Source of the DNA: an uncultured Altererythrobacter sp.
GTDB lineage: Bacteria; Pseudomonadota; Alphaproteobacteria; Sphingomonadales; Sphingomonadaceae
Length of the DNA: 64,000 nt
Reading direction: 5' to 3'
Assembly (NCBI GenBank): GCA_946886565.1
Contig: CAMPIX010000001.1
Span: forward strand, 62,001-126,000
Of the stretch, positions 1 to 64,000 are shown piece after piece. The notes under the pieces were generated by a model, which did no database searches, was not told the origin of the DNA, and saw only the letters and a program-made list of their open reading frames with translations. Within the stretch, counting starts at the first letter, position 1. Every line of letters starts with the position of its first letter. A program made the translations under genes and the position numbers.

Positions 1-375
1 TCGGCGAAGGGCGTGCTGTTCGTGACGATCGAGGACGAGACCGGCATCGCCAACGGCATCCTCTGGCCCGATCGGTTCGAAATCTACCGCCGCCAAGTAA
101 TGTCGTCGTCGATGATCGCGATGCGGGGACGCCTTCAGAAGGAAGGCGAGGTCATTCACATCATCTGCGACCGGATCGCGAATCTCGACGACATGCTGCG
201 TTCGATCGGCAGCATCGATTTCGCACCGGCGAAGGGCCGTGCTGACGGCGCAAAGCATGGCGGCGGACCGGATTCGCGGGAGCCCGGGCGGAGGCGGAAC
301 TATCAGCTCGCGCACCCTGCGCTTCACGGCGCGGTTGAGGAAGTGCTGCCGATCCGAAGTCACGACTTCCGCTGA
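1..375 (+). CDS. dnaE2: Error-prone DNA polymerase DnaE2 (ImuC), C-terminal end only
   Basis: The reading frame is open from base 1 and ends at the TGA at 373-375, so only the last 124 residues are present. They contain an OB-fold-like segment (GVLFVTIEDETGIANGI) and the terminal pattern of DnaE2: a DDMLRSIGSIDF stretch, a low-complexity basic linker, and a final IRSHDFR. DnaE2 is the alternative DNA polymerase III alpha subunit that works with ImuA and ImuB in SOS mutagenesis. The rest of the gene, and any imuAB partners, lie before the window. A ParB-like C-terminal region or another OB-fold polymerase is less likely because the HDFR end is characteristic. Confidence 0.85.
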   Translation, partial: SAKGVLFVTIEDETGIANGILWPDRFEIYRRQVMSSSMIAMRGRLQKEGEVIHIICDRIANLDDMLRSIGSIDFAPAKGRADGAKHGGGPDSREPGRRRNYQLAHPALHGAVEEVLPIRSHDFR

Positions 376-399
376 ACGCCGAAGCCGCGATTCCCGCCG

Positions 400-1194
400 T
401 CAATGCGACATATTGCTCATATCATGGCCAGCATGGGGGTCAGCGGCGGATTCCTTCGAAGCCTCCGGCGCCTTTGATACGGCTTTCGGCTGCGTTGCGG
501 GCTGCGGAACCTCTGCAGGCGCGGGCGCAGGTCGCGCATCCGGGGAAGATGCAGCGGCCGGTGCCTCTTCGCCGCGCAGCAGCCGTTCCAGATCCTCGGC
601 TTCCTGAAGCTGCTTCTGCCGCGTCATCCTTGCCTTCTCCAGCACTTCCGGATCACCTCCGAGCGCCAGAAGCACATCGGACATCGCCGCACCTCCGCGA
701 TGGTGGACGATCATCTTTCGCACCCAGGTCTCTGCCGGCGTGGCGCCGCTGACCGCCATCATCTGCTGGTGCATAGCGCCGACCGCTTGCGCGAACGGGC
801 TTTCCGCCTCGCCGCCCGAACCTCCGACTCCAGCGGGGAGCAGGGCTTCGAGTTCCGAAATCTCCCGGCGCTGCATGTCGGCCGTCATCCGTGCCTTTTC
901 CAGTATCCGAGGATCGCCGCCGCCTTGAGCGAGAAGAAGGTCGGACATCGCAATCGCTCCGCGATGATGTTCGATCATTTTGCGAGTCCAGGTCTCGGAC
1001 GGATTCGCACCGTACGCGGCCTCGATCCGCTCCATCATTTGCATCTCGGCCTTCGCATACGGGTTCGACGGGTCGGCCATCATCGCGTCGGCGCCCGGTT
1101 GCTGCTGATTTTCAGCCGTTTCGGCGTCCTGCGAACAGCCTGCGACAAGAACCAGTGCCGCCGTGGCGGCGAGTGTGCTTCGGAAGAGCTGCAT
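400..1194 (-). CDS. DUF305 lipoprotein with two tandem DUF305 domains
   Basis: 264 residues. The N-terminus is a lipoprotein signal with a VLVAGC lipobox. Two DUF305 repeats follow, roughly residues 45-115 and 130-205, each with a WxRKMIxHHRG motif; this family is ferritin-like and is often copper-induced. The C-terminal third is Pro/Ala-rich and ends with DPHAGHDMSNMSH, a His/Met motif also found at the end of the 8279-8590 protein and repeated in CopB. It probably binds copper in the periplasm. It lies just downstream of, and on the same strand as, the ECF sigma module. The exact biochemical role of DUF305 is unknown. Confidence 0.85.
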   Translation of the reverse strand: MQLFRSTLAATAALVLVAGCSQDAETAENQQQPGADAMMADPSNPYAKAEMQMMERIEAAYGANPSETWTRKMIEHHRGAIAMSDLLLAQGGGDPRILEKARMTADMQRREISELEALLPAGVGGSGGEAESPFAQAVGAMHQQMMAVSGATPAETWVRKMIVHHRGGAAMSDVLLALGGDPEVLEKARMTRQKQLQEAEDLERLLRGEEAPAAASSPDARPAPAPAEVPQPATQPKAVSKAPEASKESAADPHAGHDMSNMSH

Positions 1195-1268
1195 GGTGAG
1201 TTCCTTGGCTAGGTGGGCTTCAAACCGTAATGGATGAGGATCGATCCCTTGGACGAACAGCTTTCGCG

Positions 1269-1850
1269 TCAGCTCGAAGGGCTTTGTCTTGCGTGCCGAA
1301 TGGCGAGCAGCTTCTGCCGCGCGCGATAAAGCCGCGTTTCAACGGCCTTCTCGCTGATCCGCAGAACCATGGCCGTCTCGCTTTGCGACAGACCTTCGAT
1401 CGTTCGCAGGATGAGCGGCTCCTTGAGATTGCGCGGGAGGGCGGCGATTGCGTTGGAAAGCCTCTCCAGTTCCTGACGATCGCCAGCGGCGTCCGCGGGG
1501 GAAGGAGCCGGATCGGCGATCTCGGCCGCACGCGATTCCGGGCTGGCCGCGAAGAACAGGCGCCGCACGGCGCGTCGGCGGGCCCAGTCCCGGCACTTGT
1601 TGATGGCGATGCGGGAAAGCCAAGCCCGGAACGGACGCGCCTGATCGTAGCGGTCGAGCGCCTTGAAAGCGGAGATGAAGCAGTCCTGAAGCAAGTCGAC
1701 GGCTTCCTCCGGATCCCCGATATGACCTCGAATCAGGCGATAGGTCGGCTCCCTGTGCCGGCGCATCAGTTCGGCGAATGCGTCGTTGCGGCCGGCGATT
1801 GTCAGCGCGGCCAGCTCGCCGTCGGAGCACTCCGTGGGGACGCACCTCAT
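1269..1850 (-). CDS. ECF RNA polymerase sigma factor, CnrH-like
   Basis: 193 residues. Region 2 is visible as DPEEAVDLLQDCFISAFKAL followed by FRAWLSRIAINKCRDWARRR. Region 4 is the HTH around LPRNLKEPLILRTIEGLSQ and EKAVETRLYRARQKL. Its start overlaps the end of the upstream CnrX-like gene by 4 nt, and that gene in turn overlaps a small membrane protein. This anti-sigma/sensor/sigma order is that of the metal-responsive cnrYXH system. The factor probably directs metal-induced transcription of part of this island; the specific promoters were not identified. Confidence 0.85.
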   Translation of the reverse strand: MRCVPTECSDGELAALTIAGRNDAFAELMRRHREPTYRLIRGHIGDPEEAVDLLQDCFISAFKALDRYDQARPFRAWLSRIAINKCRDWARRRAVRRLFFAASPESRAAEIADPAPSPADAAGDRQELERLSNAIAALPRNLKEPLILRTIEGLSQSETAMVLRISEKAVETRLYRARQKLLAIRHARQSPSS

Positions 1851-2290
1851 TCCGCATCGGCGGTCAGCGCCTTGACCACGGCGCGGTCAAACTTTTCGGC
1901 CTGATCGGGCCGGAGGACCGCGCGCATCGCGAAGATGTGCGAAAGCGTCTCCTTCTGCAGCTCGCCCATCGCCTGGTGCGATCTGTCGATCTCGGCCGTT
2001 ACCCGGGGCCCATAGCCGTGCTCGGCCTCGATAGCGGCCGCAAGCCGGGCATTATCCGCGCGAAGCTCGAGTTCGAGCGCACGCTTCCTGATGGCAAACT
2101 GCTTTTCCAGTCCTTCAATCCGGGCGAGTTGCCCCGCGTCGAGATCGAGTTCGTCGTGAAGAAACTCGTGCAATGCGCTGGGCTGTTCGGGCCGCTGGTC
2201 CGAAATGCCGCGGCCGATCAGAACGCCCGCGAGGGCGGCCAGAAAAACCACCGCGGCCAAGAGCCAGGTTCGCCGGGCGCCGACGTTCAC
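1847..2290 (-). CDS. Periplasmic heavy-metal sensor, CnrX/ZraP-like
   Basis: 147 residues. One N-terminal membrane anchor (about residues 8-27, TWLLAAVVFLAALAGVLIG) is followed by a periplasmic helical domain with LHEFLHDELDLDAGQL and a long charged coiled-coil region. CnrX-family sensors bind metal and relieve the membrane anti-sigma partner. It overlaps the genes on both sides by 4 nt, which supports translational coupling in a Y-X-H-like operon. The metal cannot be read from the sequence, but the copper genes around it suggest copper. Confidence 0.75.
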   Translation of the reverse strand: MNVGARRTWLLAAVVFLAALAGVLIGRGISDQRPEQPSALHEFLHDELDLDAGQLARIEGLEKQFAIRKRALELELRADNARLAAAIEAEHGYGPRVTAEIDRSHQAMGELQKETLSHIFAMRAVLRPDQAEKFDRAVVKALTADAE

Positions 2291-2568
2291 GAATGCCCGA
2301 TCAGCAAAGTGGAGGGAGCGAACCTGGCTGCGTCGCTCAGCGGAACCGGAAAGCTCTCGGCATCGCCGGACCGGTTCGGGATAAGCCCGCCGACAATTCC
2401 CAGGGCTACCGCAAGCGCCACCGCACAGATGCGGAGCGGCGTGCCGACATGCGGCTGTCCGAAACCGTGACCCTCGACCCGCTCGAAAACCGCCGCCTCA
2501 AGCCGATCCAGGTCCGTTGGCGGCGGCGCCTTTGCCAATCGCTGCAATGCTGAATCGATGTCGTTCAT
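2287..2568 (-). CDS. Small membrane anti-sigma factor, CnrY-like
   Basis: 93 residues from the ATG at 2566-2568, which has a GGGGAT ribosome binding site. The frame is open further upstream, but that extension reads as non-coding. The protein has a short cytoplasmic N-terminal region (MNDIDSALQRLAKAPPPTDL), one membrane helix (about residues 50-68, LRICAVALAVALGIVGGLIP) and a short periplasmic tail. Position and topology match CnrY, which holds the ECF sigma factor at the membrane. The assignment comes mostly from context, because such proteins are poorly conserved. Confidence 0.6.
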   Translation of the reverse strand: MNDIDSALQRLAKAPPPTDLDRLEAAVFERVEGHGFGQPHVGTPLRICAVALAVALGIVGGLIPNRSGDAESFPVPLSDAARFAPSTLLIGHS

Positions 2569-2702
2569 GGCCGTTAATCCCCGTCTCTCAATAGCATTAC
2601 GCAGCTCAGCCGGGCAGCCCTCACCGGCCAAGTTCCAGATTATGGCGAGGACGGAGTTGCGCGGGAAACGATGTCGGCCATCGGCACCGTTCCCCGGTGC
2701 AG

Positions 2703-3146
2703 TCATGATGCAATCAGGCTTTCGGTGCCCGAGGACACCCCGGCCGAGATCGACTCGACGGCCGTGCGGCACGCCTCCTCACAGCGGCGGCATGATTCGG
2801 CGCAGATGCGGCAATGCTCGTGCATGGAGGCGTGGCGCTCGCACTCAGCGGCGCATGTCCGGCAGGCCTGGGCGCACGCCTCCAGAGCGGCGACGATCAC
2901 CTGCTCGTTGCTGCCCGTCCGGCGCGTCGCGAGAGTGCCTGCCGCAAGGCAGAGGTCGGCGCAGTCGAGGTTAAGGCGGATACACTGCCGCAGCTGCTCG
3001 ATCATCTCCTCGCCGAGACAGGCGTCCGCGCAGGATGTGCAGCTCTGCGCGCATGAGAAACATTCTTCGATGCAGCGGATCAGTGCGTCGTTCGTGTTGC
3101 CCTGCACTTGAGGGTGGGCCGAGATCATTTCTTGCATATGGTGCAT
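2703..3146 (-). CDS. Four-helix-bundle copper storage protein (Csp3/DUF326-like), 18 Cys
   Basis: 147 residues with no signal peptide, so probably cytosolic. It contains 18 cysteines, mostly as CxxxC and CxxC pairs along four predicted helices (for example IRCIEECFSCAQSC, LEACAQACRTCAAEC and HCRICAESCRRCEEAC). This is the Csp3 pattern, in which Cys residues line the core of a four-helix bundle and store many Cu(I) ions. A ribosome binding site (AGGAG) lies 8 nt before the ATG at 3146. It lies upstream of the cnrYXH-like operon on the same strand and is separate from it by about 135 nt. Confidence 0.85.
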   Translation of the reverse strand: MHHMQEMISAHPQVQGNTNDALIRCIEECFSCAQSCTSCADACLGEEMIEQLRQCIRLNLDCADLCLAAGTLATRRTGSNEQVIVAALEACAQACRTCAAECERHASMHEHCRICAESCRRCEEACRTAVESISAGVSSGTESLIAS

Positions 3147-3310
3147 GGTCGCATCTCCTGGAGTGGTTGGATCGACCCCCGCTCTCTCACTCCTACGCGC
3201 CCGCAGCGCCGAACCCTTGGATTTCCTTCTTAACCAGGATCAATCGATGCCGCATTCGAGGGCTAACCGCCGCCACCGCGTATAGCAGTTTGTGGAGGGC
3301 GTAGGTTTCT

Positions 3311-3979
3311 ATGCAAAATCGAGTGTTGCTCAAGGTTGCCGCATTGTTCCTGCTGTTCGCTGCGCCGCCCGTGGCAGCGCACGAGAATCATGACCAGCTC
3401 GGCGCGGGGCCTGGACCGGCTGTGGAAGCCAATGTCGCCGACGAAGCGCGCGAGCGAAGCGCAGCGGCCCATACCGAGATGGCGGCGGCGCACGGTGAGG
3501 CGATGGAGCATCATGCCGAGGCGGCCGAGGCGAACAAGACGTTCGGCCAACGTCTGGTGAGCTGGCTCGGCCGACTCCATAGTCTCGTCATCCACTTCCC
3601 GATCGCCATGTTCCTAGGCGCGCTCGGGGTCGAGCTCTACGCGCTGTGGCGCCGCCGGCCAGAGCTGCAGGGCGCCGCGCGGGTGATGCTCATCGTCGGC
3701 GCGGTCGGCGCGGTCGCGGCGGCGTCCCTCGGCTGGTTCGCGGGCGGCTTTTATCTCACCGACCGCAATCCCATTCTTATGGCGCATCGGTGGCTGGGAA
3801 CGGCAATCGCCGTTGCCGGGTTGGTGCTTCTCTATCTTTCGGCAACCGCTCGCAGGATGCCAGAGCGGCCGCGGCGAGCCTATTGGGCGGTGCTCGGCGT
3901 GCTGACGATCGCCATTGCGGTCCAGGGCTGGCTCGGCGGCACCTTCATGCATGGCGGTATCGGTCATATGGCTTTTTGA
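3311..3979 (+). CDS. DUF2231 family membrane protein with His-rich periplasmic linker
   Basis: 222 residues. A signal peptide (cleaved near PPVAA) is followed by a His/Glu/Ala-rich stretch at about 25-75 (HENHD, AAAHTEMAAAHGEAMEHH). Four membrane helices then form a DUF2231-like domain that begins LHSLVIHFPIAMFLGALGVELYAL. The HFP motif in the first helix is typical of DUF2231 and of related heme or metal redox membrane proteins. It starts a plus-strand group with the DUF411 and DUF305 genes and diverges from the csp gene. Its function is unknown; a copper-linked membrane role is inferred from its neighbours. Confidence 0.75.
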   Translation: MQNRVLLKVAALFLLFAAPPVAAHENHDQLGAGPGPAVEANVADEARERSAAAHTEMAAAHGEAMEHHAEAAEANKTFGQRLVSWLGRLHSLVIHFPIAMFLGALGVELYALWRRRPELQGAARVMLIVGAVGAVAAASLGWFAGGFYLTDRNPILMAHRWLGTAIAVAGLVLLYLSATARRMPERPRRAYWAVLGVLTIAIAVQGWLGGTFMHGGIGHMAF

Positions 3980-3993
3980 CCTTGGAGATTGAT

Positions 3994-4524
3994 TTGGACA
4001 CTGCACGATCCACTTGCCACGCGCTTTCGAGACGGGACCTCATCTACGGCGGTCTGGCGCTTGGAATCGCTCTCACCGGATGTTCTCGCGCCGAGACGGC
4101 TGCGTCAAAGCCGGAACAGTCCTCGACGAACGAGCCGGATGCGGGCGCTCCGAAGGCCATGACCGTTTATCGGGACCCGAGTTGCGGATGCTGTGAGGCC
4201 TGGGCCAGCATCGCCGAGCAGAACGGCTACCAGGTCACGCTGCTCGACGATCCGAACATGGCAGCGGTGAAACAGCGGCTCGGCGTTCCGCCAGAGCTTT
4301 CTTCCTGTCACACCGCCCTGGTCGGCGAATATGTGGTTGAGGGCCATGTCCCGCTGGACCAGGTGGCACGCATGCTTCGCGAGCGTCCCTCCGGCATGCG
4401 CGGGATAGCCGTTCCGGGAATGCCGATCGGCTCCCCGGGAATGGAGGTTCCGGACGGGAGCAAGGAGCCTTTCCAGGTGGTCGCGTTTTACAAGAACGGC
4501 CGGACGGAGATTTTCAGGCCTTAG
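3994..4524 (+). CDS. DUF411 family metal-binding lipoprotein
   Basis: 176 residues from a TTG at 3994, chosen because a GGAG ribosome binding site lies 6-7 nt before it and no ATG is available upstream. The N-terminus combines a twin-arginine-like SRRD with a lipobox ending in LTGC. The DUF411 domain starts at [15 protein letters not shown]. Its CGCC motif and the later [18 protein letters not shown] segment are the conserved core of these proteins, which sit beside copper and silver resistance genes and have a thioredoxin-like fold. It is 14 nt after the DUF2231 gene and is likely cotranscribed with it. Confidence 0.8.
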
Positions 4525-4565
4525 GCAACTGGAGCATTTACCTGCGTAAAAGCGAGGATACAGAC

Positions 4566-5123
4566 ATGGAACAGGGCAAGAAGATGGAGAGCATGGGATG
4601 GAACCGGTTCGCGGCGATGATCGCGGCATCCACCTTCATCATGTTCTTCCTGATGTATCAGCTGGTCTATTCGTCCGAGCATCTGATGTTCAGCCTCAAT
4701 CGGCTGATCTCGGCCTTCATCATGGGCAGCGTCATGACCATCGTCATGCTCGGCTTCATGTGGTCGATGTACAAAGGCATGGCGCTCAAGGTCGGCGTCC
4801 TTGCCGTCGCGCTCGTCGCCGGAATCGGCCTGCTCGCGGTCAACCGGAGCCAGGCGCTGGTCGGCGATACGCTGTTCATGAAGGCCATGATCCCCCACCA
4901 CTCGATCGCGATCAACAATGCCCGCCGCGCCGCCATCAGCGATCCGCGCGTCCGCGAACTCGCGGACGAGATCATCGCAAGTCAGGTCCGGGAGATCGCG
5001 GAGATGAAGCTCCTGATCGAGGATATCGAGCGTAACGGCGAGCGCGGGACGACGGCGCTGCCAGCACGGCAGGCCGTCGTTACGCCGGACATGCTGCCCG
5101 AAATACGCAAAGCGGTGGAGTGA
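4566..5123 (+). CDS. DUF305 membrane protein
   Basis: 185 residues. Three membrane helices lie in the first 95 residues ([53 protein letters not shown]). A single C-terminal DUF305 domain follows, with [20 protein letters not shown] and helices to the end. The MIPHHS motif is the signature of the family. It follows the DUF411 gene on the same strand by about 40 nt and ends just before a bidirectional hairpin. It probably takes part in copper handling at the membrane; the mechanism is unknown. Confidence 0.8.
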
Positions 5124-5140
5124 GGGCACCAAGCCCTCAC
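5120..5140. terminator. Bidirectional hairpin between convergent copper genes
   Basis: A perfect 8-bp stem (GTGAGGGC / GCCCTCAC) with the 5-nt loop ACCAA overlaps the end of the DUF305 gene. It lies between that gene and the convergent copB stop at 5173. There is no long T-run, so termination would be modest. Confidence 0.5.
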
Positions 5141-5172
5141 TGGTCTTTGAAGATTCACTCGTCCCGCTCGGC

Positions 5173-6387
5173 CTAGAACCAGCTTCTGATGCCGACAAGC
5201 AGGCTCCAGCCCCCTGCGTCCTCCCCGGCTGCTCGCCTGAAATCGGCCGTATCGCCGAAGGCCCGTTCGTATTCGACGCCGATATAGGGCGCGAACTCCG
5301 GCACGAACTCGTAGCGCAGGCGCGCGCCGACTTCGGCGGTCGAGAGGCCGGAACCGATGCCGAGCTCGGGCACGTCCTGGGCCGAGAGGTCGAATTCGAA
5401 CGCTGGCTGGAGGATCAGCTTCTGGGTGATGCGCTGGTCGTATTCCGCCTCGAAGCGCGCGGTGAGCTCGCCCTTGTCCGAGAGGAACAAGGAGCCGTCG
5501 ACTTCGAACCAGTAGGGCGCGAGCCCTTGGATGCCGAGCACCAAGTGCGTGCGTTCGGGATCGGGCCGGAAATCGTGGCGGATACCGGCCTGGAGATTGA
5601 ACCACGGATCGATCGCGCGGCTGTAGAGCGCCTGCACCTCGACCTGTTCGGGACTTTCGCCGAATGCGCCTTCGCCTTCGCTCTTGAGCCAGAGCTTGTC
5701 GTAGTCGCCCCCGTACCAGCCCTGGAGATCCCACTTGTAGCCGTCCGCGCCGTCGCGGGCGCGGTATTCGAACTGGTCGGCGAGGAACATCCACGTGACG
5801 TAGCCGCCATGCTCCTCGATCAGCTCTTCCTGACGCTTTCGCTCGAACAGCGCGGGATCGTAGATCGTGGCAGCGGCGTGCTCGGGTCCGGAGAAGGCCT
5901 CGGGCGGCGGCGGCGCCACGGGTGGCGCGTCCGTCGCAGCCATTCCCGGCATGGCGTGGCCGGCGTGGGGATCGGCCGATTGCTCGAGCATTCCGTGCCC
6001 TGCGTGCGGATCACTTGCCTGGGCGGGCGGAGCCGCGGGCATGTCATGGCCGGCGTGCGGGTCGGCCGCCGGCTGCTCAGGAGTCGAAGGCATGACGTGT
6101 CCGGTGTGCGGATCGGCATCCTGCGCTTGACCGGCGGGTTCGGCATGGCCGGCATGCGGATATGATTCCGGGGCCGCGGTCGGCATCGTGCAGTGGCCCA
6201 TCGCGGCGTGCTCGGGCGTGCAGGTCGATTGTGCAGGGGCAGGAGCGGGCGTCGGCGGCGGCTCGCTCTGGTGGCCGGCATGGGCGTCCTGCGCGGATGC
6301 CGGCGCGGAATGCCCGGCGTGCTGCGCGAAAGCCGCCCCGGGGAACGCAAGCGCGGAAGCGCTGAGCGCGAGGAGGAAGCGCTTCAT
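5173..6387 (-). CDS. copB: Copper resistance protein B (PcoB/CopB), outer membrane
   Basis: 404 residues. A signal peptide (ending AFAQ) leads into about 150 residues of His/Met-rich low-complexity sequence. This has repeated DPHAGH[DGA]M units and a TPEHAAMGHCTMP segment. The C-terminal CopB domain is a predicted beta barrel ending in VGIRSWF, with the family pattern DQFEYRARDGADGYKWDLQG and a WFNLQAGIRHDF strand. CopB binds copper and works with CopA in periplasmic detoxification. Its start overlaps the copA stop by 4 nt, so the two are coupled in one operon. Confidence 0.92.
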   Translation of the reverse strand: MKRFLLALSASALAFPGAAFAQHAGHSAPASAQDAHAGHQSEPPPTPAPAPAQSTCTPEHAAMGHCTMPTAAPESYPHAGHAEPAGQAQDADPHTGHVMPSTPEQPAADPHAGHDMPAAPPAQASDPHAGHGMLEQSADPHAGHAMPGMAATDAPPVAPPPPEAFSGPEHAAATIYDPALFERKRQEELIEEHGGYVTWMFLADQFEYRARDGADGYKWDLQGWYGGDYDKLWLKSEGEGAFGESPEQVEVQALYSRAIDPWFNLQAGIRHDFRPDPERTHLVLGIQGLAPYWFEVDGSLFLSDKGELTARFEAEYDQRITQKLILQPAFEFDLSAQDVPELGIGSGLSTAEVGARLRYEFVPEFAPYIGVEYERAFGDTADFRRAAGEDAGGWSLLVGIRSWF

Positions 6388-8192
6388 GCCGCACCTCCTT
6401 CATCGTCCATGGGCCGGACCTTGACGACATTCATCATGCCGGCGTGCATGTGGTAAAGGAGGTGGCAGTGGAACGCCCAGTCGCCGGGCGCATCGGCGGT
6501 GAGATCGAAGCTGGCCTTGCCGCCGGGCATCACGTTCACCGTGTGCTTGACGGGATTTCCATGCGGCATCCCGGTCACGACCTCGAAGAAATGGCCGTGG
6601 ATGTGGATGGGGTGGCTCATCATGGAGTTGTTGATGAGGTTGACGCGGACGCGTTCGTTGCGGGCGAAGCGGATCGGTTCGGCCCCTTCGTTGAGCTTCA
6701 CGCCGTCGAACGACCACATGAAGCGCTCCATGTTGCCGGTGAGGTGGATATCGACGCTGCGGGTCGGCTCGCGTTTGTCATGGAACGGTATCAGCGGCGC
6801 GAGCTGGTGGTAAGTCAGCACCCGGTGCGGCACGTCCTCGAGGCCCAGCGGCTTGTCGCCGGTGCGGTCGACCGGCATCGGCGCGATCATGTCGACGCCC
6901 ACGCCCACCTTCACGTCGGGGGGCACAAGCGATTCATCGCGCATGTCGTGGCTCATCGACATCGCGCCTTCTTCCATGCCGGCCATCGAGCCGCCGCCGC
7001 TGCCGTGATTCATGCCGGGCATCGATCCGTGGTCCATGCCGGGCATCGATCCGTGGTCCATCCCGCCCATGCCCATGTCCTTCATACCGAGCACCGGCTT
7101 GGGGCGGAGTGGCGGCACCGGCGCCTGCATGCCCAGGCGCGGCGCCAGCGTCGCGCGGCCGAGGCCTGAACGGTCGATCGACTCCGCAACCAAGGTAAAC
7201 GCCTTGTCTTCGGTCGGCGTGACGATCGCGTCGTAGGTTTCGGCGACCGATATCTGGAACTCGTCGGTTTCGACCGGCCGGACGTTCTGGCCGTCGGCGC
7301 TGACGATCGTCATCGGCAGACCCGGGATACGGATATTGAAGATGGTCATCGCCGAGGCGTTGATGAAGCGCAGTCGCACGCGCTCGCCGGGACGGAAGAG
7401 CCCGGTCCAGTTCTCCGCCGGTCCATGGCCGTTGATGAGAAAAGTGTAGGTGGCGCCGGTGACGTCGGCGATGTCGGTCGGGTCCATCCGCATCTTGCCC
7501 CACATCAACCGCTCGCTGAGGGGCATGGTGCGGGCGAGATCGTCTTCGCCGCCGATCAGGCCGGCGAGCGTCTGCCGCTCGCGGTTGAAATAGCCGCCCT
7601 GCTGCTTGAGCTTCCCGATCACATTGTGCGGATGCATGAAGGTCCAGTCGGACAGGACGATCACATGTTCGCGGTCATAGGCGACCGGATCCGCGCCGGC
7701 GGGATCGATCACGATCGGCCCGTAATGGCCGCTCTGTTCCTGCAATCCCGAATGGCTGTGATACCAATAGGTGCCGTTCTGGACGATCGGAAATTCATAG
7801 GTGAACGTCGTCCCGGGCAGGATGCCGGGAAAGCTGATGCCCGGCACGCCGTCCATGTGGAACGGCAGGATGAAGCCGTGCCAGTGGATCGACGTGTCCT
7901 CGTCGAGCGTGTTCTCGACATGAATGCGGACATTCTGCCCTTCGCGCAGGCGAATGAGAGGCGCGGGCAGCACACCGTTCAGGGTGATGGCATGGCCGGT
8001 GCGCCCGCCCACGTTGAAGCGGCTGTGGCCGACGGTGAGGCGGATATCCTCGCCCGAGAGGGTCGGCATCTGCGGCGTGAGCCCCGGCGAGCCGGACTGC
8101 GCCCAGGCGGGAAACAGGCCCGCAAAGCCCAGGCCGGCCGCGCCGGCCGCGCCGGCGCGCAGCAGCGATCGGCGGTGGATCATCTGGTTCAT
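6384..8192 (-). CDS. copA: Copper resistance multicopper oxidase CopA (PcoA), Tat-exported
   Basis: 602 residues from the ATG at 8190-8192, which is preceded by GAGGAC and matches the expected CopA N-terminus; upstream in-frame codons are not needed. A Tat signal (HRRSLLRAG) is followed by three cupredoxin domains. Copper ligands are visible as IHWHGF, YWYHSHSG, HPIHIHGHFFE and HCHLLYHMHAGM. Residues about 380-440 form a Met/His-rich insert of MDHGSMPG-type repeats. The enzyme oxidises Cu(I) in the periplasm. It is coupled to copB. A second gene called copA here (9931) is an unrelated P-type ATPase. Confidence 0.95.
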   Translation of the reverse strand: MNQMIHRRSLLRAGAAGAAGLGFAGLFPAWAQSGSPGLTPQMPTLSGEDIRLTVGHSRFNVGGRTGHAITLNGVLPAPLIRLREGQNVRIHVENTLDEDTSIHWHGFILPFHMDGVPGISFPGILPGTTFTYEFPIVQNGTYWYHSHSGLQEQSGHYGPIVIDPAGADPVAYDREHVIVLSDWTFMHPHNVIGKLKQQGGYFNRERQTLAGLIGGEDDLARTMPLSERLMWGKMRMDPTDIADVTGATYTFLINGHGPAENWTGLFRPGERVRLRFINASAMTIFNIRIPGLPMTIVSADGQNVRPVETDEFQISVAETYDAIVTPTEDKAFTLVAESIDRSGLGRATLAPRLGMQAPVPPLRPKPVLGMKDMGMGGMDHGSMPGMDHGSMPGMNHGSGGGSMAGMEEGAMSMSHDMRDESLVPPDVKVGVGVDMIAPMPVDRTGDKPLGLEDVPHRVLTYHQLAPLIPFHDKREPTRSVDIHLTGNMERFMWSFDGVKLNEGAEPIRFARNERVRVNLINNSMMSHPIHIHGHFFEVVTGMPHGNPVKHTVNVMPGGKASFDLTADAPGDWAFHCHLLYHMHAGMMNVVKVRPMDDEGGAA

Positions 8193-8278
8193 GGTTTTTG
8201 TCCTCGGCTCCCCGAAGGAGCCCAATGTTCGCTGAACGAGCCGGGAGGCAGATCGGCCGCCTCCCGGTTCGATCATTC

Positions 8279-8590
8279 TCAGTGCTGGCTCATATCATGG
8301 CCGGCATGCGGATCAGCCGCGGGCGCATCCGCCGCCTTCTCGCAGCAGGCCATCTTCTTGCCTTCGGCCTTCATCTTTTCGCAGCAGGCCATCTTTCCGT
8401 CTGCGTCCTTTTCGCAGCAGCCTCCGGCCATGTCGTGACCCTCATGTCCGTTTGCGTGGTCCATGTGCGCGGCGTGGTCGGCTGCGCCGGTCTGCGGGGC
8501 GTGCTGGGCATGCGCATCGGACGGCGCAGCTGTCTGCGCAAAGGCGGGCGAGGCGATCATCATCGCGATCGCGGCAAGCATCATCTTCAT
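8279..8590 (-). CDS. Small periplasmic His/Cys/Met-rich metal-binding protein
   Basis: 103 residues. A signal peptide (ending SPAFA) is followed by a His-rich stretch (HAAHMDHANGHEGHDM), three CCEK-type repeats (GGCCEKDADGK, ACCEKMKAEGK, ACCEKAADAP) and a terminal DPHAGHDMSQH. No enzyme domain is present. The composition and its place upstream of copA-copB on the same strand point to a periplasmic copper buffer or chaperone. It is similar in style to other small sphingomonad copper-island proteins, but I do not recognise a named family. Confidence 0.65.
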   Translation of the reverse strand: MKMMLAAIAMMIASPAFAQTAAPSDAHAQHAPQTGAADHAAHMDHANGHEGHDMAGGCCEKDADGKMACCEKMKAEGKKMACCEKAADAPAADPHAGHDMSQH

Positions 8591-8619
8591 GTGTAATCTC
8601 CGAAAGAAGTGAGAAGAAC

Positions 8620-8994
8620 TCAGATCCTCGGAGTCATACGCGGAGGCGGCGTTTCCCCCTCAAGCACGATCGCCGATAGCTGGCGGTGCCCCGCTGCCAT
8701 ATGCTCAATGCGCATTGGCTGCCACGGTTCTCCAACGAGCGGCGGGACCGCCGGGAATGCGGCGCAGGCAACGGCGCAATTCATGCCGGGATCGGGGGCT
8801 TCGTGGCCGACCGGCGCATCGTCGCCGGCACAGTGGCCGTCGAGCGCGAGCGTCGTAACCGCATTGCCGTGTGGCATCGCCGCAGCCTTCCCGCTCGCCA
8901 TTGCAGCAGGCGAGAGAAGCATCGCGAACGCGACCAGGAGCGCGCAAAGCGCCCTTCGTGCGGTCCTGACAGATGCTCCGGCCGTGGCTGACAC
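8620..8994 (-). CDS. Secreted Cys-containing protein, DUF2946-like
   Basis: 124 residues from a GTG at 8994. This start is chosen because AAAGGAG lies 6-8 nt before it and because the earlier ATG at 9033 falls inside the promoter spacer at 9017-9047. The protein has a signal peptide (ALCALLVAFAMLLSPAAMA). The mature part has a C..C pair (MNCAVACAAFP) and scattered His and Met. Proteins of this DUF2946-like type occur in copper islands. A MerR-type promoter directly upstream indicates CueR control. Function is unknown; periplasmic copper binding is inferred. Confidence 0.6.
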   Translation of the reverse strand: MSATAGASVRTARRALCALLVAFAMLLSPAAMASGKAAAMPHGNAVTTLALDGHCAGDDAPVGHEAPDPGMNCAVACAAFPAVPPLVGEPWQPMRIEHMAAGHRQLSAIVLEGETPPPRMTPRI

Positions 8995-9016
8995 CGATTC
9001 CGCTCCTTTAGCCGCC

Positions 9017-9047
9017 CTTCTAGAGTTTGACATGGTGATAAGGTCAA
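9017..9047 (-). promoter_or_regulatory. CueR-type promoter/operator upstream of the 8620-8994 gene
   Basis: On the minus strand a -35 TTGACC (9042-9047) and a -10 TAGAAG (9017-9022) are separated by exactly 19 bp, the over-long spacing that MerR-family activators need. The spacer contains the dyad TTGAC...GTCAA. The same architecture occurs at 12413-12443 and 12468-12498. Confidence 0.7.
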
Positions 9048-9517
9048 GCACGAGAAGCGGCCTGCGGACACGCATCCGCCTTTCGCAGCACGAACGCCTT
9101 GAAATCGAGCGCCTGGAACAGCCGTGCTGGCGCGGTGAGCCCGGCCTCTCCGGCCATTCGTGCGAGCGTGGATTCGTCGACCGGGTGAAAATCCCGCGCC
9201 ATCCGCGTGCTCATCTGCGCGATGACTTCCGCGCTTGCGCTGCTCTGGCGTGCCCAGGCGTCGCGCAGCACAGGCGCGGTCTCCTGTGAATGCTCGGAGC
9301 GGAACGGGTCCGCGATCAGGAGCGGCGCATTCGGAGCGAGCGATTCGGCGATCGCCGAGATGAAAGCCTGCTTCTCGGAGTTTCCCGGCAGGAAGCGCGA
9401 CACCAGCAGGGTGAGCGCGGCGTCATAACGCGCGTCCGCCGCCTCGCGCGGCATCGGAGGCACTGATGCCTCGATCCAGCGCGCCCTCTTCGCGATCCGC
9501 CGCCGGCATTCGATCAT
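9044..9517 (-). pseudogene. Truncated class I SAM-dependent methyltransferase remnant
   Basis: Up to 157 residues, resembling only the C-terminal half of a class I methyltransferase: DAALTLLVSRFLPGNSEKQAF, then ISAIAESLAPNAPLLIADPF and a helical end. The N-terminal SAM-binding glycine motif is missing, and the open frame begins only 7 nt after the cueR stop. The intact gene was probably downstream of cueR and lost its 5' half. A short functional protein is possible but unlikely without the cofactor site. Confidence 0.55.
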
Positions 9518-9523
9518 TGGTCT

Positions 9524-9919
9524 TCATTGCTGCTCGCTCGCCAGTTCCACGAGGATCGGACAGTCGGGCCGGTTGTCGCCGTGGCATTCACGCGCCAGCG
9601 TTTCGAGCGAGCGGCGCATCGCCTGGATTTCGCGTTCCTTGCGCTTCAACTCGTCGGCGCGCGCAATGGCGAGCGCCTTCACGTCAGCGCTAGCGCGAGC
9701 CTTGTCCTGCCACAACGCCAGCAACTGGCCGATCTCCTCGATCGGGAAGCCGAGATCGCGCGCGCGCCGGATGAACCGCAGCGTGTGCACGTCCTTGTCG
9801 TCATAGTCGCGATACCCGGAGTCCCGCCGTGCCGCCTTCGGAATCAGCCCGATCGCCTCGTAATGGCGGATCATCCGTTGGCTCACGCCCGACTGCTTCG
9901 ATGCCTGGCCGATGTTCAT
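9524..9919 (-). CDS. cueR: Cu(I)-responsive MerR-family regulator CueR
   Basis: 131 residues. An N-terminal MerR HTH (MNIGQASKQSGVSQRMIRHYE) is followed by a long dimerisation helix. The metal-binding loop is CHGDNRPDC near the C-terminus; two Cys about 8 apart are the CueR signature for Cu(I)/Ag(I)/Au(I). It lies 11 nt downstream of the copA ATPase gene, in the same direction, so it is probably cotranscribed and autoregulated. Its likely targets are the three 19-bp-spacer promoters described here. Confidence 0.93.
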   Translation of the reverse strand: MNIGQASKQSGVSQRMIRHYEAIGLIPKAARRDSGYRDYDDKDVHTLRFIRRARDLGFPIEEIGQLLALWQDKARASADVKALAIARADELKRKEREIQAMRRSLETLARECHGDNRPDCPILVELASEQQ

Positions 9920-9930
9920 GGATAGTCTCC

Positions 9931-12384
9931 TCAGGCTGCCGACGGCCGCCAGCGTCTCAGCGTCAGTGCGTTCGCGACCACGCTGACGCTCGAAAACGCC
10001 ATCGCCGCGCCCGCGATCACCGGACTGAGCAGGCCGAGCGCCGCCAGCGGGATGCCAACCACGTTGTAGATGAACGCCCAGAACAAGCCCTGGCGAATTT
10101 TCGAGTACGTGCGCCGCGAAATGTCGATCGCGTCGGCGACGAGCCGCGGATCGCCGCGCATGAGGGTGATGCCGGCCGCGTGCATCGCCACATCGGTGCC
10201 GGTCGACATGGCGATCCCGACATCGGCGGCGGCGAGCGCCGGGGCATCGTTCACGCCGTCGCCGACCATCGCGACCGTTCGGCTCCCGCTGCGAAGCGCC
10301 GCCACAGCGTCCGCCTTGCCTTCGGGCAGCACGTTGGCGACGATCTCATCGATCCCAAGTTTGGCTGCGGCGGCGTTCGCGGCGCCCTGATTGTCTCCGG
10401 TCAGCATGATGCTGCGGATCGAACGTGCATGAAGGGAAGCGATCGCCTCGCGCGAAGACGGCTTCGCCTCGTCGCCGAAGGCAAGCAATCCGATGAGCCG
10501 CTTGGCCGGTGCGACCTCGGCCACCCAGGAAACCGAACGGCCTTCGCGTTCCAACGTCTCGGCTTCCCCGGCCAGCGCGCCGCGGTCGACGCCTTCCTCG
10601 TCCATCAACCGTCCGCTTCCAAGCAGCAGCGAGCGGCCGTCGACCTCGGCGGCAATCCCGCGTCCGGGGAGCGCTTTCAGATGCCTGACCGGCGCGCCTC
10701 CGACCCGCCGCGCCTCAGCCGCGGCAAGGACCGCGCGGGCGAGCGGATGTTCGCTGCCGCTCTGAAGCCCCGCGGCAAGTTCCATCAGGCGCTGTTCCTC
10801 GGTCCCCGCGGCCGGAAAGGCGGCGACCAGCGACGGCTTGCCCTCGGTAAGCGTGCCTGTCTTGTCGAACGCCACCGCGTCGATCCTATGGGCGGTTTCG
10901 AGCGCCTCGGCGTCCTTGATGAGCACGCCGGCGCGGGCGGCGACGCCGGTTCCCGCCATGATCGCGGTCGGCGTGGCGAGGCCGAGCGCGCAGGGGCAGG
11001 CGATCACCATCACGGCAACCGCGTTGAGGATGGCCGTTTCGACGCCCGCGCCGGCTATCAGCCATCCCGCGAAAGTGAGGACGGCGATGCCGAGCACCAC
11101 CGGCACGAACACCGCGCTCACCTTGTCGACGAGGCGCTGGATCGGCGCCTTGGCGCCCTGCGCGCTTTCGACCAGCCGTACAATCCGCGCGAGCGTCGTT
11201 TCGGCGCCGACCGCGCCGGTCTCGACCAGGATCAGTCCTTCGCCATTGATCGACCCGCCCGTGAGCGGGTCGCCGACGTTCTTGGCTACCGGCATGCTTT
11301 CGCCGGTCAGCATCGACTCATCGACGCTCGTCGCGCCTTCGATTAGCCGCCCGTCGACCGGCACGCGCTCGCCTGGACGAATGCGGACGACATCGCCGAC
11401 CCGCACCTGTTCGACCGCCAGTTCGACCTCTTGCCCATCGTCGCCTACGACGCGCGCGCGCTCGGGCCGGAGCGCCATCAGCGCGCGGATCGCCGCGCCG
11501 GTCTGGCGCTTGGCGCGGCCCTCGAGCCATTTGCCGAGCAGAACGAGGGTGATGACGACGGCCGAGGCCTCGAAATAATAATGGCCGCCCCCACCATGAT
11601 CCATCGGCGGGACAAGCAGCTGGTAGAGGCTCAGGCCGTAGGCGGCGGACGTGCCGATTGCGACCAGCAGGTCCATATTGCCGGTGTGCGCCTTGAGCGC
11701 CTTCCATCCGGCCCGGTAGAAGCGCGCCCCAAGCCAGAACTGGACAGGCGTCGCCAGCACGAGCTGCGCCCAACCCGGAATGGCGGCATCGATCCCGAAC
11801 GGCGCCAGCAGCATCGGGAGCACAAGCGGCAGCGACAGGATCGCAGCGATGAGGACATGTTGGAGCTCGCGCCTTGCGCTCGCGGCGCGGCGCGCCTCCT
11901 CCTCCCCGGTCTGACCGGACGCAGGCACGACCCGGGCCGCCGCGGCGTAGCCGGCCCTTTCGACCGCGCGAATAAGGTCGGCCGAGGATGTCGCGGCGAC
12001 CGCCTCGATCCGGGCAGTCTCGGTCGCGAGATTGACCTCGGCCTTCAGCACGCCGGGGACGGCGTTGAGTGCCTTCTCGACGCGGCCGACACACGATGCG
12101 CAGGTCATGCCGCTGATCGACAGTTCGGTGACGCTTCGGCCAGGCGTGTAGCCGGCCTTCGAGACCGCGTCCGCCAACGCGGCGGGATCCGCGCGGCCTT
12201 CGTCGAAGCGAACCTCCGCCCTTTCGGTCGCGAGATTGACCGACACGCCGGTAACGCCGGGCACCTGGGCGATCGCGCGCTCAACCCGCCCAACGCAGGA
12301 GGCGCAGGTCATCCCCTCGATCGGCAGAACAAGGCTGTCCGCCGTTTCATTTTCGGCTCGCGGCGGCAGCGTGAGCGCATCCAT
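9931..12384 (-). CDS. copA: Copper-exporting P-type ATPase CopA
   Basis: 817 residues from the ATG at 12384, which has a GAGGAG ribosome binding site 7 nt upstream and lies downstream of the predicted promoter. Two N-terminal heavy-metal domains each carry GMTCASC. They are followed by membrane helices, the CPC metal site ([12 protein letters not shown]), the phosphorylation motif DKTGTLTEG, the HP motif (EHPLARAV) and the hinge [12 protein letters not shown]. This is the full set for a P1B-1 ATPase that pumps Cu(I)/Ag(I) from the cytoplasm. It is divergent from copZ, with back-to-back CueR-type promoters between them. Confidence 0.95.
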
Positions 12385-12412
12385 CAGTCGTCTCCTCATC
12401 GAGTCGATCCTG

Positions 12413-12443
12413 TATATGGAGTCTGACATCATGTTAGGGTCAA
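12413..12443 (-). promoter_or_regulatory. CueR-type promoter of the copA ATPase gene
   Basis: On the minus strand a -35 TTGACC (12438-12443) and a -10 CATATA (12413-12418) are separated by 19 bp, with a partial dyad in the spacer. The transcription start would fall about 12405, which supports the copA start at 12384. Confidence 0.7.
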
Positions 12444-12467
12444 GCAATTCCCGCCGGCCGATGCCGC

Positions 12468-12498
12468 TTGACCTTGCCACGATGTCAAACCCCACATT
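12468..12498 (+). promoter_or_regulatory. CueR-type promoter of copZ
   Basis: A -35 TTGACC (12468-12473) and a -10 CACATT (12493-12498) are separated by 19 bp. The spacer holds the half-site GTCAA. It lies 26 bp before the copZ start and is divergent from the copA promoter. Confidence 0.7.
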
Positions 12499-12523
12499 CG
12501 CCTTCGACTGAAGGAGAACCAAC

Positions 12524-12727
12524 ATGATCGAGTTGAAGGTTTCGGGCATGATCTGCGGCGGATGCGTCCGGTGGGTAACCAATGCCGTGCACGGCGTCGC
12601 GCCGGGCGCGCTCGCTACGGTGGATCTCGCGACCAAGCGCGTGTCGGTAGAAACCGACGTGGATGCCGCCACCATCGCGGCCGCGATCGAGAGCGCCGGC
12701 TACGAGGTCGAGCGCCAGGACGCCTGA
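12524..12727 (+). CDS. copZ: CopZ-like copper chaperone (HMA domain)
   Basis: 67 residues, a single heavy-metal-associated domain. The metal site is GMICGGCV (CxxC), followed by the usual V-dense sheet and a final helix ([10 protein letters not shown]). It delivers Cu(I) within the cytoplasm, most likely to the divergently encoded CopA ATPase. A clear AAGGAG ribosome binding site precedes the ATG. The CxxC core GGC differs slightly from the usual ASC or HHC, but the ligands are intact. Confidence 0.9.
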
Positions 12728-12795
12728 CCGGAACGGAACCCGCGGCCGCGCGGTTCTGCCCGCGCGGCCGCCAGCCCTCGACGGGGAAAGCCCAT

Positions 12796-13029
12796 ATGGA
12801 CCACGACCACTCCGCGCATGCCCATCACGACACAGCATGCACGCAGGCGCATGCCGCGGGCGCGTCGCTCCACCGGCGCGCCATTTGGCACGATCGGAAC
12901 TTCGCCCGCCGCCGCACCGTTGGACTCACGACACGTACGGCAGGTCAATTTCGGCGCGCTGGTGGAACGAGGAACTCGACATGGGTGAATTCACCGACAA
13001 GGCAAAAGGCAAGGTCAACCAAGCGGTAG
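12796..13029 (+). pseudogene. His-rich N-terminal fragment, possible metal-ATPase remnant
   Basis: From the ATG at 12796 the frame starts with a His/Asp-rich peptide (MDHDHSAHAHHDTACTQAHA), like the N-terminus of some copper/silver ATPases. It then becomes Arg/Thr-rich with no recognisable domain and runs into the csbD-like gene in another frame. It is best read as a truncated 5' end left by a deletion, or as a chance frame. Confidence 0.3.
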
Positions 13030-13148
13030 GCGATGCCAAGCAAGAGAGCGACGACGAGAGCGTCCGGCGCGAAGGCGAAAAGCAGGAAGCCAAAGGCGAA
13101 GGCCAGGAGCTGAAGGGGAAAGCGAAGGGCGTGATCAACGACCTTTGA
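12981..13148 (+). CDS. CsbD family small stress protein
   Basis: 55 residues, a typical CsbD-like protein: MGEFTDKAKGKVNQAVGDAK followed by a Glu/Lys-rich second half ending GKAKGVINDL. The ATG at 12981 has GAGGAA upstream. CsbD proteins are small, charged, often stress-induced and of unknown molecular function. A strong terminator follows directly. Confidence 0.88.
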   Translation: MGEFTDKAKGKVNQAVGDAKQESDDESVRREGEKQEAKGEGQELKGKAKGVINDL

Positions 13149-13168
13149 TCCCGCTCAACAAGATGTTG

Positions 13169-13204
13169 CCGCCGCCGCTGGGAAACCGGCGGCGGTTTCT
13201 CTTT
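13169..13204 (+). terminator. Rho-independent terminator after the csbD-like gene
   Basis: A 9-bp perfect GC stem (CCGCCGCCG / CGGCGGCGG), a 9-nt loop and the T-rich tail TTTCTCTTT. It also separates the copZ side from the convergent nucleotidyltransferase gene. Confidence 0.85.
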
Positions 13205-13221
13205 GTAGCAAGAGCCTGCTG

Positions 13222-14127
13222 TCAGGCCTGCGCAACCCCTTCCAGCTCAGTAAGCCGATCGCGCGAAACCTGGGCAACGATGTCGCGCAGGGAGCGGACC
13301 GACGCCAGCACCGCATCGAGATCGTCGGGGTCGATCCGGTAGTTCGACGAATAGCGTGCCTCGACATAGGCGCGCTTGAGCAGCTCGAACCGGCGACGGT
13401 CGATACGCGCGTCGCGCGGCCAGGCTGCGATCAGCTTCGGCTCGCTGTCCTCGGACAAGGAACGCAGGAACTTGATGTTGTGCGAGCGCGGGAAATAGAG
13501 GGTTCGGACCAGCAGGAAGCAGATGTATGCGCGTTCGGTCGCCTGATGGAGGGTGAAAGCCGCATCCTTCCACTTCGCCTTCTCCAAGCAGAATTCGGCG
13601 ATCTCGATCGCATCATCGACCTTAGTTAGCCAATCTTGGAAATACTCCTCCGCCATCCGATGCGCATCGGATGCCGTCAAAGGCTGTGGGGTGGCGAGTG
13701 GATGACACGGCAGGTCGTAGAGCACGATTCCGTCGCGGGCGATGTCGACCCAGAAATATTCACCGCGCGTGAGCCCCTGGTTCACCTCTTCGAGCGAGTG
13801 GACGATGATGTTGACCGGCCGGTCGATCGCGGCGTCGCGCAGGATTTTGTCCTCGGCGACATACCAGTAATGCGCGATGTCGGTGAGGTCGCCGTGGCTG
13901 ACGATCACCAGCAGGTCGTAATCCGACTGGTAGCCATTCTCGGGCTCATCGACCCAGTCGTCGCGTGCATAGCTGCCGAACAGGATGATCTTGTAAATCT
14001 TGCCGTTCCGGCGATGCGCCGAGGTGGCGCGCGACGTGGCCTCGGCGAACTCCGCCATGAGCACGTCCTGCACCCGTTCCAGCTCGGCGCGCTGCGCCTC
14101 CGGCAAATGATCGATATCCGTCCGCAT
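13222..14127 (-). CDS. MNT nucleotidyltransferase-HEPN fusion protein
   Basis: 301 residues from an ATG at 14127; a TTG at 14163 is an alternative start. The N-terminal half is a minimal nucleotidyltransferase with GSYARDDW and a downstream SDYDLLVIV carrying the second acidic pair. The C-terminal half (about 165-290) is helical and HEPN-like (DDAIEIAEFCLEKAKWKDAAF, LHQATERAYICFLL). HEPN and MNT domains often form toxin-antitoxin pairs in which MNT AMPylates HEPN; here both are in one chain. No partner gene is adjacent. Its function is inferred only from the domains. Confidence 0.75.
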   Translation of the reverse strand: MRTDIDHLPEAQRAELERVQDVLMAEFAEATSRATSAHRRNGKIYKIILFGSYARDDWVDEPENGYQSDYDLLVIVSHGDLTDIAHYWYVAEDKILRDAAIDRPVNIIVHSLEEVNQGLTRGEYFWVDIARDGIVLYDLPCHPLATPQPLTASDAHRMAEEYFQDWLTKVDDAIEIAEFCLEKAKWKDAAFTLHQATERAYICFLLVRTLYFPRSHNIKFLRSLSEDSEPKLIAAWPRDARIDRRRFELLKRAYVEARYSSNYRIDPDDLDAVLASVRSLRDIVAQVSRDRLTELEGVAQA

Positions 14128-14163
14128 CGTTCCTGATTCTCGCAGGTAAATCCGCGAAGGCAA

Positions 14164-14491
14164 GGGCGGCAGGGATTTGTCTCCCGCCGCGCGGTATCGA
14201 GGTCCGACCTTGTCGCACTACCGGTCTTTGACTTATCCATGTGCTGTCCGGCGAACCGGGTTGCCGATGCGCATATGAGCCCTTGTGGCGTAAGGCACCG
14301 GCGCGTGCCCTCAAGCACGTTCTCAAGGCTCGGCTCGTCGGACACCGTGACTGCCGCCGACCGCCTGCCCCAGCGTCATATTTCGCCGAGGGGTAGGCCA
14401 CGCTGACGCGTATAGTGAACGGGAAGCGGCACTTCGTGTGCGATCAGCAAGTTATCGCAGCGGCCGCCCGTACGCAAAGCAGGGGAATCTC
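14164..14491. other. 328-bp intergenic stretch
   Basis: It lies between the divergent MNT-HEPN gene and the epimerase-SPW fusion. I see no convincing gene; the open frames here have no family features. The promoter of the fusion gene must lie in its right half, where GCGTATAGTGAAC gives a weak -10-like match, and AGGGGAA (14481-14487) is the ribosome binding site. Confidence 0.5.
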
Positions 14492-17164
14492 ATGACAGAG
14501 GAAGCTGCTACTCCGGGCGCCGCGAGCGACAACAAAGCCGGCGTCGTTCTCGTTACCGGAGCGAGCGGCTTCATCGGCTCCGCCGTCGTCGAAAGGCTCG
14601 GCAAAAAATATAAGATTATCGGCCTCGACCGCGCCGGCCCGCCCGATCCTCCGTCACCGGCAGTGGCGATCGATTTCGATCTTGGCTCGGATGAGACTGT
14701 CCGCAAGGCACTGGAAGAGGTCAGGGATCGGTTCGGCAGCCGGATCGTGTCGGTCATTCACCTCGCCGCCTATTACGACGTATCGGGGGAGCCTAACCCG
14801 CTCTACGAAAAGATCACGGTCGAGGGCACCAGGCGTCTGCTCGACGCCTTGCAGAGCTTCGAAGTCGAGCAGTTCGTCTATGCGAGCACGATGCTCGTCC
14901 ACCGGGCGACGGACAGCCCCGAGGAGCGCATCGACGAGAATTCGCCGATCGATCCGAGTTGGGCATACCCGGAATCCAAGGCCCGAACCGAGGCCGTTCT
15001 TCGGGACCGGCACGGCGACATTCCCGTGGTCTTTTTGCGCATCGCCGGCGTCTATGAGGATGAGGGGCATCAGCCCTTCATCGCTGAGCAGATCGCCCGC
15101 ATCTACGAGCATCGGCTGATCGGGCATGTCTATCCGGGCATGCTCTGCGCGGGTCAGTCCTTCGTGCATCTCGACGACCTCACCAATGCGATCGAAAAAG
15201 CGGTGCAGCGGCGCCGGGATTTGCCTGCCGAAACCCCGCTGCTCGTCGGCGAGCCGGAGGCGCTCGGCTATGCCGAGGTGCAGGACATCATCGGCTGCAC
15301 CCTTCACGGCGAAGGATGGGACACATTCCGGATTCCGCAGCCGATCGCAAAGGCTGGCGCCTGGGTGCAAAATGAAGTGCTCGGCGAGGATAGCTCGATC
15401 AAGTCGTGGATGGTCGAGGCGAGCAACGACCATTATGTCCTCGACATCGACCGGGCGCGGCAGCTTCTCGACTGGAAGCCGAAGCATCGCTTGCGCGATG
15501 TGCTTCCGAAGATGGTCGCGGCGCTCAAGCGGGACCCGCAAGGCTGGTACAAGGCCAACAAGCTCAATCCGGCCCTGGTCGCCTGGTACGGGCAGCGGCC
15601 CGTCGCGTCCGACCATGCCGAGCATAATGCCGACGCCAAGCCTGGCATGGATCACATGGCGATGGATCACGCCAAGGGCGGCGGCAAATCTGAAGATGCG
15701 AGCCGCAAGCATGATGCCGAGCCCGCGCATGAAGGCGGCCACGATCATATGGCCATGATGGATGCCGACGCACGCCGCACGCGCTGGGTGCATTTTGCGA
15801 TGATCGGTCTGGGCGCCTGGCTTGCCGCAAGTCCGCTGGTCTACGACGCCGTGACGAGTGGGACCGTGGACGACGCCGTTCGTGCCGTCACCGTCGATCG
15901 CGGGCTGCCGTCCGTCGAATGGCGGACGGGCGTGTTGATGGCCAGCGATGTGATCAGCGGCATGCTGCTGATGCTGTTCGGAGCGATGTCGCTTTCGAAG
16001 CGGACCGCGTGGTTCGGCCAGTGGGCGGCCTGTTTTGTCGGCATATGGTTGCTGCTCGCGCCGCTGGTCTTCTGGAGTCCGAGCGCGGCCCAATATCAGA
16101 ACGACATGCTCGTCGGCGCGCTGGCGATCGCCTTGTCGGTGCTCGTGCCGATGATGCCGGGGATGAGCATGGCCGGCATGATGGATCCCAAGTCCATTCC
16201 GCCGGGCTGGACCTATGGCCCGTCCACCGCTGCCCAGCGCTTTCCGATCGTCGCGCTCGGCCTGGTCGGCCTCCTTATCTCGCGCATGCTGACCGCATAT
16301 CAGCTCGGGCACATCGATTCCGCCTGGGAGCCGTTCTTCATGGGCTCGCCCGCCGATCCCCGGAACGGCACCGAGGAGATCATCACCTCCGATGTTTCCA
16401 AGGCCTGGCCGATCCCCGACGCGGGGCTCGGGGCGGTGAGCTACATGTTCGAGATCCTGATGGCGGTTATGGGCACCCGCGACCGCTGGCGGACGATGCC
16501 CTGGATGGTCACCTTCTTCGGCATATTGGTGATCCCGCTTGGGGTCATCTCGATCTACTTCATCATCATCCAGCCGATCATGATCGGCACGTGGAGCACG
16601 CCCGCATTGATTGCCGGGCTAGCCATGGTCGTCATGATACCCTTCGCACTGGACGAGGTCATCGCCATGGGACAGTTCCTCTACTGGGCCCATCGCCGCG
16701 GCAAACCACTGATCCGGACGTTCTTCAAAGGCGACGCGGTGGACAGGGGTGAAGAAGATACCGCCGATGCGCTGTCCGCGTCTCCCACAGCCGCCTGGGC
16801 CGAAGCCAGACGGGGCGTGACGCTTCCCTGGACGCTGGCCGTCAGCACGGTGATCGGCGCGTTTCTGATGCTGACGAGGCTGGTATTCGGCACCGAGGGC
16901 GCGATGGCGAATAGCGACCATCTGGTTGGTGCGCTCGTCATTACGATCGCCATTATCGCCACGGCCGAGGTCGCGAGAATCCTGCGCTTCATCAATGTCG
17001 CGCTCGGCGCCTGGCTCGTCGCCGCGCCGTTCCTGCTCGAGGGCGCCGACGGCTCCGCGACAGCCGCCAGTGTGGTGATCGGCCTCGCATTGATGGCGTT
17101 GAGCCTGCCGAGAGGAAAGCGGAGCCGCGAGCATTACGCGGGATGGGACAAATATGTCATCTAG
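14492..17164 (+). CDS. NAD-dependent epimerase/dehydratase fused to SPW-repeat membrane domains
   Basis: 890 residues from the ATG at 14492, with AGGGGAA upstream. Residues about 18-350 are an extended-SDR epimerase domain: nucleotide motif VTGASGFIG, then the active-site Tyr-x-x-x-Lys as YPESK. A linker (about 385-430) is His/Met/Asp-rich (PGMDHMAMDHAKG, GGHDHMAMMD). The rest has many membrane helices, including SPW-like segments starting RWVHFAMIGLGAWLAASPL and repeated near the C-terminus (FINVALGAWLVAAPFLL). The enzyme substrate is unknown. The copper-binding-type linker and its place before the cus genes suggest an envelope role in metal stress. Confidence 0.8.
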   Translation: MTEEAATPGAASDNKAGVVLVTGASGFIGSAVVERLGKKYKIIGLDRAGPPDPPSPAVAIDFDLGSDETVRKALEEVRDRFGSRIVSVIHLAAYYDVSGEPNPLYEKITVEGTRRLLDALQSFEVEQFVYASTMLVHRATDSPEERIDENSPIDPSWAYPESKARTEAVLRDRHGDIPVVFLRIAGVYEDEGHQPFIAEQIARIYEHRLIGHVYPGMLCAGQSFVHLDDLTNAIEKAVQRRRDLPAETPLLVGEPEALGYAEVQDIIGCTLHGEGWDTFRIPQPIAKAGAWVQNEVLGEDSSIKSWMVEASNDHYVLDIDRARQLLDWKPKHRLRDVLPKMVAALKRDPQGWYKANKLNPALVAWYGQRPVASDHAEHNADAKPGMDHMAMDHAKGGGKSEDASRKHDAEPAHEGGHDHMAMMDADARRTRWVHFAMIGLGAWLAASPLVYDAVTSGTVDDAVRAVTVDRGLPSVEWRTGVLMASDVISGMLLMLFGAMSLSKRTAWFGQWAACFVGIWLLLAPLVFWSPSAAQYQNDMLVGALAIALSVLVPMMPGMSMAGMMDPKSIPPGWTYGPSTAAQRFPIVALGLVGLLISRMLTAYQLGHIDSAWEPFFMGSPADPRNGTEEIITSDVSKAWPIPDAGLGAVSYMFEILMAVMGTRDRWRTMPWMVTFFGILVIPLGVISIYFIIIQPIMIGTWSTPALIAGLAMVVMIPFALDEVIAMGQFLYWAHRRGKPLIRTFFKGDAVDRGEEDTADALSASPTAAWAEARRGVTLPWTLAVSTVIGAFLMLTRLVFGTEGAMANSDHLVGALVITIAIIATAEVARILRFINVALGAWLVAAPFLLEGADGSATAASVVIGLALMALSLPRGKRSREHYAGWDKYVI

Positions 17165-17209
17165 TCGGTCAGGATTTGACATGAAGCGACGCCGGCGTAG
17201 GCTTGAAGA

Positions 17210-17521
17210 GTGACAAGGTTCATCTTGGCCATACTGATCGCGCTGTCGCTGATCGGCAGCTCTGGTCCGGCGTTCGCCGCGCCAGCGCCTGACTGCGCGA
17301 TGGCCGGAGCCGCGATGGGAAGCCCTGCCGACCACGACGACATGGGTTGCTGCACACCCGACTGCGCGGTCTCCTGTCCTGCCGCGCTGGTTCCTCCCGA
17401 TAGCTTGCCTGAGCCGTCTGTTCTGCTCACCAGCGCCCGCGCCTGGATGCCGACGGCCAGCGCCCTTCACTCCGTGAACCCGACCGCGATCGACCCTCCT
17501 CCAAAACCCACGCTCGGCTGA
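17210..17521 (+). CDS. Small secreted Cys/Met-containing protein
   Basis: 103 residues from a GTG at 17210; a GAAGAG precedes it. A signal peptide (LAILIALSLIGSSGPAFA) is followed by a mature part with MGCCTPDCAVSC, a cluster of four Cys, and a Pro-rich tail. It resembles the DUF2946-like protein at 8620-8994 in having a short secreted chain with a C...C core. It probably binds copper in the periplasm; no family is certain. Confidence 0.55.
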   Translation: MTRFILAILIALSLIGSSGPAFAAPAPDCAMAGAAMGSPADHDDMGCCTPDCAVSCPAALVPPDSLPEPSVLLTSARAWMPTASALHSVNPTAIDPPPKPTLG

Positions 17522-17527
17522 TTTTGA

Positions 17528-17553
17528 GCACGGCTCCCGCGCGGCAGCCGTGC
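17528..17553 (+). terminator. Stem-loop after the 17210-17521 gene
   Basis: A perfect 8-bp stem, GCACGGCT / AGCCGTGC, with a 10-nt GC-rich loop, 7 nt after the stop codon. There is no T-run after it, so it may slow or end transcription only partly. Confidence 0.45.
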
Positions 17554-17688
17554 AGGTGCGATGGGCGCTGAGCCCATTCGCAAGTCAGTTTTGGCGATCC
17601 AAGCGCCGGCCTCTCACCAGGCATTGCCTGTGACGCGCTGCTGATGAGCAGCGGCATTGGGCGGATCGGCGTCGACGAGGGTAATTCG

Positions 17689-18036
17689 ATGAACAAGATT
17701 TATTTGGCCGGCGCGGTGGCGCTATTTTCGAGCGTTGCGGCCTGTAGCGAACAACCAAGCGCATCGCGCGAAGAGACGACTGTTCCAGCAGAACGGCCGG
17801 AGGCCGCGTCGCAGGACGCGGATTATTCGGCAAGTGGCGAAGTGACGGCTGTTGCCAGTGAGACGGTGACGATCTCGCATGGTCCGGTGCCGGACCTGCA
17901 ATGGCCCGCCATGACGATGACGTTCCAGGCCGACGGCCCGGACATCCTCGCCGGTGTTGCGGCCGGGGACCGGGTGTCGTTCGCCTTCCGTCAGGCGGAC
18001 GGCGGCTATGTTCTGACCTCGCTGACCAGGAACTGA
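17689..18036 (+). CDS. cusF: CusF-like periplasmic copper-binding lipoprotein
   Basis: 115 residues from the ATG at 17689 with GAGGG upstream. A lipobox (SVAAC) is followed by a linker and a CusF domain whose ligands are visible in [18 protein letters not shown]: His, Trp, Met and Met in the CusF order. CusF passes Cu(I)/Ag(I) to the CusCBA efflux pump. It is the first gene of a cusF-C-B-A run. A second CusF domain is fused to the C-terminus of CusB here. Confidence 0.88.
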   Translation: MNKIYLAGAVALFSSVAACSEQPSASREETTVPAERPEAASQDADYSASGEVTAVASETVTISHGPVPDLQWPAMTMTFQADGPDILAGVAAGDRVSFAFRQADGGYVLTSLTRN

Positions 18037-18095
18037 GCACGGGGCGGAGGGAGGCTTACCGGCCTTTCGTCCCCCGCTGGCAGGAACAAACACTC

Positions 18096-19367
18096 ATGAA
18101 ATCTTTCGCCTCTCCTTGGCGTGGATCGGTGGCAGTGGCGCTCGCCTTCGCTGTCGCCCAGCCGCAGCCCATCTTCGCCCAAGCCCAGGCCAAGCTCAGT
18201 CTCGATGAGGCGCTCGCGCTGTCTGTCGAGCGACAGCCTGCGCTCAACGCTTTCGCGCGGACCGCCCGAGCGGCCGAGGAGGCCGCGGTCGCCGCGCGAC
18301 AGCTTCCCGATCCACAGCTGACGATCGGCATTCAGAACCTGCCGGTCACCGGGTCCGAAGCATTCGACCTCGGCGCCGATTTCATGACCATGAAATCGAT
18401 CGGCATCATGCGCACCCAGGTCAGGGAAGCAAAGCGAGACGCCGCGTCGGCGCGTTATCTGGCAGAAGCCGCCGTTTCGCTCGCCGAGCAGGATGTGCTC
18501 GCGCGCCGCATCCAACGCGAGGTGATGCTCGGCTGGATCGCGATCATCGAGGCCCAGCAGAAGCGTGAGGTGCTCGGACTCCTCGTCGAAAAGCTGGAGG
18601 CACGTCAGTCACTCGTCGAGGGCGGCATTCTCGACGGAAGTGCCACGCCGGCGGATGTCATCGCCATCGAAGCCGATATATCGGCCGCTCGCGGCGAGAT
18701 GCTCGCGGCCAAGGACGCCGAAACCGCGGGCCGCGCGATGCTCGCGAGGTGGATCGGCGATGCTGCCCAGCGGCCGCTCTCGACGAAACAGCTCCCCATC
18801 TGCCGGCCCTCAAACAAGCAGCTGGCCCTAGCGGCGGTGGCGGAGCATCCGCTGATCGAGGTAGCGCGGCGCCGTGAGACGGTGGCGGAGCGTAGCATCG
18901 ATATTGCACGCGCGGAGCGCAAGCCCGACTGGGGTTGGTCGGCGATGTACGGCCAGCGCGGCGGCGGGCGATCGGACATGGTGACGCTCCAGGTCACCAT
19001 CGATCTGCCGTTCAACAAATCGCGTCTGCAGAATCGCCGGATCGCCGAGGCTTCGGAGTTGGCCGCCGCGGCTCGCGATCGGGCGGAGGATACGCGCCGC
19101 GAAGTGGTATCGGATTTCGAGCAGGCTTGGGCGCAATGGAGCGAGGCCAACGCACGGCTCACGACCGCCCTTAGTGACACCTTGCCGGCCTTGGAGGCGG
19201 TCGAGCGCGCTTTGGAGGCAAGGGTCGCCGGCGGCCAGCCTGCGGTGACGGACGTCCAGGCCGCCAGCGAACGCACGACCCGAACCGTGCTCGACGCCAT
19301 CGAGCAGCGTGCCGCGCTCGCCCGCGCAAGCGCCGACCTGAGCTTCTATGCCGAGGAGTGCGCATGA
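18096..19367 (+). CDS. cusC: CusC-type outer membrane efflux protein (TolC family)
   Basis: 423 residues from the ATG at 18096. A signal peptide (ending IFAQ) precedes an OEP domain with the paired long helices of TolC proteins (LSLDEALALSVERQPALNAFARTA; later RDRAEDTRREVVSDFEQAW). It forms the outer membrane channel for the RND pump encoded next. It lacks a lipobox, unlike E. coli CusC. Its end overlaps the cusB start by 4 nt. Confidence 0.88.
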   Translation: MKSFASPWRGSVAVALAFAVAQPQPIFAQAQAKLSLDEALALSVERQPALNAFARTARAAEEAAVAARQLPDPQLTIGIQNLPVTGSEAFDLGADFMTMKSIGIMRTQVREAKRDAASARYLAEAAVSLAEQDVLARRIQREVMLGWIAIIEAQQKREVLGLLVEKLEARQSLVEGGILDGSATPADVIAIEADISAARGEMLAAKDAETAGRAMLARWIGDAAQRPLSTKQLPICRPSNKQLALAAVAEHPLIEVARRRETVAERSIDIARAERKPDWGWSAMYGQRGGGRSDMVTLQVTIDLPFNKSRLQNRRIAEASELAAAARDRAEDTRREVVSDFEQAWAQWSEANARLTTALSDTLPALEAVERALEARVAGGQPAVTDVQAASERTTRTVLDAIEQRAALARASADLSFYAEECA

Positions 19368-20920
19368 TGGTGGCTGATCGCATTATCGGACCGCTCCGTT
19401 CCATGGACCGCCAGAAGCGCACGATGATCGGCGCCGGGCTCGCGCTGGCGATTGCGACCGCCGGTGCCGGCTATTGGGCCGGTTCATCCGGGCTGTTCAC
19501 CGAGAATGGATCGTCCGCCGGTGCGCAAGGCGAAACCATCGATGGTGTCGTTCAGGACGGCTCCGGCCAGCGCGTGCTCTACTGGTACGATCCGATGATT
19601 CCGATGGAGCGATACGACGCCCCCGGCAAGTCGTCGATGAACATGGCGCTCATCCCCAAATATGCGGATGGGGCCACCGACGGCGGGGTGAGAGTGTCGC
19701 CGGCGATGGCGCAGAGCCTTGGCGTGCGTATCGGCGAGGCTCAGGTGCGCGATCTCGCGCCGACTGTGCGAGGCGTGGGCCGGGTGCAGATCGATGAACG
19801 TATGATCGAGGAGGTGCAGACCTTCGCTCCCGGCTTTGTCGAAAGTCTGACGGTGCGGGCCGAAGGCGAGCCGGTGCAAGCGGGGTCGAGGATCGCGAGC
19901 GTCTATTCGCCCGAGCTGCTCACTGCCCAGCATGAATATAAATCGCTGCTTGGCATGTCGCGCGATGTGGCGCCCGCAAGCCTCAGGCAGGCGGCGCGCG
20001 ACCGTCTGCGGCTGCTCGGACTTTCCGGCGGCGCTATCCAGCGGCTCGAAAGCGGCGGCGCGCCGCAGCGCACCTACGCCGTCTTCGCGCCTGCCTCCGG
20101 GATCGTGACGGAGATCGGCGCCCGCCCCGGCGCCAGGGTCGAGCCAGGCCAGTCGATCGTCACCATCGCCGGCCTGTCGCGGGTCTGGGTGGTGGCCGAA
20201 ATCCCCGAAGCGGCTCTCGCTGCGGTGAAGGTCGGTCAACCGGTCGACGTGAGCTTCGCGGCCTATCCCCGCGAGGTGCGCGAGGGGAGCGTCGATTACA
20301 TCTATCCCTCGCTCAATCCCGAGACCCGCACCGCGCGCGTCCGTGTCACGCTCGCCAATCCGGGCCTTCGATTGAAGGAAGGCATGTTCGCCAATGTGAT
20401 CGTGCAGGGAACGGGCGGGATGACGCTGACGGTGCCGAGCGAGGCGGTCATCGCAACCGGAGAGCGGACTGTCGTCGTCACCAGGCGGGACGGCGCCTTC
20501 GTGCCGGTCGAGGTACAAACCGGCACGGTGGCGAACGGCTTCACCGAAATCCTGAGCGGCCTCGAGCCCGGCGACGAGGTCGTGCTCTCGGGGCAGTTCC
20601 TGATCGACTCCGAAGCATCGCTGTCCGGCGTGATCAATCGTCTCGAAGCGGCGACTCCTGCAGGTGAAGAGTCGACCGCGCAGCTCGCCCGAGGCACGGG
20701 CACCATCCAGTCGCTCGACGCGCCGCGGCGGCGCATCACCATCGCGCACGGGCCGATCCCGACGATGAACTGGCCGGCGATGACGATGACCTTCGGCGTG
20801 CGGGAGGCCGCGATGCTTCGCGGGTTCAAGCGCGGCGACCGGGTCGATTTCGCCTTTCCCAAGACTCAGCAAGGCGGCGCCTATGTGATCGGGCAATTGT
20901 CGCGGGATGCCGGCCAGTGA
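19364..20920 (+). CDS. cusB: CusB-type RND periplasmic adaptor with C-terminal CusF domain
   Basis: 518 residues from the ATG at 19364, with GAGGAG 5 nt before it. After a membrane anchor, a heavy-metal-binding domain is visible as [20 protein letters not shown] and MNMALIP. The hairpin, lipoyl and barrel domains of a membrane fusion protein follow. The last 75 residues ([20 protein letters not shown] then [10 protein letters not shown]) are a complete CusF domain, giving a CusB-CusF fusion. It overlaps cusC and cusA by 4 nt each. Confidence 0.9.
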
Positions 20921-23900
20921 TCGCGCACATCATCCGCTGGTCGGCGGCGAACCGGCTGCTCGTCCTCTTGGGCGCCCTCTTCATCACCCTCGCCGGCGCT
21001 TACTCGGTGTCGCGCACGCCGCTCGACGCCATTCCCGACCTGTCGGACGTCCAGGTGATCGTCCGCACGCCCTATCCGGGGCAGGCGCCGGAGATCGTCG
21101 AGGCCCAAGTCACCTATCCGCTGACCACGACGATGTTGTCGGTGCCGAAGGTGAAGGCGGTGCGCGGCTATTCCTTCTTCGGCGATTCCTATGTCACCGT
21201 CATCTTCGAGGACGGGACCGACCTGTATTGGGCGCGCTCCCGCACGCTCGAATATCTGAGCCAGGCCGGCAATCTCCTTCCCGAAGGCGTTTCGCCGGCG
21301 CTCGGGCCCGACGCCACGGGCGTGGGCTGGGCATTTCAGTATGCGCTCGTCGACCGGACCGGGCAGCATGATCTGGGGCAGCTCCGGGCGCTGCAAGACT
21401 GGTTCCTGAAGTACCAGTTGAAGGAAATTCCCGGCGTCGCCGAGGTGGCGTCGCTCGGCGGTATGGTCCGGGCCTACCAGATCCAGCTCGATCCGGATCG
21501 GATGCAGATTTACGGCGTCTCCGCCCAGGAGGTGATCGAAGCCGTTCAGCAGGCGAACAACGAGGCCGGCGGCGCGGTCATCGAACGTGCCGAAGCCGAG
21601 TATATGGTCACCGTCGGCGGCTATCTGGAGGATTTGGACGACTTCCGGAATATCCCGCTGTCGGCGGAAGGCGGGACCGCAGTCACGATCGGCGATGTGG
21701 CACGGGTGCAGATCGTTCCCGACTTCCGGCGCGGCATCGCCGAGCTCAACGGCGAGGGCGAGGTCGTCGGCGGGATCATCGTCGTTCGGCAAGGCGCCGA
21801 CACGCTGTCGGTCATCGAGCGCGTCAAGGAAAAGCTAGCCGAGATCAAGGACGGGCTGCCGCCGGGGGTCGAGGTGGTCACAACTTACGATCGATCTTCG
21901 CTGATCGAGCGGGCGGTCGAGAATCTGTGGGAGAAGCTGTTCGAGGAGTTTCTCGTCGTCGCGCTGGTGACCGCCCTGTTCCTCCTTCATCTTCGCTCGG
22001 CGCTGGTAGCGATCATCATGTTGCCGCTGGGCGTGCTGGCGGCGTTCACGGTCATGTATTTCCAGGGTGTCAACGCCAACATCATGTCGCTGGGCGGCAT
22101 CGCCATCGCCATCGGCGCCATGGTCGATGCGGCGGTGGTCATGATCGAGAACGCGCACAAGAAGCTCGAACATGCCAAGGTCGAAGAGGGAACGCTCACC
22201 GAGCCGAGGCGCCGACAGGTGCTCACCGAGGCAGCGGTAGAGGTTGGCCCGGCGCTGTTCTTCTCGCTCCTCATCATCACGCTTTCGTTCCTGCCCGTGT
22301 TCACGCTGGAGGCGCAGGAAGGGCGGCTGTTCAAGCCGCTGGCCTTCACCAAGACTTATGCGATGGCGGCGGCGGCGGGGCTTTCGATTACGCTCGTTCC
22401 GGTATTGATGCTGATGTTCATCAAGGGCCGCATCCGTCCCGAGAGCGACAATCCGGTCAACCGGGCCCTGATCGCCGCTTACCGGCCAGGTCTCGCGTGG
22501 GTGCTGCGCCGGCCAAAGCTGACCGTGGGCATTGCCGCCGCCGCGTTGGCGCTGTCCCTCATACCGGCAAGCCAGCTCGGCGGCGAGTTCATGCCGCCGA
22601 TGAACGAGGGCGACATCCTCTACATGCCGACGGCCTTGCCCGGCCTTTCGGCGTCGAAAGCCTCAGAGTTGCTGCAGGTGACCGACCGGATCATCAAGAC
22701 CGTGCCGGAGGTGAAGACGGTGTTCGGCAAGGCCGGCCGCGCCGACACCGCCACCGACCCCGCCCCGCTCGAAATGTTCGAGACGATGATCCAGCTCAAG
22801 CCCAAGAGCGAGTGGCGGCCCGGCATGACGATGGAGACGATCATCGAGGAGCTGGATTCCAAGCTCAGGATACCGGGGCTCGCCAACGTCTTTGTCCAAC
22901 CCATCCGCAATCGCATCGACATGCTGGCGACCGGCATCAAGACGCCGGTCGGCGTCAAAATTTCGGGACCCGATCTTGGGACGCTCGACCGTCTCGGCCG
23001 GCAGGTTGCGCAGGTGGTCAAGGGGATCGAGGGAACAAGCTCGGCGGTGTCGGACCGCATCTCCGGCGGCCGCTATATCAATATCGAGATCGATCGTCTC
23101 GCCGCCGCTCGCTACGGACTGTCGGTCGAGGACATCCAGGCGACCGCCGCGACCGCCGTGGGCGGAGAGCAGATCGGCGAGAAGATCGAGGGCCTCGCCC
23201 GTTTCCCGATCGAGGTCCGCTTCCCGCGCGAGACCCGCGACAGCGTCCAGGCGCTTCGCCAGATTCCGATCATCGCGCCTTCCGGAGCGGTCGTGACGCT
23301 TGGCACGGTCGCGGAGATCGCGATCGAGGACGGGCCGACGATGATCAAGAGCGAGAATGCCCAGCCGTCGGTCTGGGTCTATGTCGATGTCCGCGACCGC
23401 GACGTCGTCGGCTATGTCAACGAAGCACAAGAGCGCGTCGCCGGAGCGATCGATCTCCCGCCTGGCTACTCAGTCGCCTGGTCGGGCCAGTTCGAATATG
23501 CGCAGCGGGCCGCTGAGCGAATGATGTGGGTGGTCCCGGCGACGATCGGCATCATCTTTCTGCTGCTCTTTCTCGCCTTCGGCCGGGCGCGCCAGCCGCT
23601 GATCATCCTGCTGACCTTGCCGTTTGCGCTCGTTGGGGGCGTATGGCTCATCTATCTCCTCGGCCACGCCGTTTCGATCGCCACGGCGGTGGGCTTCATC
23701 GCCCTTGCCGGGCTGGCGGCGGAGTTCGGCGTGGTCATGCTCGTCTATCTCGACCGCGCCATCGAGGAGCGCGTCGACGCGGGGCGCTTCTCGAAACCGG
23801 AATATCTCGACGAGGCACTGATGGATGGCGCGGTGCTGCGGGTGCGACCGAAGGCGATGACCGTGGCCGTCATCCTCGCCGGTCTCTTTCCCCTACTGAT

Positions 23901-24051
23901 CGGAACCGGCACCGGCTCGGAGGTGATGCAACGCCTGGCGGCGCCGATGATCGGCGGCATGATCACGGCGCCGCTGCTGTCGCTGTTCGTGCTGCCGGCA
24001 ATTTACAAGCTGCTCGGCCACCAGCGCTTCGTCAGCGGAGGTCGCGATTAA
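20917..24051 (+). CDS. cusA: CusA-type heavy-metal RND efflux transporter
   Basis: 1044 residues, the usual length of the family, starting at a GTG whose TGA overlap with cusB couples translation. Hallmarks of the HME-RND class are the N-terminal membrane helix, [20 protein letters not shown], the TM4 motif [20 protein letters not shown] and the second-half [18 protein letters not shown]. It pumps Cu(I)/Ag(I) from periplasm and cytoplasm through CusC. It is the last gene of the operon. Confidence 0.95.
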
Positions 24052-24146
24052 GAGTCACCATCAGCGGCGTCCGGAGCGCAGCCAGCATAGGCGATTCCGA
24101 GCGGAACATCCTGTCGCCGCAACGGTGGACGTTCACCGCTCCTGCA

Positions 24147-26126
24147 TCACGAGATTGTCGGGCCGCCGCGTCCACGGCCGATCGACCAGCTGACGCCCCG
24201 TTCGCGCATGATGCCGGAGACGGACTTGCCGACATGTCGATCGAGCACCGGCCGCCACGGCACCAGTGTGAACTCCTTCGCTTTCGCGACCAGCGCATAG
24301 CGCCCGCTCGTCAGCTCGACCGGACGGCGCAGCACGCCTTCGACGCGATCGCCGCTACTGCTCTCGGCGAACGTCAGATCAAGCTCGGTGGATAGCTGCC
24401 CCGCGACGCGCAGGAGCTCACGGCGCTGGAGCACGGCAATGGCGTCAGGCCGGATGCCGAAGACGCCATCGGCTTCGGTGCCGAGACCTTGCGCTATCAG
24501 CCATTGCCGGCGGCGCGCCTGCGCGTTGCGGACCGCCGCGCCGAATCCGCTCTCGCGCAGCGGCTCGGATGTATCGGCGACCAGCTCGCGATCGAGCCAG
24601 GTGGCGGCATCGGCGCCGATCAGTTGCTCGATCGGCCGAGGTGACAGCAATTCGACGCGCACCGGCGCCTCGCGCGCGCGCCCTGCCTCGTAGCGCGACA
24701 CCTGGTCGAGATGGTTCGCCGGGATCGACCAGCTTCCATCTGGTTCGCGGGTCGCCAAGCCTGCGCGCCGCATCGCTTCGAGGCGGCGAACATGAGTCTC
24801 GGCGAACGCCTCGCTTGCCGACGGATCTTGGGCCAAATGCGCGTCGACCGAATAGCGCCCGGCGTTGGCCTCGGCGACCGCGGCGATCGTGCGATCCGCC
24901 GGCCTTGGCCCGCTCACAATCGGCGCGATCCTGACCACCGCATCGGTGGCCAGCGGCGCGACCGCATCGCCGCGCCCGATGTCGACATAATGCGTGCGGC
25001 CGTCGGTCGCGTCGACGATCAGATAATGCCGATCGCGCAGTTCGTCCGACAGGCCGCGCTCGACGACACGGCCGACCAGCCCCCGCGGGCCGGAAGCGGC
25101 CGGATCATAGATCGCCTGGTCAGCAAGCGCGGGCGCGGCCCCACGCTCGGCAAAGGCGCGCTGCATCGTGCGGATGATGTCGCCGCGCTCGCCCATCCGC
25201 CGCAGCGTCTCCTCCAAGCCATCGGCGAGCCGCCACGCGCCGCGTCCGATGTCCTCCGCCAGGCCCATGCGCGCGAGCCGCGCCAGCCGCCCCGCCCTCA
25301 GGCTTTGCTCGAACGGACGGCTGGTGGCCGAAGACACGATCCTGTCGGCATCCATCCCGGCGAGCAGCCGGCGGTCGATTCCGGTCAGCCGCTCCTGATC
25401 GATCTCGGCGCGCAGCCGCGCCTCGATCGCGCGGTCGTCGCGCGGTCCCAGATCAAGGTCAACCAGCTCGGCGGCGCGCTCGCGCATGCCGGCGGTCAGA
25501 TAGTCGCGGGCGATGACGAGGTCGCGGCCTCGATCGTCGCGGCCGCGCACCATGATGTGCGTGTGCGGATGGCCGGTGTTGAAATGGTCGACCGCGACCC
25601 AGTCGAGCCGCGTTCCGAGATCGGCTTCGACCCGCGCCATAAGCCGCCGGGCGAGCGGTTTCAGATCGTCATATTGATCGCCGTCCTCGGCCGAGACGAT
25701 GAAGCGGAACTGGTGGCGATCGCCTTGGCCGCGGTCGAGGAACGCCTTGCCGTCGACGCCCTCTCCGCCGGCGTCATAGAGCTGTCCCGGCGCGCCCTCG
25801 CGCGTGGTCCCGTCGCGCTGGATATAGCGCAGATGCGCGGCGGCTCCGGCAGCGCCCTTTCCGGCGAGCTTGACGATGCGCGATTTGATGATGACCCGGC
25901 GTGCGCGATACGCGGCATAGGCGTCGCGGCTGGCGAGCATCCGTCCGACCCCGCCGCCGCGCCCGATCCGGCTTCCGGAATAGCTGCGCCGGCCGCCCGC
26001 TGAGAAGGCACCGCCCCGGGCGAGATTGGCGGCGGCGAGCACGCGGTGGAGATATTTGCGGCCACGCTTGCCGCCCTTGGCGCGCATCCGCCCAAGATGC
26101 GGCTCGAAATCATCGTCGTCAGCCAT
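24147..26126 (-). CDS. VirD2-like relaxase (DUF3363), RlxS-like
   Basis: 659 residues from the ATG at 26126, with CAGGAA upstream. The N-terminal relaxase region contains the metal-binding histidine motif VDHFNTGHPHTHIMVRG. The central and C-terminal parts match the long DUF3363 extension found in ICE and plasmid relaxases of alphaproteobacteria, including RlxS of Mesorhizobium ICEMlSymR7A. It nicks oriT and leads the strand in conjugation. It ends convergent with cusA, so the copper island abuts the mobility module here. Confidence 0.88.
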   Translation of the reverse strand: MADDDDFEPHLGRMRAKGGKRGRKYLHRVLAAANLARGGAFSAGGRRSYSGSRIGRGGGVGRMLASRDAYAAYRARRVIIKSRIVKLAGKGAAGAAAHLRYIQRDGTTREGAPGQLYDAGGEGVDGKAFLDRGQGDRHQFRFIVSAEDGDQYDDLKPLARRLMARVEADLGTRLDWVAVDHFNTGHPHTHIMVRGRDDRGRDLVIARDYLTAGMRERAAELVDLDLGPRDDRAIEARLRAEIDQERLTGIDRRLLAGMDADRIVSSATSRPFEQSLRAGRLARLARMGLAEDIGRGAWRLADGLEETLRRMGERGDIIRTMQRAFAERGAAPALADQAIYDPAASGPRGLVGRVVERGLSDELRDRHYLIVDATDGRTHYVDIGRGDAVAPLATDAVVRIAPIVSGPRPADRTIAAVAEANAGRYSVDAHLAQDPSASEAFAETHVRRLEAMRRAGLATREPDGSWSIPANHLDQVSRYEAGRAREAPVRVELLSPRPIEQLIGADAATWLDRELVADTSEPLRESGFGAAVRNAQARRRQWLIAQGLGTEADGVFGIRPDAIAVLQRRELLRVAGQLSTELDLTFAESSSGDRVEGVLRRPVELTSGRYALVAKAKEFTLVPWRPVLDRHVGKSVSGIMRERGVSWSIGRGRGGPTIS

Positions 26127-26179
26127 CGCACGTTCCTGTTCGGCTTCCTTCCATCCGAAATGGCGCGCGCTGCCCTCCA

Positions 26180-26262
26180 AGAAAACCGGTGCCGCCAAAG
26201 CCCGCGGAAATGCTGAACTTTTGCTCTGACCGGCACCGGTCCAGCGTCGGCGGTGCCGCCGG
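26180..26262. other. Inverted-repeat cluster upstream of the relaxase gene, candidate oriT
   Basis: Within 80 bp there are a near-palindrome GACCGG-CA-CCGGTC (26228-26241) and a larger inverted repeat, CGGCACCG (26231-26238) with CGGTGCCG (26251-26258). A further ACCGGTGCCG copy sits at 26185-26194. Origins of transfer usually lie beside the relaxase gene and carry such repeats. The nick site cannot be read directly. Confidence 0.35.
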
Positions 26263-26461
26263 ACAGGCGAGAAAAAGATGTGCAGACAACAGGTTACGGT
26301 GCCAGGGGTGCCGTTCCTTTATCTTGCCTTACGCCGCTCAAGTCCTGAATTCGCCCCCTTCAGACCGTTCCAGTCCCACAACCCCGGCAAGCCGAGGCAC
26401 GAGAAAGCCGGGACGCGATGCTGTCCCGCACCGCGCCCCGGCCCCGCGATCGACGCCGAAA

Positions 26462-26821
26462 TCAGTGCGCCATCGCCAGCGTCATTCTCGCGTCATCGCG
26501 GGTCTCGAATAGCCGGCAACCAAGCATTCCCTGCGCATTGCCGTCGCCATCGACGATCATCGTCGCCACGAACCATTCGCCGTCGAGCCGGCCGCAGATC
26601 GCGATCCGATCGAGGTCATATTCGTCGTCGTCGAGACATTCATAGGCGCCGAGCCAGCGTTCCCAGACGCGCGCATCCCAGCGGAAATCGGCTTCCTCCG
26701 CGCTTAGAAACTGCCGCGCCAGCGCCTCGCCCGCGTCGCGTCCGAACTCGATCTCGAGCCCCGCGACGAGCGTCGCCATCACGCGATCCGACGCCGCTCC
26801 GATGGGTTGATACATGGTCAT
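26462..26821 (-). CDS. Conserved hypothetical protein of the mobility module
   Basis: 119 residues from the ATG at 26821 with GGAGG 6 nt upstream, a strong start. It is acidic and appears to be a small globular alpha/beta protein (WDARVWERWLGAYECLDDDEYD; RIAICGRLDGEWFVATMIVDGDG). I do not recognise a domain. It sits between the relaxase and the transglycosylase on the same strand, so a role in transfer is possible. Confidence 0.7.
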   Translation of the reverse strand: MTMYQPIGAASDRVMATLVAGLEIEFGRDAGEALARQFLSAEEADFRWDARVWERWLGAYECLDDDEYDLDRIAICGRLDGEWFVATMIVDGDGNAQGMLGCRLFETRDDARMTLAMAH

Positions 26822-27126
26822 TGAAGCCTCCTGTCAGCACCGTCCTCCTCATCGAGGACAGTCCCCGCCCGGCGGTTGGCGAGGCGTCTGTCAGGGCTGC
26901 CGGCGCGTTAGCGCCGGCACCGCGAAGCGGCGGCGGAGGAACCGATTTTGTCGTGCGGCAACGAACAAAAGCGCGCGCGAAGCGCGCTCCATCTGCACGG
27001 CAAAATTGGAGGGGCCGCCGGCCTTGCACAGGCGGCTCGGCAGCCGCCATGCTCGGCAGACCCGAGACGAGCCCTTACCCCCTCCCAGGCCAGTCGAACC
27101 TGCTCGATTCCTTGCGCCGCGTGCGA
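26822..27126. other. 305-bp non-coding stretch in the transfer module
   Basis: No supported gene. It holds a 7-bp hairpin AGCGCGC-GCGAA-GCGCGCT around 26974-26992, which may act as a processing or termination site after the transglycosylase gene, and the promoter or leader of the 26462-26821 gene. Confidence 0.4.
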
Positions 27127-27777
27127 TCACTGGCCTGAAAGCGGGACGAACAAACCGCCGTCCGAGCGCTCCGGCGAGGCCGCGTTCGGACGCCTTCCGG
27201 CTGTCCGATCGACGACGAACAGCGTCTCGGGAGGTGCCGGTGAGGCCGGACCCGCGCCGATCGCATCCGTCTTCGCCACGGCCGCGAGATAGCCGCGCGT
27301 CTCGGCCGGCAATGTCGCCCGGCCCGCCAGATAGGCCGCATAGCGCGCCGGTCCGGCATTGTAGGCGGCGAACAGGCCCGGATAGCCGAAGCGGTCGTAC
27401 ATCGCGCGCAGATAGGCGGTCCCGGCGAGGATGTTGTCGCGCGGATCGTGCGGATCGGCGCCGAGCGCGTGCGCCGAGCGCATCTCCGCCCAGGTGCCGG
27501 GCATCAGTTGCATCAGCCCCATCGCGCCGGCGTGACTGGTGATCGGGCGTCCGGCGAGCATCGTGCGGCCGCCGCTTTCGGCGCGCATCACCCGCTCGAT
27601 CCAGGCTACCGGAACCCCGAAGCGCATCGACGCCTCGGCGACATAAGGCGCCCATCGCGCCACCGGATCGGCGCGCGCGGATGCCGGCGGCGCCACCAGG
27701 CTCGCGGCCGCTGCGACCAGAACCACGAAGCCGATGCGCGATGCCGCCCACCCGCGCCAATGCCTCGTCGGCGTCAC
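27127..27777 (-). CDS. Lytic transglycosylase, conjugation-type
   Basis: 216 residues from a GTG at 27777 that overlaps the traF-like stop as GTGA; longer in-frame extensions lie inside traF. A signal peptide is followed by an SLT domain: catalytic Glu in IERVMRAESGGR, the GAMGLMQLMPGTW block, and FAAYNAGPARY. It cleaves peptidoglycan locally for assembly of a transfer apparatus. A transglycosylase in this position also occurs in the rdfS-rlxS segment of related ICEs. Confidence 0.88.
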   Translation of the reverse strand: MTPTRHWRGWAASRIGFVVLVAAAASLVAPPASARADPVARWAPYVAEASMRFGVPVAWIERVMRAESGGRTMLAGRPITSHAGAMGLMQLMPGTWAEMRSAHALGADPHDPRDNILAGTAYLRAMYDRFGYPGLFAAYNAGPARYAAYLAGRATLPAETRGYLAAVAKTDAIGAGPASPAPPETLFVVDRTAGRRPNAASPERSDGGLFVPLSGQ

Positions 27778-28355
27778 GACGCCGGCCACAGCAGGCGCGC
27801 GCGGCCGAGCACATCTTGCGCGCCGGTCGGCCCGAAGTAGCGCCCGTCGAACGAATCGGCGGCGTCCGCCATCAGCAGGAACAGTTCGCCAGCGCGAAGC
27901 GTCACGCATCCTTCCCACCAGGGCAGGACGCGGCCGTGCCCGTCGAACCGGCGGCGTTCGGCGATGGGGCTGCCGTTGATGCTGACCACCGGGCCGATCG
28001 CGCAGACCGTATCGCCCGACGCGGCGGCGACGCGCTTCACCAGCGGCACATTGGCGGGAAGATAGCGGCGCCGGGCGGCGAGCATTCGCGCGCCGTCCGG
28101 AACCCAGGCGATGACCATATCGCCGCTGCGAACCGGCGCGTCGGGCGTCACCCGGTAGAGCCCGAGCGGCGCGCTGGCGCTCGCATTCCAGACAAGGCGG
28201 GGAACCGGCATGGCGGCGATCGTCACCAGCAGCGGAACCGAAGCGACGGCTGCGACGATGATGGTCGCGCGGGCTCGCGCACGGGTGCGGAGCGTTCGCT
28301 GGCGACTGAGCGCGTCGCCCCAGGCGAACAGCGGCAAGTCGCGGCGCTCAGTCAT
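27774..28355 (-). CDS. traF: TraF-type S26 signal peptidase
   Basis: 193 residues. One N-terminal membrane helix (IIVAAVASVPLLVTIAA) is followed by an S26 peptidase fold: the catalytic Ser in NASASAPLGLYRV and the catalytic Lys in VPLVKRVAAASGD. Conjugative TraF processes pilin or other transfer proteins. It overlaps the upstream HTH gene by 8 nt and the downstream transglycosylase by 4 nt. Confidence 0.88.
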   Translation of the reverse strand: MTERRDLPLFAWGDALSRQRTLRTRARARATIIVAAVASVPLLVTIAAMPVPRLVWNASASAPLGLYRVTPDAPVRSGDMVIAWVPDGARMLAARRRYLPANVPLVKRVAAASGDTVCAIGPVVSINGSPIAERRRFDGHGRVLPWWEGCVTLRAGELFLLMADAADSFDGRYFGPTGAQDVLGRARLLWPAS

Positions 28356-28572
28356 GCCGGCCGCCTCTGGCGCGAGCGGTCGACCAGGCTTCGATGTCGT
28401 CGATATGGTAGCGCCAGGTGCGGCCGTGGAGGCGGCACAAGGGTCCGGTGCCGCGCGCGCGCATCTCCTTCAATGCGGTGAGCGAGAGGCCGAGGTGGAA
28501 GGCGGCCTGCTTGGCGGTGAGGAAGGGGCAGGTTTCGCGCGCCGCCTGCGCGCGCTTGGCGGTGTCGTCCAT
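28348..28572 (-). CDS. AlpA/Xis-like HTH protein, possible recombination directionality factor (RdfS-like)
   Basis: 74 residues from the ATG at 28572; an in-frame ATG at 28632 is an alternative. It has a single winged HTH of the HTH_17/excisionase type (CPFLTAKQAAFHLGLSLTAL) and a wing ending HGRTWRYHIDDIEAW. It overlaps traF. In ICEMlSymR7A the small excisionase RdfS is encoded at the start of the operon that runs through traF and a transglycosylase gene to the relaxase; the order here is the same. Excision activity itself is an inference. Confidence 0.7.
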   Translation of the reverse strand: MDDTAKRAQAARETCPFLTAKQAAFHLGLSLTALKEMRARGTGPLCRLHGRTWRYHIDDIEAWSTARARGGRHD

Positions 28573-28752
28573 GAATCTGTGTCCGGCTGGCGGCCACGGG
28601 ATTGCGCCGCTCGGGACGGGTCTGGCGACCATGGGCCGGCTCGGGCAGGGTCGAAAAACGGCCCCCCCGGAAATCGACCCCCTTCCCCCGGGGCCGAGAA
28701 CCTTCGCCGTTCGGCTCCCGCGCCGGGGGGAGGCGCGGGAGCCGGTTCGCGA

Positions 28753-29073
28753 TCAATCGGCGGGGTTCCAGATGATCGCGAAAGCGTCGTCGTCGTCCTG
28801 GCCGGCGGCGCGGCCGAGATTGGCGTAGAGCCGGCGCGGCCCGAACTCGGGGGCGGCGAGCGACAGCGACACATAATCGTTGCCGGTGGTCTCGCTGCGG
28901 CGGTTCCAGCCGGCGCCGACCTCGACGCCGTTCGCCATCACCCGATAGTCGGGCTGACGGTCGTTGGCCTTGCGGACGTTGGGCACGATCTCGACGTCGG
29001 TGCGGATCGAAAGCGTTTTGAGCTGGCCCTTGAAGCCTTCGCCGCTGCGGGTGACATAACCGATTGCAGACAT
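28753..29073 (-). CDS. DUF736 family protein
   Basis: 106 residues from the ATG at 29073 with AAGGAG upstream. It shows the typical DUF736 sequence: MSAIGYVTRSGEGFKGQLKT, DYRVMANGVEVGAGWNR and the C-terminal AFAIIWNP. DUF736 proteins are small, conserved on alphaproteobacterial plasmids and ICEs, and of unknown function. The 180 bp between it and the HTH gene may hold the promoter of the excision/transfer operon. Confidence 0.85.
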   Translation of the reverse strand: MSAIGYVTRSGEGFKGQLKTLSIRTDVEIVPNVRKANDRQPDYRVMANGVEVGAGWNRRSETTGNDYVSLSLAAPEFGPRRLYANLGRAAGQDDDDAFAIIWNPAD

Positions 29074-29256
29074 GATGCGTCTCCTTGAGTTCTCGCCCCG
29101 AACCGTTTCCGGGCGATGGGCGGACCTTGAGGGACGGTCGATGCGGGGTCCGCGAACCGGCAGGCCGGAGCGCCAGCGGAGGACCGGAGCCGCAGGGTTA
29201 TTTGAGAGCGAAGCGGCCGCGAGGAGCCCGTGGCACACGGGCGGGGAAATAACCCG

Positions 29257-30384
29257 TCAGGCGATGGTTTTGCGGGCGTCGCGACCGTTCCAGGTCAGCG
29301 CCCCACGAGCCGATGACGGGGCGGGCGGACGTGCCGGAGACGCCTGCCTGGACTCGTTGACGCCGCGCGCGGGGGCTCGGGCAGCCGACGAAAAGGCGAG
29401 CCTCACGCGCCGGATTTTCCGCGGATGCCTAGCGCGTTTCGACCGTAACATGCGCGAGTTCGTGGACGGGGGCGCGAGCCGCGAGCGCACGGTTTCGCCG
29501 CTGACGCCGCCGGTCACGCTGACGATGGCGGCGTGCGCGCCGGGTCCGACCCGCCAGACGTGCAGGTCGGTGATCCGGACATCGCCTTGGCCTTCGACAT
29601 GCTCGCGCACCTCGTTCTCCAGATGCGGATCGGCGGTGTCGAGCAGAACCGCAGCGGTGTCACGCAACAGGTTCCACGCCCACACCGCGATCACCGCCGC
29701 GCCGACGATCCCCATCACCGGATCGAGCCATACCCATCCGAGATAGGCGCCCGACAGCAGGGCCGCGATCGCAAGCACGGAGGTCAGCGCATCGGCGAGA
29801 ACATGGACGAAGGCGGAGCGCAGATTGTTGTCGTGGTGCCGCGCGGAGTGGTCGTGATGGCGATGCTCGTGCTCATGTCCGTGCGCATGGCCATGCCCGT
29901 GCCCATGATCGTGACCGTCGTGATGGCCGCCCGCCAGCAGCAGCGCGCTGACGATGTTCACGATGAGGCCGATGACGGCGACGACCGTCGCCTCGGTGAA
30001 TGCGACGGGACGGGGATCGAACAACCGCCCCACCGATTCGACGCCGATGCCGATCGCGACGAGCGCCAGCGCCAGCGCGGAGGCGAAGCCGGCGAGATCG
30101 CCGACCTTGCCCGTCCCGAAGGTGAAGCGGCGGGTGCGGGCATGGCGTTTGGCGAATGCGTAAGCGCCCGCCGCGACGGCGAGCGCGCCGGCATGGGTGG
30201 CCATGTGGAAGCCGTCGGCGAGCAGCGCCATGGAGTTGAAGATCGTGCCGGCGATGATCTCGCCGACCATCATCACCGCCGTCAGCGCGACGACCCATAA
30301 AGTGCGCCGCGCGTTGTCGTCGTGGCGCTCGCCGAGAAAGACGTGATCGTGGGTAAGGTCCGCGACCTGTTCGTCGAATTGCAT
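29257..30384 (-). CDS. dmeF: DmeF-type cation diffusion facilitator, C-terminus altered by an apparent frameshift
   Basis: 375 residues from the ATG at 30384 (GAGG upstream); an ATG at 30399 overlapping dmeR is possible. The N-terminal THDHVFLGERHD is typical of DmeF. Six membrane helices with the metal sites (LADGFHMATH and FVHVLADALTS) and a His-rich loop (HDGHDHGHGHGHAHGHEHEH) follow. It exports Co/Ni-type divalent ions. After GETVRSRLAP the frame runs into about 65 non-homologous residues. In the next frame the expected ending VHELAHVTVETR appears and stops at 29429. A one-base change in the G5 run (29468-29472) explains this. Confidence 0.85.
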   Translation of the reverse strand: MQFDEQVADLTHDHVFLGERHDDNARRTLWVVALTAVMMVGEIIAGTIFNSMALLADGFHMATHAGALAVAAGAYAFAKRHARTRRFTFGTGKVGDLAGFASALALALVAIGIGVESVGRLFDPRPVAFTEATVVAVIGLIVNIVSALLLAGGHHDGHDHGHGHGHAHGHEHEHRHHDHSARHHDNNLRSAFVHVLADALTSVLAIAALLSGAYLGWVWLDPVMGIVGAAVIAVWAWNLLRDTAAVLLDTADPHLENEVREHVEGQGDVRITDLHVWRVGPGAHAAIVSVTGGVSGETVRSRLAPPSTNSRMLRSKRARHPRKIRRVRLAFSSAARAPARGVNESRQASPARPPAPSSARGALTWNGRDARKTIA

Positions 30385-30395
30385 GGAATCCGTCC

Positions 30396-30671
30396 TCATT
30401 TGGCGTAGCGCCGCACCGCCGCGATCAGCTCCTCGGCACCCGCCGCGCGCTGGGCGTCGCTGAGATCGGGCCGCGCGACATGCTCGCGGACATGGTCCTC
30501 GACGAGCTCGTCCATGAGCCCGTTGATCGCGCCGCGCGCACCCGCGACCTGATGAAGAACGGACGCGCAGCCCGCCTCCTCTTCGATCGCGCGCTCGATC
30601 GCGGCGATCTGCCCGGCGATCCGCCGGACGCGCGCGATCAGCTGAGTCTGGTTGGAAGAAGTGTGCGCCAT
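30396..30671 (-). CDS. dmeR: RcnR/CsoR/FrmR-family metal-sensing repressor, DmeR-like
   Basis: 91 residues from the ATG at 30671. All-helical DUF156 fold: TQLIARVRRIAGQIAAIERAIEEEAGCASVLHQVAGARGA has the DNA-binding Arg and the conserved Cys, and HVREHVA provides later ligands. It is just upstream of the CDF gene, the known dmeR-dmeF arrangement for Co(II)/Ni(II) response. An operator-like repeat overlaps its start codon, which suggests autorepression of the pair. Confidence 0.85.
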   Translation of the reverse strand: MAHTSSNQTQLIARVRRIAGQIAAIERAIEEEAGCASVLHQVAGARGAINGLMDELVEDHVREHVARPDLSDAQRAAGAEELIAAVRRYAK

Positions 30672-30686
30672 AGGGTAGCCCCCTAT
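30669..30686. promoter_or_regulatory. RcnR-type operator overlapping the dmeR start
   Basis: The inverted repeat ATAGGG (30670-30675) and CCCTAT (30681-30686) has a short GC-rich core. An A/T-flanked G/C tract of this kind is the known binding pattern of RcnR/FrmR-family repressors. Confidence 0.5.
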
Positions 30687-30890
30687 ACCATATGGGCTAG
30701 TTGGCAACGGCGAGTTTGGCCAGCAGCGTCATCGAAGGAATGCCGTCGACGATGACTTGGATGCGATGATCGGGCAGTCGGCGCTGCTCCGAAGGCGGTA
30801 TGCCGACCTTCCATCGCGCGGTTCGGCTGGTTCAGCGAACCGCGATGCCGCGTCCCCCGTCCCTATCGGGACCGGGGCGCGGCCGATTTT
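30687..30890. other. Intergenic stretch upstream of dmeR
   Basis: No convincing gene. On the minus strand a short open stretch ends in RIQVIVDGIPSMTLLAKLAV and a stop just before the dmeR promoter. It has no start and may be the 3' scar of a lost gene. A hairpin around 30855-30880 (GTCCCxxxxCCTATCGGGAC type) could end transcription of the neighbouring gene. Confidence 0.3.
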
Positions 30891-31334
30891 TCAGGTGCCG
30901 ATGCGAAGCGGCGGGATCGCAAAATCCGCGGCATCGAAATTGGCGATGATCGCTTCGTAGGAACCGAGCGCTTCGGCGGTATGACGGCCGATCATAACGT
31001 AATCGTCCTCGCTCGCGCCGAAGGATCGCGGCTCGCCGTCGCCCGTGAACACGACGCGCTCCGGATCCCACAGGCCGGGATAGCTCCCCGACCAGCGCGC
31101 GAACGGCAACTTATGCGCGACGCAGAAGGCCTCGAGATGATCGACGCGGCCCCAGGCGACCTCGTGCGCATGAAGCGTAAGCGGTGCCGCATCGGGGAAC
31201 TGGCTCGCGTCGAACGGCGGGCCGTCCCATTCGAGCGACAGGCCTTCGTCGGCGATCAGATCGGCGAGCGTTTCCCGCCGGCTGGCGGCAAGCGTGCCGC
31301 CGATGGCGATGGTGACGGACACACGGTCGGCCAT
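30891..31334 (-). CDS. Conserved hypothetical protein of the plasmid/ICE backbone
   Basis: 147 residues from the ATG at 31334 with AAGGAG upstream. No signal peptide or membrane helix. It reads as an alpha/beta protein (MADRVSVTIAIGGTLAASRR; LTLHAHEVAWGRVDHLEAFC; then GEPRSFGASEDDYVMIGR). I do not recognise a named domain. It lies downstream of the parB-like gene on the same strand and has good start signals, so it is a real gene. Confidence 0.7.
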   Translation of the reverse strand: MADRVSVTIAIGGTLAASRRETLADLIADEGLSLEWDGPPFDASQFPDAAPLTLHAHEVAWGRVDHLEAFCVAHKLPFARWSGSYPGLWDPERVVFTGDGEPRSFGASEDDYVMIGRHTAEALGSYEAIIANFDAADFAIPPLRIGT

Positions 31335-31441
31335 GATAGTTCTCCTTTTTCCCGCGCCCCGAGGCCGAACGGCCGAGGCGCGCGGCCGGATTTTGAGGGT
31401 CGAGAAAGCGGGGAGCGGCGACTAACCGCTCCCCGACAGGC

Positions 31442-33277
31442 TCACGCCGCGAGCGGCACGGTGTCGGCCCCGTCGTCAGAGTCCGGCGGCGCGACCGCCG
31501 CGCCCGGCGCGGTCGGGTCGGGCTCGTCGTCGCCGCCCGATTGCGCTTCGATCTCGCGCGCGGCCTCGGCCTTGGCGTGGGCCGCGACCGTGCCGACGCC
31601 GCCGCGCGCGGTGTAGGCGGCGGGCGGGAACGCCATCCAGCGCGGCACCCACCCCTCGACCTTGGCGCGGCCATTCTCGCCCGCCAGATGATCGCGGATG
31701 ATGCGCTTCATGGTCTTGGTCTTCTCCTGGGCGTTGGCGGCGGCGACATTTTCGCCCGCGACCTCGGCGACGATCCGGGTCAGCACCTCCTTGTCGCGGA
31801 GAAGCGCGAAGAAGGCGTCGTCCGCCTGCCAGTATCGGGTCATATCGACCCCGATCTCGACGCCGACCGCCTCGACGGCGGCGCTTCCCGCCGCCAGCGT
31901 CTCGCCGATAAGACAGGCGATCACCTCCAGAACGACGTTGTCGGGCAGGTCGAGCAGCCGCTGGAACACGCCGACCAGACCGTAATCGTCGCCGTTGCCG
32001 CCGGTGACGGTGGGTTCCTCGGGCGAGAAGCCGAGCACCAACAGCACCGCGCGGCGGCGCTCGTCGAACGCGGTTTCGGCGACGCAGGTCTCGACGCTCT
32101 CGCGCACATCGTCGTTGCGCGTCGATTGCGGCTCGGGGGCGACGCGCCACAGGTGCGAGCCGACGATCGCATGGGCGACCATCAAGCGCAGCGCGACGCC
32201 GCTGTGCGTCGTGAGCGCGGCGCGCACGGCGGCGTGACGATGCAGGTCGATATAGGTCTGCATCGTGCTGGTCAGCTCGGGGCGAGCGGGCTTGTGGCCG
32301 GTGCCGGTAGCCTCGGCCTTGGCGAGCCGGGCGGCTTCGCGGCGGCTGACATAGCCTTCGTGGACGATCACCTCGCCGCTCGACCGCACGTCGAGATAGA
32401 CGCGCCCGCCCTTCCTTTTGCCCGCCTTCTCATACTCCCACGTCGCGAAATGCTCGTCGGGCGGGACCACCACCGCATCGGCCCAGCCCGCCTCGATCGC
32501 GGCGGCGCGGCGCGCCTCGACGGCTTCGTTCTGCGCGGCCCAGAAGGCATCGGCGTCGGCGAAATAGCGGTCCTCGCCGAACAGGTCGGCGATGGTGGCA
32601 AGGCCACTCGCCTCGACGTCGAACAGGGCGTGGGCCGCGCAGACCGACGCGCCGCCGAACAGCCAGCCCTTCAATTGATGGCCGGTCGGCAGATAGGCTT
32701 CCGGGTCGTCGGCGAGCGCCAGCCACGCCTTTTGCTGGCTCTTGCTGGCGAGCGTCAGATGGCGGACGGTCGCGGCGTCGATCTCCTCGCGCCGGTAGAG
32801 GTCGCGGATGCGCGGCAGCAGATTGCCGAGCGCGAGCACACGGCGGACGGTCAGGTCGGGCAATCCGAAGGTGGCGGCGATCTCGTCCACCTTGCGGCCT
32901 TCCTTGACCAGCCGGGTGAAGCTCTCCCACTGGCTTACCTCGTCGGCGTCGAGCCGCGCCATATTCTCGATCATCGAGGCTTCGATCGCGGCGGCGTCGT
33001 CGCCGTCGTCGAGGATGGCGCAGGGCATCGGCTCGGCGTCGGGGTCGCCCCCCGAACGGCGCTCGTCGGCGACGATCTTGGCGGCGTGGAAGCGGCGGCT
33101 CCCGGCAACGATCTCGAACTGGCCGGGTCCGCAATTGGGGCGGACGATGACCGGCTGGATGACGCCCCGCGCGCGGATGGTCGGCAATATGTCCGACACG
33201 TCGGGGGCCTTTTTGCCGTAGCGCATATTGGCCTTGCTGATCGACAGCTTGTCCAAGGGGATAAAATCGAGTTTCAT
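31442..33277 (-). CDS. ParB/RepB-type nuclease-domain protein
   Basis: 611 residues from the ATG at 33277 with AAGGAG 8 nt upstream. The N-terminal ParB domain is visible as MKLDFIPLDKLSISKANMR, DILPTIRARGVIQPVIVRP and the GSRRFHAA box. A HTH region follows (DEIAATFGLPDLTVRRVLALG). The long acidic C-terminal part is typical of the large ParB-like proteins on plasmids and ICEs. No ParA partner is in the window, so a transcriptional or nuclease role is as likely as partition. Confidence 0.85.
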   Translation of the reverse strand: MKLDFIPLDKLSISKANMRYGKKAPDVSDILPTIRARGVIQPVIVRPNCGPGQFEIVAGSRRFHAAKIVADERRSGGDPDAEPMPCAILDDGDDAAAIEASMIENMARLDADEVSQWESFTRLVKEGRKVDEIAATFGLPDLTVRRVLALGNLLPRIRDLYRREEIDAATVRHLTLASKSQQKAWLALADDPEAYLPTGHQLKGWLFGGASVCAAHALFDVEASGLATIADLFGEDRYFADADAFWAAQNEAVEARRAAAIEAGWADAVVVPPDEHFATWEYEKAGKRKGGRVYLDVRSSGEVIVHEGYVSRREAARLAKAEATGTGHKPARPELTSTMQTYIDLHRHAAVRAALTTHSGVALRLMVAHAIVGSHLWRVAPEPQSTRNDDVRESVETCVAETAFDERRRAVLLVLGFSPEEPTVTGGNGDDYGLVGVFQRLLDLPDNVVLEVIACLIGETLAAGSAAVEAVGVEIGVDMTRYWQADDAFFALLRDKEVLTRIVAEVAGENVAAANAQEKTKTMKRIIRDHLAGENGRAKVEGWVPRWMAFPPAAYTARGGVGTVAAHAKAEAAREIEAQSGGDDEPDPTAPGAAVAPPDSDDGADTVPLAA

Positions 33278-33365
33278 GGGTCTGCTCCTTCGTGAGCGCC
33301 GGTCCCGTGACTGATGAAGCGGACGCGGGACCGGCTTTCGGGTGAGCGGCGGACGGCCGCCCGCG

Positions 33366-33797
33366 TCAGCCGCCGCCTTCCTCGGGCGGCGGAAGCTCGG
33401 TGGATGGGCGGGCGCGCTCGGCGGCGCGCAGCGTGGGTTCGGCGGCGCTGATCGACCCGGCCCGGCGCGCGGCGTCGGCCCAGACCGACAGCGGCAGGGC
33501 CGTCTCGAAACACAGGTCACGCTCGACCGCGAGGCCGAAGGGTAGCCGCAGCGCCTCGATCTCCGTAAGGCTGAAACCGCCAAGCTCGGGACAGCCGAAG
33601 CCGAGGTCGGCCAACCCGAACAAGGTGTCGCCGTCGGCGTCGAGTTCGGTCGCGAGCCATGTCGCCGCGCCTACCGGGTTGAACAGCTTGACCACCGGGG
33701 CGGGGTCGGGTTCGCTCCCGCCGTGCTGCATGGCGTCGCGATGCGCGATGGCGTTGGCGCGGAGCGCCGCGCGTTGGTCGGGGGTCAACAGCATCAT
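33366..33797 (-). CDS. DUF2958 family protein
   Basis: 143 residues. Recognisable DUF2958 sequence: MMLLTPDQRAALRANAIAH, PVVKLFNPVGAATWLATELD, FGLADLGFGCPELGGFSL and the LRLPFGLAVERDLCFE block. The family is common next to ArdC-like antirestriction genes on mobile elements; its function is unknown. Its start overlaps the upstream 76-aa gene by 4 nt, consistent with one operon ardC-76aa-DUF2958. Confidence 0.85.
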   Translation of the reverse strand: MMLLTPDQRAALRANAIAHRDAMQHGGSEPDPAPVVKLFNPVGAATWLATELDADGDTLFGLADLGFGCPELGGFSLTEIEALRLPFGLAVERDLCFETALPLSVWADAARRAGSISAAEPTLRAAERARPSTELPPPEEGGG

Positions 33798-34024
33798 GGG
33801 GCATCCTTTCGGGCGGCGAACAGATCGAGCTGGTTGCGGGCGTTCGTGTCGAACAGCCCAAGGTCGCAGGGGCGCTGCGGCTTTTTCGGCTCAAGCGGAG
33901 CGGCGGCGCGCCATTCGAGCCGGTCGCGCGGGGTGATCGGCTGGACGCCGGGAACGAGGGTCTGCGCGCCGATTGGCGTCGCCTCGACCGCGAAACCCGC
34001 TTGGGGTGGGGTCGTGCGGGTCAC
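33794..34024 (-). CDS. Small hypothetical protein between ardC-like and DUF2958 genes
   Basis: About 76 residues if translation starts at the GTG at 34024, which overlaps the ardC stop as GTGA; a GTG at 34033 is the alternative. The conserved-looking part is VQPITPRDRLEWRAAAPLEP and the C-terminal CDLGLFDTNARNQLDLFA. It is coupled to both neighbours by 4-nt overlaps. Function unknown. Confidence 0.6.
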   Translation of the reverse strand: MTRTTPPQAGFAVEATPIGAQTLVPGVQPITPRDRLEWRAAAPLEPKKPQRPCDLGLFDTNARNQLDLFAARKDAP

Positions 34025-35079
34025 GCCGCGCACCGTTCGGATGCGGCAACCGCCATCGCGCCGTCCTCGTCCTGTGCGCCGCTCGCCCCGCGACTCTGCT
34101 CGGGACAGGCATGGCGCGCGAGCAACCAGTCGGCGGCTTTTGAGGCGGCGCTGGCGGCGCGGAAGATCGCGCGATTGTCCTCGCGCAGCACCTCAAGCCA
34201 AGCGCCGAGATAGTCGGCGTGGCGGACGGTGGGCGTGATGCCGAGCGCGGCGCAGAGGAACGCCGATCCCATTTCGGCGATCAGCTCCTCGCGGGCGTAA
34301 TCCTTGCTGCCGAAGCTGGTCGCAAGCTTGCGCGCGAGCCGCGACGGGTGGCCGGTGGCATGGGTAAGTTCGTGAAGGCAGGTCCGGTAGTAGTTCACCT
34401 GCTCGAAGAAAGCGGGCTGCGGCGGCACTTGGACGAAGTCTTGGGCGGGAACATAGAACGCGCGGTTGCCGCCGATACGAAAATCGACGCCCGAGGCGGC
34501 GATCACGCTTTCCGCGACCGGCACGATTTCGCGCTCGGGCAAGGGGACGGGGTCGGGCGCGAGGCCGGGGCGCAGCCCTTCGCATTGCGCGACGTTGAAC
34601 ACGGTGAAGCGTTTGAGGAAGGGAATGGCCTTGGCGTCGCCGCCCTCGCGCTCGGCGCGGCGTTTCTCGGTCGCGGGGGTGAAGCGGTCGGCATAAACGA
34701 CGGTGGTGCCGCGCTCGCCCTTGCGGACGCTGCCGCCCGCCTCCAACGCCTGCTTGAAGGTCAGCCAGCTTTGCGACGGATAGCCGTGCTCGATCACCGC
34801 GCCCCACAGGATGAGGATATTGACCCCCGAATAGGTCCGCGCGGTGAGCGCATTGCGCGGGAGGCCCGCCGCGACGCCGCCCGCGTCGGGCGATGCCGCC
34901 CAGGGCTGGACCCACGGGAAGCGCCCGGCCTCAAGCTCGGCAAGGATGCGGGCGGTTACTTCGTCATAGAGGCTGGCGCGCGCCGGTTCGGCATTGGTCG
35001 CGGTGTCGCGCTTCGCGCCGCCTTGGGCGGCGCGGGTCCGGCGCTGGCCGCGCGCGCTTGGGGTTGAGGTCTGGCGCAT
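34021..35079 (-). CDS. ArdC-like antirestriction protein (DUF1738, zincin-like)
   Basis: 352 residues. The N-terminal ssDNA-binding ArdC domain begins SLYDEVTARILAELEAGRFPWVQPW and includes NALTARTYSGVNILILW. The C-terminal zincin-like metallopeptidase carries HELTHATGH with the third ligand in ELIAEMGSAF. Such proteins protect incoming plasmid or ICE DNA from restriction. Near the C-terminus the peptide ACPEQSRGAS is encoded by an inserted repeat element rather than by the ancestral gene. Confidence 0.88.
   Translation of the reverse strand: MRQTSTPSARGQRRTRAAQGGAKRDTATNAEPARASLYDEVTARILAELEAGRFPWVQPWAASPDAGGVAAGLPRNALTARTYSGVNILILWGAVIEHGYPSQSWLTFKQALEAGGSVRKGERGTTVVYADRFTPATEKRRAEREGGDAKAIPFLKRFTVFNVAQCEGLRPGLAPDPVPLPEREIVPVAESVIAASGVDFRIGGNRAFYVPAQDFVQVPPQPAFFEQVNYYRTCLHELTHATGHPSRLARKLATSFGSKDYAREELIAEMGSAFLCAALGITPTVRHADYLGAWLEVLREDNRAIFRAASAASKAADWLLARHACPEQSRGASGAQDEDGAMAVAASERCAA
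34088..34111. repeat. REP-like element inserted in the 3' part of the ardC-like gene
   Basis: On the minus strand the core is GTCCCGAGCAGAGTCG, a variant of the CCTGAGCGAAGTCGAAGG-type element scattered through sphingomonad genomes. It is translated in frame as PEQSRG. A related copy is at 35212-35236. Confidence 0.5.
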
Positions 35080-35761
35080 CGCTCGTCTCCCGCCCCGCCC
35101 AAAATCCGCATGGCCGCCCCGGAAAAGCGGGGGTGGGCGGCACCCAGGCGACCGGAGAGGCCCGCCGCGAGCGGCGGCGGCACCCGCAGGGCCGCAGCGA
35201 AGCGAAGGAGCCGGTCCGGAGCGAAGTCGAAGGGCCGGCTTGCCGCCGACGCGGGCGGGCCTAACCGGGAGCGCCGCCCACGCCCGCTTGACGGGAAGGC
35301 CTCAAACAGCGCCGCCGCGCGTGCGCGGCGTCGACTGGCAAGCGGCCGCACGCGGCCGCCCGAACAAGGAGGGGCGCCCCGGCGGCGCGGCCGGATCGGC
35401 CGAAGTCGACCGGGCTTCGAGGACGGAGGGGACCTGTCGTCCGTCCCGAAACCGGGCGCGAGGCCCGGACGCAAAGCCGGAGCGCCCGCGGGGCCGCGAT
35501 CAAGCGCCGCGCCCCGGCAAGCTTCGCGCCGCCGGAGCGCGTCCATAGCCCCGCGCCGCTAGGGGCCAGCTCCGCTGGCCGCGCCAGCGATCGTCACCGT
35601 CAGGCCGAGAGCCGCGAAGCGGGGCTCGGGGGCGACGGGCGAAGCCCGAGCCATAGAGCGCGGTCGCGCCGACCTCAGGCGCGAGGCGCCGGAAGAACGG
35701 GGAACAGTGTGGCGAGCTGGATTTTGAAGAAGCGCAAGCCGACAAGTGGCCGAGCTATCGA
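35080..35761. other. 682-bp GC-rich region without a supported gene
   Basis: Many open frames cross this stretch, but all are Arg/Ala/Pro-rich GC artefacts without domains or good start signals. It contains a REP-like repeat at 35212-35236 and separates the backbone block (ardC side) from the mer-like cluster, so it may be a junction between modules. Confidence 0.5.
35212..35236. repeat. REP-like element
   Basis: The core CCGGAGCGAAGTCGAAGGGCC closely resembles the CCTGAGCGAAGTCGAAGG elements common in sphingomonads. It is a second member of the type found inside the ardC-like gene. Confidence 0.5.
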
Positions 35762-35989
35762 TCAGGGCGCGCAGCAGCCCGGCCGTTCGCCGCTGTCGCC
35801 GGCCTCCTGGATCGGCGGGCACGGCACGTCGCCATAGGAGCAGAAGACGCAGCAATCGCCTTTGTTCGGGCGCAACAGTGTTTCGCAGTGTGGACAGTCG
35901 TAGAAGAACTGGCACGCGTTGGTGGGCATCGTCTCTGTCGAGGACTGGCCGCAGCTCGGACAGGTGAGCGTCGAGACAAGCTGCATCAT
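35762..35989 (-). CDS. GDCCVFCSYG motif protein of mer clusters
   Basis: 75 residues from the ATG at 35989, overlapping the merT stop by 4 nt; upstream open frame belongs to merT in another frame. Two zinc-ribbon-like CxxC pairs (CPSCGQ, CPHCET) precede the hallmark GDCCVFCSYGDVPCPPIQ. This motif names a small protein family that accompanies mercury resistance genes. It ends with a CC pair (ERPGCCAP). It probably binds Hg(II) or helps transfer it; the mechanism is not known. Confidence 0.88.
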   Translation of the reverse strand: MMQLVSTLTCPSCGQSSTETMPTNACQFFYDCPHCETLLRPNKGDCCVFCSYGDVPCPPIQEAGDSGERPGCCAP

Positions 35990-36381
35990 GCGCCTCCAAG
36001 CATCCGCATCAAAGGCTGCTCGATGAAGCCCCAGATCGACGAGATGCCTACAATGACCGTGGCCACACAGAGCATGGCGAACGTAGCTCGGGCGGGTGGA
36101 GAGACCGTACATGCAGCAGCGGCACATGCGCGTCGCTTGCGCGCGTAAAGAAACCAGCCCGCTGCTACCGCGACCATGGCCGCTACGGTCAGCGGCCAGT
36201 GGAACGGAACCACTGCGGCGAGACCGCCAGCGCCAACGCCGACGGCTCCGAGCGCGAGCGGCAAAATGCAGCAAGCGGTCGCGGAGAAGAGCGCCCCGAT
36301 GCTGGCCAGGGCGCCAAGGCTCGCCACGCCCCGATCAGCATCGCTCAGGCGCCGCGCGGGCGTCGAAATTCCGTCAATCAA
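35986..36381 (-). CDS. merT: Mercuric transport protein MerT
   Basis: 131 residues from a TTG at 36381 with GGAGA upstream. A longer frame from a GTG at 36417 is rejected because that codon lies inside the promoter. Three membrane helices. The first carries the vicinal Cys pair in SATACCILPLALGAVGVG, the Hg(II) entry site of MerT, and a second Cys pair is on the cytoplasmic side (RRACAAAACT). It imports Hg(II) for reduction. It is divergent from merR across a shared operator. Confidence 0.85.
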   Translation of the reverse strand: MIDGISTPARRLSDADRGVASLGALASIGALFSATACCILPLALGAVGVGAGGLAAVVPFHWPLTVAAMVAVAAGWFLYARKRRACAAAACTVSPPARATFAMLCVATVIVGISSIWGFIEQPLMRMLGGA

Positions 36382-36407
36382 CCGTCGTCTCCATCTAGAT
36401 TCGCTGT

Positions 36408-36438
36408 TATGTGCCACCTGTAGTCACTACAGGTTCAA
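36408..36438. promoter_or_regulatory. MerR operator and divergent mer promoter
   Basis: The perfect dyad ACCTGTAG-TCA-CTACAGGT occupies 36416-36434. For merT (minus strand) a -35 TTGAAC (36433-36438) and a -10 CACATA (36408-36413) are 19 bp apart, the classic MerR-activated geometry. merR starts 12 bp further on the other side. Confidence 0.85.
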
Positions 36439-36449
36439 GCAGTTTCTTC

Positions 36450-36887
36450 ATGGCGCGGATCACCATCGGCGAGCTTTCACGGCGAACGGGCGTCAACATC
36501 GAGACGATCCGCTACTTCGAGAAGGTCGGCATTGTCGCCGCTCCGCCGCGCACGGACGGTGGGCACCGAATCTACGAGGACCATCATGTTCGGGCGCTCG
36601 GCTTCATCAAGCGCGCACGCGAACTCGGTTTCACGCCCAACGAGGTCCGGGCATTCCTCAACCTCGGTGGACCCGGTACTGCGTGCTGCGGCGAGGTGCG
36701 TGAGATCGCCACGCGCCACCTCGAACAAGTTCGCGCAAAGATAGGCGATCTCGCGAAGCTCGAAAGGCTGCTCTCACAGACGATCGACCATTGCTCGGGT
36801 GAGGCAGTCCCCGAATGCGCGGTAATCGACCTCCTCGACGTGGCCCCGCCGGCGGACAACAACGCGTGTCGCAAAAGGCGAAACTAG
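36450..36887 (+). CDS. merR: Mercury-responsive regulator MerR
   Basis: 145 residues from the ATG at 36450. HTH MARITIGELSRRTGVNIETIRYFE, then the dimer helix. The Hg(II) ligands are visible as a Cys in TACCGEVREIA and the pair CSGEAVPEC near the C-terminus, the three-Cys MerR pattern. It represses and activates merT through the operator at its 5' side. Its stop codon overlaps, tail to tail, the stop of the convergent reductase gene within CTAG. Confidence 0.93.
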   Translation: MARITIGELSRRTGVNIETIRYFEKVGIVAAPPRTDGGHRIYEDHHVRALGFIKRARELGFTPNEVRAFLNLGGPGTACCGEVREIATRHLEQVRAKIGDLAKLERLLSQTIDHCSGEAVPECAVIDLLDVAPPADNNACRKRRN

Positions 36888-38224
36888 AGCATGGATCCGA
36901 TGTCCGATGCGCCCGTCGGATAAGCGAACATGGTGCTCTTGAGGTCATCCGCCGTTAGTCCGTGCCGGATCGCCAGGCCGAAGAGGTTGATTACCTCGTC
37001 GGCATGCGGTCCAACGATATGCGCGCCGACGATCCGACCGGTTCCTTCCTCGACGAGCGTCTTGTAGCCATAAACCGGTTCGGCCACTCGGCGGGCAGTA
37101 TACCAGTCTGAGGCTCGCTCTGACTTCGCCTGGAAGCGCAATCCGGCATTTGTTGCTTCGTCCTCTCCCATGCCGACGGCTGCGATCGGCGGCAGCGTGA
37201 AAGCCACGCTCGGCACCCCGCGATAGTCCGGCTTCCGATGATTGCCATCGATCAGGTTCGCCGCGACCACTTTGGCGTCATGACTGGAAACCGGAGTCAA
37301 GGGAGGCCCCATCTGTGCCGCGTCGCCGGCGGCATAAACGGCAGGGTTCGATACGCTTTGAAGAAAGTCGTTCAGTCGCAGGCGGCCTCGCTCGACCGCG
37401 ACATTTGCCGCCGCGAGGTTGAGCCGGTCCAACGCGGGAGCGCGGCCAGCCGCGTGGACGACCAGATCGGCGTGAACGGTGACCGTCTCGCCGTTCGTTT
37501 CTGCGCATATCGCGAAGGCATCGCCGCTCTTCTCAATCGCCGTGACGGCGGTTTTGGTGAGCACCCGGACGCCGATCGTGTTGAAGGCGTCCATGAGCCA
37601 GCCGACCAGCTCCGGTTCAAACTGAGGCAGCATGCGCGGGCCACGCTGGAGGACAGTCACCTGGGCTCCCGCGCGAGCCGCGATGTGCGAAAACTCCGCT
37701 GCTATATAGCCACCGCCGACCAGCGCGATCCGGCGCGGCAGGCTCTCCATGGCGAGGAACGCCTCGTTGTCCACGAGATGCTCCGCGCCAGGAATGTCGA
37801 GTCGTATCGGTTCTGCGCCAGACGCTATCAGGATGTGGCGGCCTCGCAATTCCGTGCCGGCTACCGAGAGGCTGTTTACCCCGGTAAACCGGGCATGGCC
37901 GCGAAAGGTCGCGATGCCTTTCTCGTGGTAGCGGCGCCCATGCTTTTCCGGCACGGGATCGGTGAACCCACGCTTGAACGCAATCAGGTCGGCCCAATCG
38001 ACGTGCACATCGCCGGCAATGCCCTTGCCCTGCATTCGCCGCTCTGCGTCGATGACCTCGGCTCCGGCGACGAGCATCTTCTTGGGATCACAGCCACGAA
38101 GAGCGCATGTTCCGCCGAACGGCTTCTCGTCTATGACTGCCACACTCCAGCCCGCGCCGCGAACGCGCATCGCCGCAACCATCGCTGCCGTGCCGGTGCC
38201 GATTACAACAAGATCGAAGTCCAT
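36884..38224 (-). CDS. MerA-like FAD/NAD(P) disulfide oxidoreductase lacking the C-terminal Cys pair
   Basis: 446 residues from the ATG at 38224, with GGAGG 8 nt before it. FAD motif VVIGTGTAAMVAAMR, redox-active disulfide GGTCALRGCDPKKML, NAD(P) motif VGGGYIAAEFS and a dimerisation domain are present. The N-terminal NmerA domain and the C-terminal vicinal Cys pair of classical MerA are both absent; the chain ends TGASDIGSML. A MerR-type operator precedes it, so it belongs to the mer regulon. It may be an unusual mercuric reductase or another disulfide reductase recruited to the cluster. Confidence 0.8.
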   Translation of the reverse strand: MDFDLVVIGTGTAAMVAAMRVRGAGWSVAVIDEKPFGGTCALRGCDPKKMLVAGAEVIDAERRMQGKGIAGDVHVDWADLIAFKRGFTDPVPEKHGRRYHEKGIATFRGHARFTGVNSLSVAGTELRGRHILIASGAEPIRLDIPGAEHLVDNEAFLAMESLPRRIALVGGGYIAAEFSHIAARAGAQVTVLQRGPRMLPQFEPELVGWLMDAFNTIGVRVLTKTAVTAIEKSGDAFAICAETNGETVTVHADLVVHAAGRAPALDRLNLAAANVAVERGRLRLNDFLQSVSNPAVYAAGDAAQMGPPLTPVSSHDAKVVAANLIDGNHRKPDYRGVPSVAFTLPPIAAVGMGEDEATNAGLRFQAKSERASDWYTARRVAEPVYGYKTLVEEGTGRIVGAHIVGPHADEVINLFGLAIRHGLTADDLKSTMFAYPTGASDIGSML

Positions 38225-38244
38225 GGCGGATACCTCCAGCTCAG

Positions 38245-38275
38245 TCCAATGTAGCTGGAGCAACTACAGGTTTCA
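38245..38275 (-). promoter_or_regulatory. MerR-type operator upstream of the reductase gene
   Basis: On the minus strand ACCTGTAG (38264-38271) repeats the half-site of the merT-merR operator exactly. A weak -35 TGAAAC (38270-38275) and -10 ATTGGA (38245-38250) are 19 bp apart. The second half-site is GTAGCTG on the plus strand at 38251-38257. Confidence 0.6.
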
Positions 38276-38336
38276 TGTAATTGGGTGGGATACGCCCGAC
38301 CGTGGCGCGACACCCTATCATGACGGAAACTCCAAC

Positions 38337-38379
38337 TTGCCAAATGGCAACAATATCCGTATATGCTGCCATATGGCAG
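38337..38379. promoter_or_regulatory. Twin palindromic operators of the RES toxin-antitoxin operon
   Basis: TTGCCA-AA-TGGCAA (38337-38350) and the perfect palindrome CTGCCATATGGCAG (38366-38379) share the same half-site and lie 29 bp apart centre to centre, just before the antitoxin ribosome binding site. They are likely autorepression sites. Confidence 0.65.
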
Positions 38380-38389
38380 GAGACGATCA

Positions 38390-38803
38390 ATGGCCGTTCT
38401 GACCCGTGTGGCGACCGATGCGCCGCCGTTCGTACCCGTCCCGGTGACCGAAGAGGAAGCCGCGGCGATGTTCCGCGCCGCCGTCCGGCTGTTCGCGCAT
38501 TGGGACATCACCGACGAGCAGGCGGCGACGTTGCTCGACATGCCGGTGCGCAGCTATGGCCGTTGGAAAGCGGGCGATCTTGGCCGGATCGACCGCGACG
38601 GCAGGGCGCGGCTGTCGAACCTCCTTGGCATCCACAAGGCGCTTAGGATCATCTTCGAGGATGCGGCGCGCGGCTATCGCTGGATCAAGGCGCCCAACGA
38701 TGCCTTCGGCGGCCGTTCGGCGCTCGAGGTCATGTTGGGCGGCGAGCTCACCGACCTGATGCGCGTGCGGCGCTATCTCGACGCAGAGCGCGGCGGCTGG
38801 TGA
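38390..38803 (+). CDS. MbcA/ParS/Xre-type antitoxin (DUF2384)
   Basis: 137 residues from the ATG at 38390 with AGGAG 8 nt upstream. An N-terminal Xre-like HTH (FAHWDITDEQAATLLDMPVRSYGRW) is followed by the toxin-binding domain, with LLGIHKALRIIFEDAARGYRWIKAPN and AFGGRSALEVMLGG, a clear DUF2384 signature. It neutralises the RES toxin encoded next; the genes overlap by 4 nt. Confidence 0.92.
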   Translation: MAVLTRVATDAPPFVPVPVTEEEAAAMFRAAVRLFAHWDITDEQAATLLDMPVRSYGRWKAGDLGRIDRDGRARLSNLLGIHKALRIIFEDAARGYRWIKAPNDAFGGRSALEVMLGGELTDLMRVRRYLDAERGGW

Positions 38804-39525
38804 TCGATCCGGCCAAGGTTCCGACCAGTTCCGTCAGCTGGCTGGGCGCGCGCCGGATCATCCGCAGCGTCCATCCGCCGATCGACCTGTTCGAGGACAT
38901 CGCCGACCCCGCCGACTGGCCGCTACTGATCTCGGCCGAACAGAAGAGCAATCCGCGGTTGATGGAGACGCTGGGCAATATCGACCTGGTCCCGCCCAAC
39001 CGGCGCGTCGGCGGTCCGGGCGCGAGCTATCTTATGGGGCCGTTCACCCATGTCAGCACCGACCGGCCGAGCCGGTTCACCAAGGGCGACTATGGGGTGC
39101 TCTACGCCGGAAACGCCTTCGAGACCGCGCTTGCCGAGACCGTGCATCACCATGCGCGGTTCATGGCGCGAACCGCCGAGCCCGAGGGCTGGACCTCGCA
39201 ATTCCGCGAGATCGTGCTCGACATCGACCTGACGGCACATGACTTGCGGAAAGGTGCCGGCGCCTTCGACGCCGCGCTCGACCCGGACAGCCACGCCGCG
39301 GGCCAGGCGCTCGGCGCGGCGCTCCGCGCCGCCGGGAGCGACGGCATCGCCTATCCGAGCTGCCGTCACCGCGGTGGTGAATGCGTCGGCCTTTTCTATC
39401 CCGACCTTGCCTCGGGACCGATCCAGGGCCGCCATCTCGACTATCACTGGAACGGCGCGCGCGTCGATTTCTATCGCGACGCCAGCAATGGCGAGGTCTT
39501 CCGCATCGACGACGACCCCGTCTGA
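38800..39525 (+). CDS. RES-domain toxin (NAD+ phosphorylase family)
   Basis: 241 residues from a GTG overlapping the antitoxin stop. The RES domain shows an Arg in the THVSTDRPSRFT region, the conserved Tyr/Glu in LYAGNAFETALAETVHHH, and a Ser further on (SYPSCR-like GIAYPSCRHRGGECVGLF). RES toxins degrade NAD+. With the DUF2384 antitoxin it forms a complete MbcT-type module that could stabilise the mobile element. Confidence 0.9.
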   Translation: MIDPAKVPTSSVSWLGARRIIRSVHPPIDLFEDIADPADWPLLISAEQKSNPRLMETLGNIDLVPPNRRVGGPGASYLMGPFTHVSTDRPSRFTKGDYGVLYAGNAFETALAETVHHHARFMARTAEPEGWTSQFREIVLDIDLTAHDLRKGAGAFDAALDPDSHAAGQALGAALRAAGSDGIAYPSCRHRGGECVGLFYPDLASGPIQGRHLDYHWNGARVDFYRDASNGEVFRIDDDPV

Positions 39526-39528
39526 CGA

Positions 39529-40137
39529 TCACCGGCGGCCGCGCATCAGCGTGCGCCAGCCGCCGCTTGCCAACCGCCGCGATTCGCGCGCCAAGCGCCG
39601 GACGCGCGACCGCAGCGAGTCGGCGCGGTCGTTCGCTTCGGCAACGCTGCCAAACAGGACATCGGCGATTTCGCGCTGGCTAGCACCGGCGGCGAGCGCG
39701 TCATGGACGCGAAGCGCGAGCAGGTGGCGCGTCATCCGGACGTCGGGAGCGATCAGCGTCCGCAGGAACCGGCGGTGGCGCACCAGCTCGATCAGCCGGC
39801 GCAGCGGTAGCAGCTTGGGCTCGGCATCGGCGAGCCCGGCGAGGCGATAGTGGAGGGTTACGGGCACACCGGCTAGCAGGCTACCGACTTCGATATCGAT
39901 ACGGATATGCTGCCAGCCGTCGGAGAGCACAATGTGCTCGACACCGTCGTCATCGACCGCCGCCGACAGCCAGGGCGCCAGCCGCCCCGAGTCAATCGTG
40001 TTCGGACCCGATTCCGTAGCGGCGACGGCGACCGCAGCGATCGCGCTCGGATCGAGATCGGCATGCCAGATGATCCGGGCATCCGGGGCCGCGAGACCCG
40101 GATCCTCGGCGAAAGTGGAGCCCCCACCGGCGCGCAT
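39529..40137 (-). CDS. DUF2285 protein, C-terminal part of an FseA-like excision activator
   Basis: 202 residues if started at the ATG at 40137, but the real product is probably made by a +1 shift from the DUF6499 frame at 40111-40114. From AEDPGLAAPDARIIWHADLDP on it is a DUF2285 protein: VPVTLHYRLAGL, PLRRLIELVRHRRF, then a C-terminal HTH (ALAAGASQREIADVLFG). In Mesorhizobium ICEMlSymR7A the DUF2285 part of FseA is joined to its upstream ORF by programmed frameshifting and activates the excisionase gene. The same ORF order is seen here beside luxR-luxI. Confidence 0.8.
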   Translation of the reverse strand: MRAGGGSTFAEDPGLAAPDARIIWHADLDPSAIAAVAVAATESGPNTIDSGRLAPWLSAAVDDDGVEHIVLSDGWQHIRIDIEVGSLLAGVPVTLHYRLAGLADAEPKLLPLRRLIELVRHRRFLRTLIAPDVRMTRHLLALRVHDALAAGASQREIADVLFGSVAEANDRADSLRSRVRRLARESRRLASGGWRTLMRGRR

Positions 40138-40324
40138 CGGCGCGCCTCAGCGGTCCTGCGCCCTGCGTTGCCGCGCTCGCGCGGACCTGCCACGCCACAT
40201 ACGCCTCGTCGCGGCGGAGCCACTCCCACATCAGGCCGGCGCGGTCGATCGCGCGAAGCCGGCGATAATTCTGTTCGTCGCGCCAATCGCTGACGCCGCC
40301 GCGCCCCATCAGCCGCTGCCACAC
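39992..40324 (-). CDS. DUF6499 ORF, N-terminal part of an FseA-like activator
   Basis: 110 residues from a GTG at 40324 (an ATG at 40309 is possible). The DUF6499 signature is DWRDEQNYRRLRAIDRAGLMWEWLRRDEAY, given here as two blocks around RAIDRAG. Homologous full-length proteins continue ...RWGLHF-AEDPG; here the frame leaves homology exactly after RWGLHF, and the +1 frame supplies AEDPG. Without the shift a short protein with a non-conserved tail would be made, as with Msi172 of ICEMlSymR7A. It is divergent from luxR. Confidence 0.75.
   Translation of the reverse strand: MWQRLMGRGGVSDWRDEQNYRRLRAIDRAGLMWEWLRRDEAYVAWQVRASAATQGAGPLRRADARRWGLHFRRGSGSRGPGCPDHLACRSRSERDRCGRRRRYGIGSEHD
40111..40114 (-). 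other. Probable +1 programmed frameshift site (UUU-C)
   Basis: In the DUF6499 frame the codons are CAC UUU CGC. Slipping of tRNA-Phe from UUU to the overlapping UUC gives CAC U-UUC GCC GAG GAU, which restores the full DUF2285 homology. Alternatively an extra T from mutation or sequencing error. Confidence 0.65.
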
Positions 40325-40503
40325 GCGGTGGAGCGATAACGGATCAAACGGGCTGTGGCGCTGAATCGGAAGCTGTAATATGGGTGTTGCGATGCAGTCG
40401 CGTGTCGACGGCGTGAGGCCCCGACGGTGCGCTCAACCAAAGAAAGGCCGATCGCGGGACTTCGGGCGACTTGAGGCGTCGCCCGTGATCGAGACGACGC
40501 CCA
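40325..40503. other. Divergent intergenic region with alternative hairpins before luxR
   Basis: Near the luxR start, GGGCGAC (40462-40468) pairs with GTCGCCC (40476-40482). A competing longer repeat, CGATCGCGGG (40447-40456) with CCCGTGATCG (40480-40489, one mismatch), would exclude it. This may be an attenuator or a regulator site for luxR. Promoters for both divergent genes must lie here. Confidence 0.35.
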
Positions 40504-41253
40504 ATGGGCATGTTGGCGAGAGCCGAAGCCTTCTGCCGCGCGATCGATGAGACCGAAACGTCCGACGACCTGCACAGCGCGATCACCGAGATCACGGCCG
40601 AACTCGGGTTCGACTATTTCGCGCTGACCCATCATGTCGATGCCGAGCGGCCACCCGGCGCGGCGATGCGGCTGCACAATTATCCCGACAACTGGGTCGA
40701 CTATTTCGACGACAACCGGCTCGCAGTTTCCGATCCGGTTCATCGCGCGAGCCATGTGACCAGCGTCGGTTTCACCTGGCGCGAGCTGCCGCGCCTGATC
40801 GCGATGACGCCTTCCGACCGGCTGATCCTGGCGCTCGCGCGCGAGGAGGGTTTGGGCGACGGCTTCACGGTGCCGGCGCATGTGCCGGGCGAAGCGCGCG
40901 GATCGTGCTCGTTTGCGTGCCCGACCGGCCAGCCGCTGCCGATGCGGATTCTTCCGCTCGCGCAGCTTGCGGGCGCGTTCGCGTTCGAGGGCGCGCGGCG
41001 GATGTGGCGGTCGAAAGCGCTGGGGCCGATGCCGCACCCGATCATCACCGACCGGCAGCGCGACTGCCTGATCTGGGCGGCGCGCGGCAAGTCCGACTGG
41101 GAGATCAGCCGGATCATCGGCATCAGTCCGGAAACGGTCGTGCGCCATATCAAGCAGGCGCGCGAGCGCTACGGGGTGGAAAAACGAACATCGCTCATCG
41201 TCCGGGCCTTGTTCGACGGAACGATCAGCTTCACCGATATCTTCCGCCGCTGA
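40504..41253 (+). CDS. LuxR-family autoinducer-binding regulator
   Basis: 249 residues. The autoinducer-binding domain has the conserved Trp/Tyr/Asp set in NYPDNWVDYFDDNRLAVSDPV and a following W (GFTWRELPRL). The C-terminal LuxR HTH is ITDRQRDCLIWAARGKSDWEISRI and SPETVVRHIKQARERYGV. It should bind an acyl-homoserine lactone made by the adjacent LuxI and act at the palindrome between the two genes. Its position next to the FseA-like gene resembles TraR control of ICE excision. Confidence 0.9.
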   Translation: MGMLARAEAFCRAIDETETSDDLHSAITEITAELGFDYFALTHHVDAERPPGAAMRLHNYPDNWVDYFDDNRLAVSDPVHRASHVTSVGFTWRELPRLIAMTPSDRLILALAREEGLGDGFTVPAHVPGEARGSCSFACPTGQPLPMRILPLAQLAGAFAFEGARRMWRSKALGPMPHPIITDRQRDCLIWAARGKSDWEISRIIGISPETVVRHIKQARERYGVEKRTSLIVRALFDGTISFTDIFRR

Positions 41254-41275
41254 TATGCCCATTTCTGGGCATATC
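41252..41275. promoter_or_regulatory. lux-box-like palindrome upstream of luxI
   Basis: Perfect 10-bp arms GATATGCCCA (41252-41261) and TGGGCATATC (41266-41275) flank TTTC. It overlaps the luxR stop codon and ends 60 bp before the luxI start, the usual place for LuxR activation. Confidence 0.75.
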
Positions 41276-41334
41276 GCTCCCGCGCATACCGTCCGATCCT
41301 TCGCGCGCAATCGACGCGATCGGAGGTTCGGAAC

Positions 41335-41955
41335 ATGCTTCACCTATTCGAAGATGGCGGGGATCCCGCCGCGGACGCGGTGCTCGCCGCGATGTTCGAG
41401 GCGCGAAAGCGCGTGTTCGTCGATCTGCTCGGCTGGGATGTGCCGGTGCTCGCCGGCCGCTTCGAGGTCGACCAGTTCGACGATCCCCACGCCCGCTATC
41501 TGGTGCTGACCGACTCCAACGGCCGGCATCTCGGATCGGCGCGACTGCTCGACACGACGCGCCCGCACATCCTCGGCGAGCTCTATCCCGAGCTGTGCGA
41601 AGACGAGGTGCCGAGCGGTCCCGGCATCGCCGAGATCACGCGCTTCTGCCTCGATCGCCGCCTGCGCGCGCGCGAACGGCTCATGGTGCGCAATCAGCTG
41701 GTGAGCGCGCTGGTCGATCATGCACTCGCCGCAGGCATCCAGCGCTACACCGGGGTCGCCGAGATGGGCTGGCTGCAGCAGATATTGAGCTTCGGCTGGA
41801 TCTGCCGCCCGCTCGGCCTCCCGCAAACCATCGACGGCACGCTGCTCGGCGCGCTCGCCATAGAGATCGGCCCCGACACGCCGTCGCTGCTTGCGCGTGC
41901 CGGCATCTATCAGCCGGTCGCGACCGTGATCGGAGAGCGCCGCCATGCTGCCTGA
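41335..41955 (+). CDS. LuxI-family acyl-homoserine lactone synthase
   Basis: 206 residues from the ATG at 41335 with GGAGG upstream. Conserved LuxI residues are seen as ARKRVFVDLLGWDVP (Arg, Phe, Trp), FEVDQFDDPHARYLVL (Asp, Asp), GSARLLDT and EITRFCLDRRL (Glu, Arg). It makes the signal for the upstream LuxR. Its end overlaps the dioxygenase start by 11 nt, tying signal synthesis to the following genes. Confidence 0.9.
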   Translation: MLHLFEDGGDPAADAVLAAMFEARKRVFVDLLGWDVPVLAGRFEVDQFDDPHARYLVLTDSNGRHLGSARLLDTTRPHILGELYPELCEDEVPSGPGIAEITRFCLDRRLRARERLMVRNQLVSALVDHALAAGIQRYTGVAEMGWLQQILSFGWICRPLGLPQTIDGTLLGALAIEIGPDTPSLLARAGIYQPVATVIGERRHAA

Positions 41956-42847
41956 ACCGATCGAGAGAACAGCCGCCGCTCCGGTTTCGGATGCGATCGA
42001 TCGCTATGCCGATCTGCTCGGCGAACAGGGCTGGTGCATCATTCACGATGCCATGCCGGTCGAGACCGTGGCCGCACTCGAAGCCGATTTCGCCCAGGCG
42101 TTCGACGAGACGCCCTTTTGCGAGGGCGGCTTTTACGGCCGCCGGACCAAGCGGTTCGGGCGACTGCTCGCACGCTCACCGCTCGCTGCCTCGTTCGTCC
42201 AGCACAAGACGATCCTCGGCGTCACCGAACGGATGCTGTCGCCGTGGTGCGATACGATCCAGCTCAACCTGACCCAGGCGATCGCGCTTCATCCCGGCGC
42301 GTTGCCGCAGTTGCCGCACCGCGACCAGGACATGTGGCGCGGCGAGATCGGCCGTACCGAATATCTGGTCAACGTGATGTGGCCGTTCACCGATTATATG
42401 GCGGATAACGGCGCGACGTTGATCTGGCCCGGCAGTCATGGCGCGCGCGCGCTCGATCCCGAGCCGAAGAGCGATCCGATCGTCGCCGCGATGCCGCCCG
42501 GCGCCGCGCTTGTGTTCCTGGGTTCGACCCTGCACGGCGCGGGCGGAAACGAGACCGCCGCAGTGCGCCGCGGGATGATCGTCAGCTACTGCCTCGGATG
42601 GCTCAAGCCCTACGAGAACCAGTGGCTCGCCTATCCGCCGCCGGTCGCGCGCGGGTTCGCGCCCGAGCTGGCGGCGCTGGTCGGCTACCGCCAGCACCGC
42701 CCCAATCTTGGCAATTACGAAGGCCGGTGCCCGTCAATCCTGCTTGGCGACGGGGACGAGGGTCCGCTCGGCGCGGTCGATGCACTGCGACCCGATCAGG
42801 CCGAGTTGGTCAAAGCCTTCGTCGACCGGCAGCGGCGGGAGGGATGA
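41945..42847 (+). CDS. Phytanoyl-CoA dioxygenase (PhyH) family protein
   Basis: 300 residues. Fe(II)/2-oxoglutarate oxygenase of the PhyH type. The facial triad is PHRDQDMW (His125, Asp127) and the distal His197 in STLHGAGGN; a following Arg (AAVRRGMIVSY) would bind 2-oxoglutarate. It overlaps luxI at its start and the GntR gene at its end, and it reads toward the lasso genes. The substrate is unknown. It could hydroxylate the lasso peptide, an acyl chain related to the signal, or something unrelated. Confidence 0.85.
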   Translation: MLPEPIERTAAAPVSDAIDRYADLLGEQGWCIIHDAMPVETVAALEADFAQAFDETPFCEGGFYGRRTKRFGRLLARSPLAASFVQHKTILGVTERMLSPWCDTIQLNLTQAIALHPGALPQLPHRDQDMWRGEIGRTEYLVNVMWPFTDYMADNGATLIWPGSHGARALDPEPKSDPIVAAMPPGAALVFLGSTLHGAGGNETAAVRRGMIVSYCLGWLKPYENQWLAYPPPVARGFAPELAALVGYRQHRPNLGNYEGRCPSILLGDGDEGPLGAVDALRPDQAELVKAFVDRQRREG

Positions 42848-43479
42848 ATTCGGGTCCGACCTCGGAGCGCGTCTATGGCGCGCTCAGGGAACGGATCCTG
42901 GCCAACGTCTTCGCCCCTGGCGCGCGACTCGATCCTGCGGTCCTGGCGAGCGAACTGGCGAGCAGCGTGACGCCCGTGCGCGATGCGCTGCATCTTCTTG
43001 CTGGCGAGCAGCTGGTCGAGGTCCGCCCCGGCGACGGCTTTCATCTCCCGCACCTCACCGGACCCGGCCTCGAGGACCTCTACGCGCTCAATGCCGAGAT
43101 GCTGCTCCTCGCCTTGCGTCGGCGCCTGTCGTCCGCAGCCGATCTCGCTTCGCCTCCGGACGTGGAGCAAAGCGACCTCGCGTCCTGGACCGCCATCCTC
43201 TTCGGATGGCTGGCCCGGCACTCGGTCAATGCCGAGCACGGCTATGTCGTGCGGGCGATGAACGACCGCCTCCACGCGGTTCGGACTGTCGAACCGAATG
43301 TCCTGCCGGGCATTCAAGATGAGCTGGAAGCGATCACAGACGCGACCGGCAGCACTGCCGCGCTTCGAAAGGAAATCGCGGCCTACCATCGGCGGCGGCG
43401 CCGCCAGGCCTTCGAAATCGTGCGCGCCTTCTACCGGTACGACCGGCCGTCAAATAATGACGATATAGAATCCGTATAA
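42844..43479 (+). CDS. GntR-family transcriptional regulator (FCD-like)
   Basis: 211 residues from the ATG overlapping the dioxygenase stop as ATGA. GntR winged HTH: SERVYGALRERILANVFAPG, LASELASSVTPVRDALHLL and GDGFHLPHL. The all-helical C-terminal domain is short and FadR/FCD-like but without an obvious full metal site. It ends 72 bp before the lasso precursor and an inverted repeat overlaps its stop, so it may regulate the lasso genes. Confidence 0.85.
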   Translation: MNSGPTSERVYGALRERILANVFAPGARLDPAVLASELASSVTPVRDALHLLAGEQLVEVRPGDGFHLPHLTGPGLEDLYALNAEMLLLALRRRLSSAADLASPPDVEQSDLASWTAILFGWLARHSVNAEHGYVVRAMNDRLHAVRTVEPNVLPGIQDELEAITDATGSTAALRKEIAAYHRRRRRQAFEIVRAFYRYDRPSNNDDIESV

Positions 43480-43488
43480 AGTTCGGAT
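43470..43488. promoter_or_regulatory. Inverted repeat between gntR and the lasso precursor
   Basis: ATCCG (43470-43474) and CGGAT (43484-43488) flank an AT-rich core containing TATAAAG, which could serve as a -10 element. A GntR-type protein could bind here. A hairpin CCGCCG/CGGCGG lies further down, just before the ribosome binding site of the precursor. Confidence 0.4.
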
Positions 43489-43551
43489 ACCGCCCGCGGC
43501 TTTTTAGACTCCGGGGACCGCCGCACTGGCGCGGCGGCAAAGGAGTGCATC

Positions 43552-43671
43552 ATGGAACGCGAAGACACCGTAATCGAGCTCGGCGCGGCAAGCGTCGAGA
43601 CGCAAGGCGGCGGTCCGCTGATCGGCGACGAGGCGCTCGGCCTCGTCCCCTTTGGTCTGACCGACGACTGA
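43552..43671 (+). CDS. Lasso peptide precursor, sphingonodin-I-like
   Basis: 39 residues from the ATG at 43552, with AAAGGAG 6 nt before it. The leader (18 residues) ends ELGAASVETQ, with the obligatory Thr at -2, matching the LGxASxET pattern of astexin-type leaders. The 21-residue core begins GGGPLIGD and ends FGLTDD. Gly1 and Asp8 would form an 8-residue macrolactam; Glu9 is the alternative. From memory, sphingonodin I has the same length, Asp8, and an FGLSDD end. Bulky Leu, Val and Phe residues in the tail could act as plugs. Confidence 0.88.
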   Translation: MEREDTVIELGAASVETQGGGPLIGDEALGLVPFGLTDD

Positions 43672-43676
43672 GGGAA

Positions 43677-43703
43677 GGCGCGCAGGCGCTTCGCCTGCGC
43701 GCC
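43677..43703 (+). other. Strong stem-loop between lasso precursor and B gene
   Basis: GGCGCGCAGGC (43677-43687) pairs with GCCTGCGCGCC (43693-43703) around GCTTC, starting 6 nt after the precursor stop, with no T-run. Such a hairpin between the A and B genes can protect or uncouple the precursor mRNA so that more precursor than enzyme is made. Confidence 0.7.
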
Positions 43704-43726
43704 GCTTCCACGGCGGATCCTCGCGG

Positions 43727-44392
43727 ATGGCATTTGCGCTCGCTCCCGGGATCACCTTCTGCGACGCTGGGGGACGCTTCGTCTTCCTTGACGTGCCCAA
43801 AGATCGTTACTTCTGTCTTGGCGCTGACCCGGAGGAAGGTTTCCGTCGCTTTGTCGCTGGCGCGCCCCTTGCCGAAGCGGACGAAGCGCGATTGAGGACG
43901 CTCGCCGTCCAGGGCTTGCTCGTGCCTGCACCGGCGGATGTTCGACCCGAGCCTTGTCGTCCTCCCGCGTCCATCCGGATGCCATTGTTTCAGGAAAATC
44001 TGCCTGTTTCGAGGCGCAGGGTTCTTGCCGCCGCGGCATCGCTGATCCGCGCGAGGATCATGCTTCGATATCGATCGCTTCACAGCCAGATTACGTCGAT
44101 CCAAGCGATGAAGGACGGCAGTCGCGGCGTGAATCAAGCGGCCGACGAGCGCCTCGTCGAGATTTCCGTCGCCTTCCGGCGCGCGGCATTGATCACCGGC
44201 TCGCTCAACCAATGTCTGGCGAACTCAATTGCCATCGTTCGTCACGCGCGATCGGCTGATCTGCGCGCGGAACTGGTGCTTGGGGTCAAGCTCCGCCCGT
44301 TTCGAGCGCATGCCTGGGTGCTAGCGAATGATGTACTGATCAGCGACGCGGCAGACACGGTGTCGCCGTTTACGCCGATCCTCGTCGTCTGA
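43727..44392 (+). CDS. Lasso peptide B protein: leader-binding domain fused to transglutaminase-like protease
   Basis: 221 residues. The first 75 form a PqqD-like RRE (B1) that binds the leader (FVFLDVPKDRYFCLGADPEEG). The C-terminal part is the B2 cysteine protease: Cys163 in SLNQCLANSIA, His195 in RPFRAHAWVLA and Asp207 in NDVLISDAAD. It removes the leader so that the cyclase can close the ring. The B1-B2 fusion is the usual form in proteobacterial lasso clusters. Its stop overlaps the C gene as TGATG. Confidence 0.9.
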   Translation: MAFALAPGITFCDAGGRFVFLDVPKDRYFCLGADPEEGFRRFVAGAPLAEADEARLRTLAVQGLLVPAPADVRPEPCRPPASIRMPLFQENLPVSRRRVLAAAASLIRARIMLRYRSLHSQITSIQAMKDGSRGVNQAADERLVEISVAFRRAALITGSLNQCLANSIAIVRHARSADLRAELVLGVKLRPFRAHAWVLANDVLISDAADTVSPFTPILVV

Positions 44393-46146
44393 TGGAAAGG
44401 CGCTACATCATCATCCTGCCAGCGCGAACAGAGAGTGAGCGATATTGGCAATCCCGCATCGCTGATCTTGCGCCATATCCCTCAGCCCTTCGCAGCATCG
44501 TCAATTCTCCCCGTCTGATCGTCCTTTCATCGGCAGACGCCTATCGCTTGGCCGGTGCGGAAGGCGTCATCCTAGGAGAGCTCATTCGCAAGGGCGGCCG
44601 TGCACCGATCCCGACGCTCGATACTGCCGAGACTGAATTGATCGCGCGCTTCGGAGCGGAAAGGCTGATCACCGGCTATTGGGGCGCCTATCTCGCAGTG
44701 ATTGTATGCCAAGACGAAGTGACCGTACTTCGCGCGCCGCTCGGTGACCTTCCCGCTTATGTCTGGCATTCGCCGCACGGAATGGTGATCGGATCTGACG
44801 TAGCGCTGATAAGCGCGATCGGCGGTTTCGTGCCGAGCATCGATTGGACCGCCGTTGCCGAGCATCTGGTTGCACCCGATCTCAGGCGCGCCCGCACGTG
44901 CCTTGCTGATCTCGAGGAACTCGCGGGAGGCGCCGCCGGCACATGGCGCAATGATCGGTGGGCAGTACGTCATCTTTGGTCGCCATGGCAGTTTGTGTCT
45001 CCCGACCCCGACGCAGTCGATCCGATCGCATCGCCCGAGCAAGTCGCGCAGGCAGTTCGCCAGTCGATCGCTGCCCGGACGGCTCGGCTCGAACGCTTGA
45101 TCTTGTTGCTGTCGGGCGGCCTCGACTCCTCGATCGTCGCCGCCTGCTTGGCGGATGCCGGCAGGGAGACGAACGCGCTTACCATGGTGACGCGCGACCG
45201 CGGCGGCGACGAGCGCGCCTATGCGAGAGCCATCGCTTCCCACCTGGCAATTCCGCTGACGGAGGTGACCCGTGCGGTGACCGATGTCGATATATATCGG
45301 TCGGCAGCGGCAGGATTGCCGCGGCCGTCCGAACACAGCTTCGCTCAGGCGACGAGCCGCGCCGCCGAGCTGCTATCTAACCGAACAGGCGCACAGGCAA
45401 TCGTTCACGGCGGCGGCGGCGACAACGTCTTTTGTTCGGTGCAATCCGCGGCACCAGTGGCCGATCGGTTGTTGACCGCCGGACCCGACCGCCGGTTCCG
45501 AGAGATTGCGGCCGATTTGGCCACGCTATCGCAGACGAGCATCCCTCATGTTATTCAGGCGGCAGTGCGAAGAGCCTTCCGCCGGCGCCAGCATTACCGT
45601 TTTCCCGCGGATCGCTCGCTGCTTTCCCGTGAGGCGATTGCAGCCGCCCGTAATGCTTGCGAGCACCCATGGCTGGATTCGCCACGGCGGGCACTTCCGG
45701 GCTCGGCAAGCCATATTGGCCTCGTGGCTGCGGCGCAGAGCCTTGTCGAAAGCCCCGATCCGCGACCGTCGCTTGCCCGCGTTGCGCCATTGGTCACGCA
45801 ACCGGTCATCGAGACTTGCGTCGCGATACCGAGCTGGAACTGGTATCTGAACGGCTGCAATCGCGCTGTTGCCCGTCAAGGCTTTCAGCGGTCGCTGCCC
45901 GCTGAGATCGCCTGGCGGCGATCGAAAGGGGCGATGGACAGCTTTGTCATCGAGATCATGGATGCGAACCGCCGTCGTTTGAACGCGATGCTCGGCGACG
46001 GGTTGCTGGTGGCGCACGGCCTGCTCGACAGGGATGCTGTGCGCGGTGTCCTCGCTGACGGGATATCGACGAGCGCTCAAGATTGCGGGCGAGTGATGCT
46101 CTTTGCCGATGTGGAAGCGTGGCTGCGCTCCTGGTCGGATAATTGA
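44392..46146 (+). CDS. Lasso peptide macrolactam synthetase (asparagine synthetase-like C protein)
   Basis: 584 residues. Asparagine synthetase B fold: an N-terminal glutaminase-like domain without a catalytic N-terminal Cys, and a C-terminal ATP pyrophosphatase domain with the P-loop LLSGGLDSS (about 241-247). It adenylates the Asp8 (or Glu9) side chain of the core and joins it to Gly1. It is translationally coupled to the B gene. Its last 70 nt overlap the convergent isopeptidase gene. Confidence 0.92.
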   Translation: MERRYIIILPARTESERYWQSRIADLAPYPSALRSIVNSPRLIVLSSADAYRLAGAEGVILGELIRKGGRAPIPTLDTAETELIARFGAERLITGYWGAYLAVIVCQDEVTVLRAPLGDLPAYVWHSPHGMVIGSDVALISAIGGFVPSIDWTAVAEHLVAPDLRRARTCLADLEELAGGAAGTWRNDRWAVRHLWSPWQFVSPDPDAVDPIASPEQVAQAVRQSIAARTARLERLILLLSGGLDSSIVAACLADAGRETNALTMVTRDRGGDERAYARAIASHLAIPLTEVTRAVTDVDIYRSAAAGLPRPSEHSFAQATSRAAELLSNRTGAQAIVHGGGGDNVFCSVQSAAPVADRLLTAGPDRRFREIAADLATLSQTSIPHVIQAAVRRAFRRRQHYRFPADRSLLSREAIAAARNACEHPWLDSPRRALPGSASHIGLVAAAQSLVESPDPRPSLARVAPLVTQPVIETCVAIPSWNWYLNGCNRAVARQGFQRSLPAEIAWRRSKGAMDSFVIEIMDANRRRLNAMLGDGLLVAHGLLDRDAVRGVLADGISTSAQDCGRVMLFADVEAWLRSWSDN

Positions 46147-48260
46147 TGAAGCTGTCGCCGCGCTCCCTGTCCCAACGCCCGCCAGCGTCGATATTGCGCG
46201 GCCTTTGCCGGTGCCGGATCGGTCTTGCCGTTGAGCCAGAAGTCGAACCAGTCGAGGCTGGTTTCGAACACCGCCGCGCGGTGGACCGGCTGCCATTTGA
46301 TGTGGAACTCGTCGGGGAAGACCCGAACCTCGACCGGCTGCCGATGTTGGCGCAGCGCCGTGACGCTTGGAAGTGCGTAGAGGCTTTCGCTGTCGGCGAG
46401 TTGCATGAGGAGCGGCGTGTCGATCTTGCTCGCATTGAGGACGAACGACACAGGCTGCCAGAATGCCTCATCCACAGGGAATGCGGGAGGATAGCCGACC
46501 GACTGACTATAGCGTTCCCACGCCGGACCGACGAGCACTGCGCTCGATTCATCGATACAGCAGCTGCTGATAGCCGCCGCGGCGAACAGGTCGGCGTTGA
46601 TCAGCGCGAAGCGCGCCGAAGTCGCGCCATCGCTGAGCCCGGTGATACCGAGCCGCGTCGGATCAGCAATGCCGCGGGCGACGAGCAGTTCGACCCCGGC
46701 TTCGATCGCCGAATGCATGTTGCGGCGTTCCGACCAGTCCTCAATATTGGCGGCCTCGATATCCCGATAGCTATCGAGATCGGGTCTGCGTGCGCCGAAA
46801 AAGTCCGGTCGTTCGATGCTCAGGACCGCGAAGCCGCGCTGGGCGAAGAGGTAGATCGGGTACTCGTTGCCCGTCCCGCCGTGGAGAAACCCGCGCGATC
46901 GATAGAGGACGACGATGGTCGGAAGCGGCACGCCCGGCTGGAAGTCGGGCGGGAGCACCAGATCGCCATAAACCTCAAAGCCGTTGGCGTTGCGCCATGT
47001 GACGCGCTCGACCGATCCTAACCGGATCGAGGCGAAAGCCGGGTTGGGCTCGAAATGGGTGGCGATCCTCCCGCGGCCTGGATCGATCGACACGATGTGC
47101 GCGGGTTTCGCCGCCGTTTCTCGGATGCAGAGCAGCCTGTAGTCAATCGGGGTACATCGTTCGAGCTGCGCATCGGTTCGCAGCACGCGCTCGGGCGCAC
47201 CCCGACCGGGCGACCAACGATAGAGCGCCGTGTAGCGCTCGTTCCAGCCTTCACGCTTGAGAAACACAAGGTGGTGCCCATCACGAAGCCACCACAAGCC
47301 GACGAAGTGACCCGTGCAGGCCGACCAGGTGCAGGCTTGGGACTGGCCCGCCCGGTCAATCACATGAAGTCGCTTCGGCCCGAGCGGCGACGATCCGCTC
47401 AACATGGTCCAAGCCTTGGCAGCGCGGAGCGTTGCTGCTTGAGCCGTCGCGCCGAGCGATGCCGATGCGATCCATTTCGCTTCGCCCGCACTCGCCGCCT
47501 GCACTTGGCCGGATTTCAAGTCGATCGTCTTATAGAGTACCGGCAGCGCCGCCTTTGCGTTCGGCCGAAACCCGGTGTTCGGGGTGACCCGCTCGTCATA
47601 GAGCCAGCCGCTCGAACCTTCCGCCGTGATGGCATCTTCGACGTGGTTGCGGTCGGGCTGTATCCCAAAGCCGATGCGACCGCCGCCGGGCATCCAACGC
47701 CACGCGAGGATGTCCGCTTTCTCGTCGGTGAGCGGCCGCGCCCGACCGCCTGCCGCCGCCACCGTCCACAGTCGGGTCACGCCGTCCTCCCGCCGCAGGT
47801 AGGCGATCAATCGCCCGTCCGGCGACCAGGCTGGGACGGTCTGCTGGGGCAATCCATTGGGAATGGAGAGCCCGCGCATCACTACCTCGCTCATGATGAA
47901 ATCTCCGCCCTGGTCCAGAACGCGCGGCGGGCTGGCCCCATCGAGATCGATGCGGAGCAGTGCCTGGCAATAACGGTTTGCCGCGAGATCAGCGCGCTGA
48001 ACGACGAATGCGATCCGTCTCCCGTCGGGAGAAACCGAGATCGGGCTCGGCCCACCCATGGCTGGGGCTGGAGCTCTTCCGATCCCGGTGAGTTCAATCA
48101 AGTCGGCCGCGCTGAGCGAACGCGCTTCGCCCGGGGCGCCGCCGAGCGGATCCCAATGATTGCACGCTGCATGCGCCGGCGGCGCGATCAGGGCCGCCAG
48201 CGGGACCATCACCCACCAGCGCCGACGCGCGAGATGAGGCGCGCAGCTGCAGATCACCAT
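46077..48260 (-). CDS. Lasso peptide isopeptidase (Atxe2-like S9 hydrolase)
   Basis: 727 residues. A signal peptide (ending PPAHA) precedes a beta-propeller-like half with WSPDGR- and SPDGRR-type repeats, then a prolyl-oligopeptidase-type alpha/beta hydrolase. The nucleophile is Ser543 in ITGLSDGATSARF and the His is in VFPDEFHIKWQP. Atxe2 from the astexin cluster opens the isopeptide bond of its own lasso peptide. Here it is convergent with the biosynthetic genes and coupled to the TonB receptor gene by a short overlap. Confidence 0.9.
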   Translation of the reverse strand: MVICSCAPHLARRRWWVMVPLAALIAPPAHAACNHWDPLGGAPGEARSLSAADLIELTGIGRAPAPAMGGPSPISVSPDGRRIAFVVQRADLAANRYCQALLRIDLDGASPPRVLDQGGDFIMSEVVMRGLSIPNGLPQQTVPAWSPDGRLIAYLRREDGVTRLWTVAAAGGRARPLTDEKADILAWRWMPGGGRIGFGIQPDRNHVEDAITAEGSSGWLYDERVTPNTGFRPNAKAALPVLYKTIDLKSGQVQAASAGEAKWIASASLGATAQAATLRAAKAWTMLSGSSPLGPKRLHVIDRAGQSQACTWSACTGHFVGLWWLRDGHHLVFLKREGWNERYTALYRWSPGRGAPERVLRTDAQLERCTPIDYRLLCIRETAAKPAHIVSIDPGRGRIATHFEPNPAFASIRLGSVERVTWRNANGFEVYGDLVLPPDFQPGVPLPTIVVLYRSRGFLHGGTGNEYPIYLFAQRGFAVLSIERPDFFGARRPDLDSYRDIEAANIEDWSERRNMHSAIEAGVELLVARGIADPTRLGITGLSDGATSARFALINADLFAAAAISSCCIDESSAVLVGPAWERYSQSVGYPPAFPVDEAFWQPVSFVLNASKIDTPLLMQLADSESLYALPSVTALRQHRQPVEVRVFPDEFHIKWQPVHRAAVFETSLDWFDFWLNGKTDPAPAKAAQYRRWRALGQGARRQLHQLSDQERSHASTSAKSITRPQS

Positions 48261-50845
48261 GACTTGGCGATCCCGAAGCTGATAACGCGGCCGAGTGGCG
48301 AGTAATTGGTCGAATCATAAGGGGCATGGGTCACCGAGGTGGTGAAAATCGGAGGCGGTTCCGCGTTGAACGCGTTCGTGACCGCGAAAAGCAGGTCAAG
48401 GCCCTGAAGGCCGCGTGGCGCGGTGTCGCCGGTTCGGTAGCGGACCGTGAAATCGAACCGCCATTGGCTCGGTAAGATCGCGGCGGGTGAGACGCGCGGG
48501 TCGGCCAGTTCGCCGCTATAATTCGCGACGCCGGTCACCGCGAGACCATCGAGGCTCCACGTCGCACTGGCCCGCCCACGCCAGCGCGGCGGGTTGAAGA
48601 GGATGCCGGCGAGCGATTGATCGGCCTGGTCTTCGCTGATCTGCTGATGACTGACCAGATAGCTGGCATTGCCGCTGACCCTGATCTCGCCGTCGCCGGC
48701 GCCCAATGCCTGACGATACGAGGCAAGCAGATCAATGCCATGCGCCCATTGGCGGCCGGCGTTGACATTGCTGTTGTCGATGAACGCGATCACATTCGCG
48801 GGGTCGAACGGTGCGCCGGTGCCATTTTGAAAAAACACCCCGCTCGACAGGATGCTGTCGATCAGTTCGCGAGATGGCGATCGCGTCACTTGCGCTGCGT
48901 AGGTGGGATCGCTGAGCGACTGCGAGAGGAAGCCGATCGGGGTGACGATGCGATCGACGTAGCGGATGTCGAAATAGCTGATCTCCGCTTCGAAGCCGGG
49001 CATCACAGATGGTTGGAGGGCGGCCGTTACCGACCATGTCGTTGCCCGTTCGGGCCGTAAATCCGGATTGCCGCCCTGAATATAAAGCGCCGTCGATCCT
49101 GGTGGCGCATCGGTTTGCCCGAACGACGGCGCGCCGAGCAGGGTGAGGATCGGCGGCTGAAAGCGCTGATACAGCGTCGGTGCCCGAAAGGCGCGGCCCC
49201 AGCTCGCTTTCAAGTCGACGCCGGGGGTAGGCGTGTAGACGATCCCGAACTTGGGCGTCGCGACCGACCCGGCATCATCATAATGCTCGTAACGCACGGC
49301 CGCGCTCACATTGAGACGGTGCACGGCAGGGATAGCCATGTGGGGGGCGGCAAGCGGTACGCTGAGTTCGCCATAGGCGTAGCGGTTTGCCTGCGAACGC
49401 TCGAAGTTCAACGGGTGTCCGGCACCCCTGTCGTTTGCGAAGCGAATGTCGCGGTAGCCGATGCCAAACGCGACTTCCGCGCTTCCCGCCGGCAAAGTGA
49501 GGAGAGGGCCATCCGCAGCAAGCTCAACCGATTGAGCGCCATTGTCGTAGAAGCCCGCGGCAAGGCGCCTTGCTTGGTCGTCGGTATAACCATCGATGCT
49601 GTAGTCGACGCGGTCCTCGGCATAGCTGCCCGAAAACGCCGCATTCCAGCCGGCACCGACCTGAACCGATAGACTTGGAGCAATGGCAAAGGCGCGAGAC
49701 TGGGTGATTTGCTGATTGCGGCCGAGCGCAAGATCACCGGCGGGATTGGTCGCGTATCCAGTCGTGGTCCGGCGCTTGTTGAACAGCGCATCGACCGAAA
49801 AAGTGACCGGCTCGCTGATCTGCTGATGGGCACTCAGCAGTGCATTATGATTGCGCATGGCAGGATAGAGCGTGAGACCCGGCGAGCGTAGCCTGGCATA
49901 CTCGCGATCGCCCGCATCGACGGCGGTGTTCCGATTATGCTCATAGGCGGCGATGAACCCGCCGCTCGCCCAACGCGCGCCACCGGCCGCGCTATACTGC
50001 TGCTCGAAATTGCCGCCTTCGGTCGAGGTGCCGAGCCGGGCGCGGGTCTCGACGCCTTCCATGTCGCGCTTGAGGATGATGTTCGCGACGCCGCCGACGG
50101 CGTCGGAGCCGTAAATTGCCGACGCGCCGTCGGCAACGATCTCGATTCGGTCCAGCGCGCCCAGGGGAATGGTCGACACTTCCACGCTCTGGCGGGAGCT
50201 GCTATACGAGAGTCGCCTGCCGTTGAGCAGCGTAAGGGTGGCGTCGCTTCCAAGACCGCGCAGGTTGAGCGACGAACCGCCGCCCATGTCGACGCCATTG
50301 AGCGCGGGGACATTGGACCCAATACCTGGATTCTGTCCGCCAGCGAAGCTCTGCGGGATACTCCGAACCACCCCGCCGAGCGTTGTCTGACCGGCATTCC
50401 GAATATCATTCTCGTCGATGGTAATCACTGGGGACGCGATCGGTGCTCCGCGGATTCGTGATCCGGTGACGATGATCGCAGTGGCGTCATCTCCGCTCGA
50501 CCAATTCTCTTGTGTGAAGTCAGCATCACGCTCCACCACAAGAGCGCGCTGAACTCGGCGATACCGTAGTCCGGATTTTTCAAGCAGCGCCGCGACGGCC
50601 TCCTCGGCGGTAAACTCGCCGATGAGTTGAGGCGCGGTGATTCCCCTCACTAGTTCAGCGGGGGCCGCGATACTGCGTTTGGAAGCGACGGCCACCGCTT
50701 GCAGAGACGTTGACAATGGTTGCGCCGGCAAATTGTAGTGGCGCCTATCGGTTTCCTGTGCCGCCACGGCGATTGGGCACAGAGCCGAAGTCAGACAAAG
50801 TGTCGAAAATGAAGCGGCCATAGCCGCACTGCGAAGAATTCCCAT
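48254..50845 (-). CDS. TonB-dependent receptor with STN domain, lasso-associated
   Basis: 863 residues. A signal peptide (ending VAAQ) is followed by an STN signalling domain (YNLPAQPLSTSLQAVAVAS), a plug (SLNLRGLGSDATLTLLNGRR; ADGASAIYGSDAVGGVANII) and a 22-strand-type barrel ending RVISFGIAKSW. The STN domain signals to FecR when ligand binds. In astexin-type clusters this receptor is thought to import the lasso peptide for the isopeptidase. It is followed in genome order by fecR and sigma genes. Confidence 0.92.
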   Translation of the reverse strand: MGILRSAAMAASFSTLCLTSALCPIAVAAQETDRRHYNLPAQPLSTSLQAVAVASKRSIAAPAELVRGITAPQLIGEFTAEEAVAALLEKSGLRYRRVQRALVVERDADFTQENWSSGDDATAIIVTGSRIRGAPIASPVITIDENDIRNAGQTTLGGVVRSIPQSFAGGQNPGIGSNVPALNGVDMGGGSSLNLRGLGSDATLTLLNGRRLSYSSSRQSVEVSTIPLGALDRIEIVADGASAIYGSDAVGGVANIILKRDMEGVETRARLGTSTEGGNFEQQYSAAGGARWASGGFIAAYEHNRNTAVDAGDREYARLRSPGLTLYPAMRNHNALLSAHQQISEPVTFSVDALFNKRRTTTGYATNPAGDLALGRNQQITQSRAFAIAPSLSVQVGAGWNAAFSGSYAEDRVDYSIDGYTDDQARRLAAGFYDNGAQSVELAADGPLLTLPAGSAEVAFGIGYRDIRFANDRGAGHPLNFERSQANRYAYGELSVPLAAPHMAIPAVHRLNVSAAVRYEHYDDAGSVATPKFGIVYTPTPGVDLKASWGRAFRAPTLYQRFQPPILTLLGAPSFGQTDAPPGSTALYIQGGNPDLRPERATTWSVTAALQPSVMPGFEAEISYFDIRYVDRIVTPIGFLSQSLSDPTYAAQVTRSPSRELIDSILSSGVFFQNGTGAPFDPANVIAFIDNSNVNAGRQWAHGIDLLASYRQALGAGDGEIRVSGNASYLVSHQQISEDQADQSLAGILFNPPRWRGRASATWSLDGLAVTGVANYSGELADPRVSPAAILPSQWRFDFTVRYRTGDTAPRGLQGLDLLFAVTNAFNAEPPPIFTTSVTHAPYDSTNYSPLGRVISFGIAKSW

Positions 50846-50924
50846 TCAAGCCTCCCCGGCGATGCTCTGGCGCGGCATCGCTTGGGGGGCTTGGACAACC
50901 GGGGTGCGCTCTACCCTGAAACTT

Positions 50925-51929
50925 TTACGTCGAAGGTTCTCGGCGCTTGGCGAGAATGATGTTGCCGGCGGGATCGCGAGAATGCGAAAGGCCGAACATG
51001 GCAGCGATCATCTGGGCGAGCTCATCGGAATCGCCGGCCCGAACCGTGCCGGTAAACCGTAACTGCCCGAGTCCGGGCTGCGCGAGCAGAATACGAATGG
51101 AACTGTAGCGGTTGGCGGTCTCGACGACCTCGCGCAGCGGCGTGTCCTCGAACGACAGCATGCCCGAAGGCCAACGCTCTTGGGCGGGTTGGAAGGGCGA
51201 CGGCTGAGGAGCGGGCTCGTGCGGCGCAAGCGTCACGCGCTGTCCGGCCGCCAAAAGGGTTCCTCTTGCACTGGACGACTGCTTCGCGGTGGGCGTGTCG
51301 CGAATCTCAACCTCCCCTTCCAGCAGCGACACGGTCACACGGTCGCCAATCAGACTGACATCGAACAAGGTGCCATGGGCGACGACAGATCGACCGCGCG
51401 CATCCACGATGAACGGCCGATCCGCCTCATGCGCGACAGCGAAGCGGGCACGCCCCCGCTCGAGTGACATCCGACGCGCGTCGTCCGTGAAGGCTATCCG
51501 GAGGGAACTGCCGCTGTCGAGCGTGACTTGCGACCCGTCGGCGAGAGCGACCGTACGAATTTCACCTGCCCGTGCGACGACCGTGTAGGATCCCGAACGC
51601 TCGTCCGGCCCGAACTGCCGGTAAAAGGTAAGAGATGCCACGACGACGAGGATGATCGCAGCGGCGGCTGCGAGCGCGTAACCATATCGGGAGCGAGGAC
51701 GCTGCCGATGCCGCATCGCCGCCGCCGGGGTCTGCTCGGCGAGGGCAGTCTTCTCCCAAGTAGCGAGCACGTCGTCATAGATGTCGGCATGCAGCGGCTC
51801 GGCAGAATACCAGCGCTCGAATTCAGCATGATGCTCCTCGCTGCCTGAAGAGCGGAGGCGATTTAGCCATCCGAGTGCTTCCTCGCGCACGCGGTCAGTC
51901 TCGCGGGCGCCTCGGTGAGGATCAGACAT
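50925..51929 (-). CDS. FecR-family anti-sigma regulator
   Basis: 334 residues from the ATG at 51929, which overlaps the sigma stop as TGATG. A cytoplasmic N-terminus (EEALGWLNRLRSSGSEEHHAEFERW) with the DUF4880-type pattern, one membrane helix (YALAAAAAIILVVVASLTFY) and a periplasmic FecR domain (GEIRTVALADGSQVTLDSGS) are present. It relays the receptor signal to the ECF sigma factor. An STN-like C-terminal end (LSFEDTPLREVVETANRYSS) is also visible. Confidence 0.9.
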   Translation of the reverse strand: MSDPHRGARETDRVREEALGWLNRLRSSGSEEHHAEFERWYSAEPLHADIYDDVLATWEKTALAEQTPAAAMRHRQRPRSRYGYALAAAAAIILVVVASLTFYRQFGPDERSGSYTVVARAGEIRTVALADGSQVTLDSGSSLRIAFTDDARRMSLERGRARFAVAHEADRPFIVDARGRSVVAHGTLFDVSLIGDRVTVSLLEGEVEIRDTPTAKQSSSARGTLLAAGQRVTLAPHEPAPQPSPFQPAQERWPSGMLSFEDTPLREVVETANRYSSIRILLAQPGLGQLRFTGTVRAGDSDELAQMIAAMFGLSHSRDPAGNIILAKRREPST

Positions 51930-52555
51930 CAGCGCGTTCTCAGTGCGCGGTCGAGAAATGCGATCGCCTTGCTCATGTGCCACTCGACGCTCTTTAACCG
52001 CAAACCCGTTCGATTGGCGATTTCCTTGTAACTGAGACCGTCGACACGATGGGCGAGGAAGATTTCGCGCGTTTTCGGGCTCAGCCGCATCAGCGCTTGC
52101 TGCAGCCGGTTCAGAGTATCACGCGCCTCGAGAGCGGCAACCGTATCGCTGCCCGCGAGCGGGACATCGTCAATCGGCACTTGCCGCGCCAGCGATCGCT
52201 GCAACGCGGACTTGGCGCGATTGCGCAGCAGGTTGGCCGCGATCTGATTGAGATAGGCTTCGGGTTGCTCGATCGGTTTGGAACTCATCAAGTCGGCTTT
52301 GGCGAGGCGGGCGAAGCTTTCCTGCACCAGATCGTTTGCATCTTGGCTGTCGCTCCTTCGGGCAAAAAAACGATGAAGCCTCGATGCCTGCGCCCGGTAT
52401 AGATCGTCGAGCGCCACCGTAGTGGGCCGATCCTCGGGAGGCAGCGGATCGTCATCGCGGATCGGCGCTGCAAAGGATGCGGTGCGGATCAAACGCACGG
52501 CATGGCCAAGGGCGGCGTCATCCACCTCAAAGACTTTCGTTGCTGGGTACGCCAT
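51929..52555 (-). CDS. ECF sigma factor of the lasso uptake system (FecI-like)
   Basis: 208 residues. Region 2: DDLYRAQASRLHRFFARRSDSQDANDLVQESFARL, quoted here by its DANDLVQESF core, followed by EAYLNQIAANLLRNRAKS. Region 4: LSPKTREIFLAHRVDGLSYKEI. With FecR and the STN receptor it forms a complete trans-envelope signalling chain. It likely drives the receptor and isopeptidase genes in response to lasso peptide or a related ligand. Confidence 0.9.
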   Translation of the reverse strand: MAYPATKVFEVDDAALGHAVRLIRTASFAAPIRDDDPLPPEDRPTTVALDDLYRAQASRLHRFFARRSDSQDANDLVQESFARLAKADLMSSKPIEQPEAYLNQIAANLLRNRAKSALQRSLARQVPIDDVPLAGSDTVAALEARDTLNRLQQALMRLSPKTREIFLAHRVDGLSYKEIANRTGLRLKSVEWHMSKAIAFLDRALRTR

Positions 52556-52983
52556 TCCCGCATGCTCGGCTCACCTCAGATCAGTCGAGGCGTCCGGCGT
52601 AAGCCGGGTGTTGAGAACATGCTTGAGGGCATGCGCCGACGCCTTTAGCCGCAAGCGGCCTGGACAGACGCGCCGGCCACCCGGCCGATCGGCGGTGTTT
52701 CAGTCTCAAGCGAGGTTCTCAAGCCTCGGCGCCGCAGCCGCGGCGCACAGCCCAGACTAGAGCCCGGGTCGTGATTATCAAGTCTGCGGATCCCGGTCGC
52801 AACAATGACTCGGTTGAACCGATCTTTGTTCGCCTTCGCGCAATCTCCTCCGGCGAGTACTATGTCCGCAATGCGCCCCAAAATCGGTCGTTCCGGCCGG
52901 CTCGACGTGGCTCCGACACCTGCCATTCGCACTGCTCGACCAAAAACGTCCACTAGTGTTCGCGATCGCCCGGCGCCCAGGAC
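52556..52983. other. 428-bp intergenic stretch after the lasso locus
   Basis: No supported gene. The promoter of the sigma-fecR-receptor operon must lie at its left end. The rest is of mixed composition and separates the lasso locus from the defence-like island. Confidence 0.4.
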
Positions 52984-53310
52984 GTGGCAGTGAGCGGCGA
53001 TTTCCTCGAGGGCGACCGGCGCCTTGTCGGTAAGTTACGAACCGTCAAGTGTCATTGCGACGATAACCGAACACCACAAGGATCCGGACCCCGGCGCAAG
53101 CCCGTCCCGGGAGCGGCGACGGTGGCGAAGTCAGCGTTCGACGACGAGGAGCGGTACACGCTAACCGCGCTTGGAAAGCAGTTCATGCACTACGCAATGA
53201 CCGAATTGACGCTGAAGCTTCAGTATCATCCAGACGTCGACTTCAGCGACCGCGAAGGCGAGCCGCCAAGTCCGACGCCTTTCCAACCGACGCTCGGCGA
53301 CGCTGGATAG
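52984..53310 (+). CDS. Hypothetical protein or C-terminal gene remnant
   Basis: 108 residues from a GTG at 52984 (a GTG at 52990 is possible). The first 45 residues look non-conserved. The later part (FDDEERYTLTALGKQFMHYAMTEL then LKLQYHPDVDF) has the balanced composition of real protein and may be the end of a once longer gene. It overlaps the 3' end of the convergent 53243-53845 gene by 68 nt. No function can be assigned. Confidence 0.4.
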   Translation: MAVSGDFLEGDRRLVGKLRTVKCHCDDNRTPQGSGPRRKPVPGAATVAKSAFDDEERYTLTALGKQFMHYAMTELTLKLQYHPDVDFSDREGEPPSPTPFQPTLGDAG

Positions 53311-53845
53311 CCGCAGCCGCGACGCCCGGAAGCTGGGCGTTGTGTTCGTCGATTTGCCCTTGCTGCCGTTCGATATGCTCCTGAACGCGGGCGATCGTTT
53401 GCTCGATATATTGAACGGCGGAGTCGCTTTCGGATTCCCTGACCTCCATGCCGACGATGAGCTTCTGACCTCGCACCTCGCCACGCGGCGGATTCATATC
53501 CCAGGTGTTCGGCTGCAGCTGAAAGAACTGCGCTTCTCCGTCAAAGGGAATGACCTTGGTCACCCGTAGCCCCGGGATCGTGGCCGTATCGCCGAAGATG
53601 TCCTGCACCGTGACGGATTTCTCGGTGACGTCGCCCACGGCTTCATCTAGCCGTAGCGTCAACGGTTCCGCCTTCGCCAGCTCGACAATCGCGGACGTGA
53701 GTTCATCATCGGACTTGGATTCGAAATCCGATGCTGGAATGCGGTTGACCTTAGCCGGCACGTCCTTTTCGAGGTTGTGCCGAAGAACGTCCGACAAGCC
53801 CGGACCTCGACCCGAATAAAATAAAAGATTGCCGATTACTGACAT
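53243..53845 (-). CDS. Unknown protein following the Bil-like E1 gene
   Basis: 200 residues from the ATG at 53845 with AGGAGG upstream. An N-terminal MSVIGNLLFYSGRGPGLSDV, then a mixed region (VTVQDIFGDTATIPGLRVTK; FFQLQPNTWDMNPPRGEVRG), then a coiled coil (YIEQTIARVQEHIERQQGQI) and a basic end (AIQRRRASVGKASD). No known domain is recognised. It is 94 bp downstream of the E1-like gene on the same strand, so it is a candidate fifth member of the operon. It may be truncated at its C-terminus, since it ends abruptly after the coiled coil. Confidence 0.65.
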   Translation of the reverse strand: MSVIGNLLFYSGRGPGLSDVLRHNLEKDVPAKVNRIPASDFESKSDDELTSAIVELAKAEPLTLRLDEAVGDVTEKSVTVQDIFGDTATIPGLRVTKVIPFDGEAQFFQLQPNTWDMNPPRGEVRGQKLIVGMEVRESESDSAVQYIEQTIARVQEHIERQQGQIDEHNAQLPGVAAAAIQRRRASVGKASDLAARLRGR

Positions 53846-53939
53846 TCCCGTTCCTCCTGTTGCGGCTGGAGATAACAACGGCAGTAACAGACTGCCAGAG
53901 TTATCAGCGGGCGCGGCACGCGACCAAAGCCTTCGTCCT

Positions 53940-55325
53940 TCATACAGCCGCCGCCGTTCCAAAGATAACCAGATCCGTTTTGTTGCATTCGACAAGGCTG
54001 CGATGGTGTGGGGCTCGCAAGTCCAGATTGAGGACTGTTGGCCTTCGTCCATCGACGACCAGGCGGATCGTTTGTGCGAGCAACACGGCAGCGGCAGTTG
54101 CGCCGACATAGGGCGCGCCTACCGCAACCTCGGCAAGCCGCGTCAGCCCACATTCGTCGAGGGTGCCGCTCGATCTGAGCTGGTCGTAGGCCGTGAGGGC
54201 CGTTTTCTTGACGGTGGCGGTTGCCGCTTCAGTAGGATCCTGGACTTCGTCCTCGTTCCAGATTTGAGAGGCGGAAATTGGAGCCGGGAAGCTGTGCGTG
54301 CGAATGAGCCTGAAGTCTTCAACGCCAGCGCCCAAGCCCGCTTCGAATACGGTGTGAAACCCCGCTCCCTCGAGCACGGTTCGTGCTTGCGGATTGTCGA
54401 CTCCGCACAGCGCCAGCAGGGGCTCGTTGTTAGCGACCCGTAGGTCCGGGCCAAACCGCCGCTCGATCAACTGCGTGCGAAAGCCGCGTCGCTCGGCCCA
54501 CTCGGCGCAGATGCGGGTCTTTCGCCGGCGGTCGCCGGCGCCAGTGAGGATCGACGTGCTCTCAGTCGAGCCGCCGGCCTCGTCGACGTCCTGGAGGAAC
54601 AACCGGACCGCGCTGGGGTCGGCGAACGCCAGCAGGCCGATCGTCCAGAGGAACGCCTGGCCGAGATGTCCAAGCCCGATCACCCAGAAATCGGCCGGCA
54701 GCATCGCCGGTGAGGGCCCGTCTGCCGACGGCGAAGTCCAATCGGCTTCGGCCCTCTGATCCCAGAGCGACATCCCGACTGGGCGCCATCCCGCGAGTGC
54801 ATCGTCGTCGAAGTGGGCGAACAGTTCAGACACCGCCAAGGCTCCGGCGAACACGCCCGCCGGCGCGAAGTCCCCCCCTTCGGGCAGGGCAGGCGATCCA
54901 AGCGGCACCACACCGCCGCGCCAACCGTCGAACGTGGCGCGCATCGCGAACGCACGCGGCTCGAGCGTGGCCGGCGGCTCGCCGAAACAGACCAGGGGAA
55001 CCTCCTCCGGGATATCCTCGACGACTGCTCCGCCGAGGTACGCAACGGCTTCCCTCAGCGTCGCGCCAGGAGTCACCGCACGTTTCAGAGGCACGTCGAG
55101 CGAACCCGAGACAGTCACACCGCCGAGAAAAGTACGGCGGCCGCAGTTCAGGGCCGTGAGGAGCGCGGCCTGATGCACCGGACCGCTCGCTGCCGAACCA
55201 TCGACATGCAGGTGCATCCGGAAGTCTCCCAGCCGCTCCAGCGCCTCGTCGACGCTTGCAACGGACGCCCGGTCGATGAACAGCTTGGCCGAGCGATTGA
55301 GGTCATCGATAACGTTCGTGCTCAT
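53940..55325 (-). CDS. BilD-like E1 activating enzyme (ThiF/UBA fold)
   Basis: 461 residues. After an N-terminal domain of about 200 residues, an E1-type Rossmann domain begins at FWVIGLGHLGQAFLWTIGLL (GxGxxG), with the Asp after the next strand in FLQDVDEAGG, and Arg and Lys residues in DRRRKTRI that would bind ATP. Cysteines that could carry the Ubl are in LLALCGVDN and LVECNKTDL. It adenylates the C-terminus of the Ubl encoded at 56265. It starts 3 nt after the JAMM gene stop. Confidence 0.85.
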   Translation of the reverse strand: MSTNVIDDLNRSAKLFIDRASVASVDEALERLGDFRMHLHVDGSAASGPVHQAALLTALNCGRRTFLGGVTVSGSLDVPLKRAVTPGATLREAVAYLGGAVVEDIPEEVPLVCFGEPPATLEPRAFAMRATFDGWRGGVVPLGSPALPEGGDFAPAGVFAGALAVSELFAHFDDDALAGWRPVGMSLWDQRAEADWTSPSADGPSPAMLPADFWVIGLGHLGQAFLWTIGLLAFADPSAVRLFLQDVDEAGGSTESTSILTGAGDRRRKTRICAEWAERRGFRTQLIERRFGPDLRVANNEPLLALCGVDNPQARTVLEGAGFHTVFEAGLGAGVEDFRLIRTHSFPAPISASQIWNEDEVQDPTEAATATVKKTALTAYDQLRSSGTLDECGLTRLAEVAVGAPYVGATAAAVLLAQTIRLVVDGRRPTVLNLDLRAPHHRSLVECNKTDLVIFGTAAAV

Positions 55326-55328
55326 TGG

Positions 55329-55841
55329 TCAGCCTCCGATCGCCAGAGTCGGGCGCAGCAGCGACGACCGCGGGCTGGTCCAGCGGAAGCCTCCGAGGTA
55401 CCGGTAGAAGCCGACTTCGCGGAGCCGGAGTGGTTCGGCCGCGAAGTTGGGCAGGATCAGCGCAATGTGCCCGGGCTCGGCGATGATCGGGTGGCGCCGG
55501 TCGGAATCGCTCTGCATCGCGCTGCCCGGGTGGGTGTGAACGTCGGCGACGACGGCGAGCTGGCGCTCGCGACAGATGCGCCACAGTTCGGCCATCAGCC
55601 CGCCGTCGATCTCGATGATCCCCGTGTCGAATGCGGCTGGATCGATCTCGTCGTAGAACACCACCGCGCTCACCTGACGAGGTTCGACGTCCGGGCCGAG
55701 CAGGAACGCCCCGCTCTCGCGGTAGCCGCCACCGCGCACGGCGAGGCCGCGGAGGAGCTGACGCCAGAGGTCGATGGGGATGGCGAGCTCAGGCGGCCGT
55801 CCGAACAGCCGGGTGATGAGCGTACGAATTGAGAAGGTCAT
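55329..55841 (-). CDS. BilC-like JAMM/MPN deubiquitinase
   Basis: 170 residues from the ATG at 55841, with GGAGA upstream. JAB/MPN metalloprotease with all ligands: Glu42 in RESGAFLLG, His102 and His104 in VADVHTHPGSA, and SDSD (Asp114). In Bil systems this enzyme processes or removes the ISG15-like modifier. It overlaps the E2 gene by 53 nt and is followed directly by the E1 gene. Confidence 0.9.
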   Translation of the reverse strand: MTFSIRTLITRLFGRPPELAIPIDLWRQLLRGLAVRGGGYRESGAFLLGPDVEPRQVSAVVFYDEIDPAAFDTGIIEIDGGLMAELWRICRERQLAVVADVHTHPGSAMQSDSDRRHPIIAEPGHIALILPNFAAEPLRLREVGFYRYLGGFRWTSPRSSLLRPTLAIGG

Positions 55842-56265
55842 GGAGAATCTCCAGGTAGTGGATGATGCCGCGCGCAGGCGGCCAAAGCAGTTCGGGTAGC
55901 TCTATGCGCCAGTTGTCGTGACCGGGCAGCGCGAGGCGATCGCACGGCAGATAGAGGGCCGCGGCATTCCACCCCGGGTTGAACACCGCCGCGAACCGGC
56001 CCGTGCCCTTGGGCCACTGGGCCGGCGGCAGCGGCGCCCCGTTCCTCAGATTGCAGGGCCGGGCGTTGGGCAGCCGCGCGGGATAGCCGTCCAGCAAGAA
56101 CGTGAAGCCCCACTCGGTTCCGTCGCGGGCCCGCACCGCGATGTCCGCGGCCGGCCAATCGATCCGCAGCGAGCGCCACTGCCCGCGCGCCTCGCCAAGC
56201 TGGAAATCAGGGCGTTCCACGTGCTCGCGGAACGCCCTCTCGTCGGCGCCGGGCTGCGCCTGCAT
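55789..56265 (-). CDS. BilB-like E2 conjugating enzyme
   Basis: 158 residues; the ATG overlaps the Ubl stop as TGATG. An E2-like alpha/beta fold is suggested by FTFLLDGYPARLPNARPCNL and the catalytic-type Cys108 in AALYLPCDRLALPGHDNW, followed by helices near IIHYLEILHDLLNSY. This is the layout of the divergent bacterial E2 of Bil operons. It would receive the modifier from the E1 and pass it to a target. Confidence 0.82.
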   Translation of the reverse strand: MQAQPGADERAFREHVERPDFQLGEARGQWRSLRIDWPAADIAVRARDGTEWGFTFLLDGYPARLPNARPCNLRNGAPLPPAQWPKGTGRFAAVFNPGWNAAALYLPCDRLALPGHDNWRIELPELLWPPARGIIHYLEILHDLLNSYAHHPAVRTAA

Positions 56266-56738
56266 CAGCCCTGCACCAGCTTCTTGCGGACCAGGTCGAA
56301 CTCGACCGAGCAGGTCTTGTCGGCGAGGCTCCCGACGTGCGCGCTGAGCGGGGGCTGGATCTTGGTCCCGTGGACCTGCAGCACGTGCTCCTGCGCTTCC
56401 TCGGGGCCGAGCTTGGCCTCGTGGATGGCCCAGCGGGTGACCTTGGCGATCGTGGCCGAGGGGGCGAACCGCCGCTTGAAGGTCTCGCGCCCGTAGTGAA
56501 CCTCGGTTTCGACGTGGCGGCAGCGGTGGGCGTGGAGCACCGGGTTGCCCTTGCCGTGCACGGGGGCCCGCGGTTCGAGCGGCTCGTCCTCGTCCTCGCC
56601 GAACACCAGGAGGTCGGTGACGTCGATACCGCGCTCGTCCTCAAGGTGGCGGAGCAGGTCGGCCACAACCGCCTTCACGTCGAGTTCGACGCGCTCAATG
56701 GGTCCGGTTTCGACGGACAGAAAGATGAAGTTCTTCAC
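56265..56738 (-). CDS. BilA-like ubiquitin-like modifier with two beta-grasp domains
   Basis: 157 residues. Two beta-grasp domains in tandem: about 1-75 (MKNFIFLSVETGPIERVELD) and 76-157 (VETEVHYGRETFKRRFAPSA), as in ISG15 and BilA. The C-terminus is KKLVQG, with a single terminal Gly that can be adenylated directly. It is the first gene of the Ubl-E2-JAMM-E1 order that defines Bil anti-phage operons, in which the modifier is attached to phage structural protein. A gap of 136 bp separates it from the helicase gene upstream. Confidence 0.85.
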   Translation of the reverse strand: MKNFIFLSVETGPIERVELDVKAVVADLLRHLEDERGIDVTDLLVFGEDEDEPLEPRAPVHGKGNPVLHAHRCRHVETEVHYGRETFKRRFAPSATIAKVTRWAIHEAKLGPEEAQEHVLQVHGTKIQPPLSAHVGSLADKTCSVEFDLVRKKLVQG

Positions 56739-56874
56739 TGGCTTGATCCCATATTGTGGGCTGGCGGAATGCCGCCCTCAGTCAAGGGATCGGGTGAGCG
56801 CGAGAAATCCGGAAAAGCCGCTGACGAGATTCTGTTGGGGTCCCCGAGGCCTCTTGGACGGGAGCGTCAACGGC

Positions 56875-59800
56875 TCAAGGCGCGGCGCAGATGAAGAGGA
56901 AGGCGCATCGCGGGCACTGGAAATCGTTCTCGATGGGCGAATATTCCCCCCGGCGGATCGCCGCGACCGCCCCTTCGCAATCGGCGACGCGCTTGTTGTA
57001 CTTCGGCCTGGTCTGGGTGATCGGCAGCGGGTCGCTGCCGAGAAGGTAGTGGTTCTCGATACGCGCCGCCGGGCCGAACGTTTCCTCGACTGCCTTGATA
57101 AGCATAGTCGCCGAGAGCTTGTCCGCGTCGGTGCTGCCCTGGCGCCCGGAGCGGATCGTCCGGACCACTTCGGCCCCGCCCACGTTAAAGATACGATCCG
57201 CCGCTACGCTGATGCGCTCGCCGCCGATCACGGTCGAGAGTTCGCCGACTTGCGCCGCGGCACCGGCGGCCGAGGCGTGCAGACGATCGAGCATGGACTG
57301 GGCGAGACGGCGATAAGCCGGGCCATAGAGATGCTGATCGAGCTCCGTCGCAGCCCAGGCCTGGTCGAACACCGCGCTCGCCTGCGCCCGGTCGTAGGCC
57401 ATGCCCGGATCGAGTCCGCGCATGTACGCGATCACGCGTTGCAGGCAGCCATGCGCATCGAGATAGGCGCTGCCCCGCCCGCGTCGGGATAACTGGAGAA
57501 CGCTCTCGTAGAAGAAACGGCGGGGACAGCCGGCATAGCGCTCGATGTCCCGGGCACTGAGCTTTTCTGGCGCGGGAGGTGCCGTGACCGGCGGATAGGC
57601 GCGGGGTTGGCGGGTCCGAGTTCGTTTCACAACCTCATGGCCGGCAGCGACCCGCAGCCCGTCGAGAAACGGCGAAGGATTGGAGTTGCGCCCTCCGCGG
57701 GTTCGCGGCCGGTAAAGGCGAAGGTGCCGCTTGGCGCGCGACATCGCGACGAAGAAGATGCATTCCTCTTCCGCTTCGTGTGCGTGGGCGTCCTCGGGGC
57801 CAAGCATTCCCGCAGGTGGCGGACAAGCGGGCTTGCGGTTCGCCGCCGGGATTGCACCCTTGTAGAGCCCAGGCAGATGCACGGCTTCGAACTCGAGACC
57901 CTTGGCGGCATGGATGGTCATCAGCCTGACACCGTCGAGCCCTTCGAGCTCAGGCGGCAGGCGCCGCAGTTCGCGCTCGTCTGCGAGCAGGATCATGTGA
58001 CGGACGCGATCGAGCGCACGGCGAATGGGGGTGCCCGAACCGCTCAGGGGCATCGCGCGCATGGTGTCGATGAGTTGACGGACAGCTACACGGCGCAGAA
58101 CATCGGCGGCGGCAGAACCGCCGAGAACGGTTCCCACATAGTCGCTCGCGTCGAACAGGTATCGGCTCAACGCGAGCCAAGGCGTCGTTCCCGGACCGGT
58201 TCCGTCGAGATGCAGTGACAAAAGCAACAGCCCCGCGCGTCCCTCTGGTGAAAGTCCGGGTAGGCTTTCCGCGTCTGCCAAGCGCTCGACAACCCGCACG
58301 CCGTCTGCGCGAGCGCCCGCGATGACGGTGAGCGTATCCGCGAGGGGAACCCTGTACTCGGGGAACCCGGCGACCCGGACCAGACCCGTGCCAGCATCGT
58401 CGACGACCAGCGAAAGCAGTGCCAGCAGGTCGCGGACCTCCGGTCGATCGAACAGCGGGCCGAGGTAGAGGACCGGGACGTCGCGGTCCGATAACTCATC
58501 GGCCACTTTGGCGAGCGCGCCGTTGCTGCGGCACAACACCGTTTGCGAGCGGAGTGGGACGCCGGCGGATTCAAGCTCCCGAATGGAGCCGGCGAGGACA
58601 TCCATTTCCTCGTCGGAGTCGGCACATGCGAAGAGAGCGGGCGGTGCGCCGCCCGCTCCCTTCACCGCGTCGAGGCCGGCAGGGCCGGCGTAGCTGCTCA
58701 CGCGCATCCGCGAGCCGAACGTGGTGTACAGATCGACGATTTCCTCGCTCGAGCGGTAATTTTCCTCGAGTCCGTCGCGGCGCCCGCGCGGATAGTCCTG
58801 CTCGAAGCGAGCGACGTTTGCGGCAGATGCCCCGCGAAAGCGATAGATCGATTGCCGGGCGTCGCCGACGGCCCAGAGGTTGTCGCCGTCGCCGACGAGC
58901 TCTCGGACGAGCATCGCGCTGGCCCGGTTCACGTCCTGGTATTCGTCCACTAGGACATGGTCGAAACGGCCGCGCATGAGAGCGCCAAAGTCGCGATCCT
59001 CCCGCATCTTGAAGATCGGAAGCATGATCAGGTCGCCGTAATCGAGTGCGCCCAGCTGGGTCAGCTCGTCCTGATAGTGGCGGTAGACGACGGCTACCTC
59101 CCGCGCCCTCGCCGCAGCTTCGAGTTCCTCGGCCGTCGTCGCCGCGATCCGCATGGCTTCGGCCGCCGCTAGGTATTGATCCGGCGCCCAGAGTTCATCC
59201 TTGGCGCGCGATATGCCGCGCAGGAGATCGCGAAGTGCGATCGCCGGTTCGAAGAGGTTCAGATAATGGGTGAGATCGAGCGCCGGAAGAGCCTCCTCGA
59301 GCATCGCCACGCTGGCGGTCGGATCGATCACCCTCGGATCGGAGGACACGCCGAACAGCGCGTGGTGCTTGCGAATTGTGTCGAGACCAAAAGCGTGGAA
59401 CGTGCCCGCCCAGATGTTGATGGCGCCGTCCCCTACGGAGCGTTGAACCCGCTCGGACAGCTCTCGCGCAGCTCGGTTCGAGAAAGTCAGCGCGAGGATG
59501 CGATCGGCCGGAACCCCTTCGGCAAGAAGGGACAGGACCCGGGCAGTGAGGGTTTTTGTCTTGCCGGTTCCAGGACCCGCACCGGTCAGAAACGGCGAGC
59601 CGCGGTGATCGACCGCGCGCTGTTGCGCAGGGTTGCATGGCGTGTCGCCCGCCGCCGCCCCGCCTTCTGCTGCCGCGAGCTTGGGCAGCAAGACGCCGTC
59701 GGCGAGTTGCTGGAGGACTGTCTCGTAGCGGACCTCCAGGCTGTTCGCGATGTCGTGTGCCGAACACCCTTCCTCGAACAGACGGCGAGCGAGCGATCGT

Positions 59801-60204
59801 GGCAGGACGAGCTCGCGGGCGAAACTGTTCGCCTGACCTTCGCGGCGCTCCTTGATGCCGTACGTCTCGATCCGCTGGCTCGGATCCGAGCCGCCGTCCT
59901 CAGTGCGCGGATAGACACCGCGCTCTGCCCCCTCGTGCACGGCGAAATGGCCGATCTCGTGGGCGATTATCTCGCTCAGCTCGTTCGCTGGGAGGTCGTT
60001 GCGGAGCAGGATCTGCGCGAACTCCCGGCACAGCAGGCCGTGTGAGCCCTCGAGCTCATCGTCATCGGGCGGAAGCGGCCGTATCTCGAGACCGCGTTCC
60101 GCCGCCACGGCCCGCACAACCTCCGCTGCTGTTTGAGTATCGGCGACGCCGGCCGCTTCCCTCAGCTCTCGGGCTCGTGCGCGGATGAGCGCGAACGCGT
60201 CCAC
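56875..60204 (-). CDS. ImmA/IrrE metallopeptidase-UvrD helicase-Fe-S nuclease-like fusion
   Basis: 1109 residues from a GTG just after the upstream gene's stop. Residues about 1-180: ImmA/IrrE peptidase with HEIGH (82-86) and the Glu of EGQANSFARELVLP. From 195: UvrD/PcrA helicase, Walker A GAGPGTGKTKTL, DEYQDVNRASAM, and VRLMTIHAAKGLEFEAV near the end. The C-terminus has the Cys set of AddB/Cas4-type Fe-S nucleases (GCPRRFFYES and CPRCAFLFIC), but the PD-(D/E)XK core reads AADRIF...EVVRTIRSG, without the usual acid-x-Lys. The nuclease may be inactive. Confidence 0.88.
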   Translation of the reverse strand: MDAFALIRARARELREAAGVADTQTAAEVVRAVAAERGLEIRPLPPDDDELEGSHGLLCREFAQILLRNDLPANELSEIIAHEIGHFAVHEGAERGVYPRTEDGGSDPSQRIETYGIKERREGQANSFARELVLPRSLARRLFEEGCSAHDIANSLEVRYETVLQQLADGVLLPKLAAAEGGAAAGDTPCNPAQQRAVDHRGSPFLTGAGPGTGKTKTLTARVLSLLAEGVPADRILALTFSNRAARELSERVQRSVGDGAINIWAGTFHAFGLDTIRKHHALFGVSSDPRVIDPTASVAMLEEALPALDLTHYLNLFEPAIALRDLLRGISRAKDELWAPDQYLAAAEAMRIAATTAEELEAAARAREVAVVYRHYQDELTQLGALDYGDLIMLPIFKMREDRDFGALMRGRFDHVLVDEYQDVNRASAMLVRELVGDGDNLWAVGDARQSIYRFRGASAANVARFEQDYPRGRRDGLEENYRSSEEIVDLYTTFGSRMRVSSYAGPAGLDAVKGAGGAPPALFACADSDEEMDVLAGSIRELESAGVPLRSQTVLCRSNGALAKVADELSDRDVPVLYLGPLFDRPEVRDLLALLSLVVDDAGTGLVRVAGFPEYRVPLADTLTVIAGARADGVRVVERLADAESLPGLSPEGRAGLLLLSLHLDGTGPGTTPWLALSRYLFDASDYVGTVLGGSAAADVLRRVAVRQLIDTMRAMPLSGSGTPIRRALDRVRHMILLADERELRRLPPELEGLDGVRLMTIHAAKGLEFEAVHLPGLYKGAIPAANRKPACPPPAGMLGPEDAHAHEAEEECIFFVAMSRAKRHLRLYRPRTRGGRNSNPSPFLDGLRVAAGHEVVKRTRTRQPRAYPPVTAPPAPEKLSARDIERYAGCPRRFFYESVLQLSRRGRGSAYLDAHGCLQRVIAYMRGLDPGMAYDRAQASAVFDQAWAATELDQHLYGPAYRRLAQSMLDRLHASAAGAAAQVGELSTVIGGERISVAADRIFNVGGAEVVRTIRSGRQGSTDADKLSATMLIKAVEETFGPAARIENHYLLGSDPLPITQTRPKYNKRVADCEGAVAAIRRGEYSPIENDFQCPRCAFLFICAAP

Positions 60205-60804
60205 TCAGGTCTCCAATCCGGACAGCCAGAAGTCCCGATCCTCAGCAGAAAGGCTCGAATTGCGAACCACGTCGGCAAAGCTCGAGCGCCCCGGAGCCGT
60301 TCTGCCCGACGGGGCAAAGTAATCGGTTCCAGGGGCGGTTGCTAACGCCGGCGAGGTCAGATACGCCCAGACTTGTGCCTTGGCCGCTCCACTCGCCTCG
60401 GCGAGCAGCACCACGAGCTTGCCGGGTATAGTGGTCGTATCTACCAGGCCTTTGAGCAACTTGCGCAGGATCGCGGTATCGATGCGTGCACGTGACGCCA
60501 TTGCCTTGAGTTCCTTTGGTGGGCGATGAAACGGGGATGCGCCCTCGGGACGCGCCGCCCAGAACCGTTCGAGAAGCTCAGCGTGGCCGGAGACGGTCTG
60601 CCCGACGACGGACATGTCGTCGGGCAGGTCGCTCCCGTCACTTGCGAGCCATTCCGCGACGAAAGCGAGGATCGCCTTGCGGTGAGCGGGGTAACGGTCG
60701 GCCAGTCGACGCACGGCGTCGCCATTCGCTCCGCCCTCGAGCTCCTCGTGCACCAGCGCCAAAACGTCGTCGAGTGCTTCGACTGCTGTATTTTCCTTGG
60801 TCAT
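60205..60804 (-). CDS. Unknown 199-aa protein of the ImmA-UvrD operon
   Basis: 199 residues; its start overlaps the upstream sigma-like gene by 4 nt and its stop abuts the helicase start. All-helical by composition: an N-terminal acidic half (VHEELEGGANGDAVRRLADR, HRKAILAFVAEWL), a central helical domain (ALKAMASRARIDTAILRKLL), and a Ser/Gly-rich end. No domain recognised. It could be an anti-sigma or adaptor partner of the sigma-like protein. Confidence 0.75.
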   Translation of the reverse strand: MTKENTAVEALDDVLALVHEELEGGANGDAVRRLADRYPAHRKAILAFVAEWLASDGSDLPDDMSVVGQTVSGHAELLERFWAARPEGASPFHRPPKELKAMASRARIDTAILRKLLKGLVDTTTIPGKLVVLLAEASGAAKAQVWAYLTSPALATAPGTDYFAPSGRTAPGRSSFADVVRNSSLSAEDRDFWLSGLET

Positions 60805-61544
60805 GGCTTCACACTGTCTACGCGCGACGGCTTGCGCGCGCCCTTTCCTTCCGCGAGCGCTTTGCGGCGCGCGCTTGCTAACAAATAGCGTACGTTGCGA
60901 TCCGTGCAGCCCATCTGCTCGGCGGCATCAAGTTCGCTGAGCCCCAAGGCGTGCACGTAGGTCACTGCTTCACGCTCCCTTTCGGTGAGCAGCCCGAGGA
61001 TCTCGGACAGCATGGCCCTGGCCTCGGCGAGCGGCAGAGAGGGATTGGCGAAGCCCACGGCGTCCGCAACTTCCTCTCCGGTCAGATCTGATCCGGGCTT
61101 GACCAGATCCTCGCGCGCAACCTCGGTCGCGGTGCGAAGGCGGACCTTGGCCAGCGCCGTCAGGTACAGGCGCTCGGCTCCGGTTTTGAAGCTCATTTCG
61201 AATATATCGAGGCGGTCTTGCGCAAGCAGCTCGAGGGCGCGGTCCTTGACCAACTCGTCAATCCGCTCGCGATCGACCTCGGAGAGATTGCGGATCAACC
61301 GTTGCCCGGCTCGCTGGAGGCGCGAGAAAAACGCAACGACAAGCCGGTCGTAGGCCGGCGTCGACCTGCTGGGGCGGAAGTTCCGCACGAAGTAGACCAG
61401 AGTCTGCGGCTTGAGATGTCCTTCGGCAGCAAGCGCGAGAACCTTGTCCAAGGGCCAATCCAGCGCTGCGCTGATCTCCTCTTCGACCCCCTTGGGCCGA
61501 ACATAAGGCTCTCCCTTGGCATTTGCACCAGCGAGCGGCTTCAC
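60801..61544 (-). CDS. Sigma-70-like HTH protein of the ImmA-UvrD operon
   Basis: 247 residues from a GTG at 61544 with AGGAGG 6 nt upstream; the longer frame above lacks a start signal. The C-terminal 70 residues form a sigma region-4-type HTH (LTEREREAVTYVHALGLSEL; CTDRNVRYLLASARRKAL). The middle has helical sequence like sigma region 2 (FFSRLQRAGQRLIRNLSEV). It may transcribe the defence-like operon or act as a DNA-binding regulator of it. Confidence 0.75.
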   Translation of the reverse strand: MKPLAGANAKGEPYVRPKGVEEEISAALDWPLDKVLALAAEGHLKPQTLVYFVRNFRPSRSTPAYDRLVVAFFSRLQRAGQRLIRNLSEVDRERIDELVKDRALELLAQDRLDIFEMSFKTGAERLYLTALAKVRLRTATEVAREDLVKPGSDLTGEEVADAVGFANPSLPLAEARAMLSEILGLLTEREREAVTYVHALGLSELDAAEQMGCTDRNVRYLLASARRKALAEGKGARKPSRVDSVKP

Positions 61545-62049
61545 TGAAATCCCTCCTGTTTCACTACAGTCTGGTCCACCAATCGGCCAAAGTAAGCAAA
61601 TAAGGAAAGAGGAAAAGTTTGATTCTAACATTAACCGTCGTGCAGAGAATCTTGTCCAGGGGGCAATGTACCGCTCGCCCGCATCAGACCAGAAAAAATG
61701 CCGCGTATAACGGTCACTGAGGATAAAAAGCCTCGCCTTGAAGCCAAGGTCCGCTTTGGCCCGTGCCGCCCCCAAAGGCGGTCAGTCGGCTAGCGGCCCA
61801 GCTTCGGACGCGACAGAAGCCTCGGTTAATGCCCATCAACAGCATGGATCGGCCACGGCTCATCCGTCTCGCCAAGCCATATGCAACTCGATTCTGTTGA
61901 ATTGAACCGCGGACCTTCGTACTGGTTCACCTCAAGCCGCAGGGATTTTATGACTGGTTTTATGACGAGTTCATGAAACAGCAAAAAAGTCGTTATTTTT
62001 CAACTGGTGCAGGCGGACTCCGTCTCCGCCAGCGAGCCATGCATCGCTT
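61545..62049. other. 505-bp AT-rich intergenic stretch
   Basis: Lower GC than the flanks, mostly non-coding. It holds the promoter region of the sigma-like operon at its left end and repeated TTTTATGA motifs near 61949-61966. No tRNA or clear attachment site is seen, though a composition change here could mark the edge of the acquired island. Confidence 0.45.
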
Positions 62050-63162
62050 TTACTCGGTGATGTGCTGGTGCACGGCGGTGTAGGGTAGCTGGAAGTAGTC
62101 GAGCACTTCGCCTGCCACGCGGCCTGCCGGGCTTTTGGCATCCTTGAACAGCAGTTCGCGCAAATTCAGCCCGATGCCGACGAAGACGTGCCGCTTGGGC
62201 CTGATCCCGGCGGCTCTGTCTTCTAGGCGGAAATCGTCCCCGTGATAGCCGAGGTGCAGCTCGGCGAATCGCAGCGGGCTGCGCTCGAAGGCTTCGAAGC
62301 CCGACAACTTGAGCGCGAAGAAATAGCGCTGTTGCTCAAAATGCTCCTTGCCCCGGACGGTATATATGTCCTCGTTGGGTTCGACCATCAGGCGATAGTC
62401 CAGCTTCTTGTCGAGGCCGGGGACCGAGTTGCGCAGGATGGAAAAGCCGGCGCCCGCAGTGTTCATCGCGACGTCTTCCCACGACCAGCCGCCGTCCGGT
62501 TCGATACTGTCGAAGGCTTCGGACCAGAGCATGACGCCCGAGCCCAGCGCCGCGGCGGTGTACTGGATACCCGGCGCGCCGCCGGTCTTGCGCTTGAGCC
62601 TGCCATAGAACAGTTCGCTGATGACATAGGCGGAATAGGCATGGGCCAGTTTGTCGACGCCGACGTTGTTCGTGGAGACTCCGAACCAGCCTTCGCTCTT
62701 GAAGCGCGGCAGTCGCGGATTCTTGAACAGCTTCGGCGCGTTGGTGGCAGTGTAGTAGGCTGTCACCGCCGCAAGCTCCCATTTGATCGCGGCGACGTCT
62801 TCGCCGAAGGAAGCATACGAGCGCGCGGAGCGTTCGCCCGCTACGACGGGCCCCTCGAGATCCTCGGGACCATACACGCCCTCCGCCACCCCAACCTCCG
62901 CCTGGTGCGTTTCCGGGTCCACGGCCAAGGGCGGCGAAGCACCCGGTGAAGGCAGCTCTTCGGCGGAAGCGAGCGGTTCGGGGGCGAAAGCCTCGTCGAG
63001 TACCAAAAGGCCGGCCGGGGAAAGTTCCTCGACGCTCTGCTGCTCTTCCCGAGCGGAGCCGGGAACGCTGGCGAATCCGACAAGGCCTGAAATCGTAATC
63101 GCTGCCGTGCGGGCGAAACGAAGCCGACCGATCCGGCCGCGCCACGACAATTGGTAGAGCAT
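62050..63162 (-). CDS. DUF2279 family envelope protein
   Basis: 370 residues. N-terminal membrane or signal segment (TAAITISGLVGFASV), a low-complexity acidic/Pro stretch (about 40-110), then a DUF2279-like domain: NNVGVDKLAHAYSAYVISEL, GVMLWSEAFDSIEPDGGWSWED and AGAGFSILRNSVPGLDKKLDYR. The family is a predicted membrane-associated protein of unknown function. It is not obviously linked to the neighbouring island and may be core genome. Confidence 0.75.
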   Translation of the reverse strand: MLYQLSWRGRIGRLRFARTAAITISGLVGFASVPGSAREEQQSVEELSPAGLLVLDEAFAPEPLASAEELPSPGASPPLAVDPETHQAEVGVAEGVYGPEDLEGPVVAGERSARSYASFGEDVAAIKWELAAVTAYYTATNAPKLFKNPRLPRFKSEGWFGVSTNNVGVDKLAHAYSAYVISELFYGRLKRKTGGAPGIQYTAAALGSGVMLWSEAFDSIEPDGGWSWEDVAMNTAGAGFSILRNSVPGLDKKLDYRLMVEPNEDIYTVRGKEHFEQQRYFFALKLSGFEAFERSPLRFAELHLGYHGDDFRLEDRAAGIRPKRHVFVGIGLNLRELLFKDAKSPAGRVAGEVLDYFQLPYTAVHQHITE

Positions 63163-63545
63163 TGCGCCCCTTTCCTGTTGAACGCCGACGGTGCTGTGAA
63201 GTGCACCTGCAAGCGAGGTGCCGGGCCTTGTATGCTGAATTGTAAGTCTTTTGTCACTACACCATCGGGCAACCGGGCGCTCCGGCGGTTTTTGCGGCGG
63301 TCATTCGTCTCTTGCGCTGGACCGGCCACGGCGGATATTCGTCGGCCACCCGAACGGCTACACCGCTTTCCCGCAAAGGCTCGCAATCAAACCGTTGAGA
63401 CGAGCGCTTCGACGGCAGCGCGGCGCGATGGGAAACTTTGATCTGAACCGCAATCTCGCCATGTTGGATTTCCAGACCCGGTCCCTTCCTTCCCGCCGAT
63501 GGCCATTCGGCTCCGAAGCGATCATGCCTTCACCGCCGGGCGATC
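63163..63545. other. 383-bp intergenic stretch
   Basis: Between the DUF2279 gene and the divergent sigma gene. No supported ORF; the open frames there are Arg-rich artefacts. It should hold promoters for both genes. Confidence 0.4.
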
Positions 63546-64000
63546 TTGCTCGCTGACGAGCCCGCGAGCGGCCTCGAGAGGGCCTTTCTCGACAGCCGGG
63601 ACCGGCTGCTGCGATTCTTCGTTGCGCGCGGCGCGGACGATGCGGCCGAGGATTTGCTGCAGGAACTGTGGCTGAAGATTTCGACCGGCAGCACGGGGCC
63701 GGTGGCTTCTCCCGTCGCCTATCTGTTCCGCGCGGCCAACACGCTGATGATCGATCGATACCGCTCGCAGGTCCAGGCGGCGCAGCGCGACCGCGACTGG
63801 AGCGAGGTACAGGCGGGAGTGGCTCCGGGCGTCGCCGACAACCCCTCCGCCGAGCGCGTGATCGCGGGGCGGCAGTTCGCGAACCTTGTCGAGCGGACGC
63901 TCGACGGGCTCGATCCGCGCGCAGCTGCGATTTTCCGTCGCCACCGGATCGACAACGTCGCTCAGCGACAGGTCGCCGATGAATTCGGGGTCAGCCTGAG
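63546..64000 (+). CDS. ECF sigma factor, N-terminal part (gene runs off the window)
   Basis: The frame is open from a TTG at 63546 to the window end. The only earlier stop in frame is at 63444-63446, and no ATG or GTG is available between. Region 2 is visible as DRLLRFFVARGADDAAEDLLQELWLKI followed by SPVAYLFRAANTLMIDRYRSQ, quoted by its AAEDLLQELW core. Region 4 begins at LDGLDPRAAAIFRRHRIDNV and QRQVADEFGVSL. It resembles FecI-type sigma factors that pair with FecR and a receptor, which would be outside the window. Confidence 0.75.
   Translation, partial: MLADEPASGLERAFLDSRDRLLRFFVARGADDAAEDLLQELWLKISTGSTGPVASPVAYLFRAANTLMIDRYRSQVQAAQRDRDWSEVQAGVAPGVADNPSAERVIAGRQFANLVERTLDGLDPRAAAIFRRHRIDNVAQRQVADEFGVSL

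Follow-up and report, generated by a model that had tools for sequence, protein, structure and literature searches.

The window analysed here is the whole stretch of 64 000 nucleotides from an uncultured Altererythrobacter sp.; other loci and genomes are cited by our own numbers (L and G). Two overlapping open reading frames (ORFs) on its reverse strand form a split fseA gene with the following features:

40324-39992, reverse strand: zero-frame ORF of fseA, 110 aa, DUF6499 (PF20109, E 2.6e-16), the part before the slip being 40324-40112
40137-39529, reverse strand: +1-frame ORF of fseA, 202 aa, DUF2285 (PF10074, E 5.5e-14), used after the slip from 40110
40111..40114, reverse strand: slip site UUU-C (TTT at 40114-40112, C at 40111), with UUU in 95/95 distinct split homologues
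40121..40126, reverse strand: UGGGGG, Shine-Dalgarno-like, 6 nt 5' of UUU, proposed as stimulator in view of GGG enrichment

The window sequence and its ORF table show the second ORF overlapping the first in the +1 frame, at CAC UUU CGC. When TTTC is taken as one step, the +1 reading gives ...RWGLHF/AEDPGLAAPDARIIW, a product of 264 aa with both domains. The fseA homology begins at about D14, so that ATG 40309 and GTG 40324 are equally likely starts. At the level of sequence, the pair is confirmed as a split gene of the FseA type, with DUF6499 at the N terminus and DUF2285 at the C terminus of the +1 reading; separate DUF6499 and DUF2285 products may be made besides the joined one. Both the FseA-type +1 split and the full-length product of a slip at UUU-C had been put forward in an earlier, sequence-only reading, and both are supported by sequence, the first by the domain matches and the frames of the homologues, the second by the predicted 264-aa reading and the conserved UUU.

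The fseA sample consisted of 30 PF20109 loci from 100 relatives, 8 loci found by DUF2285 similarity, 15 regions found with the model of R1 (an RNA of the luxR leader, described below) and, from the family, another 60 PF20109 regions (L081-L140), the last representing about every second region among the matches listed, with about 15 passed over. A DUF6499 match was present in 109 loci (118 rows before 9 duplicate loci were merged); in these, DUF2285 lies in the +1 frame relative to DUF6499 in 96, in the same frame in 13 and in the -1 frame in 0; chance is excluded as the source of the +1 arrangement by this conservation of frame. The slip codon was UUU in 95/95 distinct split loci, against a background of 21% among Phe codons of nearby long ORFs, and was followed by C in 90 and by T in 5; UUU-C and UUU-U alike permit UUU to re-pair one base on. 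This count sought a TTT codon first, and a recount was anchored on the W-G-L-x-F motif, which is present in 93/96 distinct loci: TTT was found in 92 and TTC in 1 (taken to be L026, which reads TTC TTT there), that is, UUU in 92/93 versus 175/590 for the remaining Phe codons in these genes. The Gly codon of W-G-L was GGG in 76/95 split loci (background 16.5%) and, in the motif-anchored count, in 75/93 versus 278/1546 for the remaining Gly codons in these genes; the loci being related, Fisher tests of these enrichments, and likewise of the lasso association described below, overstate the certainty.

In the +1 frameshift of prfB (RF2), a G-rich, Shine-Dalgarno-like stretch lies 5' of a pyrimidine-rich slip codon. 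By analogy, UGGGGG is proposed to act as a Shine-Dalgarno-like stimulator of the slip; unlike in prfB, no stop codon stands at the slip, and the spacing to UUU is 6 nt. Substitutions beyond the slip, counted in 8 close pairs that are not independent, numbered 25/11/71 at positions 1/2/3 of the +1-frame codons. Third-position substitutions thus dominate the +1 frame beyond the slip, and it follows that the conserved frame changes at the slip site. The +1 slip at UUU-C is likewise present in most of the 60 other sphingomonad fseA loci. The R1-linked fseA genes carry UUU-C (19/22), UUU-U (2/22) or an in-frame fusion (1/22). UUU-U replaces UUU-C at L067 10332-10335 and at L078 10419-10422. The fused gene is that of L073 (genome G204), where positions 10300-10380 include CTC GCT TTC GCC GAG without UUU-C, and where the Gly codon of W-G-L is altered too (TGG CGG CTC GCT TTC). 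A close relative with an in-frame gene and no UUU-C had been named beforehand as the case that would speak against a programmed slip; it occurs this once, and the other 21/22 keep UUU-C or UUU-U.

Ten natural fusions, each with both domains in one chain, were found among the best 120 database matches to the joined protein. They are 47-59% identical to it and align across the junction without a gap, and in this comparison, too, the sequence-only reading held. In a tree of 108 DUF2285 domains, the 13 fused genes are scattered over several separate places. Of 30 FseA proteins labelled as belonging to the fseA-luxRI arrangement (22 from R1-linked loci together with L034-L036, L038, L039, L133, L137 and L140), 28 fall within one clade of 31 (support 0.86). 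No NCBIfam model covers the joined product, and a PDB sequence search with it gave no match at E ≤ 0.001. Its AlphaFold model has a mean pLDDT of 71 with a poor N-terminal third, most alignment rows being without DUF6499; the only PDB match to the model at E ≤ 0.001 was RovC (6xz5, E 1.6e-4, probability 1.00), with a low TM-score (0.30-0.36), and the structure of QseM (7uqt) ranked 14 with E 1.4.

Two other accounts of the split gene were weighed. A broken fseA, caused by a frameshift mutation or a sequencing error and leaving an element unable to excise, would fit the two separate ORFs and the existence of fused relatives, among them L073 of the same family. It is most improbable against the +1 arrangement in 96/109 loci, the invariant UUU of the split homologues, the mainly third-position substitutions after the slip and the presence of a near-identical element in another genome, G001. 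In this nearest genome found, the junction is identical to that of the window; a sequencing error is very unlikely, as the G001 copy has the same bases and yet G001 differs as a genome. With the identical junction and the frequency of the +1 frame, sequencing error and pseudogene were both rejected. The halves might otherwise serve as separate proteins, DUF2285 alone being a QseM-like antiactivator translated from ATG 40137 and DUF6499 something else. Such a start does precede the DUF2285 part, and the available portion of PMC10359603 describes QseM as a DUF2285-only antiactivator; the +1 frame, however, is open for 12 to 70 codons upstream of the slip in the 12 loci inspected, and the several tree positions of the fused genes also argue for a joined product, which makes separate functions very unlikely.

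The single FseA-type gene read through a slip is divergent from a block of genes with the following features:

40396..40493, forward strand: R1, two-hairpin RNA in the luxR leader with UGAG loops (cmsearch 88.4 bits, the window copy being among the 9 sequences that built the model; covariation)
40504..41253, forward strand: luxR (PF03472 2.3e-29, PF00196 9.1e-11)
41253..41274, forward strand: lux box ATATGCCCATTTCTGGGCATAT, a perfect 22-bp dyad upstream of luxI, conserved between luxR and luxI
41335..41955, forward strand: luxI (PF00765 2.3e-21)
41945..42847, forward strand: PhyH-family dioxygenase (PF05721 2.2e-19)
42598..43479, forward strand: GntR regulator (PF00392 9.8e-14, domain at residues 88-149), true start probably near 42840
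43552..43671, forward strand: lasso peptide precursor, 39 aa, proposed core GGGPLIGDEALGLVPFGLTDD (small ORF, similar leader pattern)
43727..44392, forward strand: lasso B2 protease (NF033537 9.7e-18, over cut-off)
44392..46146, forward strand: lasso macrolactam synthetase (C) (PF00733 1.2e-25; NCBIfam lasso models below cut-offs)
46077..48260, reverse strand: Atxe2-family lasso isopeptidase (NF033523 4.6e-223, over cut-off)
48254..52555, reverse strand: TonB-dependent receptor, FecR and ECF sigma factor (Pfam)

Convergent with fseA lies an Xre-RES toxin-antitoxin pair (38363-39525, forward strand), and a similar pair is found in L037 near DUF736. A small ORF with a similar leader pattern occupies the precursor position in 11/11 loci scanned, and the boundary of the lasso core is a predicted one. 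Precursor, B2, C and Atxe2-type isopeptidase stand together, and by its sequence the window cluster is classed as isopeptidase-type.

The divergence of fseA from luxR-luxI, already pointed out in the sequence-only reading, proved to be a recurring arrangement: the order fseA, then in divergent orientation luxR-luxI-PhyH-GntR-lasso, is repeated among sphingomonad elements whose proteins are only about 25-68% identical. The count rests on 23 R1-positive loci of sufficient length (the window, 8 loci used in model building and 14 found by the model; L033, L044 and L066 are close kin, as are L043 and L047). Of these, 22 carry fseA, and 20 have lasso B or C no more than about 10 kb away; a tally of 22/25 for the lasso genes includes L163 and L183, which had been chosen for their isopeptidase, and becomes 20/23 when they are removed. 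The following loci were excluded from the 23: L079 (3-kb contig), L145-L148 (3-kb loci), L049 (damaged luxR and fseA, no R1), L034 and L035 (contig or region ending near luxI or luxR), and L036, L038 and L039 (no clear R1, lasso genes in all three). The lasso genes near 20/23 R1-bearing loci compare with 3/60 in the other fseA regions, where luxR and luxI were also present in 3/60 each, and where RdfS was found in 53/60, typically no more than about 3 kb from fseA.

Isopeptidase loci over the cut-off numbered 56, in 46/297 genomes; 40 of them were analysed, 8 more were already among the R1-linked regions and 8 were left out. In the 40, luxR, luxI and PhyH occurred together in 12, of which 9 had fseA too, and in 24/40 the 4-18 kb examined contained lasso genes but none of luxR, luxI, PhyH and fseA. 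On the Sphingomonas paeninsulae plasmid NZ_CP032828.1 (L189), the annotation lists a DUF2285 protein, LuxR, an AHL synthase, PhyH and GntR as well as a lasso peptide, B2, synthetase and isopeptidase.

R1 spans about 100 nt in the gap between fseA and luxR and consists of two hairpins with UGAG-type loops and a GGGAAAGGGCG linker common to the copies. In the alignment of 9 sequences, both sides were changed in 11/26 pairs (24 cells). With 30 sequences, an alignment fitted to the model and hence leaning to it, the figure was 23/26 pairs (122 cells), with 0/500 shuffles as high and 22-35 cells for slid partners. The luxR strand folds at -33.3 kcal/mol versus -23.4 kcal/mol for the other strand. 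Taken alone, the window copy folded no better than its shuffles (z 0.27, with 118/200 shuffles folding at least as well), and the case for R1 accordingly rests on covariation, single-sequence folding having given no support. No Rfam family matched R1. The model found one copy each in 16/397 genomes of the family, and 9/297 genomes of the order matched, all of the same family and one with two copies; R2, a version of the R1 model, matched only G001 among 289 genomes of the class. In these searches of family, order and class, run with stricter filters at which weak matches are lost, R1 was found in a single bacterial family only. In the 60 other fseA regions, no R1 was detected at E under 0.1 (best E 0.12); it was absent from 4 plasmid luxRI loci without fseA (L190-L193), and in more distant fseA-luxRI loci, for example L034, L035 and L038, it was weak or missing.

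The element that carries these genes has, in addition, the following features:

24147..26198, reverse strand: RlxS relaxase (NF041267 3.5e-300, over cut-off)
27127-27918, reverse strand: lytic transglycosylase of the backbone block
27774..28355, reverse strand: TraF (TIGR02771 3.6e-26, 91.7 bits, slightly below the cut-off of 100.25)
28348..28632, reverse strand: RdfS (PDB 8dgl RdfS, E 2.1e-16 over residues 21-88; PF12728 3.4e-8), true start probably Met at residue 22
28650..28678, reverse strand: FseA-box-like inverted repeat 5' of rdfS (GTCGAA-N17-ATCGAC, hexamers 17 nt apart)
62018..62031, forward strand: attR, 14-bp copy of the tRNA-Ser 3' end (repeat search, window vs G001)

The block of relaxase, TraF and RdfS, which also holds the lytic transglycosylase, had been noticed in the sequence-only reading for the first three genes; its identity is upheld by the protein models, and its distance from fseA is corrected from 12 to about 11 kb. 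DUF736, ParB and ArdC complete the backbone, and the same backbone is found in relatives. TrbJ-, TrbE-, TrbB- and TraG-like ORFs of a T4SS, read from translations, lie in G001 to the left of the window. The G001 integrase (2285162-2285620) is about 0.9 kb from tRNA-Ser(gct), whose last 14 bases recur at G001 2384384-2384397 and at window 62018-62031; a repeat of 14 bases is weak alone, a second 14-base match having appeared in the same search, but the tRNA-Ser copy lies precisely at the end of the identity shared by window and G001. From the integrase, the tRNA-Ser end and the repeat at the identity border, the integrative and conjugative element (ICE) is taken to be about 100 kb long (G001 2284276-2384397). 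With an integrase at a tRNA gene, a flanking repeat (14 bp only), a relaxase and T4SS genes, it is classed by sequence as an RlxS-type ICE.

Window and G001 are 99.96-99.98% identical over 10031-49938 and near-identical over the stretches compared inside the element (1-7029, 10031-52897 and 61794-62031, window 7030-10030 having been excluded from the comparison); window 52898-61793 differs from the G001 element. To the right of attR, no DNA common to both was detectable in the 1969 bases compared, which identifies G001 as a different genome, and the element has probably moved recently between different hosts. The variable segment 52898-61793 contains BilA-BilD, a ubiquitin-like anti-phage system (53940-56738, reverse strand; PADLOC E 7e-46 to 8e-158), adjoining a UvrD-like helicase with an IrrE-type domain. 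Heavy-metal cargo occupies window 400-30707 and 36411-38263 (multicopper oxidase, CopB, P-type ATPase, RND pump, cation efflux and MerR, together with a disulphide oxidoreductase, possibly MerA). A chrB-a RNA (RF03078, 77 bits) was found at L045 11560-11635 (forward strand), 1 kb from fseA of another such element.

The pattern GTCGNA-N15/16-TNCGAC was present before rdfS with 10/10 bases in 11/69 regions and with 9/10 in 2 (shuffles 0.2 and 1.0), counts to be read with the pattern having been picked from the same regions and with GCTCCT and CCTCCT hexamers equally strong there. These 13 loci (L034, L035, L037, L038, L048, L067, L070, L071, L073, L074, L077, L078 and L133) have luxR near fseA in all but L038, which has lasso genes only. 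Among the R1-linked loci reaching rdfS, the repeat matched at 10/10 bases in 8/10; L037 matched at 9/10, and the window has a spacer of 17 nt, which lies outside the 15 or 16 bp between the two inverted hexamers of the FseA box, as given in the part of PMC10359603 at hand. Scores were weaker in L036 (8/10), L039 (8/10) and L138 (6/10). In 34 sources, the pattern gave 33 matches versus a shuffled mean of 9, with 13 of them before rdfS; scattered matches occur in other fseA regions too, and single matches away from rdfS therefore carry no meaning.

Of the 27 luxR loci scanned, 26 have a lux box in the luxR-luxI interval (exception L039; weight matrix from 21). In the gap between fseA and luxR, the weight matrix gave no lux box at a score of 11 or more in 30 sources, and a dyad scan of this gap in 12 loci turned up a single dyad, GC-rich and confined to L043. 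Rfam gave a mir-50 match at 41244-41283, which was rejected, as it coincides with the lux-box dyad and scores far under gathering. Because of the conserved lux box before luxI, it is very likely that LuxR drives luxI and the genes after it. L080 (10534-14438) has R1, luxRI, PhyH and lasso genes without fseA, and on its divergent side a second strong lux box stands next to VirB1-, VirB2- and VirB4-like ORFs; quorum sensing in this element may face the transfer genes directly. A search with PF10074 in 5 genomes, which a very divergent QseM could escape, gave no lone QseM-like DUF2285 protein: G001, G384, G360 and G437 had one match each, that of fseA, and G153 had two, the second adjoining another DUF6499 match.

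The closest known system is FseA (Msi172-Msi171) of Mesorhizobium ICEMlSymR7A, for which the accessible text of PMC10359603 describes DUF6499 and DUF2285 in two ORFs, a +1 frameshift and an inverted repeat before rdfS, and that of PMC8627217 the presence of rdfS and rlxS on Mesorhizobium ICEs. The domains, the two ORFs with a +1 slip site and the rdfS and rlxS genes are the same here, and an FseA-box-like repeat stands before rdfS. The repeat (GTCGNA...TNCGAC) is likened to the R7A box by its layout, not by its letters; fseA and luxR diverge, fseA has no lux box facing it, no QseM was found, and a lasso cluster and R1 are present. We know of no lasso-peptide cluster and no structured luxR leader in the ICEMlSymR7A model. 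The proposal of a sphingomonad version of the R7A circuit is retained for RdfS, RlxS and the FseA-box-like repeat but not for a lux box, which stands only before luxI, or for QseM; as to quorum control of fseA, the divergent luxR-luxI pair is there and a lux box directed toward fseA is missing from the scan; LuxR may act on fseA by an indirect route. The 60 other sphingomonad fseA loci mostly share the UUU-C slip but are without R1 and rarely have luxR, luxI or lasso genes. In sphingomonads, luxI followed by phyH and transfer genes is on record (PMC4288048, as far as its text was available); among the plasmid loci compared, luxI is followed by phyH in L190, L191 and L193, the annotation of L192 lists no phyH, and in the stretches seen no fseA or lasso gene is annotated. 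Isopeptidase-type lasso clusters such as those of astexin and benenodin have the same layout from GntR to sigma factor (GntR, precursor, isopeptidase, TonB transporter and sigma/anti-sigma pair in the portion of PMC9266682 consulted); here, luxR-luxI-PhyH and the divergent fseA come before it, inside an ICE.

From the junction, its conservation, the motifs, the gene order and the covariation, we infer a mechanism in which the slip frequency, the binding of FseA and LuxR, the function of R1 and the extent of the operon would be as follows. The majority of ribosomes would translate DUF6499 and then terminate; a minority would slip +1 at UUU-C, aided by UGGGGG, and make the complete DUF6499-DUF2285 protein. 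The joined FseA would bind the inverted repeat before rdfS, and excision would begin. LuxR with its signal would act at the lux box before luxI and drive luxI-PhyH, with GntR and the lasso genes probably included, and the folded leader R1 would control the amount of LuxR. This whole explanation, a split fseA acting as the +1-slip activator of an RlxS-type ICE and joined to a quorum block with an R1 leader, is in our judgement likely.

The luxRI and lasso genes could be cargo that sits beside fseA by happenstance, with no regulatory link to transfer. The empty fseA-luxR gap in the lux-box scan, the lasso clusters that occur alone (24/40 isopeptidase loci) and the 3/23 R1-linked loci without lasso genes within about 10 kb all agree with cargo, whereas the gene order recurring at such low protein identity, the 28/30 FseA proteins of the arrangement in one clade of 31 and L080, in which a lux box and VirB-like ORFs take the place of fseA, argue for a link; cargo is accordingly an appreciable but minority prospect. 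That R1 is a conserved DNA site with dyad symmetry, for example an operator of LuxR or FseA, would suit its position between two divergent genes and the unremarkable folding of the window copy. It is unlikely, since the arms compensate while the loops stay (the 122 both-side cells that no shuffle reached) and the other strand folds worse.

With the joined FseA and the quorum block as the preferred reading, the frameshift itself is not new, for a +1 site of the FseA type has been published as widespread: 4709 homologues throughout proteobacteria, about 61% of them split, in the part of PMC10359603 available. Taken alone, it is one more case among thousands, and the codon-level signature of UGGGGG before UUU-C is a testable hint to how the slip may be stimulated. 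What is new, as far as the literature search reached, is the joining of fseA, luxR and luxI to a lasso cluster, together with the R1 leader. That search, with most subscription journals outside its reach, gave no paper on a fseA-luxRI-lasso block or on a link between lasso peptides, LuxI and ICEs in sphingomonads, and none on a structured luxR leader in this group. The recurring block joins a transfer switch, quorum sensing, a lasso cluster and a covarying RNA without an Rfam match. Speculatively, R1 could be a new cis-regulatory RNA, confined to this family of sphingomonad elements, that sets LuxR synthesis and couples lasso production and transfer at high density; the lasso peptide and the TonB/FecR/sigma/isopeptidase arm might then act between donors and recipients as a signal or weapon that the element carries, with excision still kept behind the slip. 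To our knowledge, the purpose of isopeptidase-type lasso peptides is unclear; if the link is true, these peptides would gain a role in the life of mobile elements.
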